Virus record (IMG/VR): IMGVR_UViG_3300009169_002640
Coordinates: 1 to 57,277 of that record
Reading direction: 5' to 3' (one strand)
DNA: 57,277 nucleotides
Source: a virus
Both the position numbers and the translations under genes were made by a program. The notes beneath the pieces are model-generated. The model saw only the letters and a program-made list of their open reading frames with translations, was not told the DNA's origin and ran no database searches. Positions 1 through 57,277 of the stretch are shown here, piece after piece. Position 1 is the first letter of the stretch. Each line of letters opens with the position of its first letter.

Positions 1-249
1 CTAGGCCTCGGCCTGCACGGGGAGGACGTTCCGCCCGTCCTGGCTAACTTGCAGCCGCCCGCGGCGGCCGACCTTGGACAGGGTATCATCTTCTGCCCAG
101 TGCCATTCGTGCTTGTTACAGGCAGCCTCTAGCGCCTCCAGTGCCGACAGTTCCCTGTCCATTTTGCGGATCAGGGCGGCCTCCTCATTCACCACCTCGG
201 CCTCTCTTTCGATTGTAGATAGGCGGATACTTCCGCGTGTGCTTCTCAT
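1..249 (-). CDS. hypothetical protein, 82 aa
   Basis: I do not recognise this small charged protein. Residues 9-45 are rich in Glu, Arg, Leu and Ala and look helical, possibly coiled coil; the last third is basic and then acidic. An upstream in-frame ATG at 291 would add 14 arginine-rich residues, but the ATG at 249 has a clear purine-rich GAGAGGAGAG site directly before it, so I chose that start. The stop codon occupies the first three bases of the window. It is the last gene of the leftward group that starts near 683 and is probably an early accessory gene. Confidence 0.55.
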   Translation of the reverse strand: MRSTRGSIRLSTIEREAEVVNEEAALIRKMDRELSALEALEAACNKHEWHWAEDDTLSKVGRRGRLQVSQDGRNVLPVQAEA

Positions 250-332
250 CTCTCTCCTCTCTCTCCGGCTGTGCCGGTCTGAGCTACGCACTCGGCCCCG
301 GTGCCCACCTCCGGGGTTGCCGGGAGGTTAGG

Positions 333-683
333 CTAGAAGGTGTAGTCGTAGTATTCTTGGCGGTATCCGAGAGCGTAGACCTCGCTTCGCATGGTCGTCC
401 CCGCTTCATGCCAGGTCCCGTTTTCGCGCAGAGTGATGATGGTCTTCTCCCCGTCTAGGTTCGGCCTGTACTCGTAAGACTGGCTATCGGTCATTCCTTG
501 AAATAGCGGGATTGCGGTGTCACGCTGGATCACGAGCTTTTTGCCGCTGACTACTTCTATCACAGTATAAGCTCTGCGGTCAGTCCAGCAAAGTTGAGTC
601 ACCCCCATTCCGACTTCCACCTTGGGGGTAGGCGTACCCTGCATTAGGTTGTTAAAGAAGCTCCCTGTGCGCGCTGGTCTCAT
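333..683 (-). CDS. hypothetical protein, 116 aa
   Basis: Unknown function. The protein looks like a small beta-rich fold: alternating hydrophobic strands from about residue 25 to 75 and an aromatic C terminus rich in Tyr. The longer start at 716 is less likely because GAGAGGAAAGAG lies just before the ATG at 683. It is the first gene of the leftward unit, about 50 bp downstream of the leftward promoter at 734-762, so it is likely expressed early. Confidence 0.55.
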   Translation of the reverse strand: MRPARTGSFFNNLMQGTPTPKVEVGMGVTQLCWTDRRAYTVIEVVSGKKLVIQRDTAIPLFQGMTDSQSYEYRPNLDGEKTIITLRENGTWHEAGTTMRSEVYALGYRQEYYDYTF

Positions 684-733
684 TATCTCTCTTTCCTCTC
701 TCTCCGGGGCTATCACTCTAACCCGTCACAGAT

Positions 734-762
734 AATGTACCACGTTGTACCACGTCAGTCAA
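734..762 (-). promoter_or_regulatory. leftward sigma70-type promoter with tandem repeats in the spacer
   Basis: On the minus strand the -35 element is TTGACT (757-762) and the -10 element is TACATT (734-739), separated by exactly 17 bp. The promoter points to the 333-683 and 1-249 genes. The spacer is filled by part of a perfect tandem 10-bp repeat, so the site could be controlled by a repressor or activator. Confidence 0.6.
737..756. repeat. tandem 10-bp direct repeat, putative operator
   Basis: Two adjacent copies of GTACCACGTT/GTACCACGTC lie between the -35 and -10 boxes of the leftward promoter and overlap the -10. One helical turn of spacing places both copies on the same DNA face, as expected for cooperative binding. 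No repressor gene was identified in the window, so the binding protein is unknown. Confidence 0.5.
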
Positions 763-824
763 GTGGATAAAGGTGCTTTTTTCGCAGGACGTTTGTACAG
801 GTGGCGAATCTGTGGCATAGCCTC

Positions 825-853
825 TTGACAGGCCTCCCCGCAGGTGATACTCT
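825..853 (+). promoter_or_regulatory. putative rightward promoter
   Basis: A perfect TTGACA (825-830) is followed 17 bp later by a weak -10 (TACTCT, 848-853); GATACT at 846-851 is an alternative with a 15-bp gap. It faces the 958 gene and the whole rightward block. The strong -35 and poor -10 suggest dependence on an activator or a modified polymerase. Confidence 0.45.
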
Positions 854-957
854 GCGCCACGAAGAAGTCTCTCCTCTGGTGTAGTAGAATAACATAGGCT
901 GCCCAATCGCAGAAACGTGGTGGTCAACACGATCACAAGAGACCAGGAGCCTCCGAC

Positions 958-1332
958 TTGAGCATATCCCCCACTGCCATCCGGCGCGTGACCCTCCCCG
1001 AATCAGATCCCGAACCCGAACGAGCAGACGGCATTAAGTGCCGTCTTTGCGCGTCAGCGAACCCGCGCGGGCGGCGTCGCTGCCTGGCCTGCAATGCGGA
1101 CCTTCAACCCCCCAAGCCCCGGCCCTCAACGCTGAGCCAGTTCACAGACACCGTAGCGCGGGGCGAGGACATGCCGGTGGTCAGTCACTACCTCCACCGG
1201 CATGAGTATCTGGAGGACCTGACGCCGGACCAATTCCATGCGTTGCGGCGGAAGCGGGGCCGGCGCGCGGCGGAGCAGCGGGACAAGCGGCTGCGGCAGC
1301 GGGGGACCAGGCGGGAGCGGTATGCAGACTGA
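958..1332 (+). CDS. zinc-ribbon protein, 124 aa
   Basis: Small basic protein with a central four-cysteine zinc ribbon (CRLC at residues 28-31, then CLAC about ten residues later). The last 30 residues are strongly Arg-rich and could bind nucleic acid. Translation probably starts at TTG 958, which has AGGAG eight bases upstream; no ATG fits as well. It is the first gene of the rightward operon and overlaps the ParB-like gene by 11 nt. Specific function unknown. Confidence 0.55.
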   Translation: MSISPTAIRRVTLPESDPEPERADGIKCRLCASANPRGRRRCLACNADLQPPKPRPSTLSQFTDTVARGEDMPVVSHYLHRHEYLEDLTPDQFHALRRKRGRRAAEQRDKRLRQRGTRRERYAD

Positions 1333-1828
1333 AGGGCGGGCGATAGCGGACCTGAAGCCCCACTCCGCGAACTACCGGCGTCACCCCGAGGGACAGCTTG
1401 CAATCCTGCGGGAGAGCCTGCGCGTTCACGGGCAACAGAAGCCGGTGGTGATCACCCCCGATGGCACGATTCTCGCGGGGCATGGATTGGTGGAGGCGGC
1501 GCAGGCTGAGGGTTGGACGGAGATAACCTGCCACGTTTACGACGGGCCGTATCCCGAAGCGTTCTTAGTTGTGGACAACAGGAGCGCCGACCTCGCGGAA
1601 GACGATACTATCGCCCTCGCCTCCCTCCTCCAGTCTCTCCAGGAAGACGGGCAGTTGGAGGCGACGGGGTTTGACTCAGAGGGGCTGGCGGAACTGCTTG
1701 CGGAGATTGAGGCTGGCAATCCTGAGAACGTCACCTTCCCTGAGTATGATGAGAACCTGTCAGATTCACCAGAGGGCAAGCTGAAGCGCGCTACCTGCCC
1801 GGAATGCGGCCATGTCTTCGACCTCTAG
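1322..1828 (+). CDS. ParB/Srx-fold protein
   Basis: A 168-residue ParB-like N-terminal domain protein. The hallmark stretch is a 'VVITPDGTILAGHG' segment at about residues 42-55, matching the ParB motif in which a glycine-histidine box follows a 'hhDG..IhxGh' strand. Phage ParB-like proteins often sit beside DNA methyltransferases, as here, where the next gene is a cytosine methyltransferase overlapping by 17 nt. The C terminus ends in CPECGHVFDL, half of a zinc ribbon. An upstream ATG at 1238 would add a Gly/Ser/Arg-rich leader overlapping the previous gene; I prefer 1322. A CTPase or nuclease activity is known for the family but not shown here. Confidence 0.75.
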   Translation: MQTEGRAIADLKPHSANYRRHPEGQLAILRESLRVHGQQKPVVITPDGTILAGHGLVEAAQAEGWTEITCHVYDGPYPEAFLVVDNRSADLAEDDTIALASLLQSLQEDGQLEATGFDSEGLAELLAEIEAGNPENVTFPEYDENLSDSPEGKLKRATCPECGHVFDL

Positions 1829-2825
1829 GGACTTCACCGTTATCAGCACCTTCGCGGGCGGGGGGGGGTCTTCCCTCGGTTACAAGCTGGCTGGTGGGCG
1901 GGTACTGCTAGCGGTCGAATGGGACCCCAAGGCTGCGGCCTGCTATCAGGCGAACTTCCCAGAGACTCCCTTCTATCTCGGGGACATTGCCGCGTTGTCG
2001 GTAGAGGAATGCCTTCAACTCGCGGGGATCGCGCCGGGGGAACTCGATATGCTTGACGGGTCCCCTCCCTGCCAGGGCTTCTCGACCGCGGGCAAGCGTG
2101 AGGTTTCAGATCCCCGAAACTCCCTCTTTCGTGAATATGTTCGCCTCCTGCGCGGCCTGCAGCCCAAGGCATTTGTCATGGAGAACGTATCCGGCTTGGT
2201 CAAGGGAGCTATGCGTCCGGCCTTCCGCGAGATCATACGGGAATTGAAGGCCTCCGGCTATCAGGTGAAGTGCCGGCTCCTTGACGCGAAGTGGTTTGGG
2301 GTTCCACAGGAGCGGAAGCGGCTGATCTGGATTGGAGCGCGGGAAGACCTGGGGCTTGTGCCGGAGCATCCGAAGGCACAGGCTAGGCCGGTGACGGTAA
2401 GGGAGGCCCTCGCGGGATGTGAGATCGGACCCGTCCCTCTATTCAACGACAAGTATGCGAGGTTGTGGCCTCGCGTAAGACCGGGACAGAGGGCGGATGC
2501 TGTACTGGGTAACGCGGGGTTCAATGGATGCGTCAAACTGAATCCAGACCGTCCGAGTAAGACTATCCCGAAGGTACAAACCGGACGCGGATTCGGTACT
2601 ATATGTCATTGGGCGGTCCCTCGGGCCATTTCCATCCCGGAGGCCAAGCGACTGCATTCATTCCCGGATGACTTCATAGTGACGGGAACCTATCAAGAGC
2701 AATGGGCGTGGATCGGCAACTCCGTCCCTCCCCTCCTCTCCAAGGCTATAGCTGAGGCAGTCTATGATTCGGTGATAGTACCGGCGCGGGAGAAGCTGAC
2801 CGGGCAGGAGGCCGTCCGTGTCTGA
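1812..2825 (+). CDS. dcm: DNA (cytosine-C5) methyltransferase
   Basis: Transfers a methyl group from S-adenosylmethionine to C5 of cytosine in DNA. The family motifs appear in order: motif I FAGGGGSS (residues 14-21), motif IV GSPPCQGFS with catalytic Cys87, motif VI ENVSGL (124-129), motif VIII QERKR (166-170), motif IX near RPSKTI (about 250), and motif X GNSVPP near 313. At 337 aa it has the normal length for a solitary enzyme with a short target-recognition region. No restriction partner adjoins it, so it probably protects phage DNA from host restriction or marks it for packaging, since it lies just before the terminases. The start overlaps the ParB-like gene by 17 nt. Confidence 0.93.
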   Translation: MSSTSRDFTVISTFAGGGGSSLGYKLAGGRVLLAVEWDPKAAACYQANFPETPFYLGDIAALSVEECLQLAGIAPGELDMLDGSPPCQGFSTAGKREVSDPRNSLFREYVRLLRGLQPKAFVMENVSGLVKGAMRPAFREIIRELKASGYQVKCRLLDAKWFGVPQERKRLIWIGAREDLGLVPEHPKAQARPVTVREALAGCEIGPVPLFNDKYARLWPRVRPGQRADAVLGNAGFNGCVKLNPDRPSKTIPKVQTGRGFGTICHWAVPRAISIPEAKRLHSFPDDFIVTGTYQEQWAWIGNSVPPLLSKAIAEAVYDSVIVPAREKLTGQEAVRV

Positions 2826-2928
2826 GAACCCCACCCTCCTGAAACACAAGACAAGGCGCGACTCACCCTGTAGGCCAGGCCCCCGGGGAGTGTATCTGGG
2901 GCGAGAAGGCAGAAGAGGAAGCTGGTAA

Positions 2929-3729
2929 ATGGCTGACGATCGCGAGAGAAAGCCGTGGGAGAGGCGTCGGGAGGAGTCCTTCCGCGCCTATGCAGCCTTC
3001 TGCGTCTATCGGAACCTCGGCGCAGATCGGAGCTTGACGCTTGCAGTGCGTCAGTACCTCACGCTCAGTACCCCCAATGCCCGCGCAACCAAGGCACAAT
3101 CTGAGCGCGCTCGCTATCTGACTCACCCGACTCCCGGCAAGTATCTGCGAAACGTCAGACGCAGGTGGGGTGATTGGAGCCGAAAACATGCCTGGGTGGC
3201 CCGCGCCGAGGCCTACGACGCCTGGATACTCGCCGAATCCGACCGGCGCTCTGCCGAGGCTGCAATCGCCGAAGCAGACCGCCAGACTGCCGAGAACATC
3301 CGCCGCCAGGCCCTGCGCTTGACCCATGCGCGCAACCTCCAGGATTCAGCCGAGCAGGCGCGGGAGCTCGCCCTGCCGGTGGCGATGATCAGACTCAAGA
3401 CGGCGCAAGCGGAATTGCTGGAGATGCAGAAGAGGAACGCCCCCCCCTCTGAACTCGCGAAGGCCGCGAAGCAGGCGTCAGAGGATGCTATCAGCATCCT
3501 GCATTGGGTGGTCAAGGCGCTTCCGGCTGGGCAGAAAGCCGAACTCCTGAACCTGGGTGAGGTCACGGACCGGCAGGCCCACCAGGTGGAGGGCAAGGGG
3601 CTGACGGAGCAGATTGTCGCGGCGCTGGAGCAGGCCCTGGGGGAGAGAGATGTTGACCTGCCCACCCTAGGGGTCCTGCGGGAGCGGCTGCTGTCGGGAA
3701 TCAATGGCAACGGCAACGGAGGGGGTTGA
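2929..3729 (+). CDS. terminase small subunit-like protein
   Basis: A 266-residue protein directly before the large terminase. Around residues 80-105 it carries a 'W..RK.AWVARAEAYD' motif frequent in small terminase proteins of phages, next to a segment resembling a DNA-binding helix. Residues 110-200 are long Ala/Gln/Glu-rich helices likely to drive oligomerisation. The C terminus ends in an Asn-Gly repeat followed by Gly residues, encoded by a GGCAAC-type hexanucleotide repeat. Expected role: recognise the packaging site and hand DNA to the large subunit. Assignment rests on position and the motif. Confidence 0.65.
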   Translation: MADDRERKPWERRREESFRAYAAFCVYRNLGADRSLTLAVRQYLTLSTPNARATKAQSERARYLTHPTPGKYLRNVRRRWGDWSRKHAWVARAEAYDAWILAESDRRSAEAAIAEADRQTAENIRRQALRLTHARNLQDSAEQARELALPVAMIRLKTAQAELLEMQKRNAPPSELAKAAKQASEDAISILHWVVKALPAGQKAELLNLGEVTDRQAHQVEGKGLTEQIVAALEQALGERDVDLPTLGVLRERLLSGINGNGNGGG

Positions 3730-3745
3730 GCCGCGGGAGGCGGAC

Positions 3746-5209
3746 ATGCAGGGACTTCCTGCGGCACTCACAGAGGAGGCGGTGTGCGGTGGATTCGACC
3801 AGTTTAAGGCGCGGCACTTCCGCCGCCTCTACCGGAATTGCCTAGTCGAGTTCGCCTTCGACTGCGTCTCCTGGGGGGAGGGGGAGGGGCCAACTCCCTA
3901 TCAGGAGGAGATACTCGCGACCATCCCGGCAAGGCCCCGGATCGCAGTGCGTGGGCCGCACGGTTTGGGTAAGACCGCCCTCGCCGCCCTGGTTGTGCTG
4001 CACTTCGGGCTGACGCGGGACGGCGAGGACTGGAAATGCCCGACTACCGCGTCCGCTTGGCGGCAACTAACACACTATCTCTGGCCGGAAATCCATAAGT
4101 GGTGTCGCCGCCTGCGCTGGGAGAAGGTCGGGAGGGACTCGTTTCGGGATGGCCAGGACCTGCTGCAGTTAAGCCTGAAGCTGGGCACGGGGGAGGCTTT
4201 CGCGATGGCCTCCGACCAGCCGAGCCTGCTTGAGGGGGCGCACGCAGACAGCCTGTACTACCTGTTCGACGAGGCGAAGAGCATTCCAGCGCCGATCTGG
4301 GATGCCGCCGAAGGGGCCTTCGCCTCCGGGAATTGCCAGGCCCTCGCGGTCAGTACGCCGGGGGAGCCGGTAGGCCGATTCTACGAGATTCACGCGCGGC
4401 GGCCTGGCTTTGAGGACTGGTGGGTTCGACACGTCACGCTGGAGGAGTGTATCGCCGCAGGACGGGTGTCCCGCGAGTGGGCGGAGCAGCGCAAGCGGCA
4501 GTGGGGTGAGGACTCGGCAGCCTATCAGAACCGCGTTCTGGGCGAGTTTGCCTCCAGCGAAGAGGACGGGGTCATCCCCCTCTCCTGGGTGGAATTGGCG
4601 AATGAGCGGTGGCGGTCCCTGGAGGAGTCCGGGGCCTGGGAGGAATTCAAGTGCGCCGGCGTAGACGTGGCGCGCTCCGGGCAGGACAGGACGGTGTTCG
4701 CCCTGCGGCACGGCTATGCGGTTCGCGAACTACGCCGCTACACGCGCCAGGACACGATGCAGACGACCGGGCTGGTAAGTGGCCTGCTGGCGGCCCATGG
4801 CGGCGGGGCCGTGGTAGACGTGATCGGCATCGGCGCCGGGGTAGTAGACCGGCTTCAGGAGCAGGGCCTGACGGTAACCCCGTTCAATGCTTCGGAGCGG
4901 ACTGACGCAAAGGACCATTCGGGAGAGTTGGGCTTCGTAAACAAGCGCAGCGCGGCCTGGTGGGCCCTGCGGGAACTACTGGACCCGGCCTCCGGTGAGC
5001 CGATAGCCCTGCCTCCCGATGACCTGCTCACCGGCGACCTCACCGCCCCAAAGTGGCGCGTGATGTCTGGCGGCAAGATTCAGGTCGAGTCCAAAGACGA
5101 GATCCGCAAGCGAATCGGGCGCAGCACGGATGACGGAGATGCAGTGGTAATGGCTTTCTGGGAAGAGCGAACCCCGGATTATGCCAGCGCCTATACCGTG
5201 ATGTTCTGA
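3746..5209 (+). CDS. terL: terminase large subunit
   Basis: DNA-packaging motor ATPase and nuclease. Walker A is GPHGLGKT (residues 70-77), Walker B is LYYLFDEAKS (catalytic Asp-Glu near 175-176). The C-terminal RNase H-like nuclease domain starts at GVDVARSG (Asp about 307) and continues to a final acidic DGDAVVMAF motif near the C terminus. Its 487 aa are normal for the family. The ATG at 3746 is preferred over that at 3704 because GGGAGG lies at the right distance before it; the longer start lacks a site and overlaps the previous gene more. It would dock on the portal encoded next. Confidence 0.92.
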   Translation: MQGLPAALTEEAVCGGFDQFKARHFRRLYRNCLVEFAFDCVSWGEGEGPTPYQEEILATIPARPRIAVRGPHGLGKTALAALVVLHFGLTRDGEDWKCPTTASAWRQLTHYLWPEIHKWCRRLRWEKVGRDSFRDGQDLLQLSLKLGTGEAFAMASDQPSLLEGAHADSLYYLFDEAKSIPAPIWDAAEGAFASGNCQALAVSTPGEPVGRFYEIHARRPGFEDWWVRHVTLEECIAAGRVSREWAEQRKRQWGEDSAAYQNRVLGEFASSEEDGVIPLSWVELANERWRSLEESGAWEEFKCAGVDVARSGQDRTVFALRHGYAVRELRRYTRQDTMQTTGLVSGLLAAHGGGAVVDVIGIGAGVVDRLQEQGLTVTPFNASERTDAKDHSGELGFVNKRSAAWWALRELLDPASGEPIALPPDDLLTGDLTAPKWRVMSGGKIQVESKDEIRKRIGRSTDDGDAVVMAFWEERTPDYASAYTVMF

Positions 5210-5234
5210 ACTCACCGGGCCGAGAGGGCCGATC

Positions 5235-6800
5235 ATGCCAGGCTTAAAAGACACCATCGGCGGAAAGCTGGCGCGCTTCCTGGCGCGCTACCAGGATACG
5301 GCCCCGACTGCCCCGGCACGTCCGGGATTTGACGAGGCGGGGCTGGTGAATGTCGACCCGATGGCCGCGCAGGTTGACCGCTGGCGGGTAGCGCAGACGC
5401 GGGCGAAGCGACATGCCCTCCGCGACCGAATGGACGAGGAGGACGGCGTAGTCTCCAAGGCCTTGGACGTGCTCGCGGACGTGGCGACAGCCCCAGACGA
5501 CGAGGGCGATTCGGGCGAATCATTCTCCCTTGACTGTGAGGACGAGCGCGCGCTTGCCGAGGCGGAGCTACTGGTGGAGGCCCTGCATCTCCAGGACCGA
5601 TCCTGGGAGATCGCGCGCCGGATCGCGAAGTACGGCAATGACTGCTTCGAGCCGGTGCTGGATGCTGCGGGAACGCGGGTCATGCGCTACAAGCTGTTGC
5701 CCGAGGAGCAGATTTGGAGGCGGCTTGACGAGTTCGGGAACCCGCTGGACCCGCCCTGGGAACAGCGGTCGGCCTGGCAGAGTGAAGGCGCGGGGATTGG
5801 GCTGCGCGAGTGGCAGGTAGTACACTATGCCCACCGCGCGGACGAGCGGGCGATTTACGGGCGCGGGATACTCGACTGCGAGCGGGACTGGCAGCGCCTC
5901 CAAGACATTGAAGATTCGATGGTCAGTGCGCGCCTCCTGCGCGGCTATGATCGCAACGTCCATTACATCCCGGTCTCGGAGAGCGCGTGGCAGGCGGAAA
6001 TTCAGAAGGCGATCGAGGACTACAAGCGGGCCTGGCGGAAGCGCAGGGTGCTGAGCGCAGAGGATGGGGTGACGCAGCGCGACAACCCCGGCAGCGTCCA
6101 CCAGGACGCCTTTGTGCCGGTCCCCATCGGAATGGAAGTGGCGAAGCTCGGAATCGAGAACATCAGTCCCCAGAACGTACAACTCCAGAACATCCGCGAC
6201 GTGGAGTATCTGCGGGCGCGGGTGTTGGCGCGCCTAGGGGTGCCGATGCGCTACCTGAACATGGGCGGCGGGGAGGCCGTCCGGGCGGCCCTGGGCGAGG
6301 GCGGAATCAGCCAGGAGGATATTCAGTTTGCGCGCACGGTGCGACAGATTCAGAAGGTGCTGCGGGAGGGGCATAGCCGGCCACTCAGCCTGCACCTGAT
6401 TCTGCGCGGCTACAACCCAATCGAGAAGCCGGTAGCGCTCAAATTCCCGGTGATCAGCACGGCCGACGCGTCGCGCAATGCAGACGTAGATCTGAAGCGC
6501 GCGCAGGCCCTCCAGATTGTCAGCCAACTTCTCTCCCTGCCCGCCGAGATGGTGGTAGACCACTACATGCGCCTCTCCGCGCAGGAGAAGGAGCGGTGGT
6601 TTGGGGAGCAGATGGAGAAGCTCCAGGCCGCGGTGACCGTCAAGGCGGCCGCGCTACCTGCGCCCGAGAACCTGGAGCGAATTGCGGCAAGCGTGCTAGT
6701 GATGGCACAGGAGCATCTGCATGGCAATGGCAACAGCCGCGCGGGAGTCGCTGGAGCGGACCTGCGCGACCTGCACGCATACCCTGCACCTACTCGCTGA
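5235..6800 (+). CDS. portal protein
   Basis: Portal protein of 521 aa that would form the dodecameric DNA channel at one capsid vertex. It follows the terminase and precedes the MuF-like gene, the standard order. The pattern of a helical N terminus, a central beta-rich wing with Tyr/Trp-rich strands, a basic 'RAWRKRR' followed by an 'NPGS' box near residues 270-290, and the clip/stem helices afterwards recalls T4 gp20-like portals, which matches the T4-like capsid type below. The C terminus contains another Asn-Gly run (HGNGNS). The last 80 nt overlap the MuF gene. Confidence 0.85.
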   Translation: MPGLKDTIGGKLARFLARYQDTAPTAPARPGFDEAGLVNVDPMAAQVDRWRVAQTRAKRHALRDRMDEEDGVVSKALDVLADVATAPDDEGDSGESFSLDCEDERALAEAELLVEALHLQDRSWEIARRIAKYGNDCFEPVLDAAGTRVMRYKLLPEEQIWRRLDEFGNPLDPPWEQRSAWQSEGAGIGLREWQVVHYAHRADERAIYGRGILDCERDWQRLQDIEDSMVSARLLRGYDRNVHYIPVSESAWQAEIQKAIEDYKRAWRKRRVLSAEDGVTQRDNPGSVHQDAFVPVPIGMEVAKLGIENISPQNVQLQNIRDVEYLRARVLARLGVPMRYLNMGGGEAVRAALGEGGISQEDIQFARTVRQIQKVLREGHSRPLSLHLILRGYNPIEKPVALKFPVISTADASRNADVDLKRAQALQIVSQLLSLPAEMVVDHYMRLSAQEKERWFGEQMEKLQAAVTVKAAALPAPENLERIAASVLVMAQEHLHGNGNSRAGVAGADLRDLHAYPAPTR

Positions 6801-7812
6801 GGCGCGGTTACCCGAGGCGGGGCCGCGGCGCAAGCTACAGGCCCTGGTCGCCTCGGTGGCCGGAGAGTGGGAGCGTCGCTTCTGGGCGCGGTGGCAGCAG
6901 CCCTCCCGGTCGGCGTTGCCCGCGCTCTGTCTCGACGCCTTCGAGCAGGACCTGGAACTAGAACGGTTGCGCACGGAGTGGCGACGGATCGTCCGCGCGG
7001 AGGCTCCCTTCCGCGGGGTGCGGGCGGAGTGGCGGGATCGCATTGCGGGGCTGAAGTCTTTGTCCGAGTTGGAGAGGCAGGCCTTGGCCGCGCGCTTGCG
7101 GGGCCGGGGGATGCTGGAGGCGGCGATGGGGCCGGGCAGCGGCGACCCCGGTTCCCTGGAGGTATTGCTGCAAGCGGTGGAGTTGCCGGAGGGCCTGAAC
7201 GGGAGGTTTCGAGAGGGGTTTGCCGAGGCCTTCGCGGAGGCAATGAGGAACGGGGCAGTCAACACCGTCGCGCAGCTAGGCCTGGGGCAGGAGTGGCTGC
7301 TAAAAGACCCCCGCGCGCTGGAGAGCCTGCGAGAATACGCTGGGTGGTACGGGGACAGAATCACGAAGCTGCTTCCGGTAGCCTGGCAGGAGGATCTGAA
7401 GCAGGAGGTCATCGCGGGGATGGACGGGGGGGAGTCGGCGCAGGAGATGACAGCGCGGCTGACCGCGCGCTTCGAGGGATTGAAGGGATGGGAGGCAGAG
7501 CGGATCGCCCGGACGGAGAGTGTGCGGGCGCGGGTCGAAGGGCGCATGGGCGTCTACCGGGTCGCCCTGGTGCAGCGGGTAGAGTGGATCACCGCGGACG
7601 CGCCCTGCCCGATTTGCAGCCCTCGTAGTGGGAGGGTGTATGACCTGGAGTCGGCCCCGCCGATCCCTGCTCACCCACACTGCGAATGCGATTACGCCGC
7701 GGCCTCCGAGGACCTGGACCGCCTTCGCCGCGAGGCCTTAGCAGGAACCGGGCCGATAGTACCGTGGCCGATAGACTTGCCCGCGCGGTATGCGCAAGGA
7801 GGCATAGCATGA
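6721..7812 (+). CDS. MuF-like head morphogenesis protein
   Basis: Minor head protein of the phage Mu F / SPP1 gp7 type. The diagnostic C-terminal part has 'ARTES' (around residue 260), then a Cys pair (CPIC) and a PPIPAHPHCECDY box close to the C terminus, the conserved Cys/His region of this family. The long helical N-terminal two thirds is typical. AGGAG sits seven bases before the ATG, supporting this start despite an 80-nt overlap with the portal gene. The stop overlaps the next start as ATGA. Known relatives are ejected with DNA or assist prohead assembly. Confidence 0.88.
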   Translation: MAMATAARESLERTCATCTHTLHLLAEARLPEAGPRRKLQALVASVAGEWERRFWARWQQPSRSALPALCLDAFEQDLELERLRTEWRRIVRAEAPFRGVRAEWRDRIAGLKSLSELERQALAARLRGRGMLEAAMGPGSGDPGSLEVLLQAVELPEGLNGRFREGFAEAFAEAMRNGAVNTVAQLGLGQEWLLKDPRALESLREYAGWYGDRITKLLPVAWQEDLKQEVIAGMDGGESAQEMTARLTARFEGLKGWEAERIARTESVRARVEGRMGVYRVALVQRVEWITADAPCPICSPRSGRVYDLESAPPIPAHPHCECDYAAASEDLDRLRREALAGTGPIVPWPIDLPARYAQGGIA

Positions 7813-8003
7813 ACCCCTGGGAGATGGCAGAACTGGCCGCGCGGTTGCTGGCCCAACGCCTGGGCGGGACCGCGTGCGTAGACGTGCTGGCAGCCGTGCA
7901 GGACGAGGAAAGCTGCACCTTTTCGCTGCGGGTGCGCGCGGTAGAAGCGCAGATGCTGATTGAGGGAGTACAGGCGCCGGCCGGGTCGGCGCCACAAGCG
8001 TAA
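7809..8003 (+). CDS. hypothetical protein, 64 aa
   Basis: Small acidic protein whose ATG overlaps the MuF stop (ATGA), indicating translational coupling within the head operon. It has no recognisable domain; residues 5-40 look amphipathic. It is followed by a strong hairpin, so it closes the packaging/portal transcription unit. Function unknown. Confidence 0.5.
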   Translation: MNPWEMAELAARLLAQRLGGTACVDVLAAVQDEESCTFSLRVRAVEAQMLIEGVQAPAGSAPQA

Positions 8004-8026
8004 GTTCTCACCCCATAGCACGCCTC

Positions 8027-8051
8027 ACGGCACGGCCTCTCGCCGTGCCGT
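8027..8051 (+). terminator. hairpin upstream of the capsid gene
   Basis: A perfect 10-bp stem ACGGCACGGC / GCCGTGCCGT with a five-base CTCTC loop, followed by a weak TGTCTT tract. It separates the packaging genes from the capsid fusion gene. It could be a partial terminator, an RNA processing site, or a 5-prime mRNA stabiliser for the capsid message. Confidence 0.55.
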
Positions 8052-8096
8052 TGTCTTGGCCGGGCACCGGGCAGCCCGTACTCATGGAGCACGGCC

Positions 8097-10730
8097 ATGT
8101 CGAAAACGAAGAGTAGCAAGAAGCGGGAGCGGTTGGAAGCCCTGCTGGAATCCCAGGAGCGGCGCGGCGACGGACTGGGAAGCGGGGGAGACCGCCAGGA
8201 CGACGGGGGAACGGAAACCTGCATCTGCCCTGAGTGTGGGGCTACCGCCTCTCATGAACGCGGCACTCCCTGCGCCGAAACGAAGTGTCCGCAATGCGGC
8301 ACTGCCATGCGCGGGCAGGAGTCTCCATCGCCGCAGGAAGCGGTGACCGAGAGCGAACTGCGCGAGACGTTCGACCCCGCCCTACCGCGGATCGTCGAGG
8401 AGATAGATTCCCCGGCCGGCGATCACCTGATGGTGATCGAGTGCGTGCTGGGCAACGCAGACAAGCCGACCAAGAACGGACGAGTCTACACGCGCGGCCT
8501 CTTCGAGAAGTTGGTCGCAGAGTGCGCGGCCGGGACCCCGCGCTCGGGAACATGGCTGATGGAAGCCGACCACCCCGAGAGCGGCCATGCGCGCCTCTCC
8601 GCCACGATCAGCACCCCCTGGCGTAACCTGCGGATTGATGATCAGGGGCGACTGCTCGGGGAGACCAGTATTATTGACACCTCCCTGGGCGAGGATGTGC
8701 AGAAGCTGATTCGCAACGGCGTCCCGGTGCAGGTATCGAGCCGGACCTTCGCGAGCCTGACGCAGGAGGTGAGGGACGGTCAAACCGTACAGATCGTAGA
8801 GGAGTCATCTGCCCTGGAGCACTGGGGCGGGTGGGATGGAGTTCTCGGCGCGGCCGCTGACGGCGCCGGGGTGACAAGCTATCGGGAGGCCGACGCGCCT
8901 GCGGCCGTTACGCCTCCAGCACTGGATGTCCCGGGCAATCCACTGGACGAGGTGCTGGAAACTATGGACATGAAGGAATTAGTCGCACAGGTTAGCGAGG
9001 GCGTGAAGGAGGCCCTCAAGCCGCTGATGGAGAGCGCAAAGCCGGGCGAGAGCCCGCCCGCCGAGAAGGCCGAAGAGAAGGCCGAGGCGGCCGCTCCCGA
9101 TCTCACCGCGAAGGTCGAGCAGGCGATGCAGGCCATTGCCGCGCTGACGGAGCGGGTGACGCAAAAGGACCAGGCTGAGGAGAAGGCAGTCCTGGAGGCC
9201 GCTACCAAACAGGCCTTGACGGAAGCGGTCAAGGCCATCATGGAGGGCGAGGAGCTGAAGGCCTGGCCGGAGGCGGCGCGCAAGCTGATGGAGTCCTCGC
9301 TCGCCGAAGTCACCTCTCCCGGGGCGCTGTCCACGACTTTCGATCGTATGCAGCGCAACCTCACTGAGATTGGCCTGGTGGTGCTCAACGGTCACCCCGC
9401 TGGCACTGGTATCGCCGGGGTGCATGTGAGTTCCAGCAAGGAGAAGAGCTTCGCCGACCGCGCCAAGGAGTTCCAGGCCGGAAAGCTTGACCCCAAGTTC
9501 CTACCGGAATCCCCCGCTGAGGTACTGGACCTTCTCTGCGAAGGCATTCCCGACAACGGAATGCGCTCTAACTCCGACCCGGATGACCCGGTGCGCAAGA
9601 TGTTGGGTGGCAATGTCTTCTTCGAGGGCTACCACCCCGGCAACCCGCGCCACGCCTTCCGGGCCGTGCTCCTTAACACCATTAAGGAACATGAGGAGTA
9701 CCTCAGAACCAACCTGCGCGGCGAGCGTGGGCCCTTCATGAAGATGCTGGAGTACACCAGCCTCTCGGGCGTGACGGCGGCGACGCCGTTCATGCTGCCG
9801 ATCATCCGCCAGGTGTGGCCACAGTTGATCGCCACGCAGATCATGTCAGTTCAGCCGATGCCGAGCACGACCGGCAAGGCTCTCTACCTCGACTTCCAAT
9901 ACGATCCGGGCGGCGGCGACCCCTCCGTGCCGGGCGAGTTCGAGAGCGAGTACGGCAACAACATCTCTGAGCAGACGGCCATCCCGGAAGTGAAGATGGT
10001 GATCTCCGAGGCCGATGTTGAGACGGACATTAAGAAGCTCAAGGCCGACTGGTCTACCGAGGCTGCAATGCGGCTCCGGCTTGACTACGGCCTCGACGCC
10101 TCCTCGGAATTCGTCCAGTTCATGTCCGGCGAGATTGCCCGCGAGGTCAACGCGAAGCTGATCAACTCTATGCGCCTCGACACCGACCCGAAGGGCAACA
10201 TCACGGCCGGCAACATCAACTTCGGTTGTACGGCTCCCGCCGCTGGCTATACCCAGCAGGAGTGGGATCGGGAGATTTGGCTCTTCCTGTTGCGCACCAA
10301 CGCGCTGATCACGGCGACGCGGCGACGCCCGGCGAACTGGGCGATCTGCGGCGAGAACGCGCTGATGCGATTGCAGCGCAACGAGACCTTCAAGCTGGTG
10401 CAGCAGGACGGGGCCGGCCAGAATTACGAGACCGGAATCAACCTGGTCGGCGTAATCGAGGCTGCCCCGCGCCTGAGCATCTACTCCTGCGCCTCGGACT
10501 TCTTCCCTGCGGAGAGCGTCCTGCTCGGCCGCAAGGGGCCGGACTGGTACGACTCCGGGGCGGTCTACTGCCCCATCGTGCCGTTCTACGCCAGCCCGGT
10601 ATTCGTGGACCCGGACGACCTGTGCCAGAAGCAGGCCGTCATGAGCTGGTTCGGCTACAAGAAGCTGGTCGGCAACGCCTTCGCGACGCTGACCTGTCAG
10701 GCTGGAACCACTGGAACTCCTTGGATCTAA
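8097..10730 (+). CDS. fusion: zinc ribbon, prohead protease, scaffold and major capsid protein
   Basis: One 877-residue chain carries what are usually three proteins. Residues 42-67 hold paired Cys motifs (CICPEC, CPQC) of zinc ribbons. Residues about 95-265 look like a T4 gp21-type (S77/S80-like) prohead protease: an 'NGRVYTRGLF' box (127-136), MEADHPES with likely catalytic His159, and VSSRTF with likely catalytic Ser near 214-215. Residues 270-420 are Ala/Glu/Lys-rich helices typical of scaffold. From about 480 the sequence resembles T4 gp23-like HK97-fold capsid proteins (ATPFMLPIIRQVWP; KLKADWSTEAA; WAICGENALM; PIVPFYASPVF). An L-x-E site, the type cut by T4 protease, occurs at LLCE|G (residues 479-483) at the scaffold/capsid border, which would release a capsid subunit of about 395 aa. 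The gene is bracketed by hairpins, suggesting its own high expression. No frameshift or stop separates the parts. Confidence 0.88.
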   Translation: MSKTKSSKKRERLEALLESQERRGDGLGSGGDRQDDGGTETCICPECGATASHERGTPCAETKCPQCGTAMRGQESPSPQEAVTESELRETFDPALPRIVEEIDSPAGDHLMVIECVLGNADKPTKNGRVYTRGLFEKLVAECAAGTPRSGTWLMEADHPESGHARLSATISTPWRNLRIDDQGRLLGETSIIDTSLGEDVQKLIRNGVPVQVSSRTFASLTQEVRDGQTVQIVEESSALEHWGGWDGVLGAAADGAGVTSYREADAPAAVTPPALDVPGNPLDEVLETMDMKELVAQVSEGVKEALKPLMESAKPGESPPAEKAEEKAEAAAPDLTAKVEQAMQAIAALTERVTQKDQAEEKAVLEAATKQALTEAVKAIMEGEELKAWPEAARKLMESSLAEVTSPGALSTTFDRMQRNLTEIGLVVLNGHPAGTGIAGVHVSSSKEKSFADRAKEFQAGKLDPKFLPESPAEVLDLLCEGIPDNGMRSNSDPDDPVRKMLGGNVFFEGYHPGNPRHAFRAVLLNTIKEHEEYLRTNLRGERGPFMKMLEYTSLSGVTAATPFMLPIIRQVWPQLIATQIMSVQPMPSTTGKALYLDFQYDPGGGDPSVPGEFESEYGNNISEQTAIPEVKMVISEADVETDIKKLKADWSTEAAMRLRLDYGLDASSEFVQFMSGEIAREVNAKLINSMRLDTDPKGNITAGNINFGCTAPAAGYTQQEWDREIWLFLLRTNALITATRRRPANWAICGENALMRLQRNETFKLVQQDGAGQNYETGINLVGVIEAAPRLSIYSCASDFFPAESVLLGRKGPDWYDSGAVYCPIVPFYASPVFVDPDDLCQKQAVMSWFGYKKLVGNAFATLTCQAGTTGTPWI

Positions 10731-10753
10731 GCGCGCAAGCGCACTGACCCCTC

Positions 10754-10796
10754 GGAGGGGAGGCCTCTTGCGGGGCCTCCCCTCCCTCATTTCCTT
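10754..10796 (+). terminator. terminator after the capsid gene
   Basis: A perfect 12-bp stem, GGAGGGGAGGCC (10754-10765) with GGCCTCCCCTCC (10774-10785), an eight-base loop, then CTCATTTCCTT. It lies 24 bp after the capsid stop codon and before the glycosyltransferase cassette, so capsid and cassette expression are probably uncoupled. Confidence 0.75.
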
Positions 10797-10817
10797 GAAC
10801 CACCGTGGAGGCCGGGC

Positions 10818-12926
10818 ATGGGCGACGAGATGGTGATGGTGGAGAATATCTCAGGCGTAGACCAGCACATCGGGATATGGGTGCTGAAGGCCAGGGCAAC
10901 CCAGCCGATTCCGGTGCAGATGTTGGCGCAGGCAAAGCCTTACGTGCGTATCGTATCTCCGCCCCGAGGCGACCTGCTGGCCATCTACCGCTCATTGTGC
11001 AAGCCTGGGTGCGGACACTCCCTATGCAGCCTGACGCGGGGAGTAACGGCCGCCCTGGAGCACAACGGATTCACAGTGAACCGCGCGGACTGGCGACGCC
11101 CTGACCAGCCGCAGATTGGACGTAGCCACCTCTGCAATTCGGGGACCTTCGAAGGGCCGGCCGGGAAGTTCGCGTGGCCGCACCCCGACGCTGACATCTG
11201 CGCGCGGGCGCAGGCCGACTACTTCCGGCGCAGCTTCGACGGGCATATCTGTTCGAGCGAGGCGATCCGCGCTGCCATGATCGCCTCTGGTATCCCGGAG
11301 AATCGCTGCCATGTGGTGAACGACGCGATTGACGTTGACCTCTTCACCCCGGACGGCCCGGCATTGGAGGGGTGGCCAGGGCGATTCGTGTTCCTGATGC
11401 TGGGGGCGCTGAACCCGCGGAAGGGCTTCGACCTGGCACTGGAGGCCTACGGGAAAGCCTTCACCGCAACCGATCCGGTAGTGCTGGCGCTGAAAGATTA
11501 TGACTATGGGTGGGGTCGTAGGGGATGGTGTCAAGAGCAGGTGGCGGCCTGGCAAGCCCGCCTGGGCGAAGCGGCCCCGATGGTCGAGTACGTTTACACC
11601 ACCTGGGACGAGCAGCAGATTGCGGCCGCCTATCGCCGTGCGGCGCAGCATGGTGCCTACCTCATGCCCTCGCGCTGTGAGGGGTTTGGGCTGACTGGGG
11701 CGGAGGCGATAGCGTGCGGGTGCCGCGTCGGAATGACGGGATGGAGCGGGCAGCTCGATTATGCTACCCCGGAGAACGCCACCCTCTTCGCCTACACCCT
11801 CTCGCGGAATGAGGCGAACCCACAGGCCTATGAGCGCGACGAGCAGCCGAAGTGGGCGGAGGCGAAGGTCGAGGACATCATTGCGTGGATGAGCCGGGTA
11901 GTAGTAGAACGGCCCGATCGGGAGCGACTGAGGCGGAACTCGGAGCAGGTTCGGGCGCAGTTCACCTATGAGCGGATGGCCGAGGAGTTGGCCTCCGCGC
12001 TGGGGCTGGAGAAACCGCGGGGAGGTCGCGCTACCCCCGCAACAGAGGAGGAGAGTGGCGGCGGCAGAGTCTTGCCCGGGACATCCACCGCCGCCGCTCT
12101 TCCCATTGCTGAGCATGAGACCCTGGGAATCGGGATCCCAACGCGAGGCCGGCCGGGCTACGTCGCGGCTCTCCTGGGCGGGCTATTCTGCCAGACGAAG
12201 CGGCCGGACGCGCTCTGCCTGGTGGATGATGACGGCGGCCTGGAGAAGGACTCCGCCATTGTTCACCTGCTTGCGCTCTTTAGGCGGCAGGGAACGCGCT
12301 GCGGGATCGTGCCGGGGTCGCAGAAGGGGGCTAGTCCGAATCACCAGATTGCGATGGAGTGGCTGGAGACTGATCTGGTCTTGCGGCTAGACGACGACCT
12401 CATACCTGCCTCCCCGGACTACGTTGAGAGGCTGTACCGGCTGATCTGCGGCCAGGCTGAAATTGGGGCCGTGGGCGGAACCTACCCGAAGCTGGACGAG
12501 GAGCCGCGCGACTACCGCAAGGCGCTCGGCAAGGCGGGCATGACCAATCGCATTGAGGACATGCGCGCCGGCCGGGTAGACCTTCAATTCCGCAACTGGC
12601 AGGAGGCAGGGGAGCCGGTAGAGGCTGAGCATCTCTACTCCTCTTGGATATATCGGCGCGCCTACCTGGAGGCGGTAGGGGGATTCCCGGACTGCTACTC
12701 GCGCTTCGGGCAGCGTGAGGAGACGGATGCGAGCGTGCGACTATGCCTGCTTGGAGGCTACAAGCTACTGGTGGACCCCGGCGCGAAGGCCTGGCACTTT
12801 CTGGCGCAGGGAGGTCGCCGACCGGAACAGCGCGCGCTGCTGGCGCGGCAGGATGTGCGGACGTTTGAGGGGCGGCTGAAAGAGTGGAGGCATGAACTCC
12901 TGAAAGGAACGGGCAACGGGCAATGA
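10818..12926 (+). CDS. bifunctional glycosyltransferase, GT4-type plus GT2-type
   Basis: A 702-residue protein with three parts. Residues 1-45 form a short beta-rich leader ending in 'VQMLAQAKPYVRIV', resembling small phage structural proteins rather than an enzyme. Residues 60-400 are a GT-B fold GT4-like retaining transferase: nucleotide-sugar site EGFGLTGAE (288-296) with the E-x7-E pair and LMLGALNPRKG (193-203). Residues 432-690 are a GT-A fold GT2-like transferase: GIPTRGRP (439-446), LVDDDG (468-473) and the metal-binding RLDDD (523-527). A Gly/Thr/Ala-rich linker (402-430) separates them. GGAGG lies six bases before the ATG. It would build at least a disaccharide; acceptor and sugars are unknown. 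Its place right after the capsid gene suggests virion glycosylation, which is inference. Confidence 0.85.
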   Translation: MGDEMVMVENISGVDQHIGIWVLKARATQPIPVQMLAQAKPYVRIVSPPRGDLLAIYRSLCKPGCGHSLCSLTRGVTAALEHNGFTVNRADWRRPDQPQIGRSHLCNSGTFEGPAGKFAWPHPDADICARAQADYFRRSFDGHICSSEAIRAAMIASGIPENRCHVVNDAIDVDLFTPDGPALEGWPGRFVFLMLGALNPRKGFDLALEAYGKAFTATDPVVLALKDYDYGWGRRGWCQEQVAAWQARLGEAAPMVEYVYTTWDEQQIAAAYRRAAQHGAYLMPSRCEGFGLTGAEAIACGCRVGMTGWSGQLDYATPENATLFAYTLSRNEANPQAYERDEQPKWAEAKVEDIIAWMSRVVVERPDRERLRRNSEQVRAQFTYERMAEELASALGLEKPRGGRATPATEEESGGGRVLPGTSTAAALPIAEHETLGIGIPTRGRPGYVAALLGGLFCQTKRPDALCLVDDDGGLEKDSAIVHLLALFRRQGTRCGIVPGSQKGASPNHQIAMEWLETDLVLRLDDDLIPASPDYVERLYRLICGQAEIGAVGGTYPKLDEEPRDYRKALGKAGMTNRIEDMRAGRVDLQFRNWQEAGEPVEAEHLYSSWIYRRAYLEAVGGFPDCYSRFGQREETDASVRLCLLGGYKLLVDPGAKAWHFLAQGGRRPEQRALLARQDVRTFEGRLKEWRHELLKGTGNGQ

Positions 12927-13717
12927 GTCACAAGGTATTTAACAACGCAGAAGAGCTCAGGGCGGCTATCTCCAGTGGCAGCATTGATAAGGGAACCTTT
13001 ACGCTCGGCGATGGTTACTGGGACGCCTGGGACGCTGAACTCGACCGGCAGAATGGCAAGGACCGCCTTCCCCTGTTAGTGCAAGCGCAGTATGAACCCA
13101 TCAGGGTGGAGGTGGCAGAGGCCCTAGGTGAGGGGGCGACACAAGAGCAGGTAGAGGTGGAGGCGCGGCGTTGGCAAGAAGTGTGGGGGGCACACCTGCT
13201 CTATTGGTACGCCCGGTGCGTGCACGGACGAGAGTGCTCCGCGTACGGAGAGGCGCACGGAAACGGGGCCGAGGAGGCATATCGCCGCGCCTCGCTTCTT
13301 CGCTACGGCGACGCGGCCCTGCGGGATATTCCTCCCGGCACGTTGGTTTCGTGCCGAAGGCAGGGGCGGCAAAGGACACTTTATCTCGTCGGGCCGACCA
13401 CCGAAGACGGCCTAACCGAACTGACTGTGGCTATCCAGGCGTCATACGCATACTGCGAGCCAGTCGGTTACGTCTACAAGGAGGAAGGCTGGCTCCGCAT
13501 TTTCGAGCCAGCGACGGCGGAGTCACTTACCGAGGCGGTGACGATACATGCCCGCCAAGAAAGAACAGAAAGGGAGCGTAGGCAGCGCCAGATGGACTTA
13601 GAGCGCGAGCGGCGAAGGCAGGCCGATGCTATCGGGCGAGACGCGGCAGCCAACCCAAGGCCCGTCACGCTAGGGCGCCTCATAAGATGGTTCTTCGGGG
13701 GTGGGGGCGCGCGATGA
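12923..13717 (+). CDS. hypothetical protein, 264 aa
   Basis: No recognised domain. The N-terminal 100 residues are acidic with a 'DAWDAELDRQNG' stretch; the middle contains five Cys (about 90-175) and a possible beta barrel; residues 210-245 are a highly charged Arg/Glu/Gln helix, probably coiled coil; the C terminus is basic with a short hydrophobic LIRWFFGGGG. The start overlaps the transferase stop (ATGA) and its own stop overlaps the next start (ATGA), so it is a co-translated member of the cassette. Confidence 0.6.
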   Translation: MSHKVFNNAEELRAAISSGSIDKGTFTLGDGYWDAWDAELDRQNGKDRLPLLVQAQYEPIRVEVAEALGEGATQEQVEVEARRWQEVWGAHLLYWYARCVHGRECSAYGEAHGNGAEEAYRRASLLRYGDAALRDIPPGTLVSCRRQGRQRTLYLVGPTTEDGLTELTVAIQASYAYCEPVGYVYKEEGWLRIFEPATAESLTEAVTIHARQERTERERRQRQMDLERERRRQADAIGRDAAANPRPVTLGRLIRWFFGGGGAR

Positions 13718-14700
13718 TCCTGATGATCGGACTCGACGCCTACCCCTATCAGTGGCGCTCCCTGCTGGAAGAGCGGGATTACCGCGTCGCAGAATTGCAC
13801 TCCCCCCATGCCATGAGCGCGCCGGCCTGGACCTCGATCATGACAGGCCTGAACGCGGAGACGCATGGGGTGCGCGGGATGTATGCCAAGGATTGGACCG
13901 CGGAGGCGGCGGCGTGCCGACCCCGCTACCTCTGGGATCATCTCACGGCCGCGGACCTGGAGAGCGTGGTGGTGAATCTCCCTTTCTCCTACCCGCCCGC
14001 GCTGGTACGGCGCCTCTTGGTATGCGGCTATCCTGCGCTGCCTGAGCATTTCACCTTTCCCCGTCACAGGCAGACAGACTGGGAGTTCGGCGAGCTCGAC
14101 CTGTACAATCGCCGCCGTGGTCTCACCCATCAGGAGGTGCTGGACCTAGATGAGAAGGCGATCCTGGAGGCGCATCGGGAGGCGCGGTGGGCGCTTGCAC
14201 ACCGCTTCCTGCTGGAGATTGGGCGGGGCAAGCCCGACTTCGCGATGTTCTGCCTCACCGATCTGGACCGCCTCTCCCACTATGCCTCCGGGGCGATGCG
14301 TGCGGAAGAAGTGCGGAATGCGGTGCTGACTGACATTCTGGAACTGGTGGATCGGCTGGAAGTACAGATTGCCCCGGAGTGGTTGCTCCTAGTGTCGGAT
14401 CACGGAGTAGACCTGCGCAAGCCGACGCGCGAGGACGGCTGGCATGTCGCGCATGGGCCAGACCTCAAAGAGAGTAAGCGAGGCGTATTCGCGTGGAGAC
14501 GCGCGGACGGGGCGCACCTGGACCGCCAGAACGTAGCACAGAAGCTGCGGCTGGAGGACATCACCCCTACTGTCCTCTCGCTCCTAGACGCAGCTCCGAT
14601 CTCGCGGGTCGAGGGGAGGCCGGCGCTGTTCCCGGTCGCGCCACTAGACGAGCAGGCGCAGATTCAAGAGGCGCTGAGAGGAATGGGCTATGTCGAATAG
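13714..14700 (+). CDS. alkaline-phosphatase-superfamily hydrolase (phosphodiesterase/sulfatase-like)
   Basis: A 328-residue cytosolic member of the alkaline phosphatase superfamily, closest in style to type I phosphodiesterase/nucleotide pyrophosphatase or phosphoglycerol-transferase-like enzymes. Metal ligands and nucleophile appear in order: GLDAY with Asp8; SAPAWTSIMTG with the likely nucleophile Thr40; CLTDLDRLSH in the middle; VSDHGVD; and HVAHGPD. There is no signal peptide or membrane segment. The ATG at 13714 overlaps the upstream stop (ATGA). In this cassette it could remove or transfer a phosphate- or sulfate-linked group during glycan building, or hydrolyse a nucleotide sugar; the substrate is not evident. 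Confidence 0.8.
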   Translation: MILMIGLDAYPYQWRSLLEERDYRVAELHSPHAMSAPAWTSIMTGLNAETHGVRGMYAKDWTAEAAACRPRYLWDHLTAADLESVVVNLPFSYPPALVRRLLVCGYPALPEHFTFPRHRQTDWEFGELDLYNRRRGLTHQEVLDLDEKAILEAHREARWALAHRFLLEIGRGKPDFAMFCLTDLDRLSHYASGAMRAEEVRNAVLTDILELVDRLEVQIAPEWLLLVSDHGVDLRKPTREDGWHVAHGPDLKESKRGVFAWRRADGAHLDRQNVAQKLRLEDITPTVLSLLDAAPISRVEGRPALFPVAPLDEQAQIQEALRGMGYVE

Positions 14701-15577
14701 GCGGTTTCGGCCGGAGCGCAGCATGGGCGACCTGTGGGATGACCTGGCGCAAGAGAACGCGCGGTCAGCGATTCTTTACCACGCGACTCCGGAGTGGTTT
14801 GAGGAGAGCGGTAGGCGCGACGCGGAGGGGCTTTACCGGATCATGGCTCGCCTCCATGTCACCCGCCCCTGCCAGGACGCGGGCAACCGGACCATCCTCG
14901 ACCTCGGCGGCGGGATTGGGCGCATTGCGCTCTATCTCTCTCCGGTCGCCGGTCGTTACTACCTACTCGACGTGAGCCGGGAGATGCTTCGGCAGGCACG
15001 GGCGTGGCTAGACGGGCAGGAGAACGTCTCTCTTGTGCAGGGCGACGGGTTCACGCTCGCGGGCGTCCCCGACGACTCTGTGGATTTCGCTTTCTCCATT
15101 ATGGTCTTCCAGCATATGGACCGCGAGGTGTGTGTGCGCTACCTGATGGACCTGCGGCGGGTATTGGCGCAGCATGGCTACGCTTACCTGGGCGTTCCGA
15201 TGATGGAGTACCCGACGCGCTTTGCGGAGGCCGAGCGGGGGGACTGGCCGGCGAACTTCCGGCGCTGGCACCCAGGCGAGTTCCTGGAGGTATGCGCGCG
15301 CCTGGGCTACGCGATTCTGGAGGCAGACTGCGACCGCGGGCTGTTTCTCTTGCAGCGCGGTGCTGACGCGAATCTGACATGGGAGAACCGGGCAAATGAA
15401 AGGGCGACGACGGCGAGTGACAGGGCGGATCGTGCTGGAGGAGACGACGCAGGGCTGGGTAATGCGGACCCAGCGGCGACGCCTGGGGCTGTGGAGGACG
15501 GCGCAGCGGGCGGAGTATGCGGGGCTGGAGGGCTGCCTGTTGGTGCTGAGTCAGGCCTATGCGACCGCGACGCGTAA
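14690..15577 (+). CDS. class I SAM-dependent methyltransferase
   Basis: Rossmann-fold methyltransferase: motif I LDLGGGIGR near residues 69-77, an acidic strand end YLLDVS near 90, and a post-II 'DFAFSIMVFQHM' segment typical of small-molecule or sugar methyltransferases rather than DNA ones (no PPY box). The enzyme-like sequence ends near residue 228; the last 65 residues are Ala/Gly/Asp-rich low complexity and are read in a different frame over the 86-aa gene at 15396. The ancestral stop may therefore have been lost. It may methylate sugars made by the neighbouring transferases. The start overlaps the phosphatase gene by 11 nt. Confidence 0.8.
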   Translation: MSNRRFRPERSMGDLWDDLAQENARSAILYHATPEWFEESGRRDAEGLYRIMARLHVTRPCQDAGNRTILDLGGGIGRIALYLSPVAGRYYLLDVSREMLRQARAWLDGQENVSLVQGDGFTLAGVPDDSVDFAFSIMVFQHMDREVCVRYLMDLRRVLAQHGYAYLGVPMMEYPTRFAEAERGDWPANFRRWHPGEFLEVCARLGYAILEADCDRGLFLLQRGADANLTWENRANERATTASDRADRAGGDDAGLGNADPAATPGAVEDGAAGGVCGAGGLPVGAESGLCDRDA

Positions 15578-15656
15578 CGTGAAGGGCGTCCTGGTAGGGC
15601 GCAAGCTGCGGCGCCGGACCGCGCAGCAGATTGTCGCGAGGCTGCTGCGGCCATGA
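15396..15656 (+). CDS. basic hypothetical protein, 86 aa
   Basis: Very basic (Arg-rich) protein with 'GRIVLEETTQGWVMRT' strands and a helical second half. It overlaps the preceding methyltransferase tail by 182 nt in another frame. I judge it real because its ATG has a GGGAGA-type site and its stop overlaps the next start as ATGA, as in the rest of the operon. Function unknown; the basic nature hints at nucleic acid or lipid A/phosphate binding. Confidence 0.5.
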   Translation: MKGRRRRVTGRIVLEETTQGWVMRTQRRRLGLWRTAQRAEYAGLEGCLLVLSQAYATATRNVKGVLVGRKLRRRTAQQIVARLLRP

Positions 15657-16369
15657 TGACCTACTGGACTGAGGCAATGACGCAGAACCGGATTGCCCAA
15701 CTGAAGGCCGATGCCGGACAGTTCTTTGGCTTGGCGCGCGAGCAAGTGGAGGCCTGTATCGCGGTGAGTCCGGGGCAGGCGACAATCTGGAACTGGCTGC
15801 ACTGGGCGTGTTGTGAATGGGAGTATGGCTGGCCGCAGAGCATCGCGCAAGCCTGCTCCGACTTCGGGATTCGCGAGGTATTGGACTTCGGTTGCGGGGT
15901 GGGGGAAGTGGGCTTGCACCTCGCGGCGCAACTTGACGTTCCGGTGACGTTTTGTGACCAGCCGGGGCGGTCGCGGGAGTTTGTAGCCTGGCGAATAGGG
16001 CGCACCCTCGACGGGCAGATGCGCGGGCCGATAGACCCCGAGGAGGTATGGCGCGAGGGGCTATCCTGGGATGTGGTCTTGTGCCTGGAGGTGCTGGAGC
16101 ACATCGGTGCCGCGCCGATGGTGCTGAGGAAGCTGCTGGCGAGGACGCGAACTGCGTTCTGCATTTCGGGTGTGAGCGGGCGGCCGCCGACTGATAAGGA
16201 CCCCCTGCACGTCTATCGCGATAGCCTGTTGCCGGTGCTGGAGCGAGAAGGTTGGGCGCTGGTGAGGGGCGGCGGAACGCCGTGGTGGTTCATGCGCAAG
16301 GGGGAGGCGAAGCGGCGGGGCTTGGAGGTGTTGGGGGCAGACGGAAGAGGAAAGGAAACGGGCACGTGA
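15653..16369 (+). CDS. class I SAM-dependent methyltransferase
   Basis: A 238-residue methyltransferase: motif I DFGCGVGE near residues 78-85, and a 'VVLCLEVLEHIGAAPMVL' segment near 143-160, the CLEVLEHI box common in sugar and cofactor methyltransferases. The N-terminal 70 residues are rich in Trp and helical. It overlaps both neighbours by 4 nt (ATGA, GTGA). It is unrelated in detail to the other methyltransferase of the cassette, so two distinct positions or substrates may be methylated. Confidence 0.8.
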   Translation: MMTYWTEAMTQNRIAQLKADAGQFFGLAREQVEACIAVSPGQATIWNWLHWACCEWEYGWPQSIAQACSDFGIREVLDFGCGVGEVGLHLAAQLDVPVTFCDQPGRSREFVAWRIGRTLDGQMRGPIDPEEVWREGLSWDVVLCLEVLEHIGAAPMVLRKLLARTRTAFCISGVSGRPPTDKDPLHVYRDSLLPVLEREGWALVRGGGTPWWFMRKGEAKRRGLEVLGADGRGKETGT

Positions 16370-17370
16370 CCCTCCATCACATAGCTTGGTTCAAACGGAC
16401 GCCTCCCGACAATCATCCGGGCGGCGTTCCTCTTTTCGGGGACTATCTCCGGCGCGTCCTTGGCGCGAGGCTCTGGTCCTGGTCAGACTACCCGAATCGC
16501 GGGGCAGTAGACGAGCCGGAGGCGGCGCGGCTGCTGGGGGAGTATCTGTCGGTGCATCTCCTGTGTCCCGACACGGATGATGATATCGTGATCGCTGATG
16601 GATTTTGGGCGCGGGGGATACTTACCGACCATCACAATTTCGGCAGGATCATCACCGTCGCCCACGGCACATGGCGCGGGATCGCCCGGGCCTTCGGGTC
16701 CGCGCAGGCCGCCCGCCTCGGCGATATTCAGGCAGTCGAGTATGCCCGCCTGCCCGTGGTCGCGGTAAGTGAGTCGGTGGCGCAGGAACTACGCGACCTC
16801 TACGGCGTGGAACCGGCCGCGGTGATCCGCAACGGCGTGGACACGGAGGAGTTCCGCCCGCGGGAGAAGGCGCCGCGGACGCGCCCGGTGATTATCTACC
16901 CGTCCGACGCGAAGACCAAGGGCGGCGATATCGTGGCAGCCCTGCGCGCTCGGCGGCCCGACTGGGAGTTTCGGCGAATCGGCGCGGAGATCGGCGCGGA
17001 GGCGGAGGCGATAGCGCAGGGAGATGTCTACCTGCACCCCTCGCGCTATGAGGGCTGCTCCTATGCGGTCCTCGAAGCCCTCGCCTGTGGGCTGCCGGTG
17101 GTGGGCAGCGGCGTGGGGATGCTGGCGAACGGAGCTCCCGATCAGACGCGCCGGGATGATTCCTGGGGGATAGTCTGTGCGCCAGGAGTGTCGCTGCAAA
17201 CCTGGGAGCTGTCACTGGAAGAGGTATTGGCGAGGCAGAGAGAGGCCTCGCTGAATGCCCACGCCTGGGCCGTCGAGCATGGTTCCCTGACCCGATGGGA
17301 GCGCGAGTGGCGTTCCTTCCTCCAGGGCGTGCCAGTTTACGCTGGAGCGCTACGTCCAAGGAGCGCCTGA
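16366..17370 (+). CDS. GT4-like glycosyltransferase
   Basis: A 334-residue GT-B retaining transferase. Domain signatures: VAHGTWRG and VAVSESVAQEL in the first half, IRNGVDTEEFRP at the interdomain linker, and the sugar-nucleotide site EGCSYAVLEALACG (E-x7-E). The ORF is open further upstream to 16252, but the GTG at 16366 overlaps the previous stop as GTGA and yields a normal 'HHIAWFKRTP' start, so I chose it. It is shorter than free-living GT4 enzymes (usually 350-400 aa), mainly at the N terminus. Confidence 0.83.
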   Translation: MTLHHIAWFKRTPPDNHPGGVPLFGDYLRRVLGARLWSWSDYPNRGAVDEPEAARLLGEYLSVHLLCPDTDDDIVIADGFWARGILTDHHNFGRIITVAHGTWRGIARAFGSAQAARLGDIQAVEYARLPVVAVSESVAQELRDLYGVEPAAVIRNGVDTEEFRPREKAPRTRPVIIYPSDAKTKGGDIVAALRARRPDWEFRRIGAEIGAEAEAIAQGDVYLHPSRYEGCSYAVLEALACGLPVVGSGVGMLANGAPDQTRRDDSWGIVCAPGVSLQTWELSLEEVLARQREASLNAHAWAVEHGSLTRWEREWRSFLQGVPVYAGALRPRSA

Positions 17371-17666
17371 TGGCTACCCGACTGCGTGATATCTTGCCTC
17401 GCCTCTCGCGCCCCGCCGCAAGCCAGGGGCAGGGTACGGCCCTCCCGACCGAGACCCTGCCCCTGGGAACTTGCGGAAGCTGTGAGGCGGTGAACTTCGC
17501 GGCATTCCGGGAGGTGGCAATGGGCGAAGAGCGCGTCTACAAAAGCCCGGATCGGCGCGCGGCAGAGGTTGGCGGCACCCCCCACCCTGTTCGCTTCCGG
17601 TGTCGTAGCTGCGGGAAGATAGTGACGCATGAGCCGGACCGGCTCGGGGAAGTGAGGTCTATATGA
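17370..17666 (+). CDS. zinc-ribbon protein, 98 aa
   Basis: Carries two Cys pairs, CGSC (about residue 35) and CRSC (about 78), separated by 40 residues, which likely bind one zinc. The N terminus is basic with Pro/Gly/Gln. Overlaps the transferase stop (TGATG) and the following connector gene (ATGA). It sits at the border between the enzyme cassette and the connector genes; role unknown. Confidence 0.6.
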   Translation: MATRLRDILPRLSRPAASQGQGTALPTETLPLGTCGSCEAVNFAAFREVAMGEERVYKSPDRRAAEVGGTPHPVRFRCRSCGKIVTHEPDRLGEVRSI

Positions 17667-18376
17667 CTTCGGCGGAACTGATTGTGGAACTGAAAGCGCA
17701 GGGCTTCGGCACCTCTCTCACCGAGACGCAGTGGGGGCAGGTGGTGACGGACGCGCTCGCGATGTTCTCCCGGCAGCGGCCCCAGTATGTGCTCGATACC
17801 TTCACCACCACGGCCGATCTCGCGACCTACGATCTGCCCGCGGGCGGCTATCTCTGCCTAGCCGTATCTCCGCAGCAGACGATAGATGACCTGTGGGCTG
17901 AACTTACTGGCACGTCTACCGACTCGCCCCTGATCGGGGACGGTGACGCGATTGTGGATTTTCACCGCCCCTCTCTCACGGACGCATTTCGCCAGAAGCT
18001 GGAGGCCTGGGCGCGCCAGTTTGGCAGTGACTTCGAGCAGCCGGAGCCGGGCGGGCCAGTGCGGCTGATTCCCGCACCCTCGGAGGCGCAGGAGATGGCC
18101 TGGTACTACACGGCCCTGCATACTACTGTTGACACAGTGCCGGACGGCGCTCTCGACCTGCTGAAGATGGCTGGCCGGGCCTGCGCGATGGGAGCCCTGG
18201 CGCTGGGAAAGACGATCTCGGTATTGGACTCAGGCGGACGACTCACGCTGGGGCCGTACACGAAAGACACTGGGAGTTCAGCCTCGCTGGTCGCCAAACT
18301 CTTCGGGGAGGCGCAAAAGCTGGAGGAGGCCTTCTATCGTGCCGCCTACCTGCCAGCCGGCGCGATCAGGGGCTAG
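17663..18376 (+). CDS. head-tail connector/adaptor-like protein
   Basis: A 237-residue protein in the position of the adaptor (head completion) protein that binds the portal. It has an N-terminal helical 'TQWGQVVTDALAMFSRQRP' segment, then a 'YDLPAGGYLCLAV' beta segment and a helical C-terminal half, a layout I know from gp15/gp6-type adaptors. The next three genes are also connector-like in size and order. No catalytic motif. Assignment is by position and style. Confidence 0.55.
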   Translation: MTSAELIVELKAQGFGTSLTETQWGQVVTDALAMFSRQRPQYVLDTFTTTADLATYDLPAGGYLCLAVSPQQTIDDLWAELTGTSTDSPLIGDGDAIVDFHRPSLTDAFRQKLEAWARQFGSDFEQPEPGGPVRLIPAPSEAQEMAWYYTALHTTVDTVPDGALDLLKMAGRACAMGALALGKTISVLDSGGRLTLGPYTKDTGSSASLVAKLFGEAQKLEEAFYRAAYLPAGAIRG

Positions 18377-18379
18377 GCG

Positions 18380-18760
18380 ATGGCAGACGCGGTTCTCCAA
18401 TCCATACTGACGCATATCGTGAACGTCTACCACCTCGTGCAGAGCGAGGACACGGACGGCCAGGTGCTGGAGGGTTACCCGGATCGCTGGTCGCCCGACA
18501 TCCTGAATCTGCCTTGCGCCATCGTGCAGGACGGGGAGACGCTAGCGAAGTCCGCGGTTGGCGCGATCATCGGCAGTACCATGATCCTCTACTGCGAGGA
18601 CGCGGATCTTCGCGAGCATGATCGGGTGCACTGGAAAGAGCATGTCTACTGCGTGAACGGGACCCCGGCCAAGTATATGAACATCTTCGATGCGGCGAAT
18701 GCGAATACGCCCCACTTGCTGGAAGTAGGGCTGATCGAGGAGAGGGCGGACCCGGCATGA
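18380..18760 (+). CDS. head closure (stopper)-like protein
   Basis: A 126-residue beta-rich protein. Its sequence 'GSTMILYCEDADLREHDRV' resembles head-closure proteins that plug the channel after packaging. It lies between the adaptor-like and HK97 gp10-like genes, exactly where a stopper is expected, and overlaps the next gene by 4 nt. Confidence 0.5.
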   Translation: MADAVLQSILTHIVNVYHLVQSEDTDGQVLEGYPDRWSPDILNLPCAIVQDGETLAKSAVGAIIGSTMILYCEDADLREHDRVHWKEHVYCVNGTPAKYMNIFDAANANTPHLLEVGLIEERADPA

Positions 18761-19308
18761 TAGGCGTCACTGCAACGATCACGAAGCAGGGCCAGATTCG
18801 CGACTGGGCGAGACGGATGCCCACGGAGTTTCAGCGCCGTGCGGTCAAGCTGGTGACGGCCCATGCCCTGGCGATAGAGCGCACCGCGAAGCGGCTTGCT
18901 CCGGTGGACAAGAACGTCCTCAAGGCGAGCATTCACACTGACCTGCGCGTGTCGGGAAGCCATATCTCCGCCGCAGTCGGAACGGACGCGAAGCATGGGG
19001 CCTACCAGGAAATGGGCACCGGACTGTATGGGTACAAGCATCGGGAGTACGTAATTCGGCCGAAGAACAAAAAGGCCTTGGCGTTCGTGGCCCGGGCGGG
19101 AACGCAATTGGCGACGGGACGCGCCCTCTATCGCTCAAAAGCAGGGCGACTGGTGACCTCTCGGAAGCGCGCGGCGCGCACTGTGGTCGCCTACGTCATT
19201 CACCCCGGCGTCCGGCCGCAGCCTTTCCTGGGGCCGGCCTTCGACCACCAGATGCCAACCTTCCGCGCCGATCTACAGAACCTCGCCCGTTTGGGCTTCC
19301 CGAGGTAA
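18757..19308 (+). CDS. HK97 gp10-like tail completion/neck protein
   Basis: A 183-residue protein with family features: an N-terminal helix, 'RTAKRLAPVDKNVLKASI' (the 'APVDTG.L..SI' box), a beta hairpin, 'YQEMGTG' and a C-terminal 'RPQPFLGPAF' motif. Such proteins join the head connector to the tail tube in siphoviruses. It contains an unusual basic insertion (about residues 85-135) between the two halves. Confidence 0.78.
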   Translation: MIGVTATITKQGQIRDWARRMPTEFQRRAVKLVTAHALAIERTAKRLAPVDKNVLKASIHTDLRVSGSHISAAVGTDAKHGAYQEMGTGLYGYKHREYVIRPKNKKALAFVARAGTQLATGRALYRSKAGRLVTSRKRAARTVVAYVIHPGVRPQPFLGPAFDHQMPTFRADLQNLARLGFPR

Positions 19309-19311
19309 GAC

Positions 19312-19764
19312 ATGCCCCCGCTTACGACTGGATTCAACTCCACCACGCAGGCGAATGAGATACTGGAGGCCCTACGCGACGCCTTGGCCGCGGGGACTAC
19401 TGTAACGCGCGGCCCCCTCTGGGCCTTGCCGGAACGCACCTGCCTGGTGCTGACCGGGCCGGGGGTAGAGACCACCCCCTTGGGCCTGAACGTCGAAGAG
19501 GCGCGCTACGAGTGGATGATAGTCTCGGTGCGCGCGGTGGCGGATAACGACCGGCGGGCAGACGAACTCGACACTCTCGCCGACACCATCATGGCCGCGC
19601 TGATGGATCTGATGCGCACCTCTACCAGTTTCTCCTACCAGAGCGGAGACGGGCCGCGGCGTTTGCGCGACATGGAGATGGCGGAACTGGCCGAGCGACA
19701 GCCGCGGCTTGACCCCCTGGGAATCGTGTTCTACACCCGCACGGAGGTGAATCCTCCGTGCTGA
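19312..19764 (+). CDS. tail terminator-like protein
   Basis: A 150-residue protein in the tail terminator slot, directly after the gp10-like gene. It has an alpha-beta pattern with 'YEWMIVSVRAVADNDRRADELD', similar in style to proteins that cap the tail tube hexamer and control its length. The last codons lie in a hairpin that also covers the start of the GT9-like gene. Confidence 0.5.
   Translation: MPPLTTGFNSTTQANEILEALRDALAAGTTVTRGPLWALPERTCLVLTGPGVETTPLGLNVEEARYEWMIVSVRAVADNDRRADELDTLADTIMAALMDLMRTSTSFSYQSGDGPRRLRDMEMAELAERQPRLDPLGIVFYTRTEVNPPC
19741..19759 (+). promoter_or_regulatory. hairpin masking the ribosome site and start of the GT9-like gene
   Basis: A perfect 7-bp stem ACGGAGG / CCTCCGT with loop TGAAT. 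The left arm contains the GGAGG ribosome site, and the right arm runs into the GTG start at 19758. A ribosome finishing the tail terminator gene (stop 19762-19764) would melt it, so translation of the transferase is likely coupled to that gene. Confidence 0.6.
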
Positions 19765-20777
19765 GGCTGCGCACGATACGACGCGTCAAGGGCGCTCGCC
19801 GGGTAGTAACCGAGGCGGGCGCCTTCCATTTCGACGAGTCCCGCGGCGATACCGCCTGCGTGCCAGAGCCGGTTGCCGAAGAACTGGTGGCAGAGGGCCG
19901 CGCCTACCTGCCCTCTCCGCAAGAGCTCTGTGCGGGGAAGTGGATTGTGCGCCGACGCGCAGGCATGGGGGACGTACTCTGCTTGTCTGCTGCCCTGCGG
20001 GAGGTGGTGAAGTTCGGCGGCGCCGTGGAGGTGATCGCCCACGCGAACTACCGCACGATCTTCGATGGATTCCCACAGGGAGCCGGGCAGTTCCAACATC
20101 GCCCGGTGTTGTTTGACGGCTGGCTAGAGCGACACCCAGGAAGGCGGGGCCGACCGGCCGCAGCCTGCTTGGGAGACTATTGGAATCTCGACTTGGAGGA
20201 TATGCGTCCGTACTTCGCGCTCTCCGAGCAAGAGCGATCGCTGGGGCGCTCCTATCTCGCGCAGTTGCGCGGGGGGAGCGAAAGGGTGGTTGCCTTATTC
20301 CAGCGCGCGGGGTGGGAGACGCGCACCTACCGGCACTGGCGGCAGGTAGCGAAGGCGTTGGCGGATTCGGGCTGTACAGTGTTGGGCTTCGACGGCGAGG
20401 TGCTGCCGTGCTGCAAGCAGCCGTTCCCCATGCCACTGCGCGCCCTGGCTGGCGTGATAGCGGCCTGTGATCTGGTGGTGACGGGAGATAGCGGGCCGCT
20501 GCACTTGGCGGCCGCGGTTGGAACCCCTTCGGTTTCGGTGTTCTGCTGCACCGGCGCGGCCGGGTCAGTTGGGCGCGGCTATGACACTGAGTCGCTGGAA
20601 CCGGAGGGGATGGAGTGCTGGCCGTGTTGGGCGGCCAGTTGTCGTGTCGGCGAGGTGGATGTCCCGGGCAGCTGTGTTGAGGCGGTGTCGCCTGAATCGG
20701 TAACACAAGCAGCCCTGGGGCGTCTTAAGGCGCTCTCTGGGCACAAGGAGAGTGCAGATGCAGGGCTTCTACGGTAG
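19758..20777 (+). CDS. GT9 (heptosyltransferase-type) glycosyltransferase
   Basis: Residues 1-55 are an extra N-terminal module ('DTACVPEPVAEELVAEGRAYL') resembling small phage structural domains. From about residue 60 the GT9 fold begins: 'VRRRAGMGDVLCLSAALRE' (nucleotide-sugar transferase N-terminal motif GMGD) and the diagnostic acceptor/donor motif 'VVTGDSGPLHLAAAVGTPSV' near 243-262. GT9 enzymes add ADP-heptose or related sugars to lipopolysaccharide. Here the gene lies between the tail terminator and tail tube genes, starts at GTG, and is 339 aa. Seven Cys in the C-terminal third are unusual. Acceptor unknown; virion glycosylation or host surface change are both possible. Confidence 0.82.
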   Translation: MLRLRTIRRVKGARRVVTEAGAFHFDESRGDTACVPEPVAEELVAEGRAYLPSPQELCAGKWIVRRRAGMGDVLCLSAALREVVKFGGAVEVIAHANYRTIFDGFPQGAGQFQHRPVLFDGWLERHPGRRGRPAAACLGDYWNLDLEDMRPYFALSEQERSLGRSYLAQLRGGSERVVALFQRAGWETRTYRHWRQVAKALADSGCTVLGFDGEVLPCCKQPFPMPLRALAGVIAACDLVVTGDSGPLHLAAAVGTPSVSVFCCTGAAGSVGRGYDTESLEPEGMECWPCWAASCRVGEVDVPGSCVEAVSPESVTQAALGRLKALSGHKESADAGLLR

Positions 20778-21618
20778 GATTTGGTACGGCGTGCAGGGAG
20801 CGAAGGGGACGGCGGCTACGTCCTTCGCCCCCATCGGGATTATCGGCCGGGCAAATCGGCGAATCCCCGCGGGACTTGAGAAGCTGTTTGGCGTCGGCTC
20901 CTGGAATGCGATGGAGCTTTCTGAGGGCATGACCCTCGGCGAAGTAGGAATCTCCATCGCGGCCCTGGAGGACCCGCACTTCTGCCAGTACGCGCGGCGT
21001 AGCGACGTGACCGGCGAGCTCACCTGGCTGACCATCAAGATGGGCTACGTGAAGGGCGCGGAGGTCTACACCTCCGTCATTCAGGACTGCAAGATGGACT
21101 CGCTGGGCCTGCGGCTAGAGGCGGGCGGGCGGATCTCGGTTGACCTCTCTCTGATTGGCGGCAAGGTCACCAACACCGCGGCCGATCCCGGCGACATGTC
21201 GAACCTCGACGCGCGGGCTTACCGCTCGTTTGAGGCCGTATGGGACGAGGTGCTGGACCTACGCGCGTTCTCCCTGGACGTGCGCAACAATATCAGCCCG
21301 ATCCCTGTCATTGCCGGGTCCGGCACGACCCGCGACCCGGATCGAATCTGGGATTACCTGGACGAGGGCCGCAATGACGTGGGAGGTTCGCTCACCTATC
21401 GCGCCGGCGATGTGACGCGCGACCTTCAGGACTGCCTGCTGACCGGGGCGGACCACGACCTGGTATTCACCTCGTGCGGGGATATCTCCCCCGCGCAGAG
21501 CATGACCATCTCGCTCACCGGCCTGAAACTGGAGAGCGAGGACTTCCAGCTGCAGGCCGATGCGGACGTGCTGTTCGAGTGTCCGTATCTGGCGACCGAC
21601 TGGGAAATTACCGGCTAG
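20758..21618 (+). CDS. major tail tube protein
   Basis: A 286-residue beta-rich protein located between tail terminator and tail chaperone genes, the normal place for the tube protein. Features: an N-terminal 'GRIWYGVQGAKGTAAT' strand and loop, repeated 'VTGELTWLTIKMGYVKG' type strands, and many short Gly/Asp turns. GTG 20752 is also in frame, but the ATG at 20758 is seven bases after AAGGAG, the better spacing. It overlaps the GT9-like gene by 20 nt. Confidence 0.72.
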   Translation: MQGFYGRIWYGVQGAKGTAATSFAPIGIIGRANRRIPAGLEKLFGVGSWNAMELSEGMTLGEVGISIAALEDPHFCQYARRSDVTGELTWLTIKMGYVKGAEVYTSVIQDCKMDSLGLRLEAGGRISVDLSLIGGKVTNTAADPGDMSNLDARAYRSFEAVWDEVLDLRAFSLDVRNNISPIPVIAGSGTTRDPDRIWDYLDEGRNDVGGSLTYRAGDVTRDLQDCLLTGADHDLVFTSCGDISPAQSMTISLTGLKLESEDFQLQADADVLFECPYLATDWEITG

Positions 21619-21638
21619 GCCGGATAAGGGAGGCGCAT

Positions 21639-22112
21639 ATGACGGGCAATGACGAACTGACCACTCCGGGCAATGTGATAGTTGACCCGGAGGCTCCCAC
21701 CCAGGAGCAAGACCTCGATCTGGTGGCGCTGCTTGACGCAGAGCTTCGCCGCGAGCGCATTCCCCTTCCGGGAAGCGCGGACGGCGCGCTCTATATCGAA
21801 CTGCAAGCCTGGACCGGCGCGCAGAAAATGCGCTACCTGAACACCGGCATGGAGTACGCGGTGCCGGTCGGGAAGGCGGCCGCCACCAAGGCCACCTTCC
21901 ACATGGACACCATTGAGCAGGCTCGCGCGCTGCTGGAGAGTTCCATCGTGGACTTCCGGCTCCGCTTGCGCGGGAAAGAGGTGCGCTATACCGGCGCGCA
22001 GTCTGTCTGGTCGCTCCTCTCGCAGGTCCCGTCCGAAGTGCTGGATTGGGTTGTGGCGCAGGTGCGGCGCTTCCAGGGCCTGGAGGTAGTAACCCCCGAG
22101 GGGGAAGCCTAA
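21639..22112 (+). CDS. tail assembly chaperone, short form
   Basis: A 157-residue acidic-start protein immediately before the tape measure gene pair, in the position of lambda gpG-like chaperones. It is helical with a 'SVWSLLSQVPSEVLDWVVAQVRRF' C-terminal region. GGGAGGCG precedes the ATG at 21639. Immediately before its stop the sequence contains runs of five C and five G, and the -1 frame continues into a second ORF, so a longer G-T type product may be made by frameshifting. Confidence 0.6.
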   Translation: MTGNDELTTPGNVIVDPEAPTQEQDLDLVALLDAELRRERIPLPGSADGALYIELQAWTGAQKMRYLNTGMEYAVPVGKAAATKATFHMDTIEQARALLESSIVDFRLRLRGKEVRYTGAQSVWSLLSQVPSEVLDWVVAQVRRFQGLEVVTPEGEA

Positions 22113-22441
22113 CCGGGCAGTTCCTCTCCTACCTGCGGCGCGCGGTCCGCGCGTTGCTGAGTGAGGAGGTGCTGCCCCCAGGGCGCGCCCTCGCGATAGT
22201 GCTGCGCTACTACCGCCACTACCGCGAGGGCTTTCTGCCTCGCGCGGGCGGAGTGGGCGAGCAGCCCGCATTCCTGCTCGAGTGTCTGGAGGCCTGTGCC
22301 GACGCGCAGGCTGAACACGAGGCCCTCAAGCGCCAGGAGCAGGAAACGAGCTCTCCTGGCAAGGGGCCGCGCCGGGTAGGCCGTCTCTCGGCAGAGGACG
22401 CGGCGAAGCCAGACTGGCACCGTCGCGTCAAGCCGAACTGA
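22106..22441 (+). CDS. tail assembly chaperone extension (by -1 frameshift)
   Basis: Open frame in the -1 register relative to 21639-22112. It lacks a good start codon of its own (the upstream ATG 22046 is inside the previous gene with no ribosome site), which points to expression by a -1 shift near GGGGGAA (22100-22106). The fusion would be about 265 aa. The extension is Arg/Glu-rich and helical with 'LRYYRHYREGFLPR'. The site is not a canonical slippery heptamer, so the mechanism is uncertain. Confidence 0.45.
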   Translation, partial: SLTGQFLSYLRRAVRALLSEEVLPPGRALAIVLRYYRHYREGFLPRAGGVGEQPAFLLECLEACADAQAEHEALKRQEQETSSPGKGPRRVGRLSAEDAAKPDWHRRVKPN

Positions 22442-22450
22442 GGAAGCCCA

Positions 22451-25357
22451 ATGGCTCTTGCTGGTGGACCGACAATCGAACGCGGCCGCATGGAGGTCGT
22501 GCTGGAGGCGCAGAACCGCGCGCAGGGAACCTTGCAGCAGTTTGGTTCGCAGGTCTCTCGCACGCTAGAACAAGCGCGCCGGCACGCGCAGGAGGCAGGG
22601 CAGTCCTTGCGCGCATCCGGCGAGCAGCTCTCCGCTATGACGGGCCGAACCACCATCCTCGGCCGCTCTATGATCTTCCTGGGAGGGGCGATCCGTTCGC
22701 CCCTCCTTGGATTGCTGGCCCTGGGGCAGGTGGGGGCTACGGCGCTCGGCACACTCCTGGGCGCACTGGGCCGCCTGGTAGGTGCCGTCGCAAACGCGGG
22801 TATGGCGATCCTGCGCTGGCTGGGACAGACGGCCGTGAACGCCGTCAACTCCCTGGCGAAGGCCCTCACGGCCTTGGGGGTAGCGGCTACGGCCGCGCTT
22901 GCCCTGGGGACGCGGGCCGCAATGGAGTTCGCCCACGGAATGCGCTATGCCAACTCCATCATGCAATTGAGCGAGGCGGGATTCGCCGATATCTCGGTTG
23001 AGGTCAAGCGCATGGCCTCCGAGGTTGGGGAGTTCCCGGCCGTGCTCGCGCGTGGCCTCTATGACATTGCCTCCTCGGGCTTCAAGGGCGCGGAGGGAAT
23101 GGACGTGCTGGGGGCCGCGGCGAAGGCGGGTGTAGCGGGACTCACCGAAACCGCGACCGCGGCGCGCGCCCTCACTGCGGTGCTGAATGCCTATGGCATG
23201 GCCTCCTCGGAGGCGGGTCGGATCGCCGACATCATGTTCAAGTCGGTGGAGGTGGGCGTCTTCACCTTTGGCGACCTGGCGCAGAACATCGGTGATGTAG
23301 TGGCGTCCGCGGCGGCCGCCTCGGTGCCTTTCGAGGAGATTGCCGGGGCCTTCGCCACTATGACCAAGGGCGGCATCACCGCCTCAGAGACCGCCACTGC
23401 CCTGAACCGCATTATCCTTTCCTTCCTCGATCCGGCAAAGGACTTTGCCGCGGCGCTGAAGGCCATTGGTATTGAGAGTGGGGCGGTCCATATCCAGGCG
23501 ACCGGGTTGGCGGGGGCGGTGGAGGCGTTAAATCGGATCGCGGCCGGGAATCCCCTGGTGCTCGCGAACATGGGCCTTGAGATGCGCGCGCTGAAGGCGG
23601 CCCTCTCGCTGACCCGGCAGGAAGGCCGCGGGTTCGCCGAAGACGTGCAGGCCATGACGAACTCGGCCGGCGCGATGGCAAACGCCACGAGTCAGATTGA
23701 GAAGTCACCGGCGCGCGCCTGGCAGCGAATGAAGGTGGAGGCACAGCTTGCCCTCGTCGCGCTAGGGGAGGCCTTCGGCCCGGCGCTTACTTCGCTGATC
23801 GAGGGGGCGGGCCGGGCCTTCTCGCGCCTGGGCGAGATCATGGAGCGGGTGGCGACCTCGGACCGTTGGCAGGCCTTCCTCGCGACCTTGCAGGCCGTCT
23901 TCTCGCAGGCCGAGGGCACGATCATGGGTTGGCTCGATTGGCTTTCCGAAAATTGGGGGCAGGTCTGGGATGAGGTGGCTGATCGGGTCGGCCGCGCCGC
24001 GGACTGGATTGCCGGAGCGATTGGGGGCGTGATCGAGGTGATTCGCTCCCTGGTCGCGAACCGCGGGGCGATCTGGGATTGGGCGCAGACTATCATTGAC
24101 GCGGCCTTCGCGGTGGGGCGAGCTATCGAGCAGTACGTGATAGATACCATTCAGCGTCTCCCGGAGAAGATGGGGAGGGTGCTGGGGCAGGTCGGCGGGG
24201 CGACAGTAGGGCTCATCACCGCGCCTACTTCTATGCGCCCTTGGGGAGAACACATTCGAGAGAGCGCGCAAATTGGCGGGCACGCCGGTGAGCGGTTGGG
24301 GCGGTGGGCCTCTGACGCGACCGGCTATGGGGAGGCTGTCGCCAACCTCCCGCGCCTGAGTGAAGTTCCGCCGCGCCTGCGCGCCTGGGCAGAGCAGCAG
24401 GGCCTGATCGTCGAGGGTAGTCCGTGGGCAGAAGTCTCCGGCGCGTGGGGCCGCGGTTCCCAGGCCGGCCGCGATTGGCTCACGAACCTGCGCGCGGGTG
24501 TGGCGGGCAGCGCGGTGGCGGCTCCGGCCGGCCCCTGGCAGGACCTGGGGGACGGGGCTTGGTTTATCGAGTCCTCGCAGAACCTGAATGAGGCGGCCAA
24601 TACGATCAAAGAGGCGGCCGCCACCATTGCCGAGGCGGGGACGCAGCAGATCAGGACCGCGCAGGAGCAAGCAGGCTACTTCGCCAACGCCTCCTCGCAG
24701 ATCACGGCGGCGAGCGGGGCGGCGAGAGGCGGCGGGGCCGGCGGACAAGTTCCGTCCCTGGCAGAGTTCGCGCCGGCCGCGGTTTACCAGACAGCCCTGG
24801 GTGAGATGGAAAAGGCGCGGGGCAACTTTGAGGGATACCGGGAGGCCCTGGCGCGGCAGGCCGCCTCTCTGGACGAGGCGATAGACCGGCTGTGGCCGCA
24901 GATCGAAAATGACCCGACCACGGAGACGCTGAGTCTGCTTGCCGACCTCTATGACCAGCGCTCCGCCGCGCAGAAGGCCTTCCAGGGCTCCCTCAAGAGC
25001 GCGGCGGGAAATCCCCTGGAGGGCTGGGATCCCAACCTCGTGGCGCAACTGGGGCGCGCCGTCTCGGGCGAGGAGTTCTCGCAGGCGATAGCGCGCGTAG
25101 CGGCGGCGGATGCTGCGGCTGCTATCCCCGCGGCCGCTGCGGTCACCACCGCCTCGCCCACCTACGGCCCCGGCATTGCCCTGCACGACAGCTACGTCCC
25201 CACCATCGCCTCTCCGCAGATCAACATTACCATCGGCACCGTCAACTCAAAGCAGGAGATGAAGCGGATTGTCTTCGAGGCGGTGGACGAGAAGTTGGAC
25301 GAGTTCTGGGAGCAGCAGATGGGCTATGAGGCGGCCGCGACTGGATACCAGAACTGA
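22451..25357 (+). CDS. tape measure protein
   Basis: A 968-residue protein that sets tail length. It has an N-terminal helical region (residues 10-65), hydrophobic Gly/Ala/Leu segments at about 75-165 likely to insert in membranes during ejection, then a TP901-type core (about 170-440) with 'SGFKGAEGMDVLGAAAKAG' and 'GGITASETATALNRI' motifs, followed by Trp-rich amphipathic helices. Typical rule-of-thumb length of about 1.5 A per residue predicts a tail near 145 nm. Overlaps the next gene by one base (TGATG). Confidence 0.9.
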   Translation: MALAGGPTIERGRMEVVLEAQNRAQGTLQQFGSQVSRTLEQARRHAQEAGQSLRASGEQLSAMTGRTTILGRSMIFLGGAIRSPLLGLLALGQVGATALGTLLGALGRLVGAVANAGMAILRWLGQTAVNAVNSLAKALTALGVAATAALALGTRAAMEFAHGMRYANSIMQLSEAGFADISVEVKRMASEVGEFPAVLARGLYDIASSGFKGAEGMDVLGAAAKAGVAGLTETATAARALTAVLNAYGMASSEAGRIADIMFKSVEVGVFTFGDLAQNIGDVVASAAAASVPFEEIAGAFATMTKGGITASETATALNRIILSFLDPAKDFAAALKAIGIESGAVHIQATGLAGAVEALNRIAAGNPLVLANMGLEMRALKAALSLTRQEGRGFAEDVQAMTNSAGAMANATSQIEKSPARAWQRMKVEAQLALVALGEAFGPALTSLIEGAGRAFSRLGEIMERVATSDRWQAFLATLQAVFSQAEGTIMGWLDWLSENWGQVWDEVADRVGRAADWIAGAIGGVIEVIRSLVANRGAIWDWAQTIIDAAFAVGRAIEQYVIDTIQRLPEKMGRVLGQVGGATVGLITAPTSMRPWGEHIRESAQIGGHAGERLGRWASDATGYGEAVANLPRLSEVPPRLRAWAEQQGLIVEGSPWAEVSGAWGRGSQAGRDWLTNLRAGVAGSAVAAPAGPWQDLGDGAWFIESSQNLNEAANTIKEAAATIAEAGTQQIRTAQEQAGYFANASSQITAASGAARGGGAGGQVPSLAEFAPAAVYQTALGEMEKARGNFEGYREALARQAASLDEAIDRLWPQIENDPTTETLSLLADLYDQRSAAQKAFQGSLKSAAGNPLEGWDPNLVAQLGRAVSGEEFSQAIARVAAADAAAAIPAAAAVTTASPTYGPGIALHDSYVPTIASPQINITIGTVNSKQEMKRIVFEAVDEKLDEFWEQQMGYEAAATGYQN

Positions 25358-27057
25358 TGGCAGTCTACGCAGTAGAGTTCGATTTCAACTTGGAGGAGAT
25401 GGCCGGACTTCCGGCAAGCGGCTGGGCAAACATCTTCTCCTATGCCATTGCAGAACTAGGCTGGGAAAAGACGGCGGATACTCGCATACTCAGGCTAGAG
25501 CTTTCTCACTGGCTTTATTATTGGGTCTGGAATCCTGTCGGCGGAAGCCCGATCATCTACCAGAGTTCTGGCAGTAGCCTGTCCATAGACAGGGGGCTTG
25601 GCTTGGGGGCAGAGGCGCTGTATGCGGGCGCCTTGACCTTCGGAGAATGGGCTATCGCCGCCTCATTCGATGATGACACCAATACCTATGCGGTCACCCT
25701 CCAGGACCCCAACGGGGATGAGCATAGCTACAGTGGGGCGATATCCCCTCCATTGTCTCCCCCCATCGCGCTCGATTACCGCAGATTCGGGAGTGGGGTG
25801 AGGAACTACGGTAGTGTCGGGGCTGAGTACCTAGCGGGCTGGATAATCGGGTCCGCGAAGCATAGCATAGATGCCGTCTCCTTCGCGGTTGATGGAACTC
25901 CTGATACCGAGGAAGATTTCGAGGATGAGGCCTTCGACCCGCCCTGGGAGTGGGAGTGGGCGCATGTGCTGCCAGGCGAAGGGGCGAATAGCTGGAGTTG
26001 CGTAGATAGCAAGCTGACCTTTGACTTTTCGGGGCCAACGCCGCCCCTGGAGGAGTCACCTCAGACTGACTATCTGACTCTGACCTCGATAGAGCCGACG
26101 CGAACCTCCCCCCGATCCTTGTCGCTCTGTCGCCTGTCGCCCTCTGCGGTAGTAGCCGTGCTCGCGCCGGAATCAGAGAGCGCGCTAGCCCAGGGGGGCA
26201 TTCGTACTGAGTTGGACGGCGCTTGGGAAAAGGCCACGGTCATACACTGCTCTCCTCACCCAACACCTACCGCCTGGAAGAGTCCGTCTTGCTGTCCGAG
26301 ACAAGGGCGCTTGTGGGTGGCCGGAGTGATTCCTTCGCGCAACGCGGCCAGCCTTGGCGCGTTGGATAGCTCTACCTGGGAGACTGAGGCTGACCTAGCC
26401 GCTCTCGCCGACTCCGCTTGGTCCTGGTGTTCAGCCTCCCTGCGCCCGCTTTCTGGCGGCATAGACGTACTTGCCCTGGACGCGCCGGACGGCGGACCCT
26501 ACACCTGGTATCAGGCCGTCGCGCTGTGGAACCACGAGGGGGACGAGCTCACCTTCTCCGAGGCGGTGGATACTGGGATCGGCGGAAGCGCAGATGCTGC
26601 GGGTAGTTTGCGGCGCTGGGTAGGCGGCGGCCTCCTGTTCGCGGCGATAGACGATGCAGACGACGCCCACCTCTGGCACTGCCCTTGCCTGTCGCCGGAG
26701 GCCGCAGGAGAATGGGAGGACCTCGGCACCATCGGCTCGGGTTATGCGGCAGTTGAAATCGAGGCCCTCCGCCCGCTCGGCCCGGTGCTGGCCATGCTAC
26801 TGGACACCTCCGGTGAGGCTCCCGTCTGGTATCAGAGCTACGGCCTCCCGGAGGTAGACGGCTCCGCCGTCACCTTCTGCGAGCCAGTCCTTTCTGACGG
26901 CCTCCCCAACTCCGCGGAAGTGCGCGGCGGCCTACTCCAAATCCACGATGGCTCCCTGCTGTTCGCGATGGTAGACGACGCGGATGACACCCGCTTTTTC
27001 ACCTGCCCGGCCATTGCGCCGGACGGAACCGGCTCTTGGACTGAGGTGGCGACCTAA
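25357..27057 (+). CDS. tail protein with lectin-like and repeat regions
   Basis: A 566-residue protein in the distal-tail position after the tape measure. Residues 1-190 look like a jelly-roll (LamG/concanavalin-like) domain, with strands such as 'LYYWVWN' and 'VSFAVDG'. Residues 240-566 are beta-rich with at least two similar units about 109 residues apart ('LLFAAIDDADDAHLWHCP' near 425 and 'LLFAMVDDADDTRFFTCP' near 533), suggestive of propeller blades. A sugar-binding receptor or distal-tail role is plausible. Function not proven. Confidence 0.55.
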   Translation: MAVYAVEFDFNLEEMAGLPASGWANIFSYAIAELGWEKTADTRILRLELSHWLYYWVWNPVGGSPIIYQSSGSSLSIDRGLGLGAEALYAGALTFGEWAIAASFDDDTNTYAVTLQDPNGDEHSYSGAISPPLSPPIALDYRRFGSGVRNYGSVGAEYLAGWIIGSAKHSIDAVSFAVDGTPDTEEDFEDEAFDPPWEWEWAHVLPGEGANSWSCVDSKLTFDFSGPTPPLEESPQTDYLTLTSIEPTRTSPRSLSLCRLSPSAVVAVLAPESESALAQGGIRTELDGAWEKATVIHCSPHPTPTAWKSPSCCPRQGRLWVAGVIPSRNAASLGALDSSTWETEADLAALADSAWSWCSASLRPLSGGIDVLALDAPDGGPYTWYQAVALWNHEGDELTFSEAVDTGIGGSADAAGSLRRWVGGGLLFAAIDDADDAHLWHCPCLSPEAAGEWEDLGTIGSGYAAVEIEALRPLGPVLAMLLDTSGEAPVWYQSYGLPEVDGSAVTFCEPVLSDGLPNSAEVRGGLLQIHDGSLLFAMVDDADDTRFFTCPAIAPDGTGSWTEVAT

Positions 27058-29267
27058 TGCCAGATAAGGTGTACCCGATTGCCAGACTACGCGCCTACCC
27101 CCTTGGGGCAGAGGGCTATGTCACGGACCCCGGCTGGGCCTGGTACTCCCCGATGGCCCAAGACTACGGGGCCTGGTATGCCGCCAACGGCTATCGGTGG
27201 GGGGCCGGCGCCGGCGCGCAGCCCATCTACCCCTTCGAGTGCGCCACCTTGGGAAACCGGGCATCGGTATTCCCTCGCCCGATCCCCTACTGGCAGCACA
27301 CCGAAGAGGCGCAGTGGGTTCAGGATGTAGGTACATGGCACGAGGAGCCGAGCTTCCAGGGCCTCGCGTGGAACGTTCTGCATTGCATAGATTCATCCGG
27401 GACACTAACCTCAGATTTCACCGCTCCTGCCTACCCGAACTTCCTGGTCGGGTTCTACTCGCCTGGAGTCGCGTTGGGCTGGGATCCACTTGAGGACCCG
27501 CCTTATATCTCCATCGGCTGGGGGCCAGAGACTCCGACCGGAGCCCAGTGCGGCTATGAGTTCCGCGTCTGGTACGACGGGTGCGCAGAGATTTTCGAGT
27601 GGTCGGAAGGCGGCGCCTATGCGTCGCTCGGGACCGCACAACTCTCCTGGCGGTGGACCTCCGAGAGTCCGCAGTGGTTGTGGCTGATGATCTGCCACCT
27701 CAGCAACGGTATCGCGGTCAAGGACTCCGGCAGCGGCTCCTGGGAGACTGCGCCCTGGTGGTGGGTGGAGGGGGAAGCGGATATCGCCCCTCCATCTGGC
27801 ACGATTCGTTTCTCTCACGCCGGAGGACAGGCCTATTTCTCGCTTTGCTCACTCCTCGGCCCCGCCAGCGCGGCGGCTGAGGGATCGGAATACGCGGGGG
27901 TTACCTCCCATGTGCTCACCAGCACGGTGATGACTACGGACCGGACCCGCGCCGCGGGGCCAACCGTGGACGTGCGGTCCCTGATACCCACCCCGGTCTC
28001 CTATGATGTAGAACCCGATCTGGCGGTGGTAGCGCTGAACCATGATGGAACCGACGAAGTCGAACTGGAGGCAACGCTCACCTGGGGATACAAGCAGATT
28101 CTCGCAGGTCAGGCCGACGCGGCGCAGGCCTACACTTTCGCGTGGTTCCCGGAGTTCTATGCGGCGCAGGCGCGGCATGACCCGACGCTTCAGGCACCGA
28201 ATGGAGGCCTCCCGCCTTACGAGATTTGGTCGGCGCAAATGGACCGAGTGGTGGTAACGCTCCCGGATGACGCGGAGATGTGCCACGCAGAACTGAACGC
28301 GGTATGGCTCCTGAATGACCAAGGGGGCTTTCTGGACTGGCTCGCCGGGGCGTGCCTAGACCTCGCCTTGGGGTGGGTCTACGATGATGATTCACAAGCC
28401 CTCACCAGCATGATCTCCGGCTATGCTGACGCGCTCCAGGTGGTCGAGGAGTCTCCGAATCGGCTGCGCATTTCCGGCAACATCGTGGACTGCACCGTGC
28501 GCCTGCGGGCCTGCGAGGCCGATTCCGCTTGGCCGGTGATGGACGGGTGGGCTGCAGATGACGCGGTGCAGTACGTCCTGGATAAGTTCGGCTGGCACTC
28601 CTCGCGGGCCTCACTCACAGCGCTAGCCACCTATACGCTCTCTGAGGGCCGGCCGGAGGAACCCCTGTGGCGCGCCGGGCCGGGGCAGTCAGCTTGGGAT
28701 TTCATTGAGCGGATCGCCCGCTACTGCGGGTGCGAGTTCACGGTCACTGTAGGCGGCGGGCTGCTCGCGCGCACCATGATGTATTTCGATACCGGGACCA
28801 CGACCACCTGGCCTTCTACCTCCTGCCTCACCCCTCCCGGCGTACAGACCAGCCGGCGCAATATCTGGAGCTTCACCGGCGTCGAGGTGCGCGGGCGAAC
28901 TGAGGACGGGGAGGAACTAGTCGCGATTCGCGCCGACGCGAACATGGAGTCAAATCCTGCCTACGCTTTTTACAAAGGCTATCGCCGCCTGGAGCAGTTC
29001 TACGAGCCGGGGCTGACGACGCAGGCCGATGTAGATACTCTCGCCGACATTCTCTACAACTGCATGAGGTACCGCATCGGTGACGAGGTGCGCTGGAGGA
29101 TTCCCGACGACCTGGCGCGAGTGCGGCGCCAATGCGCTTACATCACCGGCCTCTTTTCTGGCGTAGATGACATTGACCGCCTGGGGATCACGGCGCTTGT
29201 TCACTCCTTCGGCCCACGCCTCCCGGACTGCTGCACTGATATTGTCGCGGTTCCCTACCCGAGCTAG
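27057..29267 (+). CDS. tail hub / baseplate-like protein
   Basis: A 736-residue protein. The first 280 residues are Trp-rich beta sheets resembling a carbohydrate-binding or concanavalin-type domain. Residues about 300-736 look like a tail hub: 'RVVVTLPDDAEMCHAEL', 'VQYVLDKFGW', and 'RAGPGQSAWDFIERIARYCGCEFTV', the pattern used by gp27/late-control-D style hubs where a 'W.ll..ia...g..f' motif is usual. It lies between the tail protein and the fibre. An extra N-terminal domain on a hub is unusual. Confidence 0.6.
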   Translation: MPDKVYPIARLRAYPLGAEGYVTDPGWAWYSPMAQDYGAWYAANGYRWGAGAGAQPIYPFECATLGNRASVFPRPIPYWQHTEEAQWVQDVGTWHEEPSFQGLAWNVLHCIDSSGTLTSDFTAPAYPNFLVGFYSPGVALGWDPLEDPPYISIGWGPETPTGAQCGYEFRVWYDGCAEIFEWSEGGAYASLGTAQLSWRWTSESPQWLWLMICHLSNGIAVKDSGSGSWETAPWWWVEGEADIAPPSGTIRFSHAGGQAYFSLCSLLGPASAAAEGSEYAGVTSHVLTSTVMTTDRTRAAGPTVDVRSLIPTPVSYDVEPDLAVVALNHDGTDEVELEATLTWGYKQILAGQADAAQAYTFAWFPEFYAAQARHDPTLQAPNGGLPPYEIWSAQMDRVVVTLPDDAEMCHAELNAVWLLNDQGGFLDWLAGACLDLALGWVYDDDSQALTSMISGYADALQVVEESPNRLRISGNIVDCTVRLRACEADSAWPVMDGWAADDAVQYVLDKFGWHSSRASLTALATYTLSEGRPEEPLWRAGPGQSAWDFIERIARYCGCEFTVTVGGGLLARTMMYFDTGTTTTWPSTSCLTPPGVQTSRRNIWSFTGVEVRGRTEDGEELVAIRADANMESNPAYAFYKGYRRLEQFYEPGLTTQADVDTLADILYNCMRYRIGDEVRWRIPDDLARVRRQCAYITGLFSGVDDIDRLGITALVHSFGPRLPDCCTDIVAVPYPS

Positions 29268-29269
29268 CC

Positions 29270-31576
29270 ATGCGAAAGACCCTGACCCGCACAACCGGCC
29301 GCTCCCGCTTCGCGCGCTCCGCCCTAGTCGTGCCGCCCGTAGACTATGGCGTAGTGCCGCGCCCTTCCTACAACGTCGGCGCCGCCACTGGCTCTGGCGT
29401 CTCTGACCACGGCGCGCTCTCGGGGCTGGGGGATGATGATCACGCGCAGTATCTGCTAGCCGATGGCACCCGCTTTGTCGCGGGCAATCTCCGCCCGGAT
29501 GTTTCTGGGGGCCGCTCTTTGGGCAGCAGCGGCTACCAGTGGTCGGCGCTCTGGGCGCGCGCAGTTGACCTATCTACGCGCGTGAAGATAGATGCTATCT
29601 CCACATCCATCTATGCAGTTACCCTTACCGTGGACCAGACCGCAACCGCGCTTGGTGAGCACAATGTGCTAAATCTTATCGCGTTGGCGCCGTCTGCATT
29701 ACAAGCTACGTTTGGAGTAGGAATAGAGTTCTGGGCAGGAGTATCAGGAGCGCCCCCTCCCACGCAAGTAGCGCTCTTCGAGGCGCAGCGTGGGGCTACT
29801 GATGCAGATTGGTCTTTTTGCATTCATCTCTACGATGGAGTGTCGCTTTTCGAGGCCTGCGAGTTTACCAACGACGGCAGCCTCGCCCTTCCTGGCGATC
29901 TGGACGTAGACGGGGCGGCCACCATCGGGACGCTGAGTGGCTATGTGATAGCGACGGCGGGCCTGCTCTCGGGGCAGACGGGGGTGCCGTACACCGATCT
30001 GACCTACACCGGGCTCACCGCGGGCCAGGTGCTGCGCGCGACCGGGGCTAACGCCGCCGCCTTCTCGACCGCGACCTACCCGAATACGGTCACGGTGAAC
30101 CGGCTCCTCTACGCCTCGGCTGCGAACGTCATTTCCGACCTGGCGACCGGGAACAGCGGCGTGCTGGTGACGGACGGGAGCGGGGTTCCCAGCATCGCCA
30201 CGAACATTCCCACCGCCGTGACCATCGGCGGCTCCTACATTTACCGCGCCGGAGGAACGGACGTGCCGGTGGCGGACGGGGGCACGAACAAGAGCGCGTG
30301 GACGCAGTATGCCATCCCCTATCTGAGCGCGGCTACCACCTTCGGCGAGATTGCGATTGGCGCGGCCGGGAAGGTGCTCGCGGTGGCGGCCGGGGCGACG
30401 GGGTACGAGTGGATTTCGGTTGTCGCGGGCGGCGGCGCTCCGATCGGCGCGCAGTACGTGGTGCTCGTGGCGGACGGGGACCTCACGTCAGAACGGGTGC
30501 TGACGGGGACGGCTAACCAGATCACCATCACGGACAACGGCGCGGGCAGTACGGTGGTGCTGAGTCTGCCGCAGAACATTCACACCGCGGCCACGCCGCA
30601 GTTCGCGCGGTTGGGGTTGGGGGCGGCGGCGGACGCGTCGGCGTTGTTGTTCGGTTCCGGTGGTAGCCCTGTGTGGTGGTTGAAAGATACGAGCAGCGGC
30701 GACTCCGCCTTGTCCCGGACGATGCAGGCAATCCTGCTCACCTCCGCCGCGATGAACGCGACCTCGAAGTACACCCCGGCTATCCTATTCGGGTCTACTG
30801 ACCCGGACTTTACGACGGAAAACCCGAAGGTGCTCGCCGCCTTGGCGGGTAGGGCCACGGAGGGCTATGTAGGTGATACGCGGGGCGGCATGGCCCTTGA
30901 CTTCGCGACCACACCAAACAACCCAGGAGCGAACTCAGTCCCCGTCGTCAATCTCACCCTCACTGAGAGCGGGAACCTCGCGGTGAACGCGGGGAAGGGA
31001 ATCTACTTCGATGGGGCAGGAGTGGTAGACGGATCATTAGGCGACACGCGCATACTCGAATCCTCCGCGAACGTGATGGACCTGTACGCGGGCGGGGTGA
31101 ACGCGCTGCGGCTGACGGCAACCGCGGTGGCCGTCACCGGCACCTTCTCCTCGACCGGCGAGATTACGGGGGGGACTACCCACACCTTCATTGTCATGCT
31201 CGCGGGGACGCAGGCAGTTGATTCCACTGCCCCGGGCGCATTGGGGGCAGGCTTCCTCATCCCGTTCAACTGCACCATCCTGGAGATTAGGGCGAACGCG
31301 GGCGTGGCCCCAACCGGCGCAAACTTAGTTTTCGATGTACATTATGACTCAAGCGGCGGGGCAGACGGGGGCGGGACTTCCATCTGGTACCTCACCCCGG
31401 CGAACCGCCTTACCATCACCGCCGGAAACAACACCGCCTCCACAACGGCATTCGACACGGATGACCTCGTGGAGGGCGGCACCCTGGAATTCTATCGCGA
31501 CCTAGTGGGTTCGACGGTCGCGGGCAAGAACGTCTGCATTGCGTTGACGGTTCGCAAGACCGCGGCGGTGTCCTGA
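29270..31576 (+). CDS. tail fibre / receptor-binding protein
   Basis: A 768-residue fibre. A conserved N-terminal attachment-type motif 'SDHGALSGLGDDDHAQYL' (about 44-61) is widely seen in phage fibres. The middle is Thr/Ala/Gly-rich triple-helix or beta-prism sequence with repeated 'AATFSTATYPNTVTVNR' style strands. The C-terminal about 140 residues ('GTQAVDSTAPGALGAGFLIPFNCT') form a different globular domain, the probable receptor-binding head. Compositional bias (Gly, Ala, Thr) differs from neighbours as expected. Confidence 0.78.
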   Translation: MRKTLTRTTGRSRFARSALVVPPVDYGVVPRPSYNVGAATGSGVSDHGALSGLGDDDHAQYLLADGTRFVAGNLRPDVSGGRSLGSSGYQWSALWARAVDLSTRVKIDAISTSIYAVTLTVDQTATALGEHNVLNLIALAPSALQATFGVGIEFWAGVSGAPPPTQVALFEAQRGATDADWSFCIHLYDGVSLFEACEFTNDGSLALPGDLDVDGAATIGTLSGYVIATAGLLSGQTGVPYTDLTYTGLTAGQVLRATGANAAAFSTATYPNTVTVNRLLYASAANVISDLATGNSGVLVTDGSGVPSIATNIPTAVTIGGSYIYRAGGTDVPVADGGTNKSAWTQYAIPYLSAATTFGEIAIGAAGKVLAVAAGATGYEWISVVAGGGAPIGAQYVVLVADGDLTSERVLTGTANQITITDNGAGSTVVLSLPQNIHTAATPQFARLGLGAAADASALLFGSGGSPVWWLKDTSSGDSALSRTMQAILLTSAAMNATSKYTPAILFGSTDPDFTTENPKVLAALAGRATEGYVGDTRGGMALDFATTPNNPGANSVPVVNLTLTESGNLAVNAGKGIYFDGAGVVDGSLGDTRILESSANVMDLYAGGVNALRLTATAVAVTGTFSSTGEITGGTTHTFIVMLAGTQAVDSTAPGALGAGFLIPFNCTILEIRANAGVAPTGANLVFDVHYDSSGGADGGGTSIWYLTPANRLTITAGNNTASTTAFDTDDLVEGGTLEFYRDLVGSTVAGKNVCIALTVRKTAAVS

Positions 31577-32160
31577 TGGCGGAATACACCTTCGATTTCA
31601 ACGGAGTAGAGAACCCCTCCACCACCCATGTCGCGAAGTACGCGGTGGACGCCTCCGCCGATCTCCCCGAGCCGGGCGTTGGCGGAACCGAGTTCTCCGA
31701 CACCGACTACGCCGACATCGGGGCTGATGACGCGAGCGGCGCGGACCACGAGACAGCGAACGTGGATGGCGACTACTGCTGGCACCAGTTCATGCTTCAG
31801 CCGAGCGCGGCGGCCACTGCCGACTTCCGCGCGGATATCGCCATCACCTACATCGGCTATGGCCGCAACGGGCCGATCCCCTCGCCCTCCTACCACGTGG
31901 ACCTCTACATTTACGACTTCAATGCCGCGGCGTGGCTATTCGTGGGACATCACAGCAACAGCAGCGCCGCCACCATCTCGCAGAGCCTGGGGAACTGGAA
32001 TCGCTTCTACGATGGAACCTACGTCTACCTGCTGGCGCATAACCCCGAACCGTCCGCCCAGAGCGGCACGCCGACACCGCCCCAAGAACTGAGCGTCATC
32101 ATCACGGACTACACGAGCATCACGCTCACCAATTATCCGGGTGGAGCGCAGATATTTTAG
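31576..32160 (+). CDS. putative virion-associated beta-sandwich protein
   Basis: A 194-residue beta-rich protein starting one base inside the fibre stop (TGATG). Aromatic residues (Tyr, Trp, His) and Asn/Ser loops in 'SYHVDLYIYDFNAAAWLFVGHHSN' recall small carbohydrate-binding or fibre-accessory domains. Its coupling to the fibre gene suggests an accessory fibre tip or a second receptor-binding protein. No family recognised. Confidence 0.5.
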   Translation: MAEYTFDFNGVENPSTTHVAKYAVDASADLPEPGVGGTEFSDTDYADIGADDASGADHETANVDGDYCWHQFMLQPSAAATADFRADIAITYIGYGRNGPIPSPSYHVDLYIYDFNAAAWLFVGHHSNSSAATISQSLGNWNRFYDGTYVYLLAHNPEPSAQSGTPTPPQELSVIITDYTSITLTNYPGGAQIF

Positions 32161-32217
32161 GGGTTGCCAAAAACCCTAAAGAGTGCTATACCACTTAGTA
32201 GACAGGAGGCGAACAGA

Positions 32218-32634
32218 GTGACGAACGAGGCGAACAGAATGGCAGACGAGGCGAAGTTGACGTTGACGCTGCATTTACACGATGTGCTGACCACGCCCGG
32301 AGGGAAGGCGCCGATCAAGGTGGGCGGCTCGAGGGACGCGGCCGGCGGGGAGGCGTTGGAGGATCTGACGCTGGGGGTTGCGCTGGCGAACCTGCTCCTC
32401 GGTATGTCGCCCTCCAAGGGCGATCCCAAGAAGGTGCTCCGCTGCGGGCGCGTGCAGGACAAGCTGGCGAAGGCCATTGACTCGGAGAGCGGGGAGTATG
32501 TGGTTGGGGAGATTGCGCTGGGCGTGCTGCGCGCCGCGGCCGGCGAAAACGGCCCCGGCTACAAGGACTTCCTGATGGCGCAGGTCTTGCTAAAGATCGG
32601 CACCGGCGAGGACGAGAGCGCAGAGGACATCTAG
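32218..32634 (+). CDS. hypothetical protein, 138 aa
   Basis: Unknown. Gly/Lys-rich with a helical 'GVALANLLLGM' segment and an acidic C terminus (DESAEDI). The start is uncertain: GTG 32218 follows a perfect AGGAGG eight bases earlier and is preferred; ATG 32239 has GAGG seven bases upstream; a TTG at 32164 is also in frame. The leader carries a small tandem repeat (GAGGCGAACAGA). It lies between fibre and lysis genes. Confidence 0.55.
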   Translation: MTNEANRMADEAKLTLTLHLHDVLTTPGGKAPIKVGGSRDAAGGEALEDLTLGVALANLLLGMSPSKGDPKKVLRCGRVQDKLAKAIDSESGEYVVGEIALGVLRAAAGENGPGYKDFLMAQVLLKIGTGEDESAEDI

Positions 32635-32681
32635 CCGAGGCGCGCGTAGTGCGCCCAAACGACTTGTGAAGGGTACGGCCC

Positions 32682-33056
32682 ATGCCGGAAAGCAATGAGG
32701 TAGTCACGGAGCGACGGTTGACGGCGGTGGAGGAGTGCTACAAATCGTCACTTGCGATGCTCAACAGGGTAGGCGATCAGCTGGATACACTGACTGCGAG
32801 GCTCTCCGAGATGCCCTGCGCAAGCCATACCGCCGACCTAACCGCCTGGGCTGAGTTCAGCAAGGAACATGCGAATCGCTTTCAGCGCCACCAGGAGACA
32901 GATTCCGCCCACAGGGAGGACGTACAGAAGCAATTCACCGGCATACAGTTCCAGATCAATGGCATGTTCTGGAAGATACTAACCGCGTGCTTGACCGCTG
33001 TGGGGGTTTCCATTTCAATTCTCGCAATTACGCTCAACATCGTCGGGAACAAATAA
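32682..33056 (+). CDS. coiled-coil protein with C-terminal membrane anchor
   Basis: A 124-residue protein: residues 5-90 are a charged helical (coiled-coil) region and residues 97-120 ('ILTACLTAVGVSISILAITL') form one transmembrane helix at the C terminus. This is the layout of XhlA-like lysis-region proteins. It may help the holin disrupt the membrane or anchor lysis factors. The gene after it has the same plan. Confidence 0.6.
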   Translation: MPESNEVVTERRLTAVEECYKSSLAMLNRVGDQLDTLTARLSEMPCASHTADLTAWAEFSKEHANRFQRHQETDSAHREDVQKQFTGIQFQINGMFWKILTACLTAVGVSISILAITLNIVGNK

Positions 33057-33105
33057 GGGCTACCCGCGAACCCCTGGGCTTGCCGTGGCCGGATAGGTAG
33101 ACGAC

Positions 33106-33444
33106 ATGGCAGATGAGCTATCCGTTTCGCTTAAGGAATACGTGGACGATAAGTTCCTGGCGCTAGAGAAATCTCTCACCTTGGCGCGGACAGACATGGA
33201 CCGCAGGCTGGAGGGCATGAATGAGTTTCGGGACCAACTGAATCGGCAGGCAGCGACCTTCGTGACGCGCGATACCTGTAGCATATCATCCGAAAAACGC
33301 GAGGCGGATATCAGGATGCTGAGAGAGAGCAGGGCGACATTGGAGGGGAAGGCGAGTCAGCAGAGCGTGTATGTCACTCTGGCGCTGTCCTTTCTCAGCT
33401 TGCTCTTCGGGGCAATCAGCCTAGTGCTTCACTGGATAAAGTAG
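33106..33444 (+). CDS. coiled-coil protein with C-terminal membrane anchor
   Basis: A 112-residue protein with an N-terminal charged helix, 'MNEFRDQLNRQAATFVTRD' (about residues 39-57, a sequence type often seen near phage lysis genes), a second helix and a C-terminal transmembrane helix (about 88-110). It resembles 32682-33056 in plan but not in sequence, so two such proteins may act together. Confidence 0.65.
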   Translation: MADELSVSLKEYVDDKFLALEKSLTLARTDMDRRLEGMNEFRDQLNRQAATFVTRDTCSISSEKREADIRMLRESRATLEGKASQQSVYVTLALSFLSLLFGAISLVLHWIK

Positions 33445-33445
33445 C

Positions 33446-33637
33446 ATGGCAATGGCGGTAGTGAACCCGTACCTCCAAAGGCTGGTGGAGGAATACTTAG
33501 GGCCTTGGGTGTGGCCCTGGGAGAGAGGCGAGGCTAATGAGAGAGCCGAAACCGCAAGCGGACCTGAGCCTGCTGTGGACGCCGTTCCAGAAGCGTGTGG
33601 AGGAGTTGCTGAAGGCGATGCGCCTGCGGGGCTATGA
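33446..33637 (+). CDS. possible short ORF, 63 aa
   Basis: ATG lies two bases after the preceding stop. Its N-terminal 30 residues (Trp and Pro rich, 'VNPYLQRLVEEYLG') are protein-like, but the remaining half overlaps the endolysin gene in another frame and is low complexity. It may be a real short gene with an overlapping tail or just a translational leader for the endolysin. Confidence 0.35.
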   Translation: MAMAVVNPYLQRLVEEYLGPWVWPWERGEANERAETASGPEPAVDAVPEACGGVAEGDAPAGL

Positions 33638-33917
33638 CCCCGTACCCTTCGAGACGTACCGCTCCGAGCAGAGGCAGAAGTGGCTTTGGGGGGTGGGGCG
33701 AACCCACTCTATGAAGCGCACCCCTGTGACCTGGACGATGGACTCCCGCCACCGCGTCGGCAAGGCTTGCGACATCATCTCCAAGTCGCGCGGCTGGAAC
33801 TACCCGGCGTTCTACGACGCGCTCCGTGAGGAGGCGTTGAAGTTGAACCTGCGGGACTACGCGGGGCAGATGACGTTCAAGCGCGATTGCTGTCACGTCC
33901 AATGGGGAGGGAAGTGA
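33537..33917 (+). CDS. endolysin, M15 (VanY-like) peptidase
   Basis: A 126-residue peptidoglycan peptidase of the L-Ala-D-Glu / VanY type. Zinc ligands fit SRHRVGKACDI (His72, Asp79) and CCHVQW (His120), the HxxxxxxD...H pattern of M15 enzymes. There is no signal peptide or cell-wall-binding domain, so a holin is needed for release. It sits among membrane-anchored small proteins. The short single-domain form is common in phages of Gram-negative hosts, though that is not conclusive. Confidence 0.85.
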   Translation: MREPKPQADLSLLWTPFQKRVEELLKAMRLRGYDPVPFETYRSEQRQKWLWGVGRTHSMKRTPVTWTMDSRHRVGKACDIISKSRGWNYPAFYDALREEALKLNLRDYAGQMTFKRDCCHVQWGGK

Positions 33918-33918
33918 G

Positions 33919-34335
33919 ATGGCGATACTCGGCAAGGAGCGGGAAGGCTTTCTGAAGGTCACTGAAGAGGGGGCGAAGGCTCTCCAGGAGATGCAGGGCA
34001 TGATCTCCGACCTGCGAGGCAAGGTGACGGGGGAGGCGTTGGACCTCCTGGACGCTATCGAGTTACGCGTCCTCACCAAGCTCGACACCCTCCAGGCGGC
34101 GGCAGAGACGCTACTCGCCGCGGGAACTGACCTGGTGGATGATGTGGGCGAGATCGTGGAGGGTCTGGAGGACGCGCCCAAGTGGGCGCAGTCCCTGGTC
34201 AAGACCGGAGAGCGGACCCTCTGGCGTTACTCGAACCTGGCGAAGAACGGGATGGTGGTTGACCTGCGCGACGCGCGTGTGGGCGACCTGCGATTGGAGG
34301 GGGTCATCACCATCACCCCCAAGGTGGCAGAATGA
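33919..34335 (+). CDS. hypothetical helical protein, 138 aa
   Basis: Long amphipathic helices from residues 5 to 100 with a Leu/Ala heptad-like pattern, then a small beta-rich end ('GDLRLEGVITITPKV'). No hydrophobic segment long enough for a membrane. Its stop overlaps the TIM-barrel gene start as ATGA. Function unknown; could be a structural or regulatory coiled coil of the lysis region. Confidence 0.55.
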   Translation: MAILGKEREGFLKVTEEGAKALQEMQGMISDLRGKVTGEALDLLDAIELRVLTKLDTLQAAAETLLAAGTDLVDDVGEIVEGLEDAPKWAQSLVKTGERTLWRYSNLAKNGMVVDLRDARVGDLRLEGVITITPKVAE

Positions 34336-35132
34336 GAATCGGCATCTCCCCCTACCCGGCGAGCAACACCCTGGCGATTCGCGAGAAGCTGCTGGCCCTC
34401 AAGCCGCAGATCGTGCGACTCACCGTGGAGGCTCTCTCCACCTGGACTCCCTCGTGGGTCATCAACCGCGTCAAGGAGATTCGGGCGATAGTGCCCGACT
34501 GCAAGGTTCACTTGCTCTTGCAGGAGCGGGCCGTTCCTACCAACCTCTCGAAGTGGCTTACTGACTTCGCGGCGCGGGCGACTACCCTGCGCGGCTACGT
34601 CTACGCCTACACCCTCGGAAACGAACTGGGCGCGCTCAAGTATTGGTCGGGGCCGCGCGAGAGCTACGTCCCCTTCTTCCGCGCGTTCTCCGCCGCGCTT
34701 GACGACGCGGACCCAGACGCGCTAATCGGAGCGGCAGGCCAGACGCGCGGCGAGATCATGGGGCCGCGGCAGAATGAGTGGATCGCCGCGATAGACGACT
34801 GGGTTTCTTTCTATGATGTTCACCTGGAGGGCCCGCCGGGGACCTTCGCGGAGCCTATCGAGCGGATGAGGAAGCTCACGAGCTATGCGCCGCTGTGGGT
34901 CACGGAACTGACCGGCACGTTGGGCGCACCGTTGACTCAGCAGGCGAAGGAGATTCCGCTGATCTTTGCGGAAGCGGAGAAGGCGGGCGCGGTGTGCGCG
35001 TCCTACCTGCCGGGGGACAGCCGGACGGTCTACGGGCGGTGGCAGCCGAACGCGCTGCTCACGGCGACAGGCAAGGAGCGGACGACCTACGGGGTGGTGA
35101 AGAAGCTGATCGCGGAGGCGAGAGCGAACTAA
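34332..35132 (+). CDS. TIM-barrel glycoside-hydrolase-like protein
   Basis: A 266-residue protein with the look of clan GH-A (beta/alpha)8 hydrolases: 'YTLGNELGAL' (acid/base Glu98 after Asn97) at the end of strand 4 and 'LWVTELTG' (nucleophile Glu192) at strand 7. Both Glu are separated by about 94 residues, normal for the clan though the barrel is short. No signal peptide. It might cleave cell-wall or capsule polysaccharide, or act in the virion. Sequence-level family not recognised, so the reaction is unknown. Confidence 0.6.
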   Translation: MRIGISPYPASNTLAIREKLLALKPQIVRLTVEALSTWTPSWVINRVKEIRAIVPDCKVHLLLQERAVPTNLSKWLTDFAARATTLRGYVYAYTLGNELGALKYWSGPRESYVPFFRAFSAALDDADPDALIGAAGQTRGEIMGPRQNEWIAAIDDWVSFYDVHLEGPPGTFAEPIERMRKLTSYAPLWVTELTGTLGAPLTQQAKEIPLIFAEAEKAGAVCASYLPGDSRTVYGRWQPNALLTATGKERTTYGVVKKLIAEARAN

Positions 35133-35170
35133 CCGCGGGCAACACGGACACCGCGGACAAGGAGACGAGC

Positions 35171-35638
35171 ATGAAGATTCTGATCGCAGTTGCACTCGCA
35201 GTTCTGTTGTTCGCGGTTCCGGCGCAGGCGGAGGCCCCTCTCACCATTGAGACGGCGGGGCCGGTCTACCTGTTCACCGGCGGGCAGGGCGGGCTCCTGT
35301 TCACTTTCGGCGTTCCCCTGCTGGAGCAGATTCCCGCGGTGGCGGAGGCCAAGAAGTTCGCCCAGCTTGGCACGGTGATGGTCGGGACCTCCTTCGATAA
35401 CGTGAAATTCTACCCGGCACTGGCGACCTCCGTGCAAATCGGGAACAACCCGGCCCTCGCGATTGGCGGAACCTACCTAGTGGGAGCGGACGACCGGCTG
35501 AGCGCGTTCGCGGGCATTGACTTCTGGCAGTACCTCACCGAGGACACCTCTTCGGCCCTGTCCCTCACCTGCGGCGCGGCCCCGACCCCGGCCGTCACCG
35601 AACCGGGCTACTGGTTGAGCTACAGACTGGAGTTCTGA
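35171..35638 (+). CDS. exported protein with signal peptide
   Basis: A 155-residue protein with a clear Sec signal: 'MKILIAVALAVLLFAVPAQA' then Glu, with an AQA cleavage site at about residue 20. The mature part is beta-rich with Gly and Asn turns ('VQIGNNPALAIGGTYLVGADD', shape of an outer-membrane or periplasmic beta protein). The ATG at 35171 is chosen because the upstream extension lacks protein character. An exported phage protein in the lysis region could be a spanin-like, exclusion or host surface protein; not identified. Confidence 0.65.
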   Translation: MKILIAVALAVLLFAVPAQAEAPLTIETAGPVYLFTGGQGGLLFTFGVPLLEQIPAVAEAKKFAQLGTVMVGTSFDNVKFYPALATSVQIGNNPALAIGGTYLVGADDRLSAFAGIDFWQYLTEDTSSALSLTCGAAPTPAVTEPGYWLSYRLEF

Positions 35639-35640
35639 CC

Positions 35641-35844
35641 ATGAATTGGAACATCTGGGCCAACAAGTTCGGGAAGAACCTGCTCTACGCGCTGCTTGTC
35701 GCGGCCTGCGGGGTGGCGACCCTGGCCCTCACCGACCTCTCGAAGAACCCGGCCGCGCCCGTCGCCGTCGCCTACTTGAGTCCGGCACTGTTTGCCATTC
35801 TCAAGGCGGTGGAGAACTGGGCGAAGCACAGGGGGGACGCATGA
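35641..35844 (+). CDS. holin-like small membrane protein
   Basis: A 67-residue protein with a short N-terminal charged part and two hydrophobic segments (about 14-32 and 40-57) linked by a polar turn, ending in a basic tail (VENWAKHRGDA). This is the classical class II holin layout. It is the last gene of the rightward block, three bases after the exported protein. Function inferred from topology and position. Confidence 0.6.
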   Translation: MNWNIWANKFGKNLLYALLVAACGVATLALTDLSKNPAAPVAVAYLSPALFAILKAVENWAKHRGDA

Positions 35845-36165
35845 CCTAGACAGAGTTCGCCCTGGCCGCGTCGTAGCAACGTGACCGCCTCCACTTTGCT
35901 AACACCCCCAGCCCGCGGCCAGGGCAACATAGAGTTACCGCCCACGGTAACGCATCACCTCCTCTCTCGCAAGGGACGACCCCCGGCTTCTCTCTCCGGG
36001 GTCGTCTCGCGTCTGCAGGGATTTGGTGGGGTGATAGCCCGAAACGCTCCTGGCGAATCCTAGCGCGTTTTTCTACTGGTGGCACAAAGCAACAGGCCCC
36101 CGGTGCGCTGGGGGCCTGCCTCGGCTATCAGGTCGCCTCTTTGGATCGGCCGCGCGGCGGACATG
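35845..36165. terminator. convergent intergenic region with three hairpins
   Basis: No gene is evident. Three hairpins occur: GTTACCG / CGGTAAC (35934-35951, 4-base loop); GACGACCCC with GGGGTCGTC plus an inner CGG/CCG (35975-36006); and AGGCCCCC / GGGGGCCT (36094-36117). None has a long T tract, but they lie between the converging gene blocks and probably act as bidirectional terminators. The many short ORFs here (for example on the minus strand at 35846-36085) lack protein character. Confidence 0.6.
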
Positions 36166-36672
36166 CTAGGGGGTGGCCTCCTGCGCGCTCCGCCTCCACT
36201 CCCAGTAGAACTTGTTGGCCTGCCGCTCCGCCTGTAGGGGGCCAGGCGCGCATTTCACCGCGGGTAGAAGCTCGGCGCAATCCCGTTCCGAGACTCCGAG
36301 AAGCCCTATGCCGTGCGCGTGCAGGCGACTCAGATTCTCAGCCTGCCTGCGGTTCGCCACGACTGCCTCGGCCCGGTCGCGGGGGAGAGCCACATACGTC
36401 TCCTCGAAAGCGCACTGGTATCCCCTGGCCTGCCGGATAGCCTGGCGAACATAGTCGAGCTTCAGTTCCACCGCGACCAGCCGCGTATGCAGGGGCCTCC
36501 ATCCGCGCTTTCTGTGAAGCCGCCGCTCTGCCATTTCGAGGTTCAGGACGCAAGCTGCTAGGTCTGTAATCCCGCACTGCGTCCCCGCCTGCCAGGGCAG
36601 GACCAGCATCCCCTGCGCGCGCAGCCACGCGGTGACAATGGGGGCCATGTCCTTTTCGCGGGCGAATGCCAT
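36166..36672 (-). CDS. PD-(D/E)XK nuclease-like protein
   Basis: A 168-residue protein. 'ITDLAAC' and 'VAVELKLDYVRQAIRQARGY' (about residues 35 and 67-86) give the D...E-x-K core of a restriction-endonuclease-like fold, and 'YVALPRD' follows as the next strand. Phage proteins with this core are often nucleases or recycled nuclease folds. It is the last gene of the leftward block. Confidence 0.6.
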   Translation of the reverse strand: MAFAREKDMAPIVTAWLRAQGMLVLPWQAGTQCGITDLAACVLNLEMAERRLHRKRGWRPLHTRLVAVELKLDYVRQAIRQARGYQCAFEETYVALPRDRAEAVVANRRQAENLSRLHAHGIGLLGVSERDCAELLPAVKCAPGPLQAERQANKFYWEWRRSAQEATP

Positions 36673-36676
36673 CCCC

Positions 36677-37306
36677 CTACCCCCTCTCCACTCTCACTGC
36701 TACCCTGCTTCCTTCGACATACAGGCCCAGGAGCCGCGGCCCGATGGGGAGGGAGACGGTGCCGCGCAGCATCGAGGTGATGTGGATTGCGCCATCGGCG
36801 AATCCTACGTGAGCTGGCATGTGCGGTTCGTCTTCATCTGCTCCCGTCCACGTCTCCCGAATCTTCTGGTCCTCCGGCCTGCCCCCCGTCACCTCGCCGA
36901 TCTCGAAGCCGCGCGAGGTCGGGCGGTAGTAGTGCATGGGGTGGGGCCACCTTGGCTTTCTCGTCTCTTGCGCGTGCCTTTGCCAGAGAATATCGCTGTT
37001 TGGACCTGTAGTCCCAAGGCACTTTCTAAGAAGCTCCTCTGCCCTCTCCTGACTGAAACATAGGGCGCTATCCTTTGGCGGCGCGAACATCAGCCAGAAC
37101 CCCCGCCAGTCCTCTTCCCCTCCCCACCGCTCCTGCACCTCCCAGGAGACGCGAACGGGTCCCTTCGCCAACAGGTCCGCGTCCGACACCGCGAGGGCCG
37201 AGCCGATTCCGTCGGCCGCGTCGCGCGGGGCCTCCAGGATGATCCCCGCGGGGCCGGAAGAGACGATCCCCCAGACATCGGTAAAGCGGGCGTGTAGGTC
37301 GCTCAC
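36677..37306 (-). CDS. hypothetical protein, 209 aa
   Basis: Unknown. The GTG at 37306 overlaps the previous stop as GTGA; the longer open frame upstream encodes an Arg/Gly-rich stretch that is not protein-like. The protein begins 'SDLHARFTDVWGI' and has a C-terminal beta-rich part ('GLYVEGSRVAVRVE'). No family recognised. Confidence 0.5.
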   Translation of the reverse strand: MSDLHARFTDVWGIVSSGPAGIILEAPRDAADGIGSALAVSDADLLAKGPVRVSWEVQERWGGEEDWRGFWLMFAPPKDSALCFSQERAEELLRKCLGTTGPNSDILWQRHAQETRKPRWPHPMHYYRPTSRGFEIGEVTGGRPEDQKIRETWTGADEDEPHMPAHVGFADGAIHITSMLRGTVSLPIGPRLLGLYVEGSRVAVRVERG

Positions 37307-37548
37307 CGCCCTCTCCTCTCTCCCTGGTCGCAGGCGACCTCCGTCACCTTCACCGCTTCGCCGCCCGAACACCTCACTAGGTTCGCCAAGATCGAGTAGG
37401 TCTCGCGCAACTGCTCGTGATGCGCGGCGCGCAGCGCGTCCCCCGCCAACGCTGCCTCTTTTGCCCAGGCCTCCTGTTGCTGCCACTGCCCCTTCAGGTA
37501 GAGCAGCACGTCCTCGCGACTGATAATTCTCACGGTTGCCTCAGCCAT
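37303..37548 (-). CDS. hypothetical helical protein, 81 aa
   Basis: Helical throughout with Gln/Glu/Ala and two conserved-looking Leu-rich turns. It begins at the second of two adjacent ATGs, overlapping the previous stop as TGATG. Function unknown. Confidence 0.5.
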   Translation of the reverse strand: MAEATVRIISREDVLLYLKGQWQQQEAWAKEAALAGDALRAAHHEQLRETYSILANLVRCSGGEAVKVTEVACDQGERRGR

Positions 37549-37880
37549 CATTCTCCTCCTCCTTCGGAGGCGTGTTGTGGGGCATCCGGCTTCTTCAGGT
37601 CGTTGCTCTTATTGAGGTGGTTCTTCGCCCGCTGCCACTCCGCCTCCGCAACAAGCACCCTCCGCTTTGCGCGCTCGATCAGGTACTCCTTCGCCTCCTC
37701 GAAGGTAGAGAAGATGATGCTGTCATCCCGCTCCTTTTTCTCCCTACATTCATGGGTGCTGCCATTTAGATACGTCGTGCGGACCACCGCGAAGGCCGCC
37801 GTATGGGATACCACCTGCACCGGCGCGATCTCTCCCTCACTCCACTTGGTCACCCGCCACATCGTTACCGTTTCACCCAT
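37548..37880 (-). CDS. hypothetical protein, 110 aa
   Basis: The ATG at 37880 overlaps the upstream stop (TGATG) and has an AAGGAAAGAG site; the longer frame would add 19 basic residues. It has a short beta-rich half followed by a Lys/Glu-rich helix (residues about 55-100). Unknown function. Confidence 0.5.
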   Translation of the reverse strand: MGETVTMWRVTKWSEGEIAPVQVVSHTAAFAVVRTTYLNGSTHECREKKERDDSIIFSTFEEAKEYLIERAKRRVLVAEAEWQRAKNHLNKSNDLKKPDAPQHASEGGGE

Positions 37881-38442
37881 CACTCTTTCCTTTCGCCGCC
37901 GCGTCGTAGGCGGCGAGTGCATCTCTAAGGGGTACAATACTCGTCACGCCAGACCAGGGGCTAGGCGCGGCCAGCACGTTAGCCAGCCCATCCGCGACCT
38001 CCCGCCACTTCTTGACCTCCGCCTGAAGGGTTGCGATGTCCGTTGCCAACAGTTCCGGGCCTACCTCTGCCTCTATTGCGTCCAGCCTCTTCGCGAGCGC
38101 GGTGAAGCCCCCGCCGGCCAGAAACTCGACAACGATGGCCTCGTCGCTACCTGCCCTGATCGCACCCCACACCTTGACCGCTTGGTGCGACCACTCGTGG
38201 AAGAGAGCGTGGGCGCGATTCCATCGGTTGTTCAGCTTCGCGATCTCTGCCTCCAACTCCACGACGCGGGCCTCCGCCGCCTCCGCGCGGGCGGCCACGT
38301 CTGGATAGGCGCAATCTCGGCACTCATAGTCCATCACCTCCCGATCCCACACAGCACAGCGCGGGTTCCAGGGACCCGCGAGGGCAGGCCAATCGTCGGG
38401 CGGGAAGTCCTGTCGCTTACTGCACGGACGGTACTCAGCCAT
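37873..38442 (-). CDS. hypothetical protein, 189 aa
   Basis: An N-terminal Cys-containing segment ('RCAVWDREVMDYECRDCAYPD') may bind a metal. Residues about 50-165 are Ala/Glu/Leu coiled coil. The C terminus is Ala-rich. ATG 38442 follows AAGGAG. Unknown function; probably oligomeric. Confidence 0.5.
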   Translation of the reverse strand: MAEYRPCSKRQDFPPDDWPALAGPWNPRCAVWDREVMDYECRDCAYPDVAARAEAAEARVVELEAEIAKLNNRWNRAHALFHEWSHQAVKVWGAIRAGSDEAIVVEFLAGGGFTALAKRLDAIEAEVGPELLATDIATLQAEVKKWREVADGLANVLAAPSPWSGVTSIVPLRDALAAYDAAAKGKSDG

Positions 38443-38848
38443 CACTCTCTCCTTTCAGCGCGCGCACCTTCTCCAGGGCAGCGAGAAAGGCGCGCGCCGT
38501 CGCTATCCTCTCCCAGATCGGGGTCACCAATTCTGCCCCAAGGTGGGCGCGCCCGAAGTCGTCCTGCCAGCGCATAATGGCGGAGGCAATAGACTTGAGT
38601 TGGTCCTCTAATCCCCTCGTCGCCTCTACCGCCTGCGGCAGCAGGTCCAGCACCTCGGCGAGGGGAAGCGCGCCGACGACTGCCATCTGCTTTTTGAGCC
38701 CTTTTGGCATCCCGTCCCGCGAGTCCTCAACGTATCGCACCTCAACAGGCTCACAATTAGGGTGAGGAGGCATCACCCATACCACTTTCTCTCCTGACCC
38801 AAGGATGTCTACGAAGCAGTGCCACTTCCCGTTCGGCAGTTCACTCAC
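38435..38848 (-). CDS. hypothetical protein, 137 aa
   Basis: Starts at GTG 38848 with GAGGAG six bases upstream; the open frame above it is not protein-like. The first 45 residues are compact and Trp/Pro containing ('NGKWHCFVDILGSGEKVVWVMPPHPNC'), followed by a helical half. Unknown function. Confidence 0.5.
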   Translation of the reverse strand: MSELPNGKWHCFVDILGSGEKVVWVMPPHPNCEPVEVRYVEDSRDGMPKGLKKQMAVVGALPLAEVLDLLPQAVEATRGLEDQLKSIASAIMRWQDDFGRAHLGAELVTPIWERIATARAFLAALEKVRALKGESDG

Positions 38849-38888
38849 CGTTCGCTCCTCTCTGCGGCCTCCGCCGCCGTAAGCTCTA

Positions 38889-39731
38889 TCACACGAACAA
38901 CCCCGGCAATTCGCCCTGCTCGTCATAATCAACCCACTCATCCAACTCCTCATCAAATCGCCTCTCCGCCTCACGGAACTGCGGGAAGCGCGGAGGGTAT
39001 GGTCTGTCTCGGCTACACCACCAGTCGTACAGGTCGTCCGGCCCCGTGAACCGCTTGTAGATTTCGCGGTCCTCGCCTAGCTTATCCGCCCACATCTTAT
39101 GTAGGGCGCGACGCACATTCTCCCAAATGCGCGGCCAGCGGGCGATACTCTTGGCGACCCTGTTCTCGAAGGGACAGCACACGCACCCGATGCGGTGCCA
39201 ACCCTCACCGTAAAGCGATGGGTGGGGTAATTTTTCGGCGTGAATGAACTCCCACACTTCCGTCTCCGTCCAATCACGAATCGGGTGGAGCATCCGGCCT
39301 CCGGTGCGGCGGCACGTCTCCACCTGTCCGCGCTTCGCCCGCGAGGGGCTCTCCTCGGCGCGCACCCCAGTTAGGATGATCGCCCGACCACGCCCTCCTC
39401 CCTCCTTCAATTCATCGCAGCACCAGCGGTTTCGACGCGTTGGCACTCCCCGCCGCGCAACGTGCCAGTAGAAGGTATGAGCGGGATGCTCCCACCTCAC
39501 GGTGGGGTACTCTGTCCGCATGAATCGGCACACCTCCGGCGGGTCAATCGTCGTCACCGAGTAATGAGCGTCGAACTTCACTCCAGCCATCTCCGCGAGG
39601 CGATGCAGTACGATGCTGTCTTTACCGCCAGAAAAGGCAAGGTAGTAGCCCTCCTCTGGCTCCCAATGGCGCAGGAGGGCAATGGATATATCGAGGCGTG
39701 ACTTGCCTTGTAGAAGATCAAGCTGACTCAT
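38889..39731 (-). CDS. PAPS reductase-like (PP-loop) protein
   Basis: A 280-residue member of the phosphoadenosine-phosphosulfate reductase-like family. The PP-loop pyrophosphate motif is SGGKDS (residues 34-39). 'CCDELKE' and 'IGCVCCPF' supply extra Cys, which could bind an iron-sulfur cluster. Enzymes of this fold activate or transfer sulfur; related DndC proteins work in DNA phosphorothioation, but the other Dnd proteins are absent here. It precedes RusA by overlap of 4 nt. Role could be nucleic acid or metabolite sulfur/adenylation. Confidence 0.78.
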   Translation of the reverse strand: MSQLDLLQGKSRLDISIALLRHWEPEEGYYLAFSGGKDSIVLHRLAEMAGVKFDAHYSVTTIDPPEVCRFMRTEYPTVRWEHPAHTFYWHVARRGVPTRRNRWCCDELKEGGGRGRAIILTGVRAEESPSRAKRGQVETCRRTGGRMLHPIRDWTETEVWEFIHAEKLPHPSLYGEGWHRIGCVCCPFENRVAKSIARWPRIWENVRRALHKMWADKLGEDREIYKRFTGPDDLYDWWCSRDRPYPPRFPQFREAERRFDEELDEWVDYDEQGELPGLFV

Positions 39732-40138
39732 TCGGTCGCGGCCTCCGCCGCCGTAAGTTCTATCCGACAGCCCGGAGCCTCTCCCGCCAGGGCATACCGC
39801 TTGCGCGCCACCAGTTCCACGACTTGCTGATCTGTCGCCAGGAGTGCGGGGACCAGGCTATCCAAAGTCCCCTTGATGACGTTATCCAGGTCCGGCTTCT
39901 TGACGTGGGGAATCTCCCGCGTCTTGGGCACGCCCGATACCCGGCGCAGACGAAACTCCATGACAACGCGCGTGGGGCCGCTCAGTGAACCATGCTCTCG
40001 CGCCGCTTCAATCCCTGCCCAGTAGACCCGCTCGTGCCAAGCCTCCTTGGGGGAGTGTACGCGGATCCCCTCGCCGACGCGATAGGCGCGTGGTCGGGCC
40101 TGCGGCTTCGGTTCCCCTGGCACGTCAAGCACGATCAT
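39728..40138 (-). CDS. rusA: RusA-like Holliday junction resolvase
   Basis: A 136-residue dimeric endonuclease that cuts four-way junctions. The signature KKPDLDNVIKG (80-90, acidic Asp83 and Asp85), then Asp93 and Asp103 ('ATDQQVV') form the metal site of the family. Probably processes recombination or replication intermediates before packaging. The gene chain continues with ATGA overlaps. Confidence 0.88.
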   Translation of the reverse strand: MIVLDVPGEPKPQARPRAYRVGEGIRVHSPKEAWHERVYWAGIEAAREHGSLSGPTRVVMEFRLRRVSGVPKTREIPHVKKPDLDNVIKGTLDSLVPALLATDQQVVELVARKRYALAGEAPGCRIELTAAEAATE

Positions 40139-40353
40139 TGCGCCTTCTTCCCCGCCTCATACGCGGCGTTCGCTCCCGCAGTCAGGAACTGCCACCACGC
40201 CGTGTTATGTCGCTTGTGGTAATTCCGCAACGCCATCTCCAGTCGGTTCCACACCATGCGCCCCAGTGGGTTCGGGTCATGCGCCCAGAGCCATGTTACG
40301 GGCAGGTCCAGCGAGTAGACGAGGCGGGTCAACGTCCTGCGGTATAGCTTCAT
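40135..40353 (-). CDS. hypothetical protein, 72 aa
   Basis: Small basic, Trp-rich protein ('LPVTWLWAHDPNPLG') with a helical C terminus ('NAAYEAGKKAQ') similar in its last residues to the 63-aa protein at 40815. Coupled to both neighbours by overlap. Unknown function. Confidence 0.5.
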   Translation of the reverse strand: MKLYRRTLTRLVYSLDLPVTWLWAHDPNPLGRMVWNRLEMALRNYHKRHNTAWWQFLTAGANAAYEAGKKAQ

Positions 40354-40658
40354 TACGCCCTCAGCGCTAGGTTTGGACGGTCCTCAACGAACTTCTCGCC
40401 GCCGTCCACGTCGCGCACCTTCCATCCTGCTTCCTGGCGGCTGATGATTCCGGCGTTGACCAGCACCCGTTCCAGGATCGCGCATTGCTCGCGCAGTTGG
40501 CATAACTCCCGCCAGATCGCCTGGTTTGCTTGGTCGGCGGGGCTGTACGCTGCCTTCACTTCGCATGACTCCCTGTCCGCGTTGTGTTCCTCCGCAAGCG
40601 TCCGTAGCCTCGCTCTCAGTTGTCCTTGCTGCCGTCTCGCCTTCCAGTTCTCAAACAT
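40353..40658 (-). CDS. hypothetical helical protein, 101 aa
   Basis: Arg/Gln/Leu-rich helix with a heptad pattern between residues 8 and 70. The second of two adjacent ATGs (40658) is six bases after GGAGG and overlaps the zinc-finger gene. Unknown function; may oligomerise. Confidence 0.5.
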   Translation of the reverse strand: MFENWKARRQQGQLRARLRTLAEEHNADRESCEVKAAYSPADQANQAIWRELCQLREQCAILERVLVNAGIISRQEAGWKVRDVDGGEKFVEDRPNLALRA

Positions 40659-40818
40659 CATCGTCCTCCATTTCCTTTTCTTCGGCACATTGAGGGCAGA
40701 ATGGCCCCCCGTAATCGAAAGTTGGCACCTGACACGACAAACACAGGTGAGCGCCACAACGGCGGCAGTTGGCGTCATTCCCGCAATCGGCGAACCCGCC
40801 GCAAACGTCGCACCTCAT
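40651..40818 (-). CDS. small zinc-finger protein, 55 aa
   Basis: A short gene with nine Cys in 55 residues: CDVC (3-6), C12, C18, C21, C26, C29, then CPQC (41-44), enough for two zinc sites, and an acidic tail. Its ATG overlaps the preceding stop (ATGA) and its stop overlaps the next start, so it fits the operon perfectly. Function unknown. Confidence 0.65.
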   Translation of the reverse strand: MRCDVCGGFADCGNDANCRRCGAHLCLSCQVPTFDYGGPFCPQCAEEKEMEDDDV

Positions 40819-41006
40819 TGCGCCTCCCTCCCCGCCTCATACGCGGCGCTGAGGTTCGCGTCTGCATCGGCGGCCCATTTCTGGATCGCCCCTTCGATCA
40901 CCGCCCGCGCGTCGAGCAGGTCCGCCATCCCCGCGCTATAGGGCTGGCCCTCGCGGTCGAGCGCGGTCACAGCCTCAGTGCCAAGGTTCACTTGTATGAT
41001 GGTCAT
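40815..41006 (-). CDS. hypothetical protein, 63 aa
   Basis: Small protein with 'MTIIQVNLGTEAVTALDREGQP' beta-type start and an Ala-rich helical end 'NLSAAYEAGREAQ'. The end resembles that of the 72-aa protein at 40135, suggesting a shared short motif. Overlaps neighbours by ATGA. Unknown. Confidence 0.5.
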   Translation of the reverse strand: MTIIQVNLGTEAVTALDREGQPYSAGMADLLDARAVIEGAIQKWAADADANLSAAYEAGREAQ

Positions 41007-41872
41007 CCGTTCACCTCCAGCAGCCTTCCTTGCGCCGGGCTATCCGTGCGCTCTACTCTGCCCGCGTCGAATTCCTCCAGGGGAATCTTCCCCCCGTGGT
41101 AGATGTGTCGCGCCCAGTAGCGGCAGAAGCGGCGAAGAGTTCCGTCCGTCCATCCCGGCCCCACATAGGAGTTCTTTATCAGTGAGTCAAGGGGCTGATA
41201 CCGCATAGGATTGGGTAACACGCCTGCATCATGGAGAGTCTGACACCGATAGCCTGCGTCCTCCGGGGAATCATTGAAGCCCACCAGAACGTAGCAGCGC
41301 AGGTCGCGAAATCCGTGTTTCTTTGCCACCTCTATTGCCTTCATCACCGCCGACTCGTAGCGCATATCATCCCAGGCGAAGCGCGGGTGCATGGGTAATT
41401 CGGAGAGACGCGCCGCTTTCGCGTCCGTGAAGAGGCTAGCCTGTAACCCCTGGTTGAAATCTACAAACGGCAATGCCTTGAGGCGGTCTACCGCGCGGTT
41501 GAAATGCGCCGCGCTGGTTGCGAGGAAATTGTCATCACAGACGCAAGGGGCGACATCCCACTCCGCTAGCTCTACAAGGGGACGATGCTCGTTCACACAG
41601 AAGCGGCAGGCATTCGGGCAGCCCTGCGAGGTTCGCGTGGCAAGCGGGTTGTGCAGGCGCAGGGGGACAATCGGGGCGGCATCCTGCCCAATCTCACAGA
41701 CGCTCGCGAGGTAGTCAGGGAGGAGTTCCACCGCGGGACCGCCAGCGACCACGCGCCCCTTCGTGGCATCAGCGATTCGCCGCGCCTCCGGTAGCAGCCA
41801 CGTGAAGGGGACGCTCAGGTAGGTCGTTCCTCCCATGCGCCACTGCTTTATGCCCTTGTGCCACGCGTACAT
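41003..41872 (-). CDS. radical SAM enzyme
   Basis: A 289-residue radical SAM protein: the iron-sulfur ligands are the CxxxCxxC box GCPNACRFC (Cys85, Cys89, Cys92). The part before it, 'GRVVAGGPAVELLPDYL', resembles the tail of a B12-binding-like domain, but the domain is too short to bind cobalamin normally. Other strands of the barrel follow ('DFNQGLQASL', 'LRCYVLVGFND'). Its stop/start overlaps with the adjacent DNA methyltransferase suggest a modification role, which is inference. Substrate unknown. Confidence 0.82.
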   Translation of the reverse strand: MYAWHKGIKQWRMGGTTYLSVPFTWLLPEARRIADATKGRVVAGGPAVELLPDYLASVCEIGQDAAPIVPLRLHNPLATRTSQGCPNACRFCVNEHRPLVELAEWDVAPCVCDDNFLATSAAHFNRAVDRLKALPFVDFNQGLQASLFTDAKAARLSELPMHPRFAWDDMRYESAVMKAIEVAKKHGFRDLRCYVLVGFNDSPEDAGYRCQTLHDAGVLPNPMRYQPLDSLIKNSYVGPGWTDGTLRRFCRYWARHIYHGGKIPLEEFDAGRVERTDSPAQGRLLEVNG

Positions 41873-42666
41873 TAGATGCTCTCCAGCAGCCTTCCTTGCG
41901 CCCGCGCCCGCCGCAGGCGTTCCTCGATCAACTTCGCGTAGACCGGCGAGAGTTCGCAGCCAGCAAACATCCTGCCCAGGTTATGCGCGGCTACTCCTGT
42001 GCTGCCCGATCCTGCGAAAGGGTCCAATACCATATCCCCAGGCCAGGAGTAGAGCTTAATCAACCTGCCCGCGAGCTCTACGGGGAACGCCGCGGGGTGA
42101 GTTCTATTGGTCTCCGGGTTGACGCGCCACAGGTTAGAGGTTCCGAAGGTAAACTCGGAAGAGCAAAGATCGGATTTCGCCCCTCGCGGGTTTGGCAGAT
42201 CGAAGCGCCCTTTGCTGAACACCAGGATAGATTCTTGGTGGTCTCGCAGGCATGGATTGGAGGGGCTGCACCACGTTCCCCAGGCGGTGGAGTTCTTCTG
42301 TGCCGCCCCCTTATCCCAGATGATTCCGCCGCGCAGGAGTAGCCCCGCCTGCACACCAAGCAGCGTGTAGAACGCCTCTAGGGGATATGCGGGGGAACGC
42401 CCGATGTAGCTTGCGACGTTGATCGCTAACCTCCCGCCTTCACAAAGCACGCGAGGAATCTCTGCCATCCACAAGCGCGCCCAGTCCTCATACTCCGGCC
42501 AGGGGCGCTGATCGCAGATGCCTTCCCCGTAATCAATCCCCGCGTTGTAGGGCGGAGAGGTAACGCATATCTGGGCGTATCCCCCTGGAAGGGATCGCAG
42601 CCACGGGATGCAGTCCCCACAGTGGAGGCCGAGGAAGTCGCGGTCGGTGAGGGCGGGGGCGGTCAC
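41872..42666 (-). CDS. DNA methyltransferase, SPPY (N4-cytosine/N6-adenine) type
   Basis: A 264-residue beta-class amino-methyltransferase: catalytic TSPPY (residues 36-40) precedes the SAM-binding 'DMVLDPFAGSGSTGVAA' near 205. The SPPY form favours N4-cytosine over N6-adenine targets, but this is not certain. No restriction enzyme is next to it. Together with the C5 enzyme at 1812 it would give two different marks on phage DNA, likely protecting it from host restriction. Confidence 0.88.
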   Translation of the reverse strand: MTAPALTDRDFLGLHCGDCIPWLRSLPGGYAQICVTSPPYNAGIDYGEGICDQRPWPEYEDWARLWMAEIPRVLCEGGRLAINVASYIGRSPAYPLEAFYTLLGVQAGLLLRGGIIWDKGAAQKNSTAWGTWCSPSNPCLRDHQESILVFSKGRFDLPNPRGAKSDLCSSEFTFGTSNLWRVNPETNRTHPAAFPVELAGRLIKLYSWPGDMVLDPFAGSGSTGVAAHNLGRMFAGCELSPVYAKLIEERLRRARAQGRLLESI

Positions 42667-43121
42667 TCAGCCTCCTCCAGTGCTTTCTCCAGCCACGCCT
42701 TCACCACGTCTCCGTGGCAGGGCTTCGGCGCACACCAGCAGGCCAACACGAGGTCGCCGGAGCGGGCTAGAGAGAGAAGGCGGGTGAGTTCGGCGCAAAT
42801 GCTTGGAGCGCCATCTTTGGCACACTCCACCAGCATAGACTGGTACATTTGGATAGACTGTTTCCGGGTTAGGCCGCCGCCGTGCGTGAAGCAGTGCCAA
42901 GTGATTCCGCGGCCCGAATCTGGATGGTTCGGGTTATCAATAACGACCTGTATTCTCCACCTAATCCCGCCGATCACGAACAGATTCGCCAGCGGGCTCT
43001 CGGCCAGCCCGTACCGCTTGTTGGCCCGCCCGATGTAGACGACGCGCTCCGGTAGCACGCAGGGGGTAACGCCAGAACCATCGCGGATGTAGTCCCGGAT
43101 GTGGGCGACGGTGATCGTCAT
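42663..43121 (-). CDS. DUF4326 domain protein
   Basis: A 152-residue protein with the two DUF4326 hallmarks: 'VYIGRANKRYGLAESPLAN' (about residues 28-46) and the C-terminal 'CWCAPKPCHGDVVKAWLE' (about 127-144). The Cys/His pattern is strictly placed, so a metal or nucleotide role is likely, but no activity is known to me. Common in phages near DNA modification genes. Confidence 0.85.
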   Translation of the reverse strand: MTITVAHIRDYIRDGSGVTPCVLPERVVYIGRANKRYGLAESPLANLFVIGGIRWRIQVVIDNPNHPDSGRGITWHCFTHGGGLTRKQSIQMYQSMLVECAKDGAPSICAELTRLLSLARSGDLVLACWCAPKPCHGDVVKAWLEKALEEAE

Positions 43122-43333
43122 CTCGCCTCCTCCGGGTGGCAGACCCTACACTTCGGCAAGGGGTCGCAGTAGGCCGCCCCCGCTTCATCCACGCTCATGG
43201 TCATGGAGTCGCGAACGAGGTGGCAGGTTCCCGGCGCGTGTTCGCCATCCTCGTAGCAGGCGACGCGATGGATAGCGCGGCCGCGCGGGGTTCCTTGGCC
43301 GTCGCAGGTAATGCCCTCGTGGTGCCAGATCAC
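43118..43333 (-). CDS. hypothetical protein, 71 aa
   Basis: His/Cys-containing small protein ('GTCHLVRD', 'CRVCHPEE' near the C terminus) with a potential metal site. Coupled to both neighbours by 4-nt overlaps. Unknown function. Confidence 0.5.
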   Translation of the reverse strand: MIWHHEGITCDGQGTPRGRAIHRVACYEDGEHAPGTCHLVRDSMTMSVDEAGAAYCDPLPKCRVCHPEEAR

Positions 43334-43593
43334 TCTGCCTCCTCCGCCTCCATCAACCGATGCAACGCCAGTTCGCTCGTCCCCTTCAGTGCCATGTCCA
43401 TCTCGTACAGCCGCGCCATACGGAAGCAGTCAACCTCCCCGCACGTGTCGCAGCTTTCTTTCCAGTGAAGTTGGCATCTGCCGGGCCACTCCGTCAGCGC
43501 GGCTCGCACCGACTCCAACACTCGCCGGTCCACGAGAACAACGTCGTCCGTCAGGACCCTGCCGGGTCCCGTGCCGGGTCGCCAGCCGCTCAT
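43330..43593 (-). CDS. hypothetical protein, 87 aa
   Basis: ATG 43593 overlaps the upstream stop as ATGA. It carries a Cys cluster ('CQLHWKESCDTCGEVDC') in the middle, likely zinc-binding, flanked by helices. Function unknown. Confidence 0.55.
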   Translation of the reverse strand: MSGWRPGTGPGRVLTDDVVLVDRRVLESVRAALTEWPGRCQLHWKESCDTCGEVDCFRMARLYEMDMALKGTSELALHRLMEAEEAE

Positions 43594-44033
43594 GGCTTCG
43601 CCCCCAACGCGCGGAGGGCGGCTATCGCGATACCGATAGGACACTCAGGCCGGTGTCTGACATCCTCCGCCGCGGCATAATGAGGAACCGCCCCGTATAT
43701 GTGCATACAACATCCACAATACGTCCTAGTGCTCCCCTCGTGCGCCCAAATTGACTTTTCGGTGATGACTCGCAACGCTTCCATCGCCTTCTCCACGCAC
43801 CCGGCCTCCGGCTCCGCGCCTTCCTCGAAGCGGAGGTAGGCGAGCGCGGCGCGGGCCATCGCCTCCCGCACGTCTCGCTCATGCTCCTCACGAAGACGGG
43901 CAATCTCCTCCTTCCAGGCTGCCTCGTCCTGCATAGTAGTTACGCCGTCCCTAACGGGGAAGGTCCTAGTCGGGTTCCAGATAGCGTGAGCACGCGCCGC
44001 CTCTATCGCCTTCGCCAAGCCCTCGATGCTCAT
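43590..44033 (-). CDS. hypothetical protein, 147 aa
   Basis: ATG 44033 overlaps the previous stop. The first 90 residues are a charged helix with 'EEIARLREEHERDVREAMARAA'; the C-terminal third has four Cys and two His ('TYCGCCMHIYGAVPHY') typical of a zinc knuckle. Unknown function. Confidence 0.5.
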   Translation of the reverse strand: MSIEGLAKAIEAARAHAIWNPTRTFPVRDGVTTMQDEAAWKEEIARLREEHERDVREAMARAALAYLRFEEGAEPEAGCVEKAMEALRVITEKSIWAHEGSTRTYCGCCMHIYGAVPHYAAAEDVRHRPECPIGIAIAALRALGAKP

Positions 44034-44215
44034 TCTCCATCCTCCCTGATCGCGTTCACGCGGCGGCGCAAGTCCTTCATGTTGCCTGCCACAATTAGCA
44101 AACGGCCCCTCTCGTCGAACAGCGCCGCGTCGCCTTGATGGTCGTAGAACCGCACAATCCTGAAGCCGCGTCGCTTCACCCACCTCCGTAGCTCTATCGC
44201 GTTCTTGAGTTTCAC
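44030..44215 (-). CDS. hypothetical basic protein, 61 aa
   Basis: A compact basic alpha-beta protein ('RRWVKRRGFRIVRFYDHQGDAALFD'). Size and composition recall HicA-like or small nucleic-acid-binding proteins, but the HicA catalytic His pattern is not clear, so I do not assign it. Confidence 0.45.
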   Translation of the reverse strand: MKLKNAIELRRWVKRRGFRIVRFYDHQGDAALFDERGRLLIVAGNMKDLRRRVNAIREDGE

Positions 44216-44646
44216 TTTACCTCCAATCCCCGCAGGACGCGCTGCGCGCTACTGATACGCCGCTCCAGTTCGGCCGCGGTCTTCTTGGGGTCAATCGTGA
44301 TCATCCCCCGCGAGCAGGCGAGCCTATCGCCGACCATGCGGGCTTCCGCAAAAGCCTCCTGTCCCTCCGGGTTCAGATAGCAGATCAGGGAGTGGGCGTG
44401 GTCTCCGTGGTCCTCCAGAATCGCCATGAACTTTTGGAGCGCGGCCAGCGCGTGTCCCGCGAAGGTCACTATCATCTCCGCTTCGGTTTCCTCGACGCCG
44501 TACGCGTCGCACTCGGCAGGGATGATCTCCCAGGTGACTCCCGCGGGAGGCGAGTTCTCCTCGCGCGCTAGGTGCGTCACCAGGGAATTCATCCGTTTGG
44601 CTGTTCCGCTCAGTACCCATCTCGGTTCGCAGTGCAAGTGTTTCAT
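44212..44646 (-). CDS. hypothetical protein, 144 aa
   Basis: ATG 44646 overlaps the upstream stop (TGATG). Mixed alpha-beta sequence with a His cluster ('EDHGDHAHS', about residues 80-88) and a helical end. No family recognised. Confidence 0.5.
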   Translation of the reverse strand: MKHLHCEPRWVLSGTAKRMNSLVTHLAREENSPPAGVTWEIIPAECDAYGVEETEAEMIVTFAGHALAALQKFMAILEDHGDHAHSLICYLNPEGQEAFAEARMVGDRLACSRGMITIDPKKTAAELERRISSAQRVLRGLEVK

Positions 44647-45239
44647 CACTCACTCTCCTCTTCGGCAATGAACTGCCGCGCCAGCGACCGCACACGGCCG
44701 ATCGCGGCGAGGTCCCGTGCGAGGTCAGCCTCGACCGCTGGCCAGGTGACTTGCCCGTAACCATCCACAACGTGATCGCACTCATTGTGCTGGAGGCACG
44801 CATCGGTTCGCCTCGCCGCAATCAGGCGGTCCAGCACGTCGGTGAACTTTCTTCGCGTTGCCTCCAGTTCCGTCTGTATCCGCCCCACCTCCGCGAGCAG
44901 AAACTCCACGTCCTCCCACGCGTGGGCGATGGCCTGCGCGTCGGGATGGGTGATCTCCACGATCTCGCCGCTGTATTCCTTGACGAGCGCGTGTCTCTCG
45001 TCGAGTTTCGAGACTGGCGTCATGCGGCCGTCCCCGGCATTCTCACCCTCGGCGCAGACCTGGAAGCGCGGCTCGGCCCTTTGCATCCCGCTACGCACGA
45101 AGTCCATCACATATATCCGACCACGATTTTGCGTCGCCAGGTAGATGTTCTGGCCCCGGTATCCAAACCACCTCCACGGCCCTCGCGTCGCCGCTGTGTG
45201 CCGCACCCTGATCTCGTCAAGTTGCTCTGCTCGCGTCAT
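44646..45239 (-). CDS. hypothetical protein, 197 aa
   Basis: ATG 45239 overlaps the previous stop as ATGA. Starts 'MTRAEQLDEIRVRHTAATRGPWRWFGY', a start seen in many phage proteins of unknown role ('aat.GPW'). It has a His-containing middle ('DAQAIAHAWEDVEFLLAEVGRI') and a helical C terminus with Cys. Unknown function. Confidence 0.55.
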   Translation of the reverse strand: MTRAEQLDEIRVRHTAATRGPWRWFGYRGQNIYLATQNRGRIYVMDFVRSGMQRAEPRFQVCAEGENAGDGRMTPVSKLDERHALVKEYSGEIVEITHPDAQAIAHAWEDVEFLLAEVGRIQTELEATRRKFTDVLDRLIAARRTDACLQHNECDHVVDGYGQVTWPAVEADLARDLAAIGRVRSLARQFIAEEESE

Positions 45240-45841
45240 GTCCTCACTCTCCCTTCGGTGCAACCATCGGTTGCTGTCATTCTCGGATACCACCTGCCTT
45301 CAATTTCTAGATGAGGCAAGCCCATCGCAGGCTTTCTAGGAAGCGGCTTCTTTCCGCACGCCTCGCTCCGCCAGAAGAAGTCACATCCTCCGCACCGCAC
45401 CTCCTCCCGCACTCCCGCTGCCGTCGCCGCAGGGGTCGCGCTCGGCATGGGCTTGAGTATCCGCTCCGGTTCCGCCGCGAGAACCCCCGTGCTTCTATGC
45501 TGCTCCCGCTCCGCCTGTTGCTGCAAGGCCACCGTCATGGCTCGATACCAGCGCGCCAGCCGTGGCGTCGTCTCTCCCCGGCAGGCAGGGCAGAGGTAGG
45601 CATAGCGCGGCTGCTCCGGCATCCCGTATAGCACTGACTTCCCGCGCGCCCCGATCAGTTCTTCGTCCGTCTCCTCCGGGCGATACTTGGGTAGGGACAC
45701 CAACCCGGAGTCGCGGCAGTAGCGACACTCGTAGACCGGGACCGTGCGGCCGTTCACCGTCTGGTAGCGCGGCTTGGGCTGCTGCCAACGGCGGACGGGA
45801 GTAGTGGTTTCTGCCGGTTCGCTTCGGACGTTGGTTCGCAT
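45236..45841 (-). CDS. zinc-ribbon protein, 201 aa
   Basis: The longer open frame upstream overlaps the replication-type gene in another register; the ATG at 45841 lies one base after that gene's stop. Features: CRYCRDSG and CPACRGE zinc-ribbon halves (about residues 38-98) and a third Cys cluster (CGGCDFFWRSEACGKK). Follows a DNA-replication-like gene, so a helicase-loader or adaptor role is conceivable. Confidence 0.6.
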   Translation of the reverse strand: MRTNVRSEPAETTTPVRRWQQPKPRYQTVNGRTVPVYECRYCRDSGLVSLPKYRPEETDEELIGARGKSVLYGMPEQPRYAYLCPACRGETTPRLARWYRAMTVALQQQAEREQHRSTGVLAAEPERILKPMPSATPAATAAGVREEVRCGGCDFFWRSEACGKKPLPRKPAMGLPHLEIEGRWYPRMTATDGCTEGRVRT

Positions 45842-45842
45842 C

Positions 45843-46601
45843 CTATCGTATTCCTCGTCGCTTCTGCACCGCGATGCAGAGCGCGTTCCAGTTGCTCTCG
45901 AACAGCGACCAGTTTGCCGAGGACTTGTCCCCGCGAATCCGGTGGTCGAAGAATTCGTCAACCAAGTCCTTGAAGTCGTGGATATCATAGAGCAGGTGGC
46001 CAGAATCATCCGTTTCAGCCTCGCGCTCCGCCAGAAATCCAGCCGCGCGCCCGAAGGGCATGACGGGCTTGGGTAGGTTGGTGTGCTGCCTGAGCCGGAA
46101 GTAGTAGTACCGCAAAGCCCACTGGCTCGGCGGCAGGTCCGTTTCTGCCGGCGAGGGGAATGCGTTAGCATTCCCTACATTGGCAACGGCAACGGCAACG
46201 GCAACGGCACGACCTAACTTTTCGGAATTTCCTCCCGAAGACTTCACAAGATGCTTCTGAGTTTTTTCCGATAACTTCTCAAGAATATCGGGAGGGGGGA
46301 GGGGGGAGCGCGGCTTCGAGTTGTAGCTCATCTTCTGCCAGTCTTGCCAGTTGATGAAGACGTAGTATTCGCCTCCATCGGCGGAGTAGGAGGCCAGCAC
46401 CTCGGCTTCCTCCAGCATCAGGAGTCGGTCACGCACCGCGAACTCGTCCAGCCCGAGGTGCTTTCCGATCACCTCCGGCCTCGCTGGGAACAGCCCATAG
46501 TTGTCGCAGTAAGCGGTCAGGCAATAGAAGAACACGTCCCGCGTCGCGCTGTCCCACGGCTTGTTGTAGATCTTGTGCCCGTCAACAATTCGCCTTGCCA
46601 T
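45843..46601 (-). CDS. replication-initiator-like protein (winged-helix)
   Basis: A 252-residue protein with a winged-helix N-terminal domain ('YCDNYGLFPARPEVIGKHLGLDEFAVRDRLLMLEEAEV', shown here in pieces) typical of phage replication proteins that bind origin DNA. Residues 95-125 are a disordered Lys/Ser and Val-Ala repeat linker encoded by a GGCAAC repeat, followed by a helical C-terminal part (about 135-252). The likely replication origin is not located. Function is inferred from the fold style; it could instead be a DnaD-like accessory. Confidence 0.55.
   Translation of the reverse strand: MARRIVDGHKIYNKPWDSATRDVFFYCLTAYCDNYGLFPARPEVIGKHLGLDEFAVRDRLLMLEEAEVLASYSADGGEYYVFINWQDWQKMSYNSKPRSPLPPPDILEKLSEKTQKHLVKSSGGNSEKLGRAVAVAVAVANVGNANAFPSPAETDLPPSQWALRYYYFRLRQHTNLPKPVMPFGRAAGFLAEREAETDDSGHLLYDIHDFKDLVDEFFDHRIRGDKSSANWSLFESNWNALCIAVQKRRGIR
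46182..46205. repeat. (GGCAAC)4 microsatellite
   Basis: Four perfect copies of GGCAAC on the plus strand, inside the linker of the replication-like protein, coding for Val-Ala repeats on the minus strand. Copy number could vary by slippage without breaking the frame, because the unit is six bases. Confidence 0.8.
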
Positions 46602-46619
46602 TCCCTCGCCTCTCTAGCC

Positions 46620-46832
46620 CTACTTCAGTGATCCGCACCGCAGGCACAGGCGGACCCGTACCTCTCGCGCGAGCCCCCGTGCTTCTGCCAGGGTCATCTC
46701 CTCGCACATCCTGGCTCGGCATACCTCAGTTAAACACTCCCGGTCTTCGTGGAGCGTCTCCGGCTGCCGGGATTGAGGGCTCCAGTAGTACCGCTTCCGC
46801 CTCAAGTCACTCGGATTCAGTCCCTCTCGCAT
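46620..46832 (-). CDS. hypothetical protein, 70 aa
   Basis: Small basic protein with four Cys (ECLTEVCRARMC, CLRCG) likely to bind zinc. ATG 46832 is eight bases after GGAGG; GTG 46841 is less well placed. It lies between the replication-like gene and the repeat region. Confidence 0.5.
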   Translation of the reverse strand: MREGLNPSDLRRKRYYWSPQSRQPETLHEDRECLTEVCRARMCEEMTLAEARGLAREVRVRLCLRCGSLK

Positions 46833-46860
46833 TTCTCTCACCTCCCTTCCTAGTCGAGCC

Positions 46861-47004
46861 TCGCCTAGAACGCCAGCCCGTGCCGAGATTCCGGCTTGTG
46901 CCTAGTTTTGCCTTGTTCGCATTGCCGATCCTGTATGCGCCTTGCCGTGTCACGCCCCGGACGCCATGCCTAGCCGGTTCCTTCCAAGCAATGCCTAGCC
47001 CGTC
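46861..47004. repeat. 5-nt periodic degenerate repeat, segment A
   Basis: Non-coding. On the plus strand NNGCC or NNTCC pentamers recur every five bases (for example 'acgcc atgcc tagcc'); on the minus strand they read GGCNN. Segment A is immediately upstream of the 47005-47544 stop. A second, longer segment lies at 48330-48555. No gene or hairpin explains it. Confidence 0.65.
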
Positions 47005-47544
47005 CTAGCCAAGGCTGCCGCTGTCGCCCAACGCCTTATCCAGCGCGGGCCAGTTCACGATCTCCTCCAGATTCTGCAAGCGCCCGTACTTGCGCCTGAA
47101 GGCTTGCAGTTCACGCAACGCCTGCGCCAGCATCTGCACCGAGAGGTCAGGAGTTCCCCGAACGATGTTGAGGGGAACGTACACCCGCTCCTCTTCATCC
47201 TCCGTACCCGCGCCGTCTTGGACGTTCACGAAGAAGCGTACCGGTTCTGACCGCTCCCCCTCCTCGTTGCGCGTAATGACGGTGATGCTCGCCATCATGT
47301 TTCGGGCCTCGCGCAGTCGGTACAGCCGTGCCGCCTCCGTGTCATCCCAGGTGAAGGCGTCGTGGAGGGGACTCCTGGCCCTCCGCGCCGTGGCGACGAT
47401 GTTTTCCGGGGTGAGTCTCACGCCGCCGGTGTAGAGGCGGTAGAGTTCCGCCCCCCATCGGGCCGCTTGCTCCGGGGAGACGCGGCTGCCTGCCGCCGCT
47501 AGGAAGCGCATAGCCTCTTCCGTCCCTACGGGGGCTGTACTCAC
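47005..47544 (-). CDS. conserved phage protein, 179 aa
   Basis: A family I recognise as common in phage early regions but without a known role. It has a helical start ('SRVSPEQAARWGAELYRLYTG'), a central 'SPLHDAFTWDDTEAARLYRLREARNMMASI' box, and a helical end. Pairs by 4-nt overlap with 47541. The pair is enclosed by the two repeat segments. Confidence 0.6.
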   Translation of the reverse strand: MSTAPVGTEEAMRFLAAAGSRVSPEQAARWGAELYRLYTGGVRLTPENIVATARRARSPLHDAFTWDDTEAARLYRLREARNMMASITVITRNEEGERSEPVRFFVNVQDGAGTEDEEERVYVPLNIVRGTPDLSVQMLAQALRELQAFRRKYGRLQNLEEIVNWPALDKALGDSGSLG

Positions 47545-48299
47545 GAGATAGCTCCCATCTTCCGGGCGATGTCAGACGCCCTGGAGAGAGTGGTCGTCAC
47601 GTCGGGGAGGCGGCGGTAGCGGGGGAGTTCGGAAACGGGAACTTGGCGGGCCTCCGCGATCTCCCACCTGCCCCAGGTGTCGCCCGACTTCTCCGGTCTG
47701 TTCTCGCCCACGCCGATCAGCGTTCCGGCGATGTCGAACAGGTTGAGAAGCTGCTCCAGCGTCATGATGTGCGGGTAGTATTCGACTCCTACCTCACACC
47801 GCCAGTCCTGATACTCCGGGCGGTAGGTGAGGTAGACGGTCCCCGTCTCCAGCCTCACCGCGTCCTCTCTCGCTTCGACGCGGGAACAGGTGATTGGAAC
47901 CACGTCCCCGCTCACAAAGAACTGCCCGCGAGCGCGGGACTTGAACAGTCCTGTGCCGTGAGCCGCCGCCGACACCGCCGCCTTCTTGAAGGCGATGGAG
48001 GGGAACCCGTATCTCCCCTCGGTGATGGGGAGGGACTCATTTCCCTCAACGTGATAGTGCGCCCCCGCGATCTCCTGGGCGATCTTCTCCGGGGTGCGGG
48101 CGTCCTTCTTCGCCTTGGTCGCCGTGCCGCCCTGCTTGTCGCTGATAGCCTGCTTCGCGAACTCAGAGAACTTGTGAACTACCAGTGGGGTTACGCCGCG
48201 CAGCGTGATAATCACGCCGCGCCTTTCGAGCGCCGGCAACTGCACTTCCGTTTGCGTCTCCGTCGGTACTGCTGCTTTCTCTCTTGCCACCTTGCTCAT
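47541..48299 (-). CDS. conserved phage protein, 252 aa
   Basis: A widespread phage early protein. Diagnostic pieces: 'TLRGVTPLVVHKFSE' near residues 32-46, 'GRYGFPSIAFKKAAVSAAA' near 94-112, and a glycine-rich 'GVGENRPEKSGDTWGRWEI' near 195-213 close to the C terminus. The alternation of strands and the Gly-rich loop would suit a ferredoxin-like or RAMP-type fold that binds nucleic acid, but this is a guess. It starts after AAGAGGAG. Confidence 0.6.
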   Translation of the reverse strand: MSKVAREKAAVPTETQTEVQLPALERRGVIITLRGVTPLVVHKFSEFAKQAISDKQGGTATKAKKDARTPEKIAQEIAGAHYHVEGNESLPITEGRYGFPSIAFKKAAVSAAAHGTGLFKSRARGQFFVSGDVVPITCSRVEAREDAVRLETGTVYLTYRPEYQDWRCEVGVEYYPHIMTLEQLLNLFDIAGTLIGVGENRPEKSGDTWGRWEIAEARQVPVSELPRYRRLPDVTTTLSRASDIARKMGAIS

Positions 48300-48329
48300 C
48301 TCCTCTTTCCTTACGGCTTACTCGCCGTG

Positions 48330-48555
48330 ATTTGTACGCCTTGCTAGGCCCAGCTTTGCCAGCCCTTGCCTCTCCGCGTCCGCCATGCCAGTCCACACCG
48401 CGCCTATCCAGGCCCGGTCCTGCTTTGCCTCGTCTGCCTTGCCGGTCCCCGCCGTTCCCTTCCAGTCCCCGACCCGCCTGTCCATGCCCGGCCCAGTTCG
48501 CCATGCCTGTCCTAGCCCGTCCACACCAAGCCTTTCCTAGCCAAGTCTGCCATGT
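48330..48555. repeat. 5-nt periodic degenerate repeat, segment B
   Basis: About 225 bp of non-coding DNA where GCC/TCC triplets recur at five-base spacing on the plus strand (GGC/GGA on the minus strand). Translation on either strand gives only Gly/Arg or Pro/Cys low complexity. It precedes the 47541-48299 gene, 30 bp before its start, and ends beside the tiny ORF at 48559. Confidence 0.7.
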
Positions 48556-48558
48556 CCC

Positions 48559-48633
48559 TTACTTCACGCGCCCAGGCGTCGCGATCTGGTGGTAGGGGTT
48601 CAGGTTGCGGAGGCGGAGGGCGCGGGCGATCAT
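48559..48633 (-). CDS. possible 24-aa protein
   Basis: An ATG one base after the RNA-ligase stop opens a 24-codon frame encoding a basic peptide ('IARALRLRNLNPYHQ' ...). Placement suggests co-translation with the ligase. It may be a short real protein or the relic of a longer gene. Confidence 0.35.
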   Translation of the reverse strand: MIARALRLRNLNPYHQIATPGRVK

Positions 48634-48634
48634 G

Positions 48635-49618
48635 TCAATCGCCCTTTTCCAGATAGGCGTCGCTTACGATCTTCAGTTGTAGGCGGCCGATAACCTCCGA
48701 TTCCCGGTCGGGCAGCGGCTTGACGACAATGCCCTCGCGCGGGTGATTAGCTTCAGGCCATAGCGATGCGCCATCCGAGAGCGCAAGCAGTTCCGCCAGA
48801 TTGAACTCTCCCCGGTATACTTCAGGAACCCAGCGAATCCCATATGGCGCGGTGCGGTCGCGTGCCGAGTCGTGCGGCCACCAATTCCCCCTCTCGTACA
48901 CGTCGAAGGCCGCGAAGAAGATGTCATTCCCGGGGACGGCACCATAGCGGAGGCTCTGAACTTTGCCGAACACCTCTCCGTAGAGAACCACGTCGGAATG
49001 TGCGCGACAGAACGCCTCGATTCCGTGGTGACGTTCGAGCGCCTGCCACCAGAGATTGATTCCGCTCGGCCGCTTCCACTCTCCGCGGGAGCCGCAGTAC
49101 ATGCGACTCTCAGATGCCGACCAGACAAAGCGCGCGTTGGCCCCATGTATCTTTTCGGTGGCGACGACGGGTTCGCCGGGTATGAACAAGTCGCAGTATC
49201 GGCGCAGGTTTTCTACGTCATATTTGCTCGCGTAGATCATCGGAGGGGCGGACTCTGCCTCGCCTCCCGTTCCTGTTCCCTGGAGGGGAGGTTCGTAGTG
49301 AATTACCCCTAGCGTCTCCGCTACATCATCACCAATAGAGCTGCCGTCCGGGGCCGCCACTAGCAGGCCCTGGGAGATAGTCCCGCGGAACTTGCGTACA
49401 CGAATGCGGCGGTCTTTCTCCCGCTCTCCTAGGAACGCGTACTCAGGCGTAGCTGGCACCACGGAATCGGGCTGAATGTATGCGCCCGCCGTTACGCCAT
49501 TCCAATCTGCCGTTCGCACTACCACTTGCCAGCCAAATACCCTTACAATGCTGAGGCTGTCTGCGTTCGGATGTGGCTCTAGCACCACAGGCACAACGTC
49601 TACTCTATGACTGCTCAT
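48635..49618 (-). CDS. RNA ligase (DRB0094-like)
   Basis: A 327-residue nucleotidyltransferase. Residues 1-100 form an OB-type domain ('HPNADSLSIVRVFGWQVVVRTADW'). Motif I is ATEKIHGANAR with the adenylated Lys156; later motifs are YCGSRGEWK, LYGEVFG, EGIVVKP and LKIVSDAYL. The N-terminal OB domain followed by the catalytic domain matches the Deinococcus DRB0094 RNA ligase family, which seals nicks with a 3-prime OH. Possible role: repair of RNA damaged by host anticodon nucleases. No tRNA or kinase-phosphatase is encoded beside it. Confidence 0.82.
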   Translation of the reverse strand: MSSHRVDVVPVVLEPHPNADSLSIVRVFGWQVVVRTADWNGVTAGAYIQPDSVVPATPEYAFLGEREKDRRIRVRKFRGTISQGLLVAAPDGSSIGDDVAETLGVIHYEPPLQGTGTGGEAESAPPMIYASKYDVENLRRYCDLFIPGEPVVATEKIHGANARFVWSASESRMYCGSRGEWKRPSGINLWWQALERHHGIEAFCRAHSDVVLYGEVFGKVQSLRYGAVPGNDIFFAAFDVYERGNWWPHDSARDRTAPYGIRWVPEVYRGEFNLAELLALSDGASLWPEANHPREGIVVKPLPDRESEVIGRLQLKIVSDAYLEKGD

Positions 49619-49643
49619 TAACTCCTCCCTTCATCCTTCATAG

Positions 49644-50033
49644 TCAGAACAGTTCCCCCTGCGCGCCGATCTCCTCATACCTCACGCCGTCGCCGGTGAC
49701 GACGCGGCGCAGCCCTTCGATCTGCTGTTCGGTGCGCTCCAGGTGGGGGGCGAGGGCCGCGCGGTGGTCGGATTCGGGCGGCAGGACCAACCGGTAGCGG
49801 TACTCGTCGCGCCCTGGAATGGGTTCGCCAGGAATGTCGCCACCGAGGAGCCGAAGGGCGGCGCGCAGTTGGGCGATAGCCCCGTCGTGTGACCACCCCC
49901 AAACCCCGAACGCCTGGTGAAGCTGAGTCGCCGTCACCCAGTCTCCGTTTGCCGCGAGTAGGCGGTCAAGGACGCGCCGCTTCTTGCTGCCCGGTTTGGG
50001 GGCGACGGCGGCGTAGAGGTCGGGGGCGTTCAC
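49644..50033 (-). CDS. winged-helix-like regulator, 129 aa
   Basis: Residues 15-90 look like a helix-turn-helix/winged-helix unit ('GDWVTATQLHQAFGVW' followed by 'GAIAQLRAALRLLGGDIPG' and a Tyr-Arg strand). The C-terminal part is helical. It may be a DNA-binding regulator of the leftward genes. No effector site is evident. Confidence 0.5.
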   Translation of the reverse strand: MNAPDLYAAVAPKPGSKKRRVLDRLLAANGDWVTATQLHQAFGVWGWSHDGAIAQLRAALRLLGGDIPGEPIPGRDEYRYRLVLPPESDHRAALAPHLERTEQQIEGLRRVVTGDGVRYEEIGAQGELF

Positions 50034-50224
50034 CGTCCCCGCTCCTTGAAGTCGCGGCGGCAGACATGCTCCGCCACGGTCAGCCCGCGATACTCCGGGG
50101 CAAGCGCGGGGTCGTGGGAGGAGTGGCCCTTGGCGCAGGGCTTCGCGGTCCCTGGCGGCCCAGCGTTACGATCCCAGTGCGCGCAGAGTCCGCAGCACTC
50201 TGCAATGCGTGTTACCTCGCCCAT
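50030..50224 (-). CDS. small zinc-binding protein, 64 aa
   Basis: ATG 50224 starts a protein with CCGLCAHWD, CAKGHSSH and a final CRRDF, a likely zinc site. The longer frame upstream is Arg/Gly-rich and not protein-like. Coupled to the winged-helix gene by ATGA. It resembles short Cys-rich phage proteins of unknown role. Confidence 0.5.
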   Translation of the reverse strand: MGEVTRIAECCGLCAHWDRNAGPPGTAKPCAKGHSSHDPALAPEYRGLTVAEHVCRRDFKERGR

Positions 50225-50574
50225 GTTCGGCTCCTGGTGCGTCTGTGCTGCTAACCCTAGTCCACCACCAACCCCCGGTACTGCTCCCCTGTGTCTCGGC
50301 TGGGGCGGGCCTGCGTATGACGCAGAACCGCGGGTGCGCCTCCTGCAAGCCCGCCCCCCTATCGGCGCGAGGTCGGAGTGCTCGCCTTCGAGTGGTCGGA
50401 TGTGACTCTCCACACCTCCGCTTCCGGTAGGGATACGCCCGTTGCGCCACTCACACCGATAGCCGCCAAGTCGCGTCTCCTGTGCGTCATGTCGGGGCGG
50501 GCTGGCCCTCTCCGCGTCTGCGGGTATACGACCCCGGAAGTGAGGCCCTCGCCGACCCGCCCCGAACTCTCGCG
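50225..50574. other. 350-bp non-coding region with two GC-rich stem elements
   Basis: Element 1: perfect 9-bp arms GGGGCGGGC (50302-50310) and GCCCGCCCC (50349-50357), enclosing a 6-bp hairpin CTGCGT/ACGCAG (50311-50325) and a second weaker hairpin, so a three-way junction can form. Element 2: perfect 10-bp arms TCGGGGCGGG (50492-50501) and CCCGCCCCGA (50556-50565). Both share the GGGGCGGG core. A 43-codon ORF on the minus strand (50359-50490) is open but lacks support. Direction of use is unknown. Confidence 0.5.
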
Positions 50575-50757
50575 CTACAGCCCTCCCTCCGCGTCGGGGA
50601 TGATCCTCCCGGACACCCCGAACGCCGCGTTCAGTTCCTCCTGCGCGTCGTGCACCTCACACTGCGCGGCCGCGTATTCCTTCTCGGCCTTCGCCAATCG
50701 GCGGTAGGCCCGCGTGTGCCGCTCGGATGCGGCGACTCGTCTCTCGGTGTCTGACAT
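50575..50757 (-). CDS. small coiled-coil protein, 60 aa
   Basis: Charged helical peptide (Glu, Arg, Ala, Gln) with heptad spacing over residues 5-45. GGGAGGTGAG precedes the ATG. It is downstream of the structured 50777-50865 element. Function unknown. Confidence 0.5.
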   Translation of the reverse strand: MSDTERRVAASERHTRAYRRLAKAEKEYAAAQCEVHDAQEELNAAFGVSGRIIPDAEGGL

Positions 50758-50776
50758 CTCTCACCTCCCGTGTAGT

Positions 50777-50865
50777 GACTGCTCAGTGGGGCGGCCCGGT
50801 TAGCTCGCCGGGGACTCCGTGCGGGGTTGGCCCATCTGCCTCCCCGAGCCGCCCTCTCAGCAGTC
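50777..50865 (-). promoter_or_regulatory. structured leader: outer stem with two inner hairpins and an 11-codon ORF
   Basis: GACTGCT (50777-50783) pairs with AGCAGTC (50859-50865), and GGGCGGC (50789-50795) pairs with GCCGCCC (50848-50854). Inside are hairpins CCCGG/CCGGG near 50795-50812 and CGGGG/CCCCG (50822-50846), giving a possible three-way junction. On the minus strand an 11-codon ORF (50800-50835) follows GGGGAGG, a leader-peptide layout ahead of the 60-aa gene. Confidence 0.45.
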
Positions 50866-50931
50866 GCCTACGCTACGCTCCGCTCCGTCCTCGCGCTCGA
50901 TAATCTGGAGGCCTACGATGGTGGCGGTCAT
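50857..50931 (-). CDS. possible 24-aa protein
   Basis: The ATG overlaps the stop of the Rad50-like gene as ATGA and encodes a 24-residue peptide (start 'MTATIVGLQIIERED'). Such coupling is how the other genes of this block join, so it may be real, but it is too short to judge. Its end runs into the structured leader. Confidence 0.35.
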   Translation of the reverse strand: MTATIVGLQIIEREDGAERSVGDC

Positions 50932-53210
50932 CGGGTCGTCACCTCCACGCGGCTGCCGTCGCCGTTCTTGGTCACCTGGATACAGGTCGGGAAGGCGTCC
51001 TTGAGGTCGCCCAGGTGGGTCACGACCAGCACCGTCGCGAACCGATCGGCCACACGCGCCAGGCATTCCACGAATTGCGCCTGGCCCTGCTGGTCGAGTG
51101 GCGCGCAGGTCTCGTCAAGCACGAGCAGCTCACACCGCGCCCCGGCCCTGGCCGCCAACATCTCGCTCAGCCCGACGCGGAGGGCGAGGTCAACGCGCAT
51201 CCGCTCCCCGCCTGAGAAGCTCTCGTACAGGCGCGGCCCACGTTCGTCACTTACCACCAGGTCGAGCGTCTCCGCCAGACCCTTCGCGACCTGCCTCTGG
51301 GTCCTCAGTTCCAGGCTCATCCGCCCGTCACTCAGCGTCTCCAGCACCTCGTTCGCCGCGTCCTGGAGAGCCGGTATCGCCTGCTCGATCAACAGGGCAG
51401 GAATTCCGCCCTTCGAGAATGCGCCGTCACGCGGGCTGCCCAGAATAGTGAGCAGTTGCCGGCGCCGGACCAACTTGCCGACCTGCTCGCGCAGGGGTTC
51501 GATTCGCCCGGCCGCTTCCTGCGCGGCCTCCAGTCGGGAACGTAGGCCGCCAAGGTCGGAGAGGCACTGCTCCAGGTCCGTGCGGTAGCACGCCACCATC
51601 CGCTGCTTCTCGGCCGCGAATGTGGCGTTGTCGCGCAGGAGCGTCGCCCAATCCGCCTCCGCCCCGAGCGCAGCGGTGAGTTCGGCGATCCGGGCCGTGA
51701 GTTCGTTCAGTTCGGCGCGGCGTGCCTGCTCTGCGCTGAAGGCCTCGGGCAGTTGCGCCTCCGCCTCCTCTACCTGGTGAAGCCGGCCGAGCCAGGTTTC
51801 CAGCGTAGCCGCGTCCGTCTTGGCCTTCGCGTGGGCGGCCGGGTCGTACTGCACCAGGGCCCGGTCAGCCCTCAGCGCCTCTAGCGCGGCGGCCTCCGCT
51901 TCGCCGGGGGTGATAGCCCGCAGCGCCGTGGCCTTCGTCTCGTCGTCCGCCCAGGGAATCTCCGCCTGCAGTGCCTCAAGCGCAACCTCCATCATCGGGA
52001 GCGCGGTCTGTGCCTCGCGCGCTTGCGCGATCAGCGGACACTGCTCAACCATCGCCGTCGCGCCGGTGGCGGCACACGGCACGGTGTCCAGCACCGCAGT
52101 CTGCTTGCGCCGGTCGGCGATCTGGTCGGTGAGGATGGACGCCTCGCGCTCGTGGGCTGTCCGCTTGGACTTCACCAGGGCGTCCAGTGCCGCCAGGTCG
52201 CCCCTGTGCTGAGTGTGTGCCGTATTGACCTTGGATTCGGCCAGCAGCACCGCCTGGTCGAGCCTCTGCGCTTCCTGGCGTAGGCCCTCCAGCCGGTCGG
52301 ACTCAGCCTGTGCCTGTCGTGCCGTCGCGAGTGCAGCCTCCGCCTCCAGGCGGAGCGCAACGCGGGTGCGCAACTGCTCGGCGCGCTGAGTGGCCGCCTG
52401 ATACTCCGCCTTGACTCCCGATTCCCGGCCTTGCAGGTCAGTGAGTTCCTTACGCGCCGCCTGGTCCTGGGTCTGCTTCGTGAGCAGCTCCTCGCGGTCG
52501 GCTTGCAGGTTGCGGACATTCGCCTCCGCGACCTCCTGCCGCTTCGCCGCGTCCGCCTGTCGCTCAGTGACCTCGGCGATCTGGGATTCCAGCGCCGGGA
52601 CCTGCGCGGCATAGGCGTCGAGGTCATAGACCTGCCGCTCCAGTCCCTCGGCCTCGGCCTGCGCGTTACGAGCCATCGCCCGGGCAGTCTCTGCTTTGCG
52701 CTCCCAGGCGTCGAGGTTGAGAATGGAGGCCAGGACCTGCTTGCGGTCGGCGGGCTTCGCGTCGGCAAAGGCGGCTGCGTTGCCCTGCGTGCTGAATGCC
52801 GTCTGCCGGAGCAGGTCGGCGGTCATGCAGAGGACCTGCTCGATCTTCTCCTGCGTCTCCCGCTCACTCTTCCCGTCGAGGACCACCGGCCCGTCCTCGG
52901 TCAGCTTGTGGAAGGCCGTGGTGGTCTTCCCGCTTCCCTTCGTGGAGCGTTGGCGAGAGACCATGTAGGTGTCGCCATTCAGCGAAAACTCGAACTCGAC
53001 GCGCCCGATCTGCTCTCCCTCGGTGACAATCGTGTCCGCGTTGCCGCGAGCCTCGCCGAAGAGGGCGTAGAGTAGACTGTCGGCCGCGAGGGTGGACTTC
53101 CCGGCGCCGTTCTGGCCGCTCAGGACCGCGAGGGAGACGCCAGACAGGTCAATCTCATGGCGGCCGCGGAAGGAGTGGATGTTTTCGAGCACCAGTCTAC
53201 GCGGTCGCAT
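50928..53210 (-). CDS. sbcC: Rad50/SbcC-like recombination ATPase
   Basis: A 760-residue SMC-type ATPase that pairs with the Mre11-like nuclease. Walker A GQNGAGKST (32-40), the ABC signature FSGGERMRVDLALR and Walker B LLVLDET near the C terminus, and the switch His in VVTHLGD. Long coiled coils (about 165-375 and 400-600) flank a central hook where the usual CxxC is replaced by C379-x11-C391. Together the pair processes DNA ends, as gp46/gp47 do in T4. The start overlaps the Mre11 gene by 14 nt. Confidence 0.92.
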   Translation of the reverse strand: MRPRRLVLENIHSFRGRHEIDLSGVSLAVLSGQNGAGKSTLAADSLLYALFGEARGNADTIVTEGEQIGRVEFEFSLNGDTYMVSRQRSTKGSGKTTTAFHKLTEDGPVVLDGKSERETQEKIEQVLCMTADLLRQTAFSTQGNAAAFADAKPADRKQVLASILNLDAWERKAETARAMARNAQAEAEGLERQVYDLDAYAAQVPALESQIAEVTERQADAAKRQEVAEANVRNLQADREELLTKQTQDQAARKELTDLQGRESGVKAEYQAATQRAEQLRTRVALRLEAEAALATARQAQAESDRLEGLRQEAQRLDQAVLLAESKVNTAHTQHRGDLAALDALVKSKRTAHEREASILTDQIADRRKQTAVLDTVPCAATGATAMVEQCPLIAQAREAQTALPMMEVALEALQAEIPWADDETKATALRAITPGEAEAAALEALRADRALVQYDPAAHAKAKTDAATLETWLGRLHQVEEAEAQLPEAFSAEQARRAELNELTARIAELTAALGAEADWATLLRDNATFAAEKQRMVACYRTDLEQCLSDLGGLRSRLEAAQEAAGRIEPLREQVGKLVRRRQLLTILGSPRDGAFSKGGIPALLIEQAIPALQDAANEVLETLSDGRMSLELRTQRQVAKGLAETLDLVVSDERGPRLYESFSGGERMRVDLALRVGLSEMLAARAGARCELLVLDETCAPLDQQGQAQFVECLARVADRFATVLVVTHLGDLKDAFPTCIQVTKNGDGSRVEVTTR

Positions 53211-54372
53211 CGCACACCTCCTGCGCCACGCCGAGCAGTTCGTCGCGCATGGGCAGATAGTCGGGGTGCTGCGCTAGGTATCCATCCAAGGCCGCGCCCA
53301 GGTCACTCTGCGCCGTGATATCCACCTCGCGGCGGCGCACTGTCTCGGCGCGCTCGATCTCGACGGAGACCTCTGCGGCGCCGTAGGACTCCAACACGTT
53401 CCGATAGCGGCCCACCTCGGACTGCCACTCTGCCGGCACTCGCAATCGGATGACGGATCCCTGGGGCACCTGGTCGGGCCAGGGATACCCTTGTGCCTCC
53501 AGCGTCACAAATTGCCGCGCCGGCGTCGGGTAGAACTCCGCCGCGTGCTGGCCCTGCTCGAACGTGTGCAGGTAGTAGCCATGCTCGTGCAGTCGCTCGC
53601 CCTGATTGACCGTCTCGGTGCTGCCGGAGTAGCCGATCCAGGGTCTCTCGTGTAGCACCTGCGGCTTGTGGACGTGGCCGCCGAGTACCGCGTCGAAGCC
53701 GAGCGCCGCGAGCTCGTGGACCGAGAGCGTCACGTCGCCAGTCAGCATCATCATCCGGTCCTGCGGGCCGGCCTCTGCGGTGTCAATCGAGAAGTGGTGG
53801 ATCAGGACAGAGGGAATGCCAGGAGCGCGCTGCGTCGCGAGCCCCCGCGCGATATCCATCAGCTTCTCACGCATGGCCGCGGCGAGGTCGGCGGGGGAGA
53901 GGTCGCGCATCTGCTCATCAGCGAGGAGCCGCGCCTTGTGGGCCGAGGGTAGGCAGGCGATCTGTAATGCTGACTCGGCAGGGTCCCGCTCGTCGGGTAT
54001 CCTGATCATCTCCGGGTAAGCAGCGACGCGCAGCCCCGGCGCATCTTCGAGCAGCGTCAGGGCGTGCTGATAGATGAGGTTCCGATTCGCTTCGTGGGTT
54101 CCGAGGAGTAGGAGGCAGCGGACCCCATGCTCCAGCGCGGGAGCGAACGACTCCCGCGCCCAATGGACCTCGGTTGGGCTGGGTTTCGCGGAATCCAGAA
54201 GATCTCCGCAACTGAGCACCAACCGCGCGCCGCGCCGGATACCGTCCTCGACCGCGAAGCGGGCGCAGCGATAGCGATCCATCAGCGCGCCATTGAGGCC
54301 TGTCTCGGAATCGAGGCGGCTGCCGGCCGGGCCGAGGTGCTGATCCGCAAAGTGGAGGAGGGTGATGCTCAC
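53197..54372 (-). CDS. sbcD: Mre11/SbcD-like nuclease
   Basis: A 391-residue metallophosphatase-fold nuclease. Motif order: FADQHLG (Asp10, His12), GDLLD (Asp57), then LGTHEAN where GNHD is expected (residues 91-94), later IHHFS and GGHVHKPQ (His ligands). Metal-binding Asn of the GNHD box is replaced by Thr92, while His93 is kept. C-terminal domains (after about 290) resemble the capping domain and Rad50-binding tail. Coupled to SbcC. Confidence 0.9.
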   Translation of the reverse strand: MSITLLHFADQHLGPAGSRLDSETGLNGALMDRYRCARFAVEDGIRRGARLVLSCGDLLDSAKPSPTEVHWARESFAPALEHGVRCLLLLGTHEANRNLIYQHALTLLEDAPGLRVAAYPEMIRIPDERDPAESALQIACLPSAHKARLLADEQMRDLSPADLAAAMREKLMDIARGLATQRAPGIPSVLIHHFSIDTAEAGPQDRMMMLTGDVTLSVHELAALGFDAVLGGHVHKPQVLHERPWIGYSGSTETVNQGERLHEHGYYLHTFEQGQHAAEFYPTPARQFVTLEAQGYPWPDQVPQGSVIRLRVPAEWQSEVGRYRNVLESYGAAEVSVEIERAETVRRREVDITAQSDLGAALDGYLAQHPDYLPMRDELLGVAQEVCDATA

Positions 54373-54563
54373 CGCGCCCTCCTCTCCGCGTCCGTCAGTA
54401 CCAGGCGGCGCTTCGCCTCCTGTAGCTTCCCGATAGCCTCAGTGATAGAGCAGCCCGCGTCCTGATGGTCGCTCCGTGTACACCGGAAGCTGATCTCCTC
54501 AAGCTCCTTCTGCGCCCGCGTGATCTGGCCGCGCAATTCGCTCTCGCTGTGGGTCTCAGCCAC
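54369..54563 (-). CDS. small helical protein, 64 aa
   Basis: Charged coiled-coil peptide with two Cys ('FRCTRSDHQDAGC'). It overlaps the Mre11 gene by 4 nt and the previous gene by 8 nt. Unknown role; may modulate the end-processing complex. Confidence 0.5.
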   Translation of the reverse strand: MAETHSESELRGQITRAQKELEEISFRCTRSDHQDAGCSITEAIGKLQEAKRRLVLTDAERRAR

Positions 54564-54906
54564 GGTCCACCTCCCGCCGCGCCGCGCGCTTCCGCGCGTG
54601 ACGCTTCACCAGTCTCCGGTTGATTCGCGCCTCGGGCGCGCGCCAGGGGCCGCGCAGGGCGTGGCGCAGGTAATGAGCCGCGAGAGAGCGGTCATAGTCA
54701 TGGGGGCTCTGCGCGAGGAGCCGCGCGTCATACTCCGGGCGAATCGGGCGACCTGCGGCCTCGCGCTCCTGTGCGTACTGCTCATATGCCGCCCACTGCT
54801 CAGGCGTGATCTCGGCTTCGGGCCGCGGAGGGGCAGCAGGTAGCGGGCTAGCCATGCCTGCCGCGCCCTCCGCCGCGCCGTCGAAAGAGAGGGAGAGTGC
54901 GCTCAT
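54556..54906 (-). CDS. hypothetical protein, 116 aa
   Basis: Pro/Ala-rich N-terminal part, a 'WAAYEQYAQEREAAGRPIRPEYDARLLA' helical middle and a very basic C terminus (Arg/Lys/His). Likely to bind nucleic acid or act as an adaptor. Unknown. Confidence 0.5.
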   Translation of the reverse strand: MSALSLSFDGAAEGAAGMASPLPAAPPRPEAEITPEQWAAYEQYAQEREAAGRPIRPEYDARLLAQSPHDYDRSLAAHYLRHALRGPWRAPEARINRRLVKRHARKRAARREVDRG

Positions 54907-55922
54907 TGGTCACCGCCCCTCTGCCGAAGCAACTCCGCCGCGTTGTCGCACCAGGCGACGATGGTGGAGACTTCCGCATTCGACTTGACGGGGCCGACCT
55001 TCTCCTTCAGGTCCTTGGGTAGCTTGTTCCAGACCTCAGCCACCCGCCTCATTGCATCTTCGCGCGTGTAGGGAGCGGCGGGCTCGGCAGGGGTGTCGGG
55101 GGTATCATCCCAGGGGCCGGGGGCCTCGGGCTGCGTCTCCGCCTCCTCGAATTCCTCCCCCTCCGCCTCAGTCGCCAGGTCATACTCCGGCGCAGGCAGG
55201 GTCGCCGCGGAGGGGAACTCGGGGCCGAAGATCTGAGACGCGGAGGCTAGTCCGCGCTGTCGCGTCTGCTCAGGCGTCAGGTCCGGCTCGACCCGCACGC
55301 AGAGAAAGCCCTTCGCGAGTTCTTCGGGGTTGTACGCTGCCTTCACCCCCACCTCGCGAATCACGCGGAGCTTCGCTTTTGTTTCGGCGAGGGCGAGGCG
55401 ATCGCGATACCGTTTGTCGAATTCGGCCTGCACCTTGTCGGGGTCGCTGACGGTCCGCTCGACCTCTTTCCACTCCTCGTCGCATAGCCAGTACTTGGTG
55501 GCTGAGTGCGTCTGCCACTGGCCCGCCGGGTCGAGCCACGCGCCGACGGCCCGAAAGCCGACGTTGTGGGGGCAGAAGGGCTTGCGTCCGGCGGCCTCGG
55601 CCTTCTCGACGCAGGCGCTGCATGGAGGCGCGTCATCCACGCGGCGGGAGTGGGTATCGCTCCACACGACGCCCCTCGCCTCCGCGAGCTTCATTAATCC
55701 GATCTTCGTGAGGGCGAGCTTGCTGTCGCGCTTGTACACGTCGCCGTCATTGGGATCCGCGGAGACCTGCACGATGATCGGCCGGAGTCGCATCCCCTCG
55801 CCCGCATAGACCATCGCGCGAGGGCCGAGGACGTTGATTCGGGCGGCAACCGGGGCCAGGTCCAGCGACTGCACGGCCTGGCCGACCGGCACGAGAGCGG
55901 TGATGTTAGGTTGCTGGCTCAT
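54903..55922 (-). CDS. candidate single-strand annealing protein
   Basis: A 339-residue protein directly upstream of the Mre11/Rad50 pair. A helical box 'ALAETKAKLRVIREVGVKAAYNPEELAKGFLCVRV' (about 185-220, shown only as its key pieces here) resembles the ETKAKLRAIRxxLGIKxxYTxxELxKPF pattern in phage recombination proteins of the Erf/Rad52-like type. A Cys/His cluster near 96-118 may bind zinc, and the C terminus has an acidic Glu-rich segment ('EAEGEEFEEAE') often used to bind SSB. Annealing activity is inferred from position and style only. Confidence 0.45.
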   Translation of the reverse strand: MSQQPNITALVPVGQAVQSLDLAPVAARINVLGPRAMVYAGEGMRLRPIIVQVSADPNDGDVYKRDSKLALTKIGLMKLAEARGVVWSDTHSRRVDDAPPCSACVEKAEAAGRKPFCPHNVGFRAVGAWLDPAGQWQTHSATKYWLCDEEWKEVERTVSDPDKVQAEFDKRYRDRLALAETKAKLRVIREVGVKAAYNPEELAKGFLCVRVEPDLTPEQTRQRGLASASQIFGPEFPSAATLPAPEYDLATEAEGEEFEEAETQPEAPGPWDDTPDTPAEPAAPYTREDAMRRVAEVWNKLPKDLKEKVGPVKSNAEVSTIVAWCDNAAELLRQRGGDQ

Positions 55923-56038
55923 CTCTCCACCCCCTTGACAGCCGCCTCGCCCACGTCTACACTTATGTGGGTGAAGCCTTCTGGTCGTTCGCGGCCCTCG
56001 GATGCCAGTCCGGGGGTCGCCTCGCGTCTGTTGCTCAT
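55919..56038 (-). CDS. possible 39-aa protein
   Basis: Short gene whose TGA overlaps the next ATG (ATGA). ATG 56038 follows GAGAGGAG. The product begins 'MSNRREATPGLASEGRERPE' and is basic then acidic. It fills the gap between the membrane peptide and the annealing candidate. Function unknown. Confidence 0.5.
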   Translation of the reverse strand: MSNRREATPGLASEGRERPEGFTHISVDVGEAAVKGVER

Positions 56039-56057
56039 CTCTCTCTACTCCTCTCGC

Positions 56058-56249
56058 TCATTTGGGTTGGGCAAGCGCATACGTCGCCTGCCAGCGTTCG
56101 ATTTTCGCGCGCCCGAGCTCGGCGTCGCTCCTCATTCCATCGCCCAGGACCTCACAGGCTAGCCAGAGCAGGACGATGCTCACCGCCCACTGAACCCAAG
56201 GCCGCAGGCGGCGGCGCGGGCGGTAGCTGATCTCGTGCCACTTACCCAT
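56058..56249 (-). CDS. small membrane protein, 63 aa
   Basis: One transmembrane helix ('WVQWAVSIVLLWLACEVLG', residues about 18-36) after a very basic N terminus (RPRRRLRP) and a polar C-terminal tail. The ATG at 56249 overlaps the previous gene by 8 nt. Could be a superinfection-type or anchor protein; no assignment. Confidence 0.5.
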   Translation of the reverse strand: MGKWHEISYRPRRRLRPWVQWAVSIVLLWLACEVLGDGMRSDAELGRAKIERWQATYALAQPK

Positions 56250-56925
56250 TAGACTGACCCTTGTTCCGCAGGAACTCCGCGACCTCAGAGTGCGTGATTT
56301 CGTCGCCGGAGAAGATGGCTCCGCACTCACGGCAACGCCTCGCCGCGGCGTCCAGATACGAGAGGCACTTTCCGCAGTGAAGTCCACAGTGGGGGATATC
56401 GCCTACCCTGATCGCAGCCCACGTCTCCTCCGGCTCCGGCTCCGGCTCCTCGGCCTCGATGCGGGCGAGGATGGCGTCGAGGGCTGTCAGCCATGTATCT
56501 AGAGCCTCATCAACCCTCGCAGGCCATGCCGCAGGGTATCCTTTGATGCTTTCGATGGAGCCTCGTAGCTTCCGTAGCTCCTCCAGCACCCCACCCGGCA
56601 GCGTCTCAGTCGGGGGCGAGGTGACGCGGGCGAGGATGGCGTCGAGGGTAAGGCGGATTCGGTCATAGGAATCAGTGTCGGCTTGCCGGGGAGTTCCCCA
56701 GTTCTTGATTCGGACTTGTATCTTCCGCAGTTCCTCCACCGCGCTCGCGGGCAGGGTGTCCTCGCCGTCCTGCACCGAGAAGAGGTGGCCAGTCCAGCCG
56801 GGGGAGATACCGAGGTTTTCCGCGAAGCAGGCCCCGAAATCGGCAGTGACCCCTGGTCCCTCGATACCGAGGTACTTGCCTCCAGGTTGCAGCGCTTCCA
56901 CGCTAGTAATCCGTAGACTCTTCAT
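56242..56925 (-). CDS. hypothetical protein with C-terminal zinc ribbon, 227 aa
   Basis: Two Leu/Glu-rich repeats with the shape 'RVEELRKI...LDAILARV' (around 65-100 and 130-155) separated by linker, an acidic Glu/Pro stretch near 160, and a final zinc ribbon: CGLHCGKC (about 178-185) and CRECG (about 197-201). Nucleic-acid interaction is plausible. Function unknown. Confidence 0.55.
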   Translation of the reverse strand: MKSLRITSVEALQPGGKYLGIEGPGVTADFGACFAENLGISPGWTGHLFSVQDGEDTLPASAVEELRKIQVRIKNWGTPRQADTDSYDRIRLTLDAILARVTSPPTETLPGGVLEELRKLRGSIESIKGYPAAWPARVDEALDTWLTALDAILARIEAEEPEPEPEETWAAIRVGDIPHCGLHCGKCLSYLDAAARRCRECGAIFSGDEITHSEVAEFLRNKGQSNG

Positions 56926-56929
56926 CCTC

Positions 56930-57277
56930 TCACCTCACTCCCCGACAGCCGCGCCGCCAGGTTGTCTCGCGCGGGGCCGCGTAGGAGCGCTGGGGCCGGT
57001 GATGACCCCTGGCCTCGAAGCCGGACACCATCCGACACGCGCGAATCTGATCTGCAAACGGGGGCCGGGGCCGGCCGTAGGGGTGCTGCCCCTGCTGGGG
57101 GTAGGAACAGCCGGCCGGCCCCGGTGAGAATTGCGCCCGCGAGTACTGCTCTGTTCGGTTCCCCTCGCCCGCGGGGGTCAAGAAGGTGCGACCGACGTGA
57201 TTAGTGCGGACGCGCCCGACCACTGAGCGACCGGGCGCGCCGATTCGCTGCGCGAGTTCACAGAGGTTGCCCGCCTC
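56930..57277 (-). CDS. partial ORF at the window edge
   Basis: Open in the minus frame from the right edge to the TGA at 56930-56932, about 115 codons, with no clear start inside the window (a GTG at 57223 is possible). The first half looks protein-like ('ELAQRIGAPGRSVVGRVRTNH'), the second half is Gln/Pro/Gly/Arg rich. If the molecule is circular, the TAG of the 1-249 gene lies just upstream in the same frame and the GTG start would be needed. Confidence 0.4.
   Translation of the reverse strand, partial: EAGNLCELAQRIGAPGRSVVGRVRTNHVGRTFLTPAGEGNRTEQYSRAQFSPGPAGCSYPQQGQHPYGRPRPPFADQIRACRMVSGFEARGHHRPQRSYAAPRETTWRRGCRGVR

Follow-up and report, generated by a model that had tools for sequence, protein, structure and literature searches.

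Capsid glycosylation in mycobacteriophages depends on glycosyltransferases of the phage, and glycans are reported on both the capsid and the tail tube (PMC12363180, PMC12619734). These papers cite Che8 gp110, Corndog gp38 and the Myrna glycosyltransferase (Freeman et al. 2023), with one or a few glycosyltransferases implicated. In chlorovirus PBCV-1, the glycosyltransferase domains and O-methyltransferases of the virus (A064R, A061L) build and cap the glycan of the major capsid protein (PMC9614988). Two other phages carry predicted enzymes: Streptomyces phage TurkishDelight (NC_073473), in which a two-domain glycosyltransferase, gp20, is encoded between the major capsid and major tail protein genes, and Actinoplanes phage phiAsp2 (NC_005885), in which pas33-pas35 encode a glycosyltransferase, a glycosyltransferase/O-methyltransferase-like protein and a second glycosyltransferase in translationally coupled genes.

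The locus analyzed here lies in a 57,277-nt stretch of virus DNA (the window; IMG/VR record IMGVR_UViG_3300009169_002640, positions 1 to 57,277). Like the mycobacteriophages, this virus encodes its own glycosyltransferases; unlike them, as those systems are described in the citing papers, it has at least four glycosyltransferase domains in three proteins, as read from the genes, and adds two methyltransferases and an alkaline-phosphatase (AP)-superfamily enzyme, all within a capsid-to-tube operon. TurkishDelight, whose terminase is 53% identical, shares the placement, but gp20 is a GT4-GT4 rather than a GT4-GT2 protein, stands as a single gene and accompanies a different capsid protein; phiAsp2 (terminase 51% identical) shares the coupled enzyme genes, but these follow the tail genes and include neither an AP-superfamily enzyme nor a GT9. 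The likeness to PBCV-1, a eukaryotic giant virus with a biochemically proven N-glycan pathway and with glycosyltransferases and methyltransferase in one protein, is an analogy in logic and implies no relationship. The initial annotation regarded the arrangement as new, which is true only in part: phage virion glycosylation is already published, and TurkishDelight gp20 already occupies a position between capsid and tail genes. On the reading favoured below, the cassette would be a larger variant of the virion glycosylation known from Che8, Corndog and Myrna, not a new kind. The features of the region are as follows.

8097-10730, plus strand: capsid fusion of an S77 prohead-protease domain and a Gp23-type major capsid protein (Pfam Gp23 3e-37, Peptidase_S77 1e-6), kept in relatives
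10754-10785, plus strand: 14-bp GC-rich hairpin between the capsid gene and the cassette (RNA fold)
10818-12926, plus strand: GT4-GT2 fusion (Pfam GT4-conflict 3e-13, Glycos_transf_1 2e-7, GT2 9e-6)
12923-13717, plus strand: unknown 264-aa ORF within the cassette (ORF listing)
13714-14700, plus strand: AP-superfamily enzyme of the type I phosphodiesterase/nucleotide pyrophosphatase type (PF01663 4e-11)
14690-15577, plus strand: class I SAM methyltransferase 1 (PF13649 1e-15)
15396-15656, plus strand: 86-aa ORF, probably a genuine small gene (codon-position GC)
15653-16369, plus strand: class I SAM methyltransferase 2, in a variable slot (PF13489 3e-9)
16366-17370, plus strand: GT4 glycosyltransferase (PF13692 7e-10)
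17370-17666, plus strand: small CxxC...CxxC (zinc-ribbon-like) protein between cassette and connectors (sequence; 48-49% identical in relatives)
17663-19764, plus strand: neck region with an unknown protein, head-tail adaptor, Neck1-type protein and tail terminator (PHROGs)
18380-18760, 18757-19308 and 19312-19764, plus strand: connectors (Pfam/PHROGs)
19758-20777, plus strand: GT9-family glycosyltransferase (PF01075 2e-15)
20752-21618, plus strand: tail tube (Phage_tube_2 1e-8; 59% identical in relatives)

The ORF listing, Pfam searches and motif alignment agree with the initial annotation that a GT4-GT2 fusion, an AP-superfamily enzyme, two methyltransferases, a GT4 and a GT9 are encoded here, with an ORF at every coordinate it gave; all have intact catalytic motifs, and Pfam and PHROGs place the capsid fusion, connectors and tail tube around them on the same strand. 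The cassette ORFs are mostly translationally coupled, and the 4-nt junctions described previously hold for most but not all gene pairs: the spacings from the GT4-GT2 gene through methyltransferase 2 to the GT4 gene are -4, -4, -11, +75 and -4 nt, and beyond the GT4 gene, which overlaps the small CxxC ORF, they are -4, +3, -4, +3, -7 and -26 nt up to the tail tube. Three details had been overlooked: ORF 12923-13717, for which Pfam, PHROG and NCBIfam gave no match and tblastn found none in the relatives; ORF 15396-15656, which spans the +75 gap between the methyltransferases and overlaps the second by 4 nt; and the end of methyltransferase 1. The conserved part of this enzyme stops near 15340-15380 (the relatives' proteins have 233 aa), nothing in the relatives corresponds to its last ~60 codons, from ~15380, and past that point codon-position GC shifts to the frame of ORF 15396-15656. 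The last ~60 residues look out of frame, a doubtful stretch of the predicted protein.

Alignment of the terminase led to relatives that share the order of the block. Five IMG/VR contigs, which fall into two lineages at ~82% nucleotide identity to one another and share ~50% amino-acid identity with the window, have the order S77-gp23 capsid fusion, GT4-GT2, AP-superfamily enzyme, methyltransferase, variable slot, GT4 and connectors; in all three that reach far enough, the GT9 and tail tube genes come next. The arrangement is not due to chance, as it recurs at 45-57% identity in these other lineages. The cassette enzymes diverge like virion proteins and evolve under purifying selection, with dN/dS of 0.08-0.14, similar to capsid, portal and connector. 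The variable slot exchanges tailoring enzymes: methyltransferase 2 has no match in the relatives, whose slot holds a Methyltransf_24 gene, and one contig (G046) adds an NDP-sugar-dehydrogenase-like protein. Two relatives have a hairpin of other sequence in the same position as 10754-10785, which possibly sets capsid versus downstream expression; the terminator scan did not call the hairpin of the window. Another contig is 99.98% identical to the window at 15436-21418, so a chimeric assembly can be dismissed for at least this segment.

Scans of viral contigs with single proteins found no relative for GT4-GT2, AP enzyme, capsid or portal, and a single near-identical contig for GT9; against 50,697 phage records, TBLASTN gave no match for GT9, AP enzyme or GT4 and one partial match for GT4-GT2. 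Terminase relatives occur in records of Chloroflexota, Anaerolineales, Calditrichota, Acidimicrobiia and Streptomyces, and many of these are MAG contigs, for which viral binning is unreliable. Within this terminase clade, phages with unrelated capsid proteins also carry glycosyltransferase or methyltransferase genes close behind the capsid gene: TurkishDelight has its GT4-GT4 there, another phage (G033) a GT4, and a third (G030) a GT2/GT/MT fusion with more glycosyltransferase and methyltransferase genes. A GT2/GT4 match is missing in most records of the clade, many of which are fragmentary, and beyond the clade of the window what relatives have in common with it is the placement, not orthologous enzymes.

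When the individual proteins are considered, curated Pfam matches together with the catalytic motifs (EX7E; DXD-type) place the fusion protein in GT4 and GT2 and the separate transferase in GT4. The fusion has EX7E at residue 288, DDD near 525 and a conserved N-terminal extension of ~50 residues, without an assigned fold, and its homologues in relatives are 52% identical and in the same place; the separate GT4 has EX7E at 229 and 52-53% identical homologues. PF01663 scores the AP-superfamily enzyme at 43.5 bits (cut-off 23), and D8, T40, D183/D185, H189, D229, H230 and H247, which include candidate metal ligands and nucleophile of the superfamily, are invariant in relatives.

The GT9 protein belongs to its family (PF01075 57 bits, cut-off 22; GDVL and DSGPLHLA align with WaaC/WaaF) and has a homologue of 55% identity in the same place in relatives. 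The earlier association of this enzyme with ADP-heptose and lipopolysaccharide is weak. The LPS heptosyltransferase models TIGR02193, TIGR02195 and TIGR02201 give 22-30 bits against cut-offs of 134.6-185.3, scores on which identification as an LPS heptosyltransferase was rejected, and a conserved ~60-residue N-terminal extension and a CX2CX4CX10C motif, invariant in relatives, are missing from E. coli WaaC and WaaF. That the N-terminal extensions of GT4-GT2 and GT9 are known phage neck domains is not supported: the former gave no hit, and the latter matches function-unassigned PHROGs just weakly (best 0.0017). Protein heptosyltransferases of the TibC type are GT-B enzymes with an N-terminal extra domain needed for activity and, behind the catalytic C-lobe, an iron finger of four Cys (PMC4358343). 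The extension and Cys4 motif of the GT9 may be counterparts of these, the latter as a putative iron finger, but they differ in Cys spacing (CX2CX15CX11C in TibC) and in extension length (a ~97-residue barrel in TibC); TibC was not among its PDB sequence matches, where WaaF/WaaC-type entries match weakly. AlphaFold2 models were of very low confidence (mean pLDDT 37 for GT4-GT2, 32 for GT9).

By Pfam matches, gene order, dN/dS and motifs, the phage encodes glycosyltransferases that appear functional and are linked to its virion genes. We suggest, with a probability of roughly 0.6, that the cassette is a pathway by which the phage glycosylates its own virion proteins late in infection. The enzymes would be co-expressed late and act in one pathway, in which the soluble GT4, GT2 and GT9 would take host nucleotide sugars as donors and assemble a short oligosaccharide on either or both of two candidate acceptors, the major capsid protein and the tail tube. 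O-methylation by the methyltransferases may cap the sugars. No clear role in such a pathway is evident for the AP-superfamily enzyme, which might hydrolyze a nucleotide-sugar product, or add or remove a phosphate group. Conserved order, divergence in step with the virion genes and the repeated occurrence of such genes next to unrelated capsid genes give good support to the initial annotation's proposal of a glycan pathway of the phage that belongs with the virion operon, while its location of the glycan on capsid or tail is read from gene position, which demonstrates co-regulation at best. Possibly, though improbably, decoration is divided, with GT4-GT2, AP enzyme and methyltransferases acting on the upstream capsid, GT9 acting on the downstream tail tube through its own N-terminal docking domain, and slot exchange varying the glycan between lineages.

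Most enzymes of families GT4, GT2 and GT9 work on surface polysaccharides. The cassette could modify host surface polysaccharide or glycolipid (in superinfection exclusion, receptor masking or lysogenic conversion) while riding in the late operon, and the nearest curated models do include LPS and exopolysaccharide enzymes, far below cut-off. The related contigs carry a tyrosine-recombinase gene, which makes lysogenic conversion possible. Nevertheless, in Pfam and hydrophobicity scans the cassette showed neither a flippase, a ligase or a polymerase nor any other membrane protein, and no cassette protein has a strongly hydrophobic, transmembrane-like stretch; neither the membrane flippase nor the membrane glucosyltransferase of a GtrABC-type seroconversion system is matched. 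For a surface moron it would be unexpected that GT9 is tightly coupled to the tail terminator and tail tube on either side in both lineages, or that such genes turn up repeatedly next to unrelated capsid genes, and we regard this explanation as a minority one, at somewhat over one chance in five.

A tail fibre or another minor protein of the distal tail is an improbable acceptor; the glycan would then tune adsorption rather than coat capsid or tube. A GT2-like gene of P19250A lies near the tape-measure gene, not far from host-specificity genes, and G030 encodes a fibre-like protein between its capsid and glycosyltransferase genes, but the enzymes of the window's clade flank capsid and tube genes, not distal tail genes. 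Modification of phage DNA bases is very unlikely: DNA-glycosylating phage glycosyltransferases are known (cited in PMC12619734) and the window has DNA-methyltransferase genes, but the proteins scanned include no thymidylate-synthase-like, hydroxymethylase or TET-like base-hypermodification enzyme, and the cassette sits in the virion operon, away from replication genes.

If virion glycosylation is the correct reading, a multi-step glycan pathway has been built into the structural operon of a bacteriophage and kept over ~50% protein divergence while its tailoring enzymes were exchanged in one slot. Phage virion glycosylation would then extend from the mycobacteriophage examples to uncultured phages, and the locus would be a source of candidate enzymes, namely protein glycosyltransferases specific to virions and methyltransferases acting on sugars. 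The reasons for coating a particle, among them adsorption, stability and evasion of binding molecules, would become testable.

At 57,277 bases, the window takes up an IMG/VR virus record from end to end. Its plus strand carries the terminases, portal, MuF-type head protein, capsid fusion, connectors, tail tube and tape measure, and its minus strand SbcCD-like, RNA-ligase, replication-initiation and DNA-methyltransferase-like genes. A radical SAM domain protein (41003-41872, minus strand) adjoins a DNA-methyltransferase-like gene (41872-42666), with a DUF4326 gene (42663-43121) in the same neighbourhood. Every cassette enzyme listed in the initial annotation between the capsid and tail genes was found using Pfam, and motif checks show EX7E intact in both GT4 domains, the DDD motif in the GT2 domain of the GT4-GT2 fusion, SAM motif I in methyltransferases 1 and 2, and candidate metal-ligand and nucleophile residues in the alkaline-phosphatase-superfamily (AP) enzyme. 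The reported 4-nt junctions hold for most of the cassette, where neighbouring genes overlap briefly, though not for every junction; gene order suggests late expression of the cassette.

Features of the window at the cassette
8097-10730, plus strand: capsid fusion, an 877-aa ORF with a T4-like S77 prohead protease domain and a Gp23-type major capsid protein
3' of the capsid gene: 14-bp hairpin, overlooked initially
12923-13717: ORF without assigned function, not listed initially
15396-15656: 86-aa ORF, overlooked initially, its frame bearing coding signal

The one-ORF capsid fusion is kept in the relatives, two of which have a hairpin of different sequence at the equivalent post-capsid position. 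The tail of the methyltransferase 1 ORF is unsupported, the coding signal there sitting in the frame of ORF 15396-15656; this change of frame within the methyltransferase 1 ORF (15380-15656) would be due to a frameshift or else to a small gene that overlaps it, and the relatives' methyltransferase 1 is ~60 aa shorter.

Searches of viral contigs with single proteins did not recover these relatives; an alignment of 13 terminases used as the query recovered 80 loci. The gene order that the initial annotation proposed to seek in related phages was found in four metagenomic contigs, G013 (54 kb), G015, G016 and G046: capsid fusion, GT4-GT2, AP, methyltransferase 1, a variable slot and GT4, then, as in the window, a small CxxC protein and the connectors. 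Only in G013, G015 and G016 do tail terminator, GT9, tail tube and tape measure come next; the G046 contig stops inside the connectors. Because G013, G015 and G016 are 98-100% identical pairwise, and a further contig recovered with a GT4-GT2 alignment (L146) belongs to the G046 lineage (99.5% identity), these represent two lineages besides the window, with ~82% DNA identity between them. Nothing in the related contigs matches methyltransferase 2. A Methyltransf_24 gene occupies its position, and the protein encoded next in G046 gives a nucleotide-sugar-dehydrogenase match (9e-21) that is under the cut-off and less than full length. ORF 12923-13717 was not found in the relatives: GT4-GT2 and AP share a 4-nt overlap in G013, and the corresponding position in G016 is occupied by a DNA-methyltransferase-like gene. 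Two further features occur in both G013 and G016: an N-terminal sequence resembling type IV pilins (FTLIEILVV...FPVF...CGSNLKRI) and a gene for a tyrosine recombinase (41393-41923 and 42315-43295 of G013, reverse-complement coordinates). Pilin-like proteins of this kind are frequent in Armatimonadota and Planctomycetota, making the sequence a possible host clue.

Compared with their window counterparts, the five shared enzymes of G013 have 46-56% protein identity, its terminase 69%, and its portal, MuF, capsid, connectors and tube ~48-59%. Between G013 and G046, dN/dS is 0.083 for GT4-GT2, 0.125 for AP, 0.117 for methyltransferase 1 and 0.136 for GT4, and 0.095 for capsid, 0.129 for portal and 0.091 for the neck protein (17663-18376). 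By both measures, the cassette enzymes are thus inherited together with the virion genes and under like constraint.

GT2 or GT4 matches (E < 0.001) occur in 11 of 50 terminase-clade records, counting the window and one weak match, many records being fragments. In G033 a phrog_267-type capsid gene is followed by one small gene and a GT4 gene; G030 has a capsid gene of phrog_212 type, next a fibre-like gene, then a 1192-aa GT2/GT/methyltransferase fusion and after it a methyltransferase, a GT2 and two further methyltransferase genes. This G030 cassette (L144 5512-12254) is larger than and unrelated to that of the window, behind a different capsid type. In G003, a relative by terminase, genes for a GT4 and an epimerase-like protein follow the MuF-like gene; this record also encodes a GT2-GT2 protein that carries a helix-hairpin-helix domain at its C-terminus (L018 16501-18465). 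In Streptomyces phage TurkishDelight the gene for a GT4-GT4 protein is flanked by those for capsid and major tail protein, and in phiAsp2 GT and methyltransferase-like genes come after the tail genes. Such recurrence beside unrelated capsid genes argues that the linkage of GT-type genes to the virion module is functional.

The window GT9 is a family 9 glycosyltransferase (Pfam) with GMGDVL and DSGPLHLA intact. The initial annotation remarked that GT9 enzymes normally build lipopolysaccharide (LPS) and need ADP-heptose; this one scores far under the LPS heptosyltransferase model cut-offs, and therefore neither ADP-heptose nor LPS should be assumed. Modification of the host surface by the cassette enzymes is the main rival account, and we regard it as rather unlikely. 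Both a conserved N-terminal extension of ~60 residues and a conserved CX2CX4CX10C near the C-terminus of GT9 are lacking in E. coli WaaC and WaaF. The protein heptosyltransferase TibC requires its N-terminal domain for activity and has a four-Cys iron finger (PMC4358343). The GT9 extension and Cys motif recall these TibC features, but the Cys spacing differs, and a PDB sequence search gave no TibC match to GT9; the resemblance is a lead, short of membership. Glycosylation of phage DNA by the cassette is very improbable, since no base-hypermodification gene was found among the window proteins scanned.

Virion glycosylation is the best-supported account of the cassette, with a probability of about 0.6. 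In chlorovirus PBCV-1, a viral GT and O-methyltransferase pathway acting on a capsid protein is established (PMC9614988), and for mycobacteriophages two papers report experimental precedents of virion glycosylation (PMC12363180, PMC12619734). AlphaFold models of GT4-GT2 and GT9 were too poor for use. The bacterial glycosyltransferase FlmG is modular, its N-terminal domain binding the acceptor proteins, flagellins (PMC7591256); by analogy, our guess is that the conserved GT4-GT2 and GT9 extensions could serve acceptor-protein binding.
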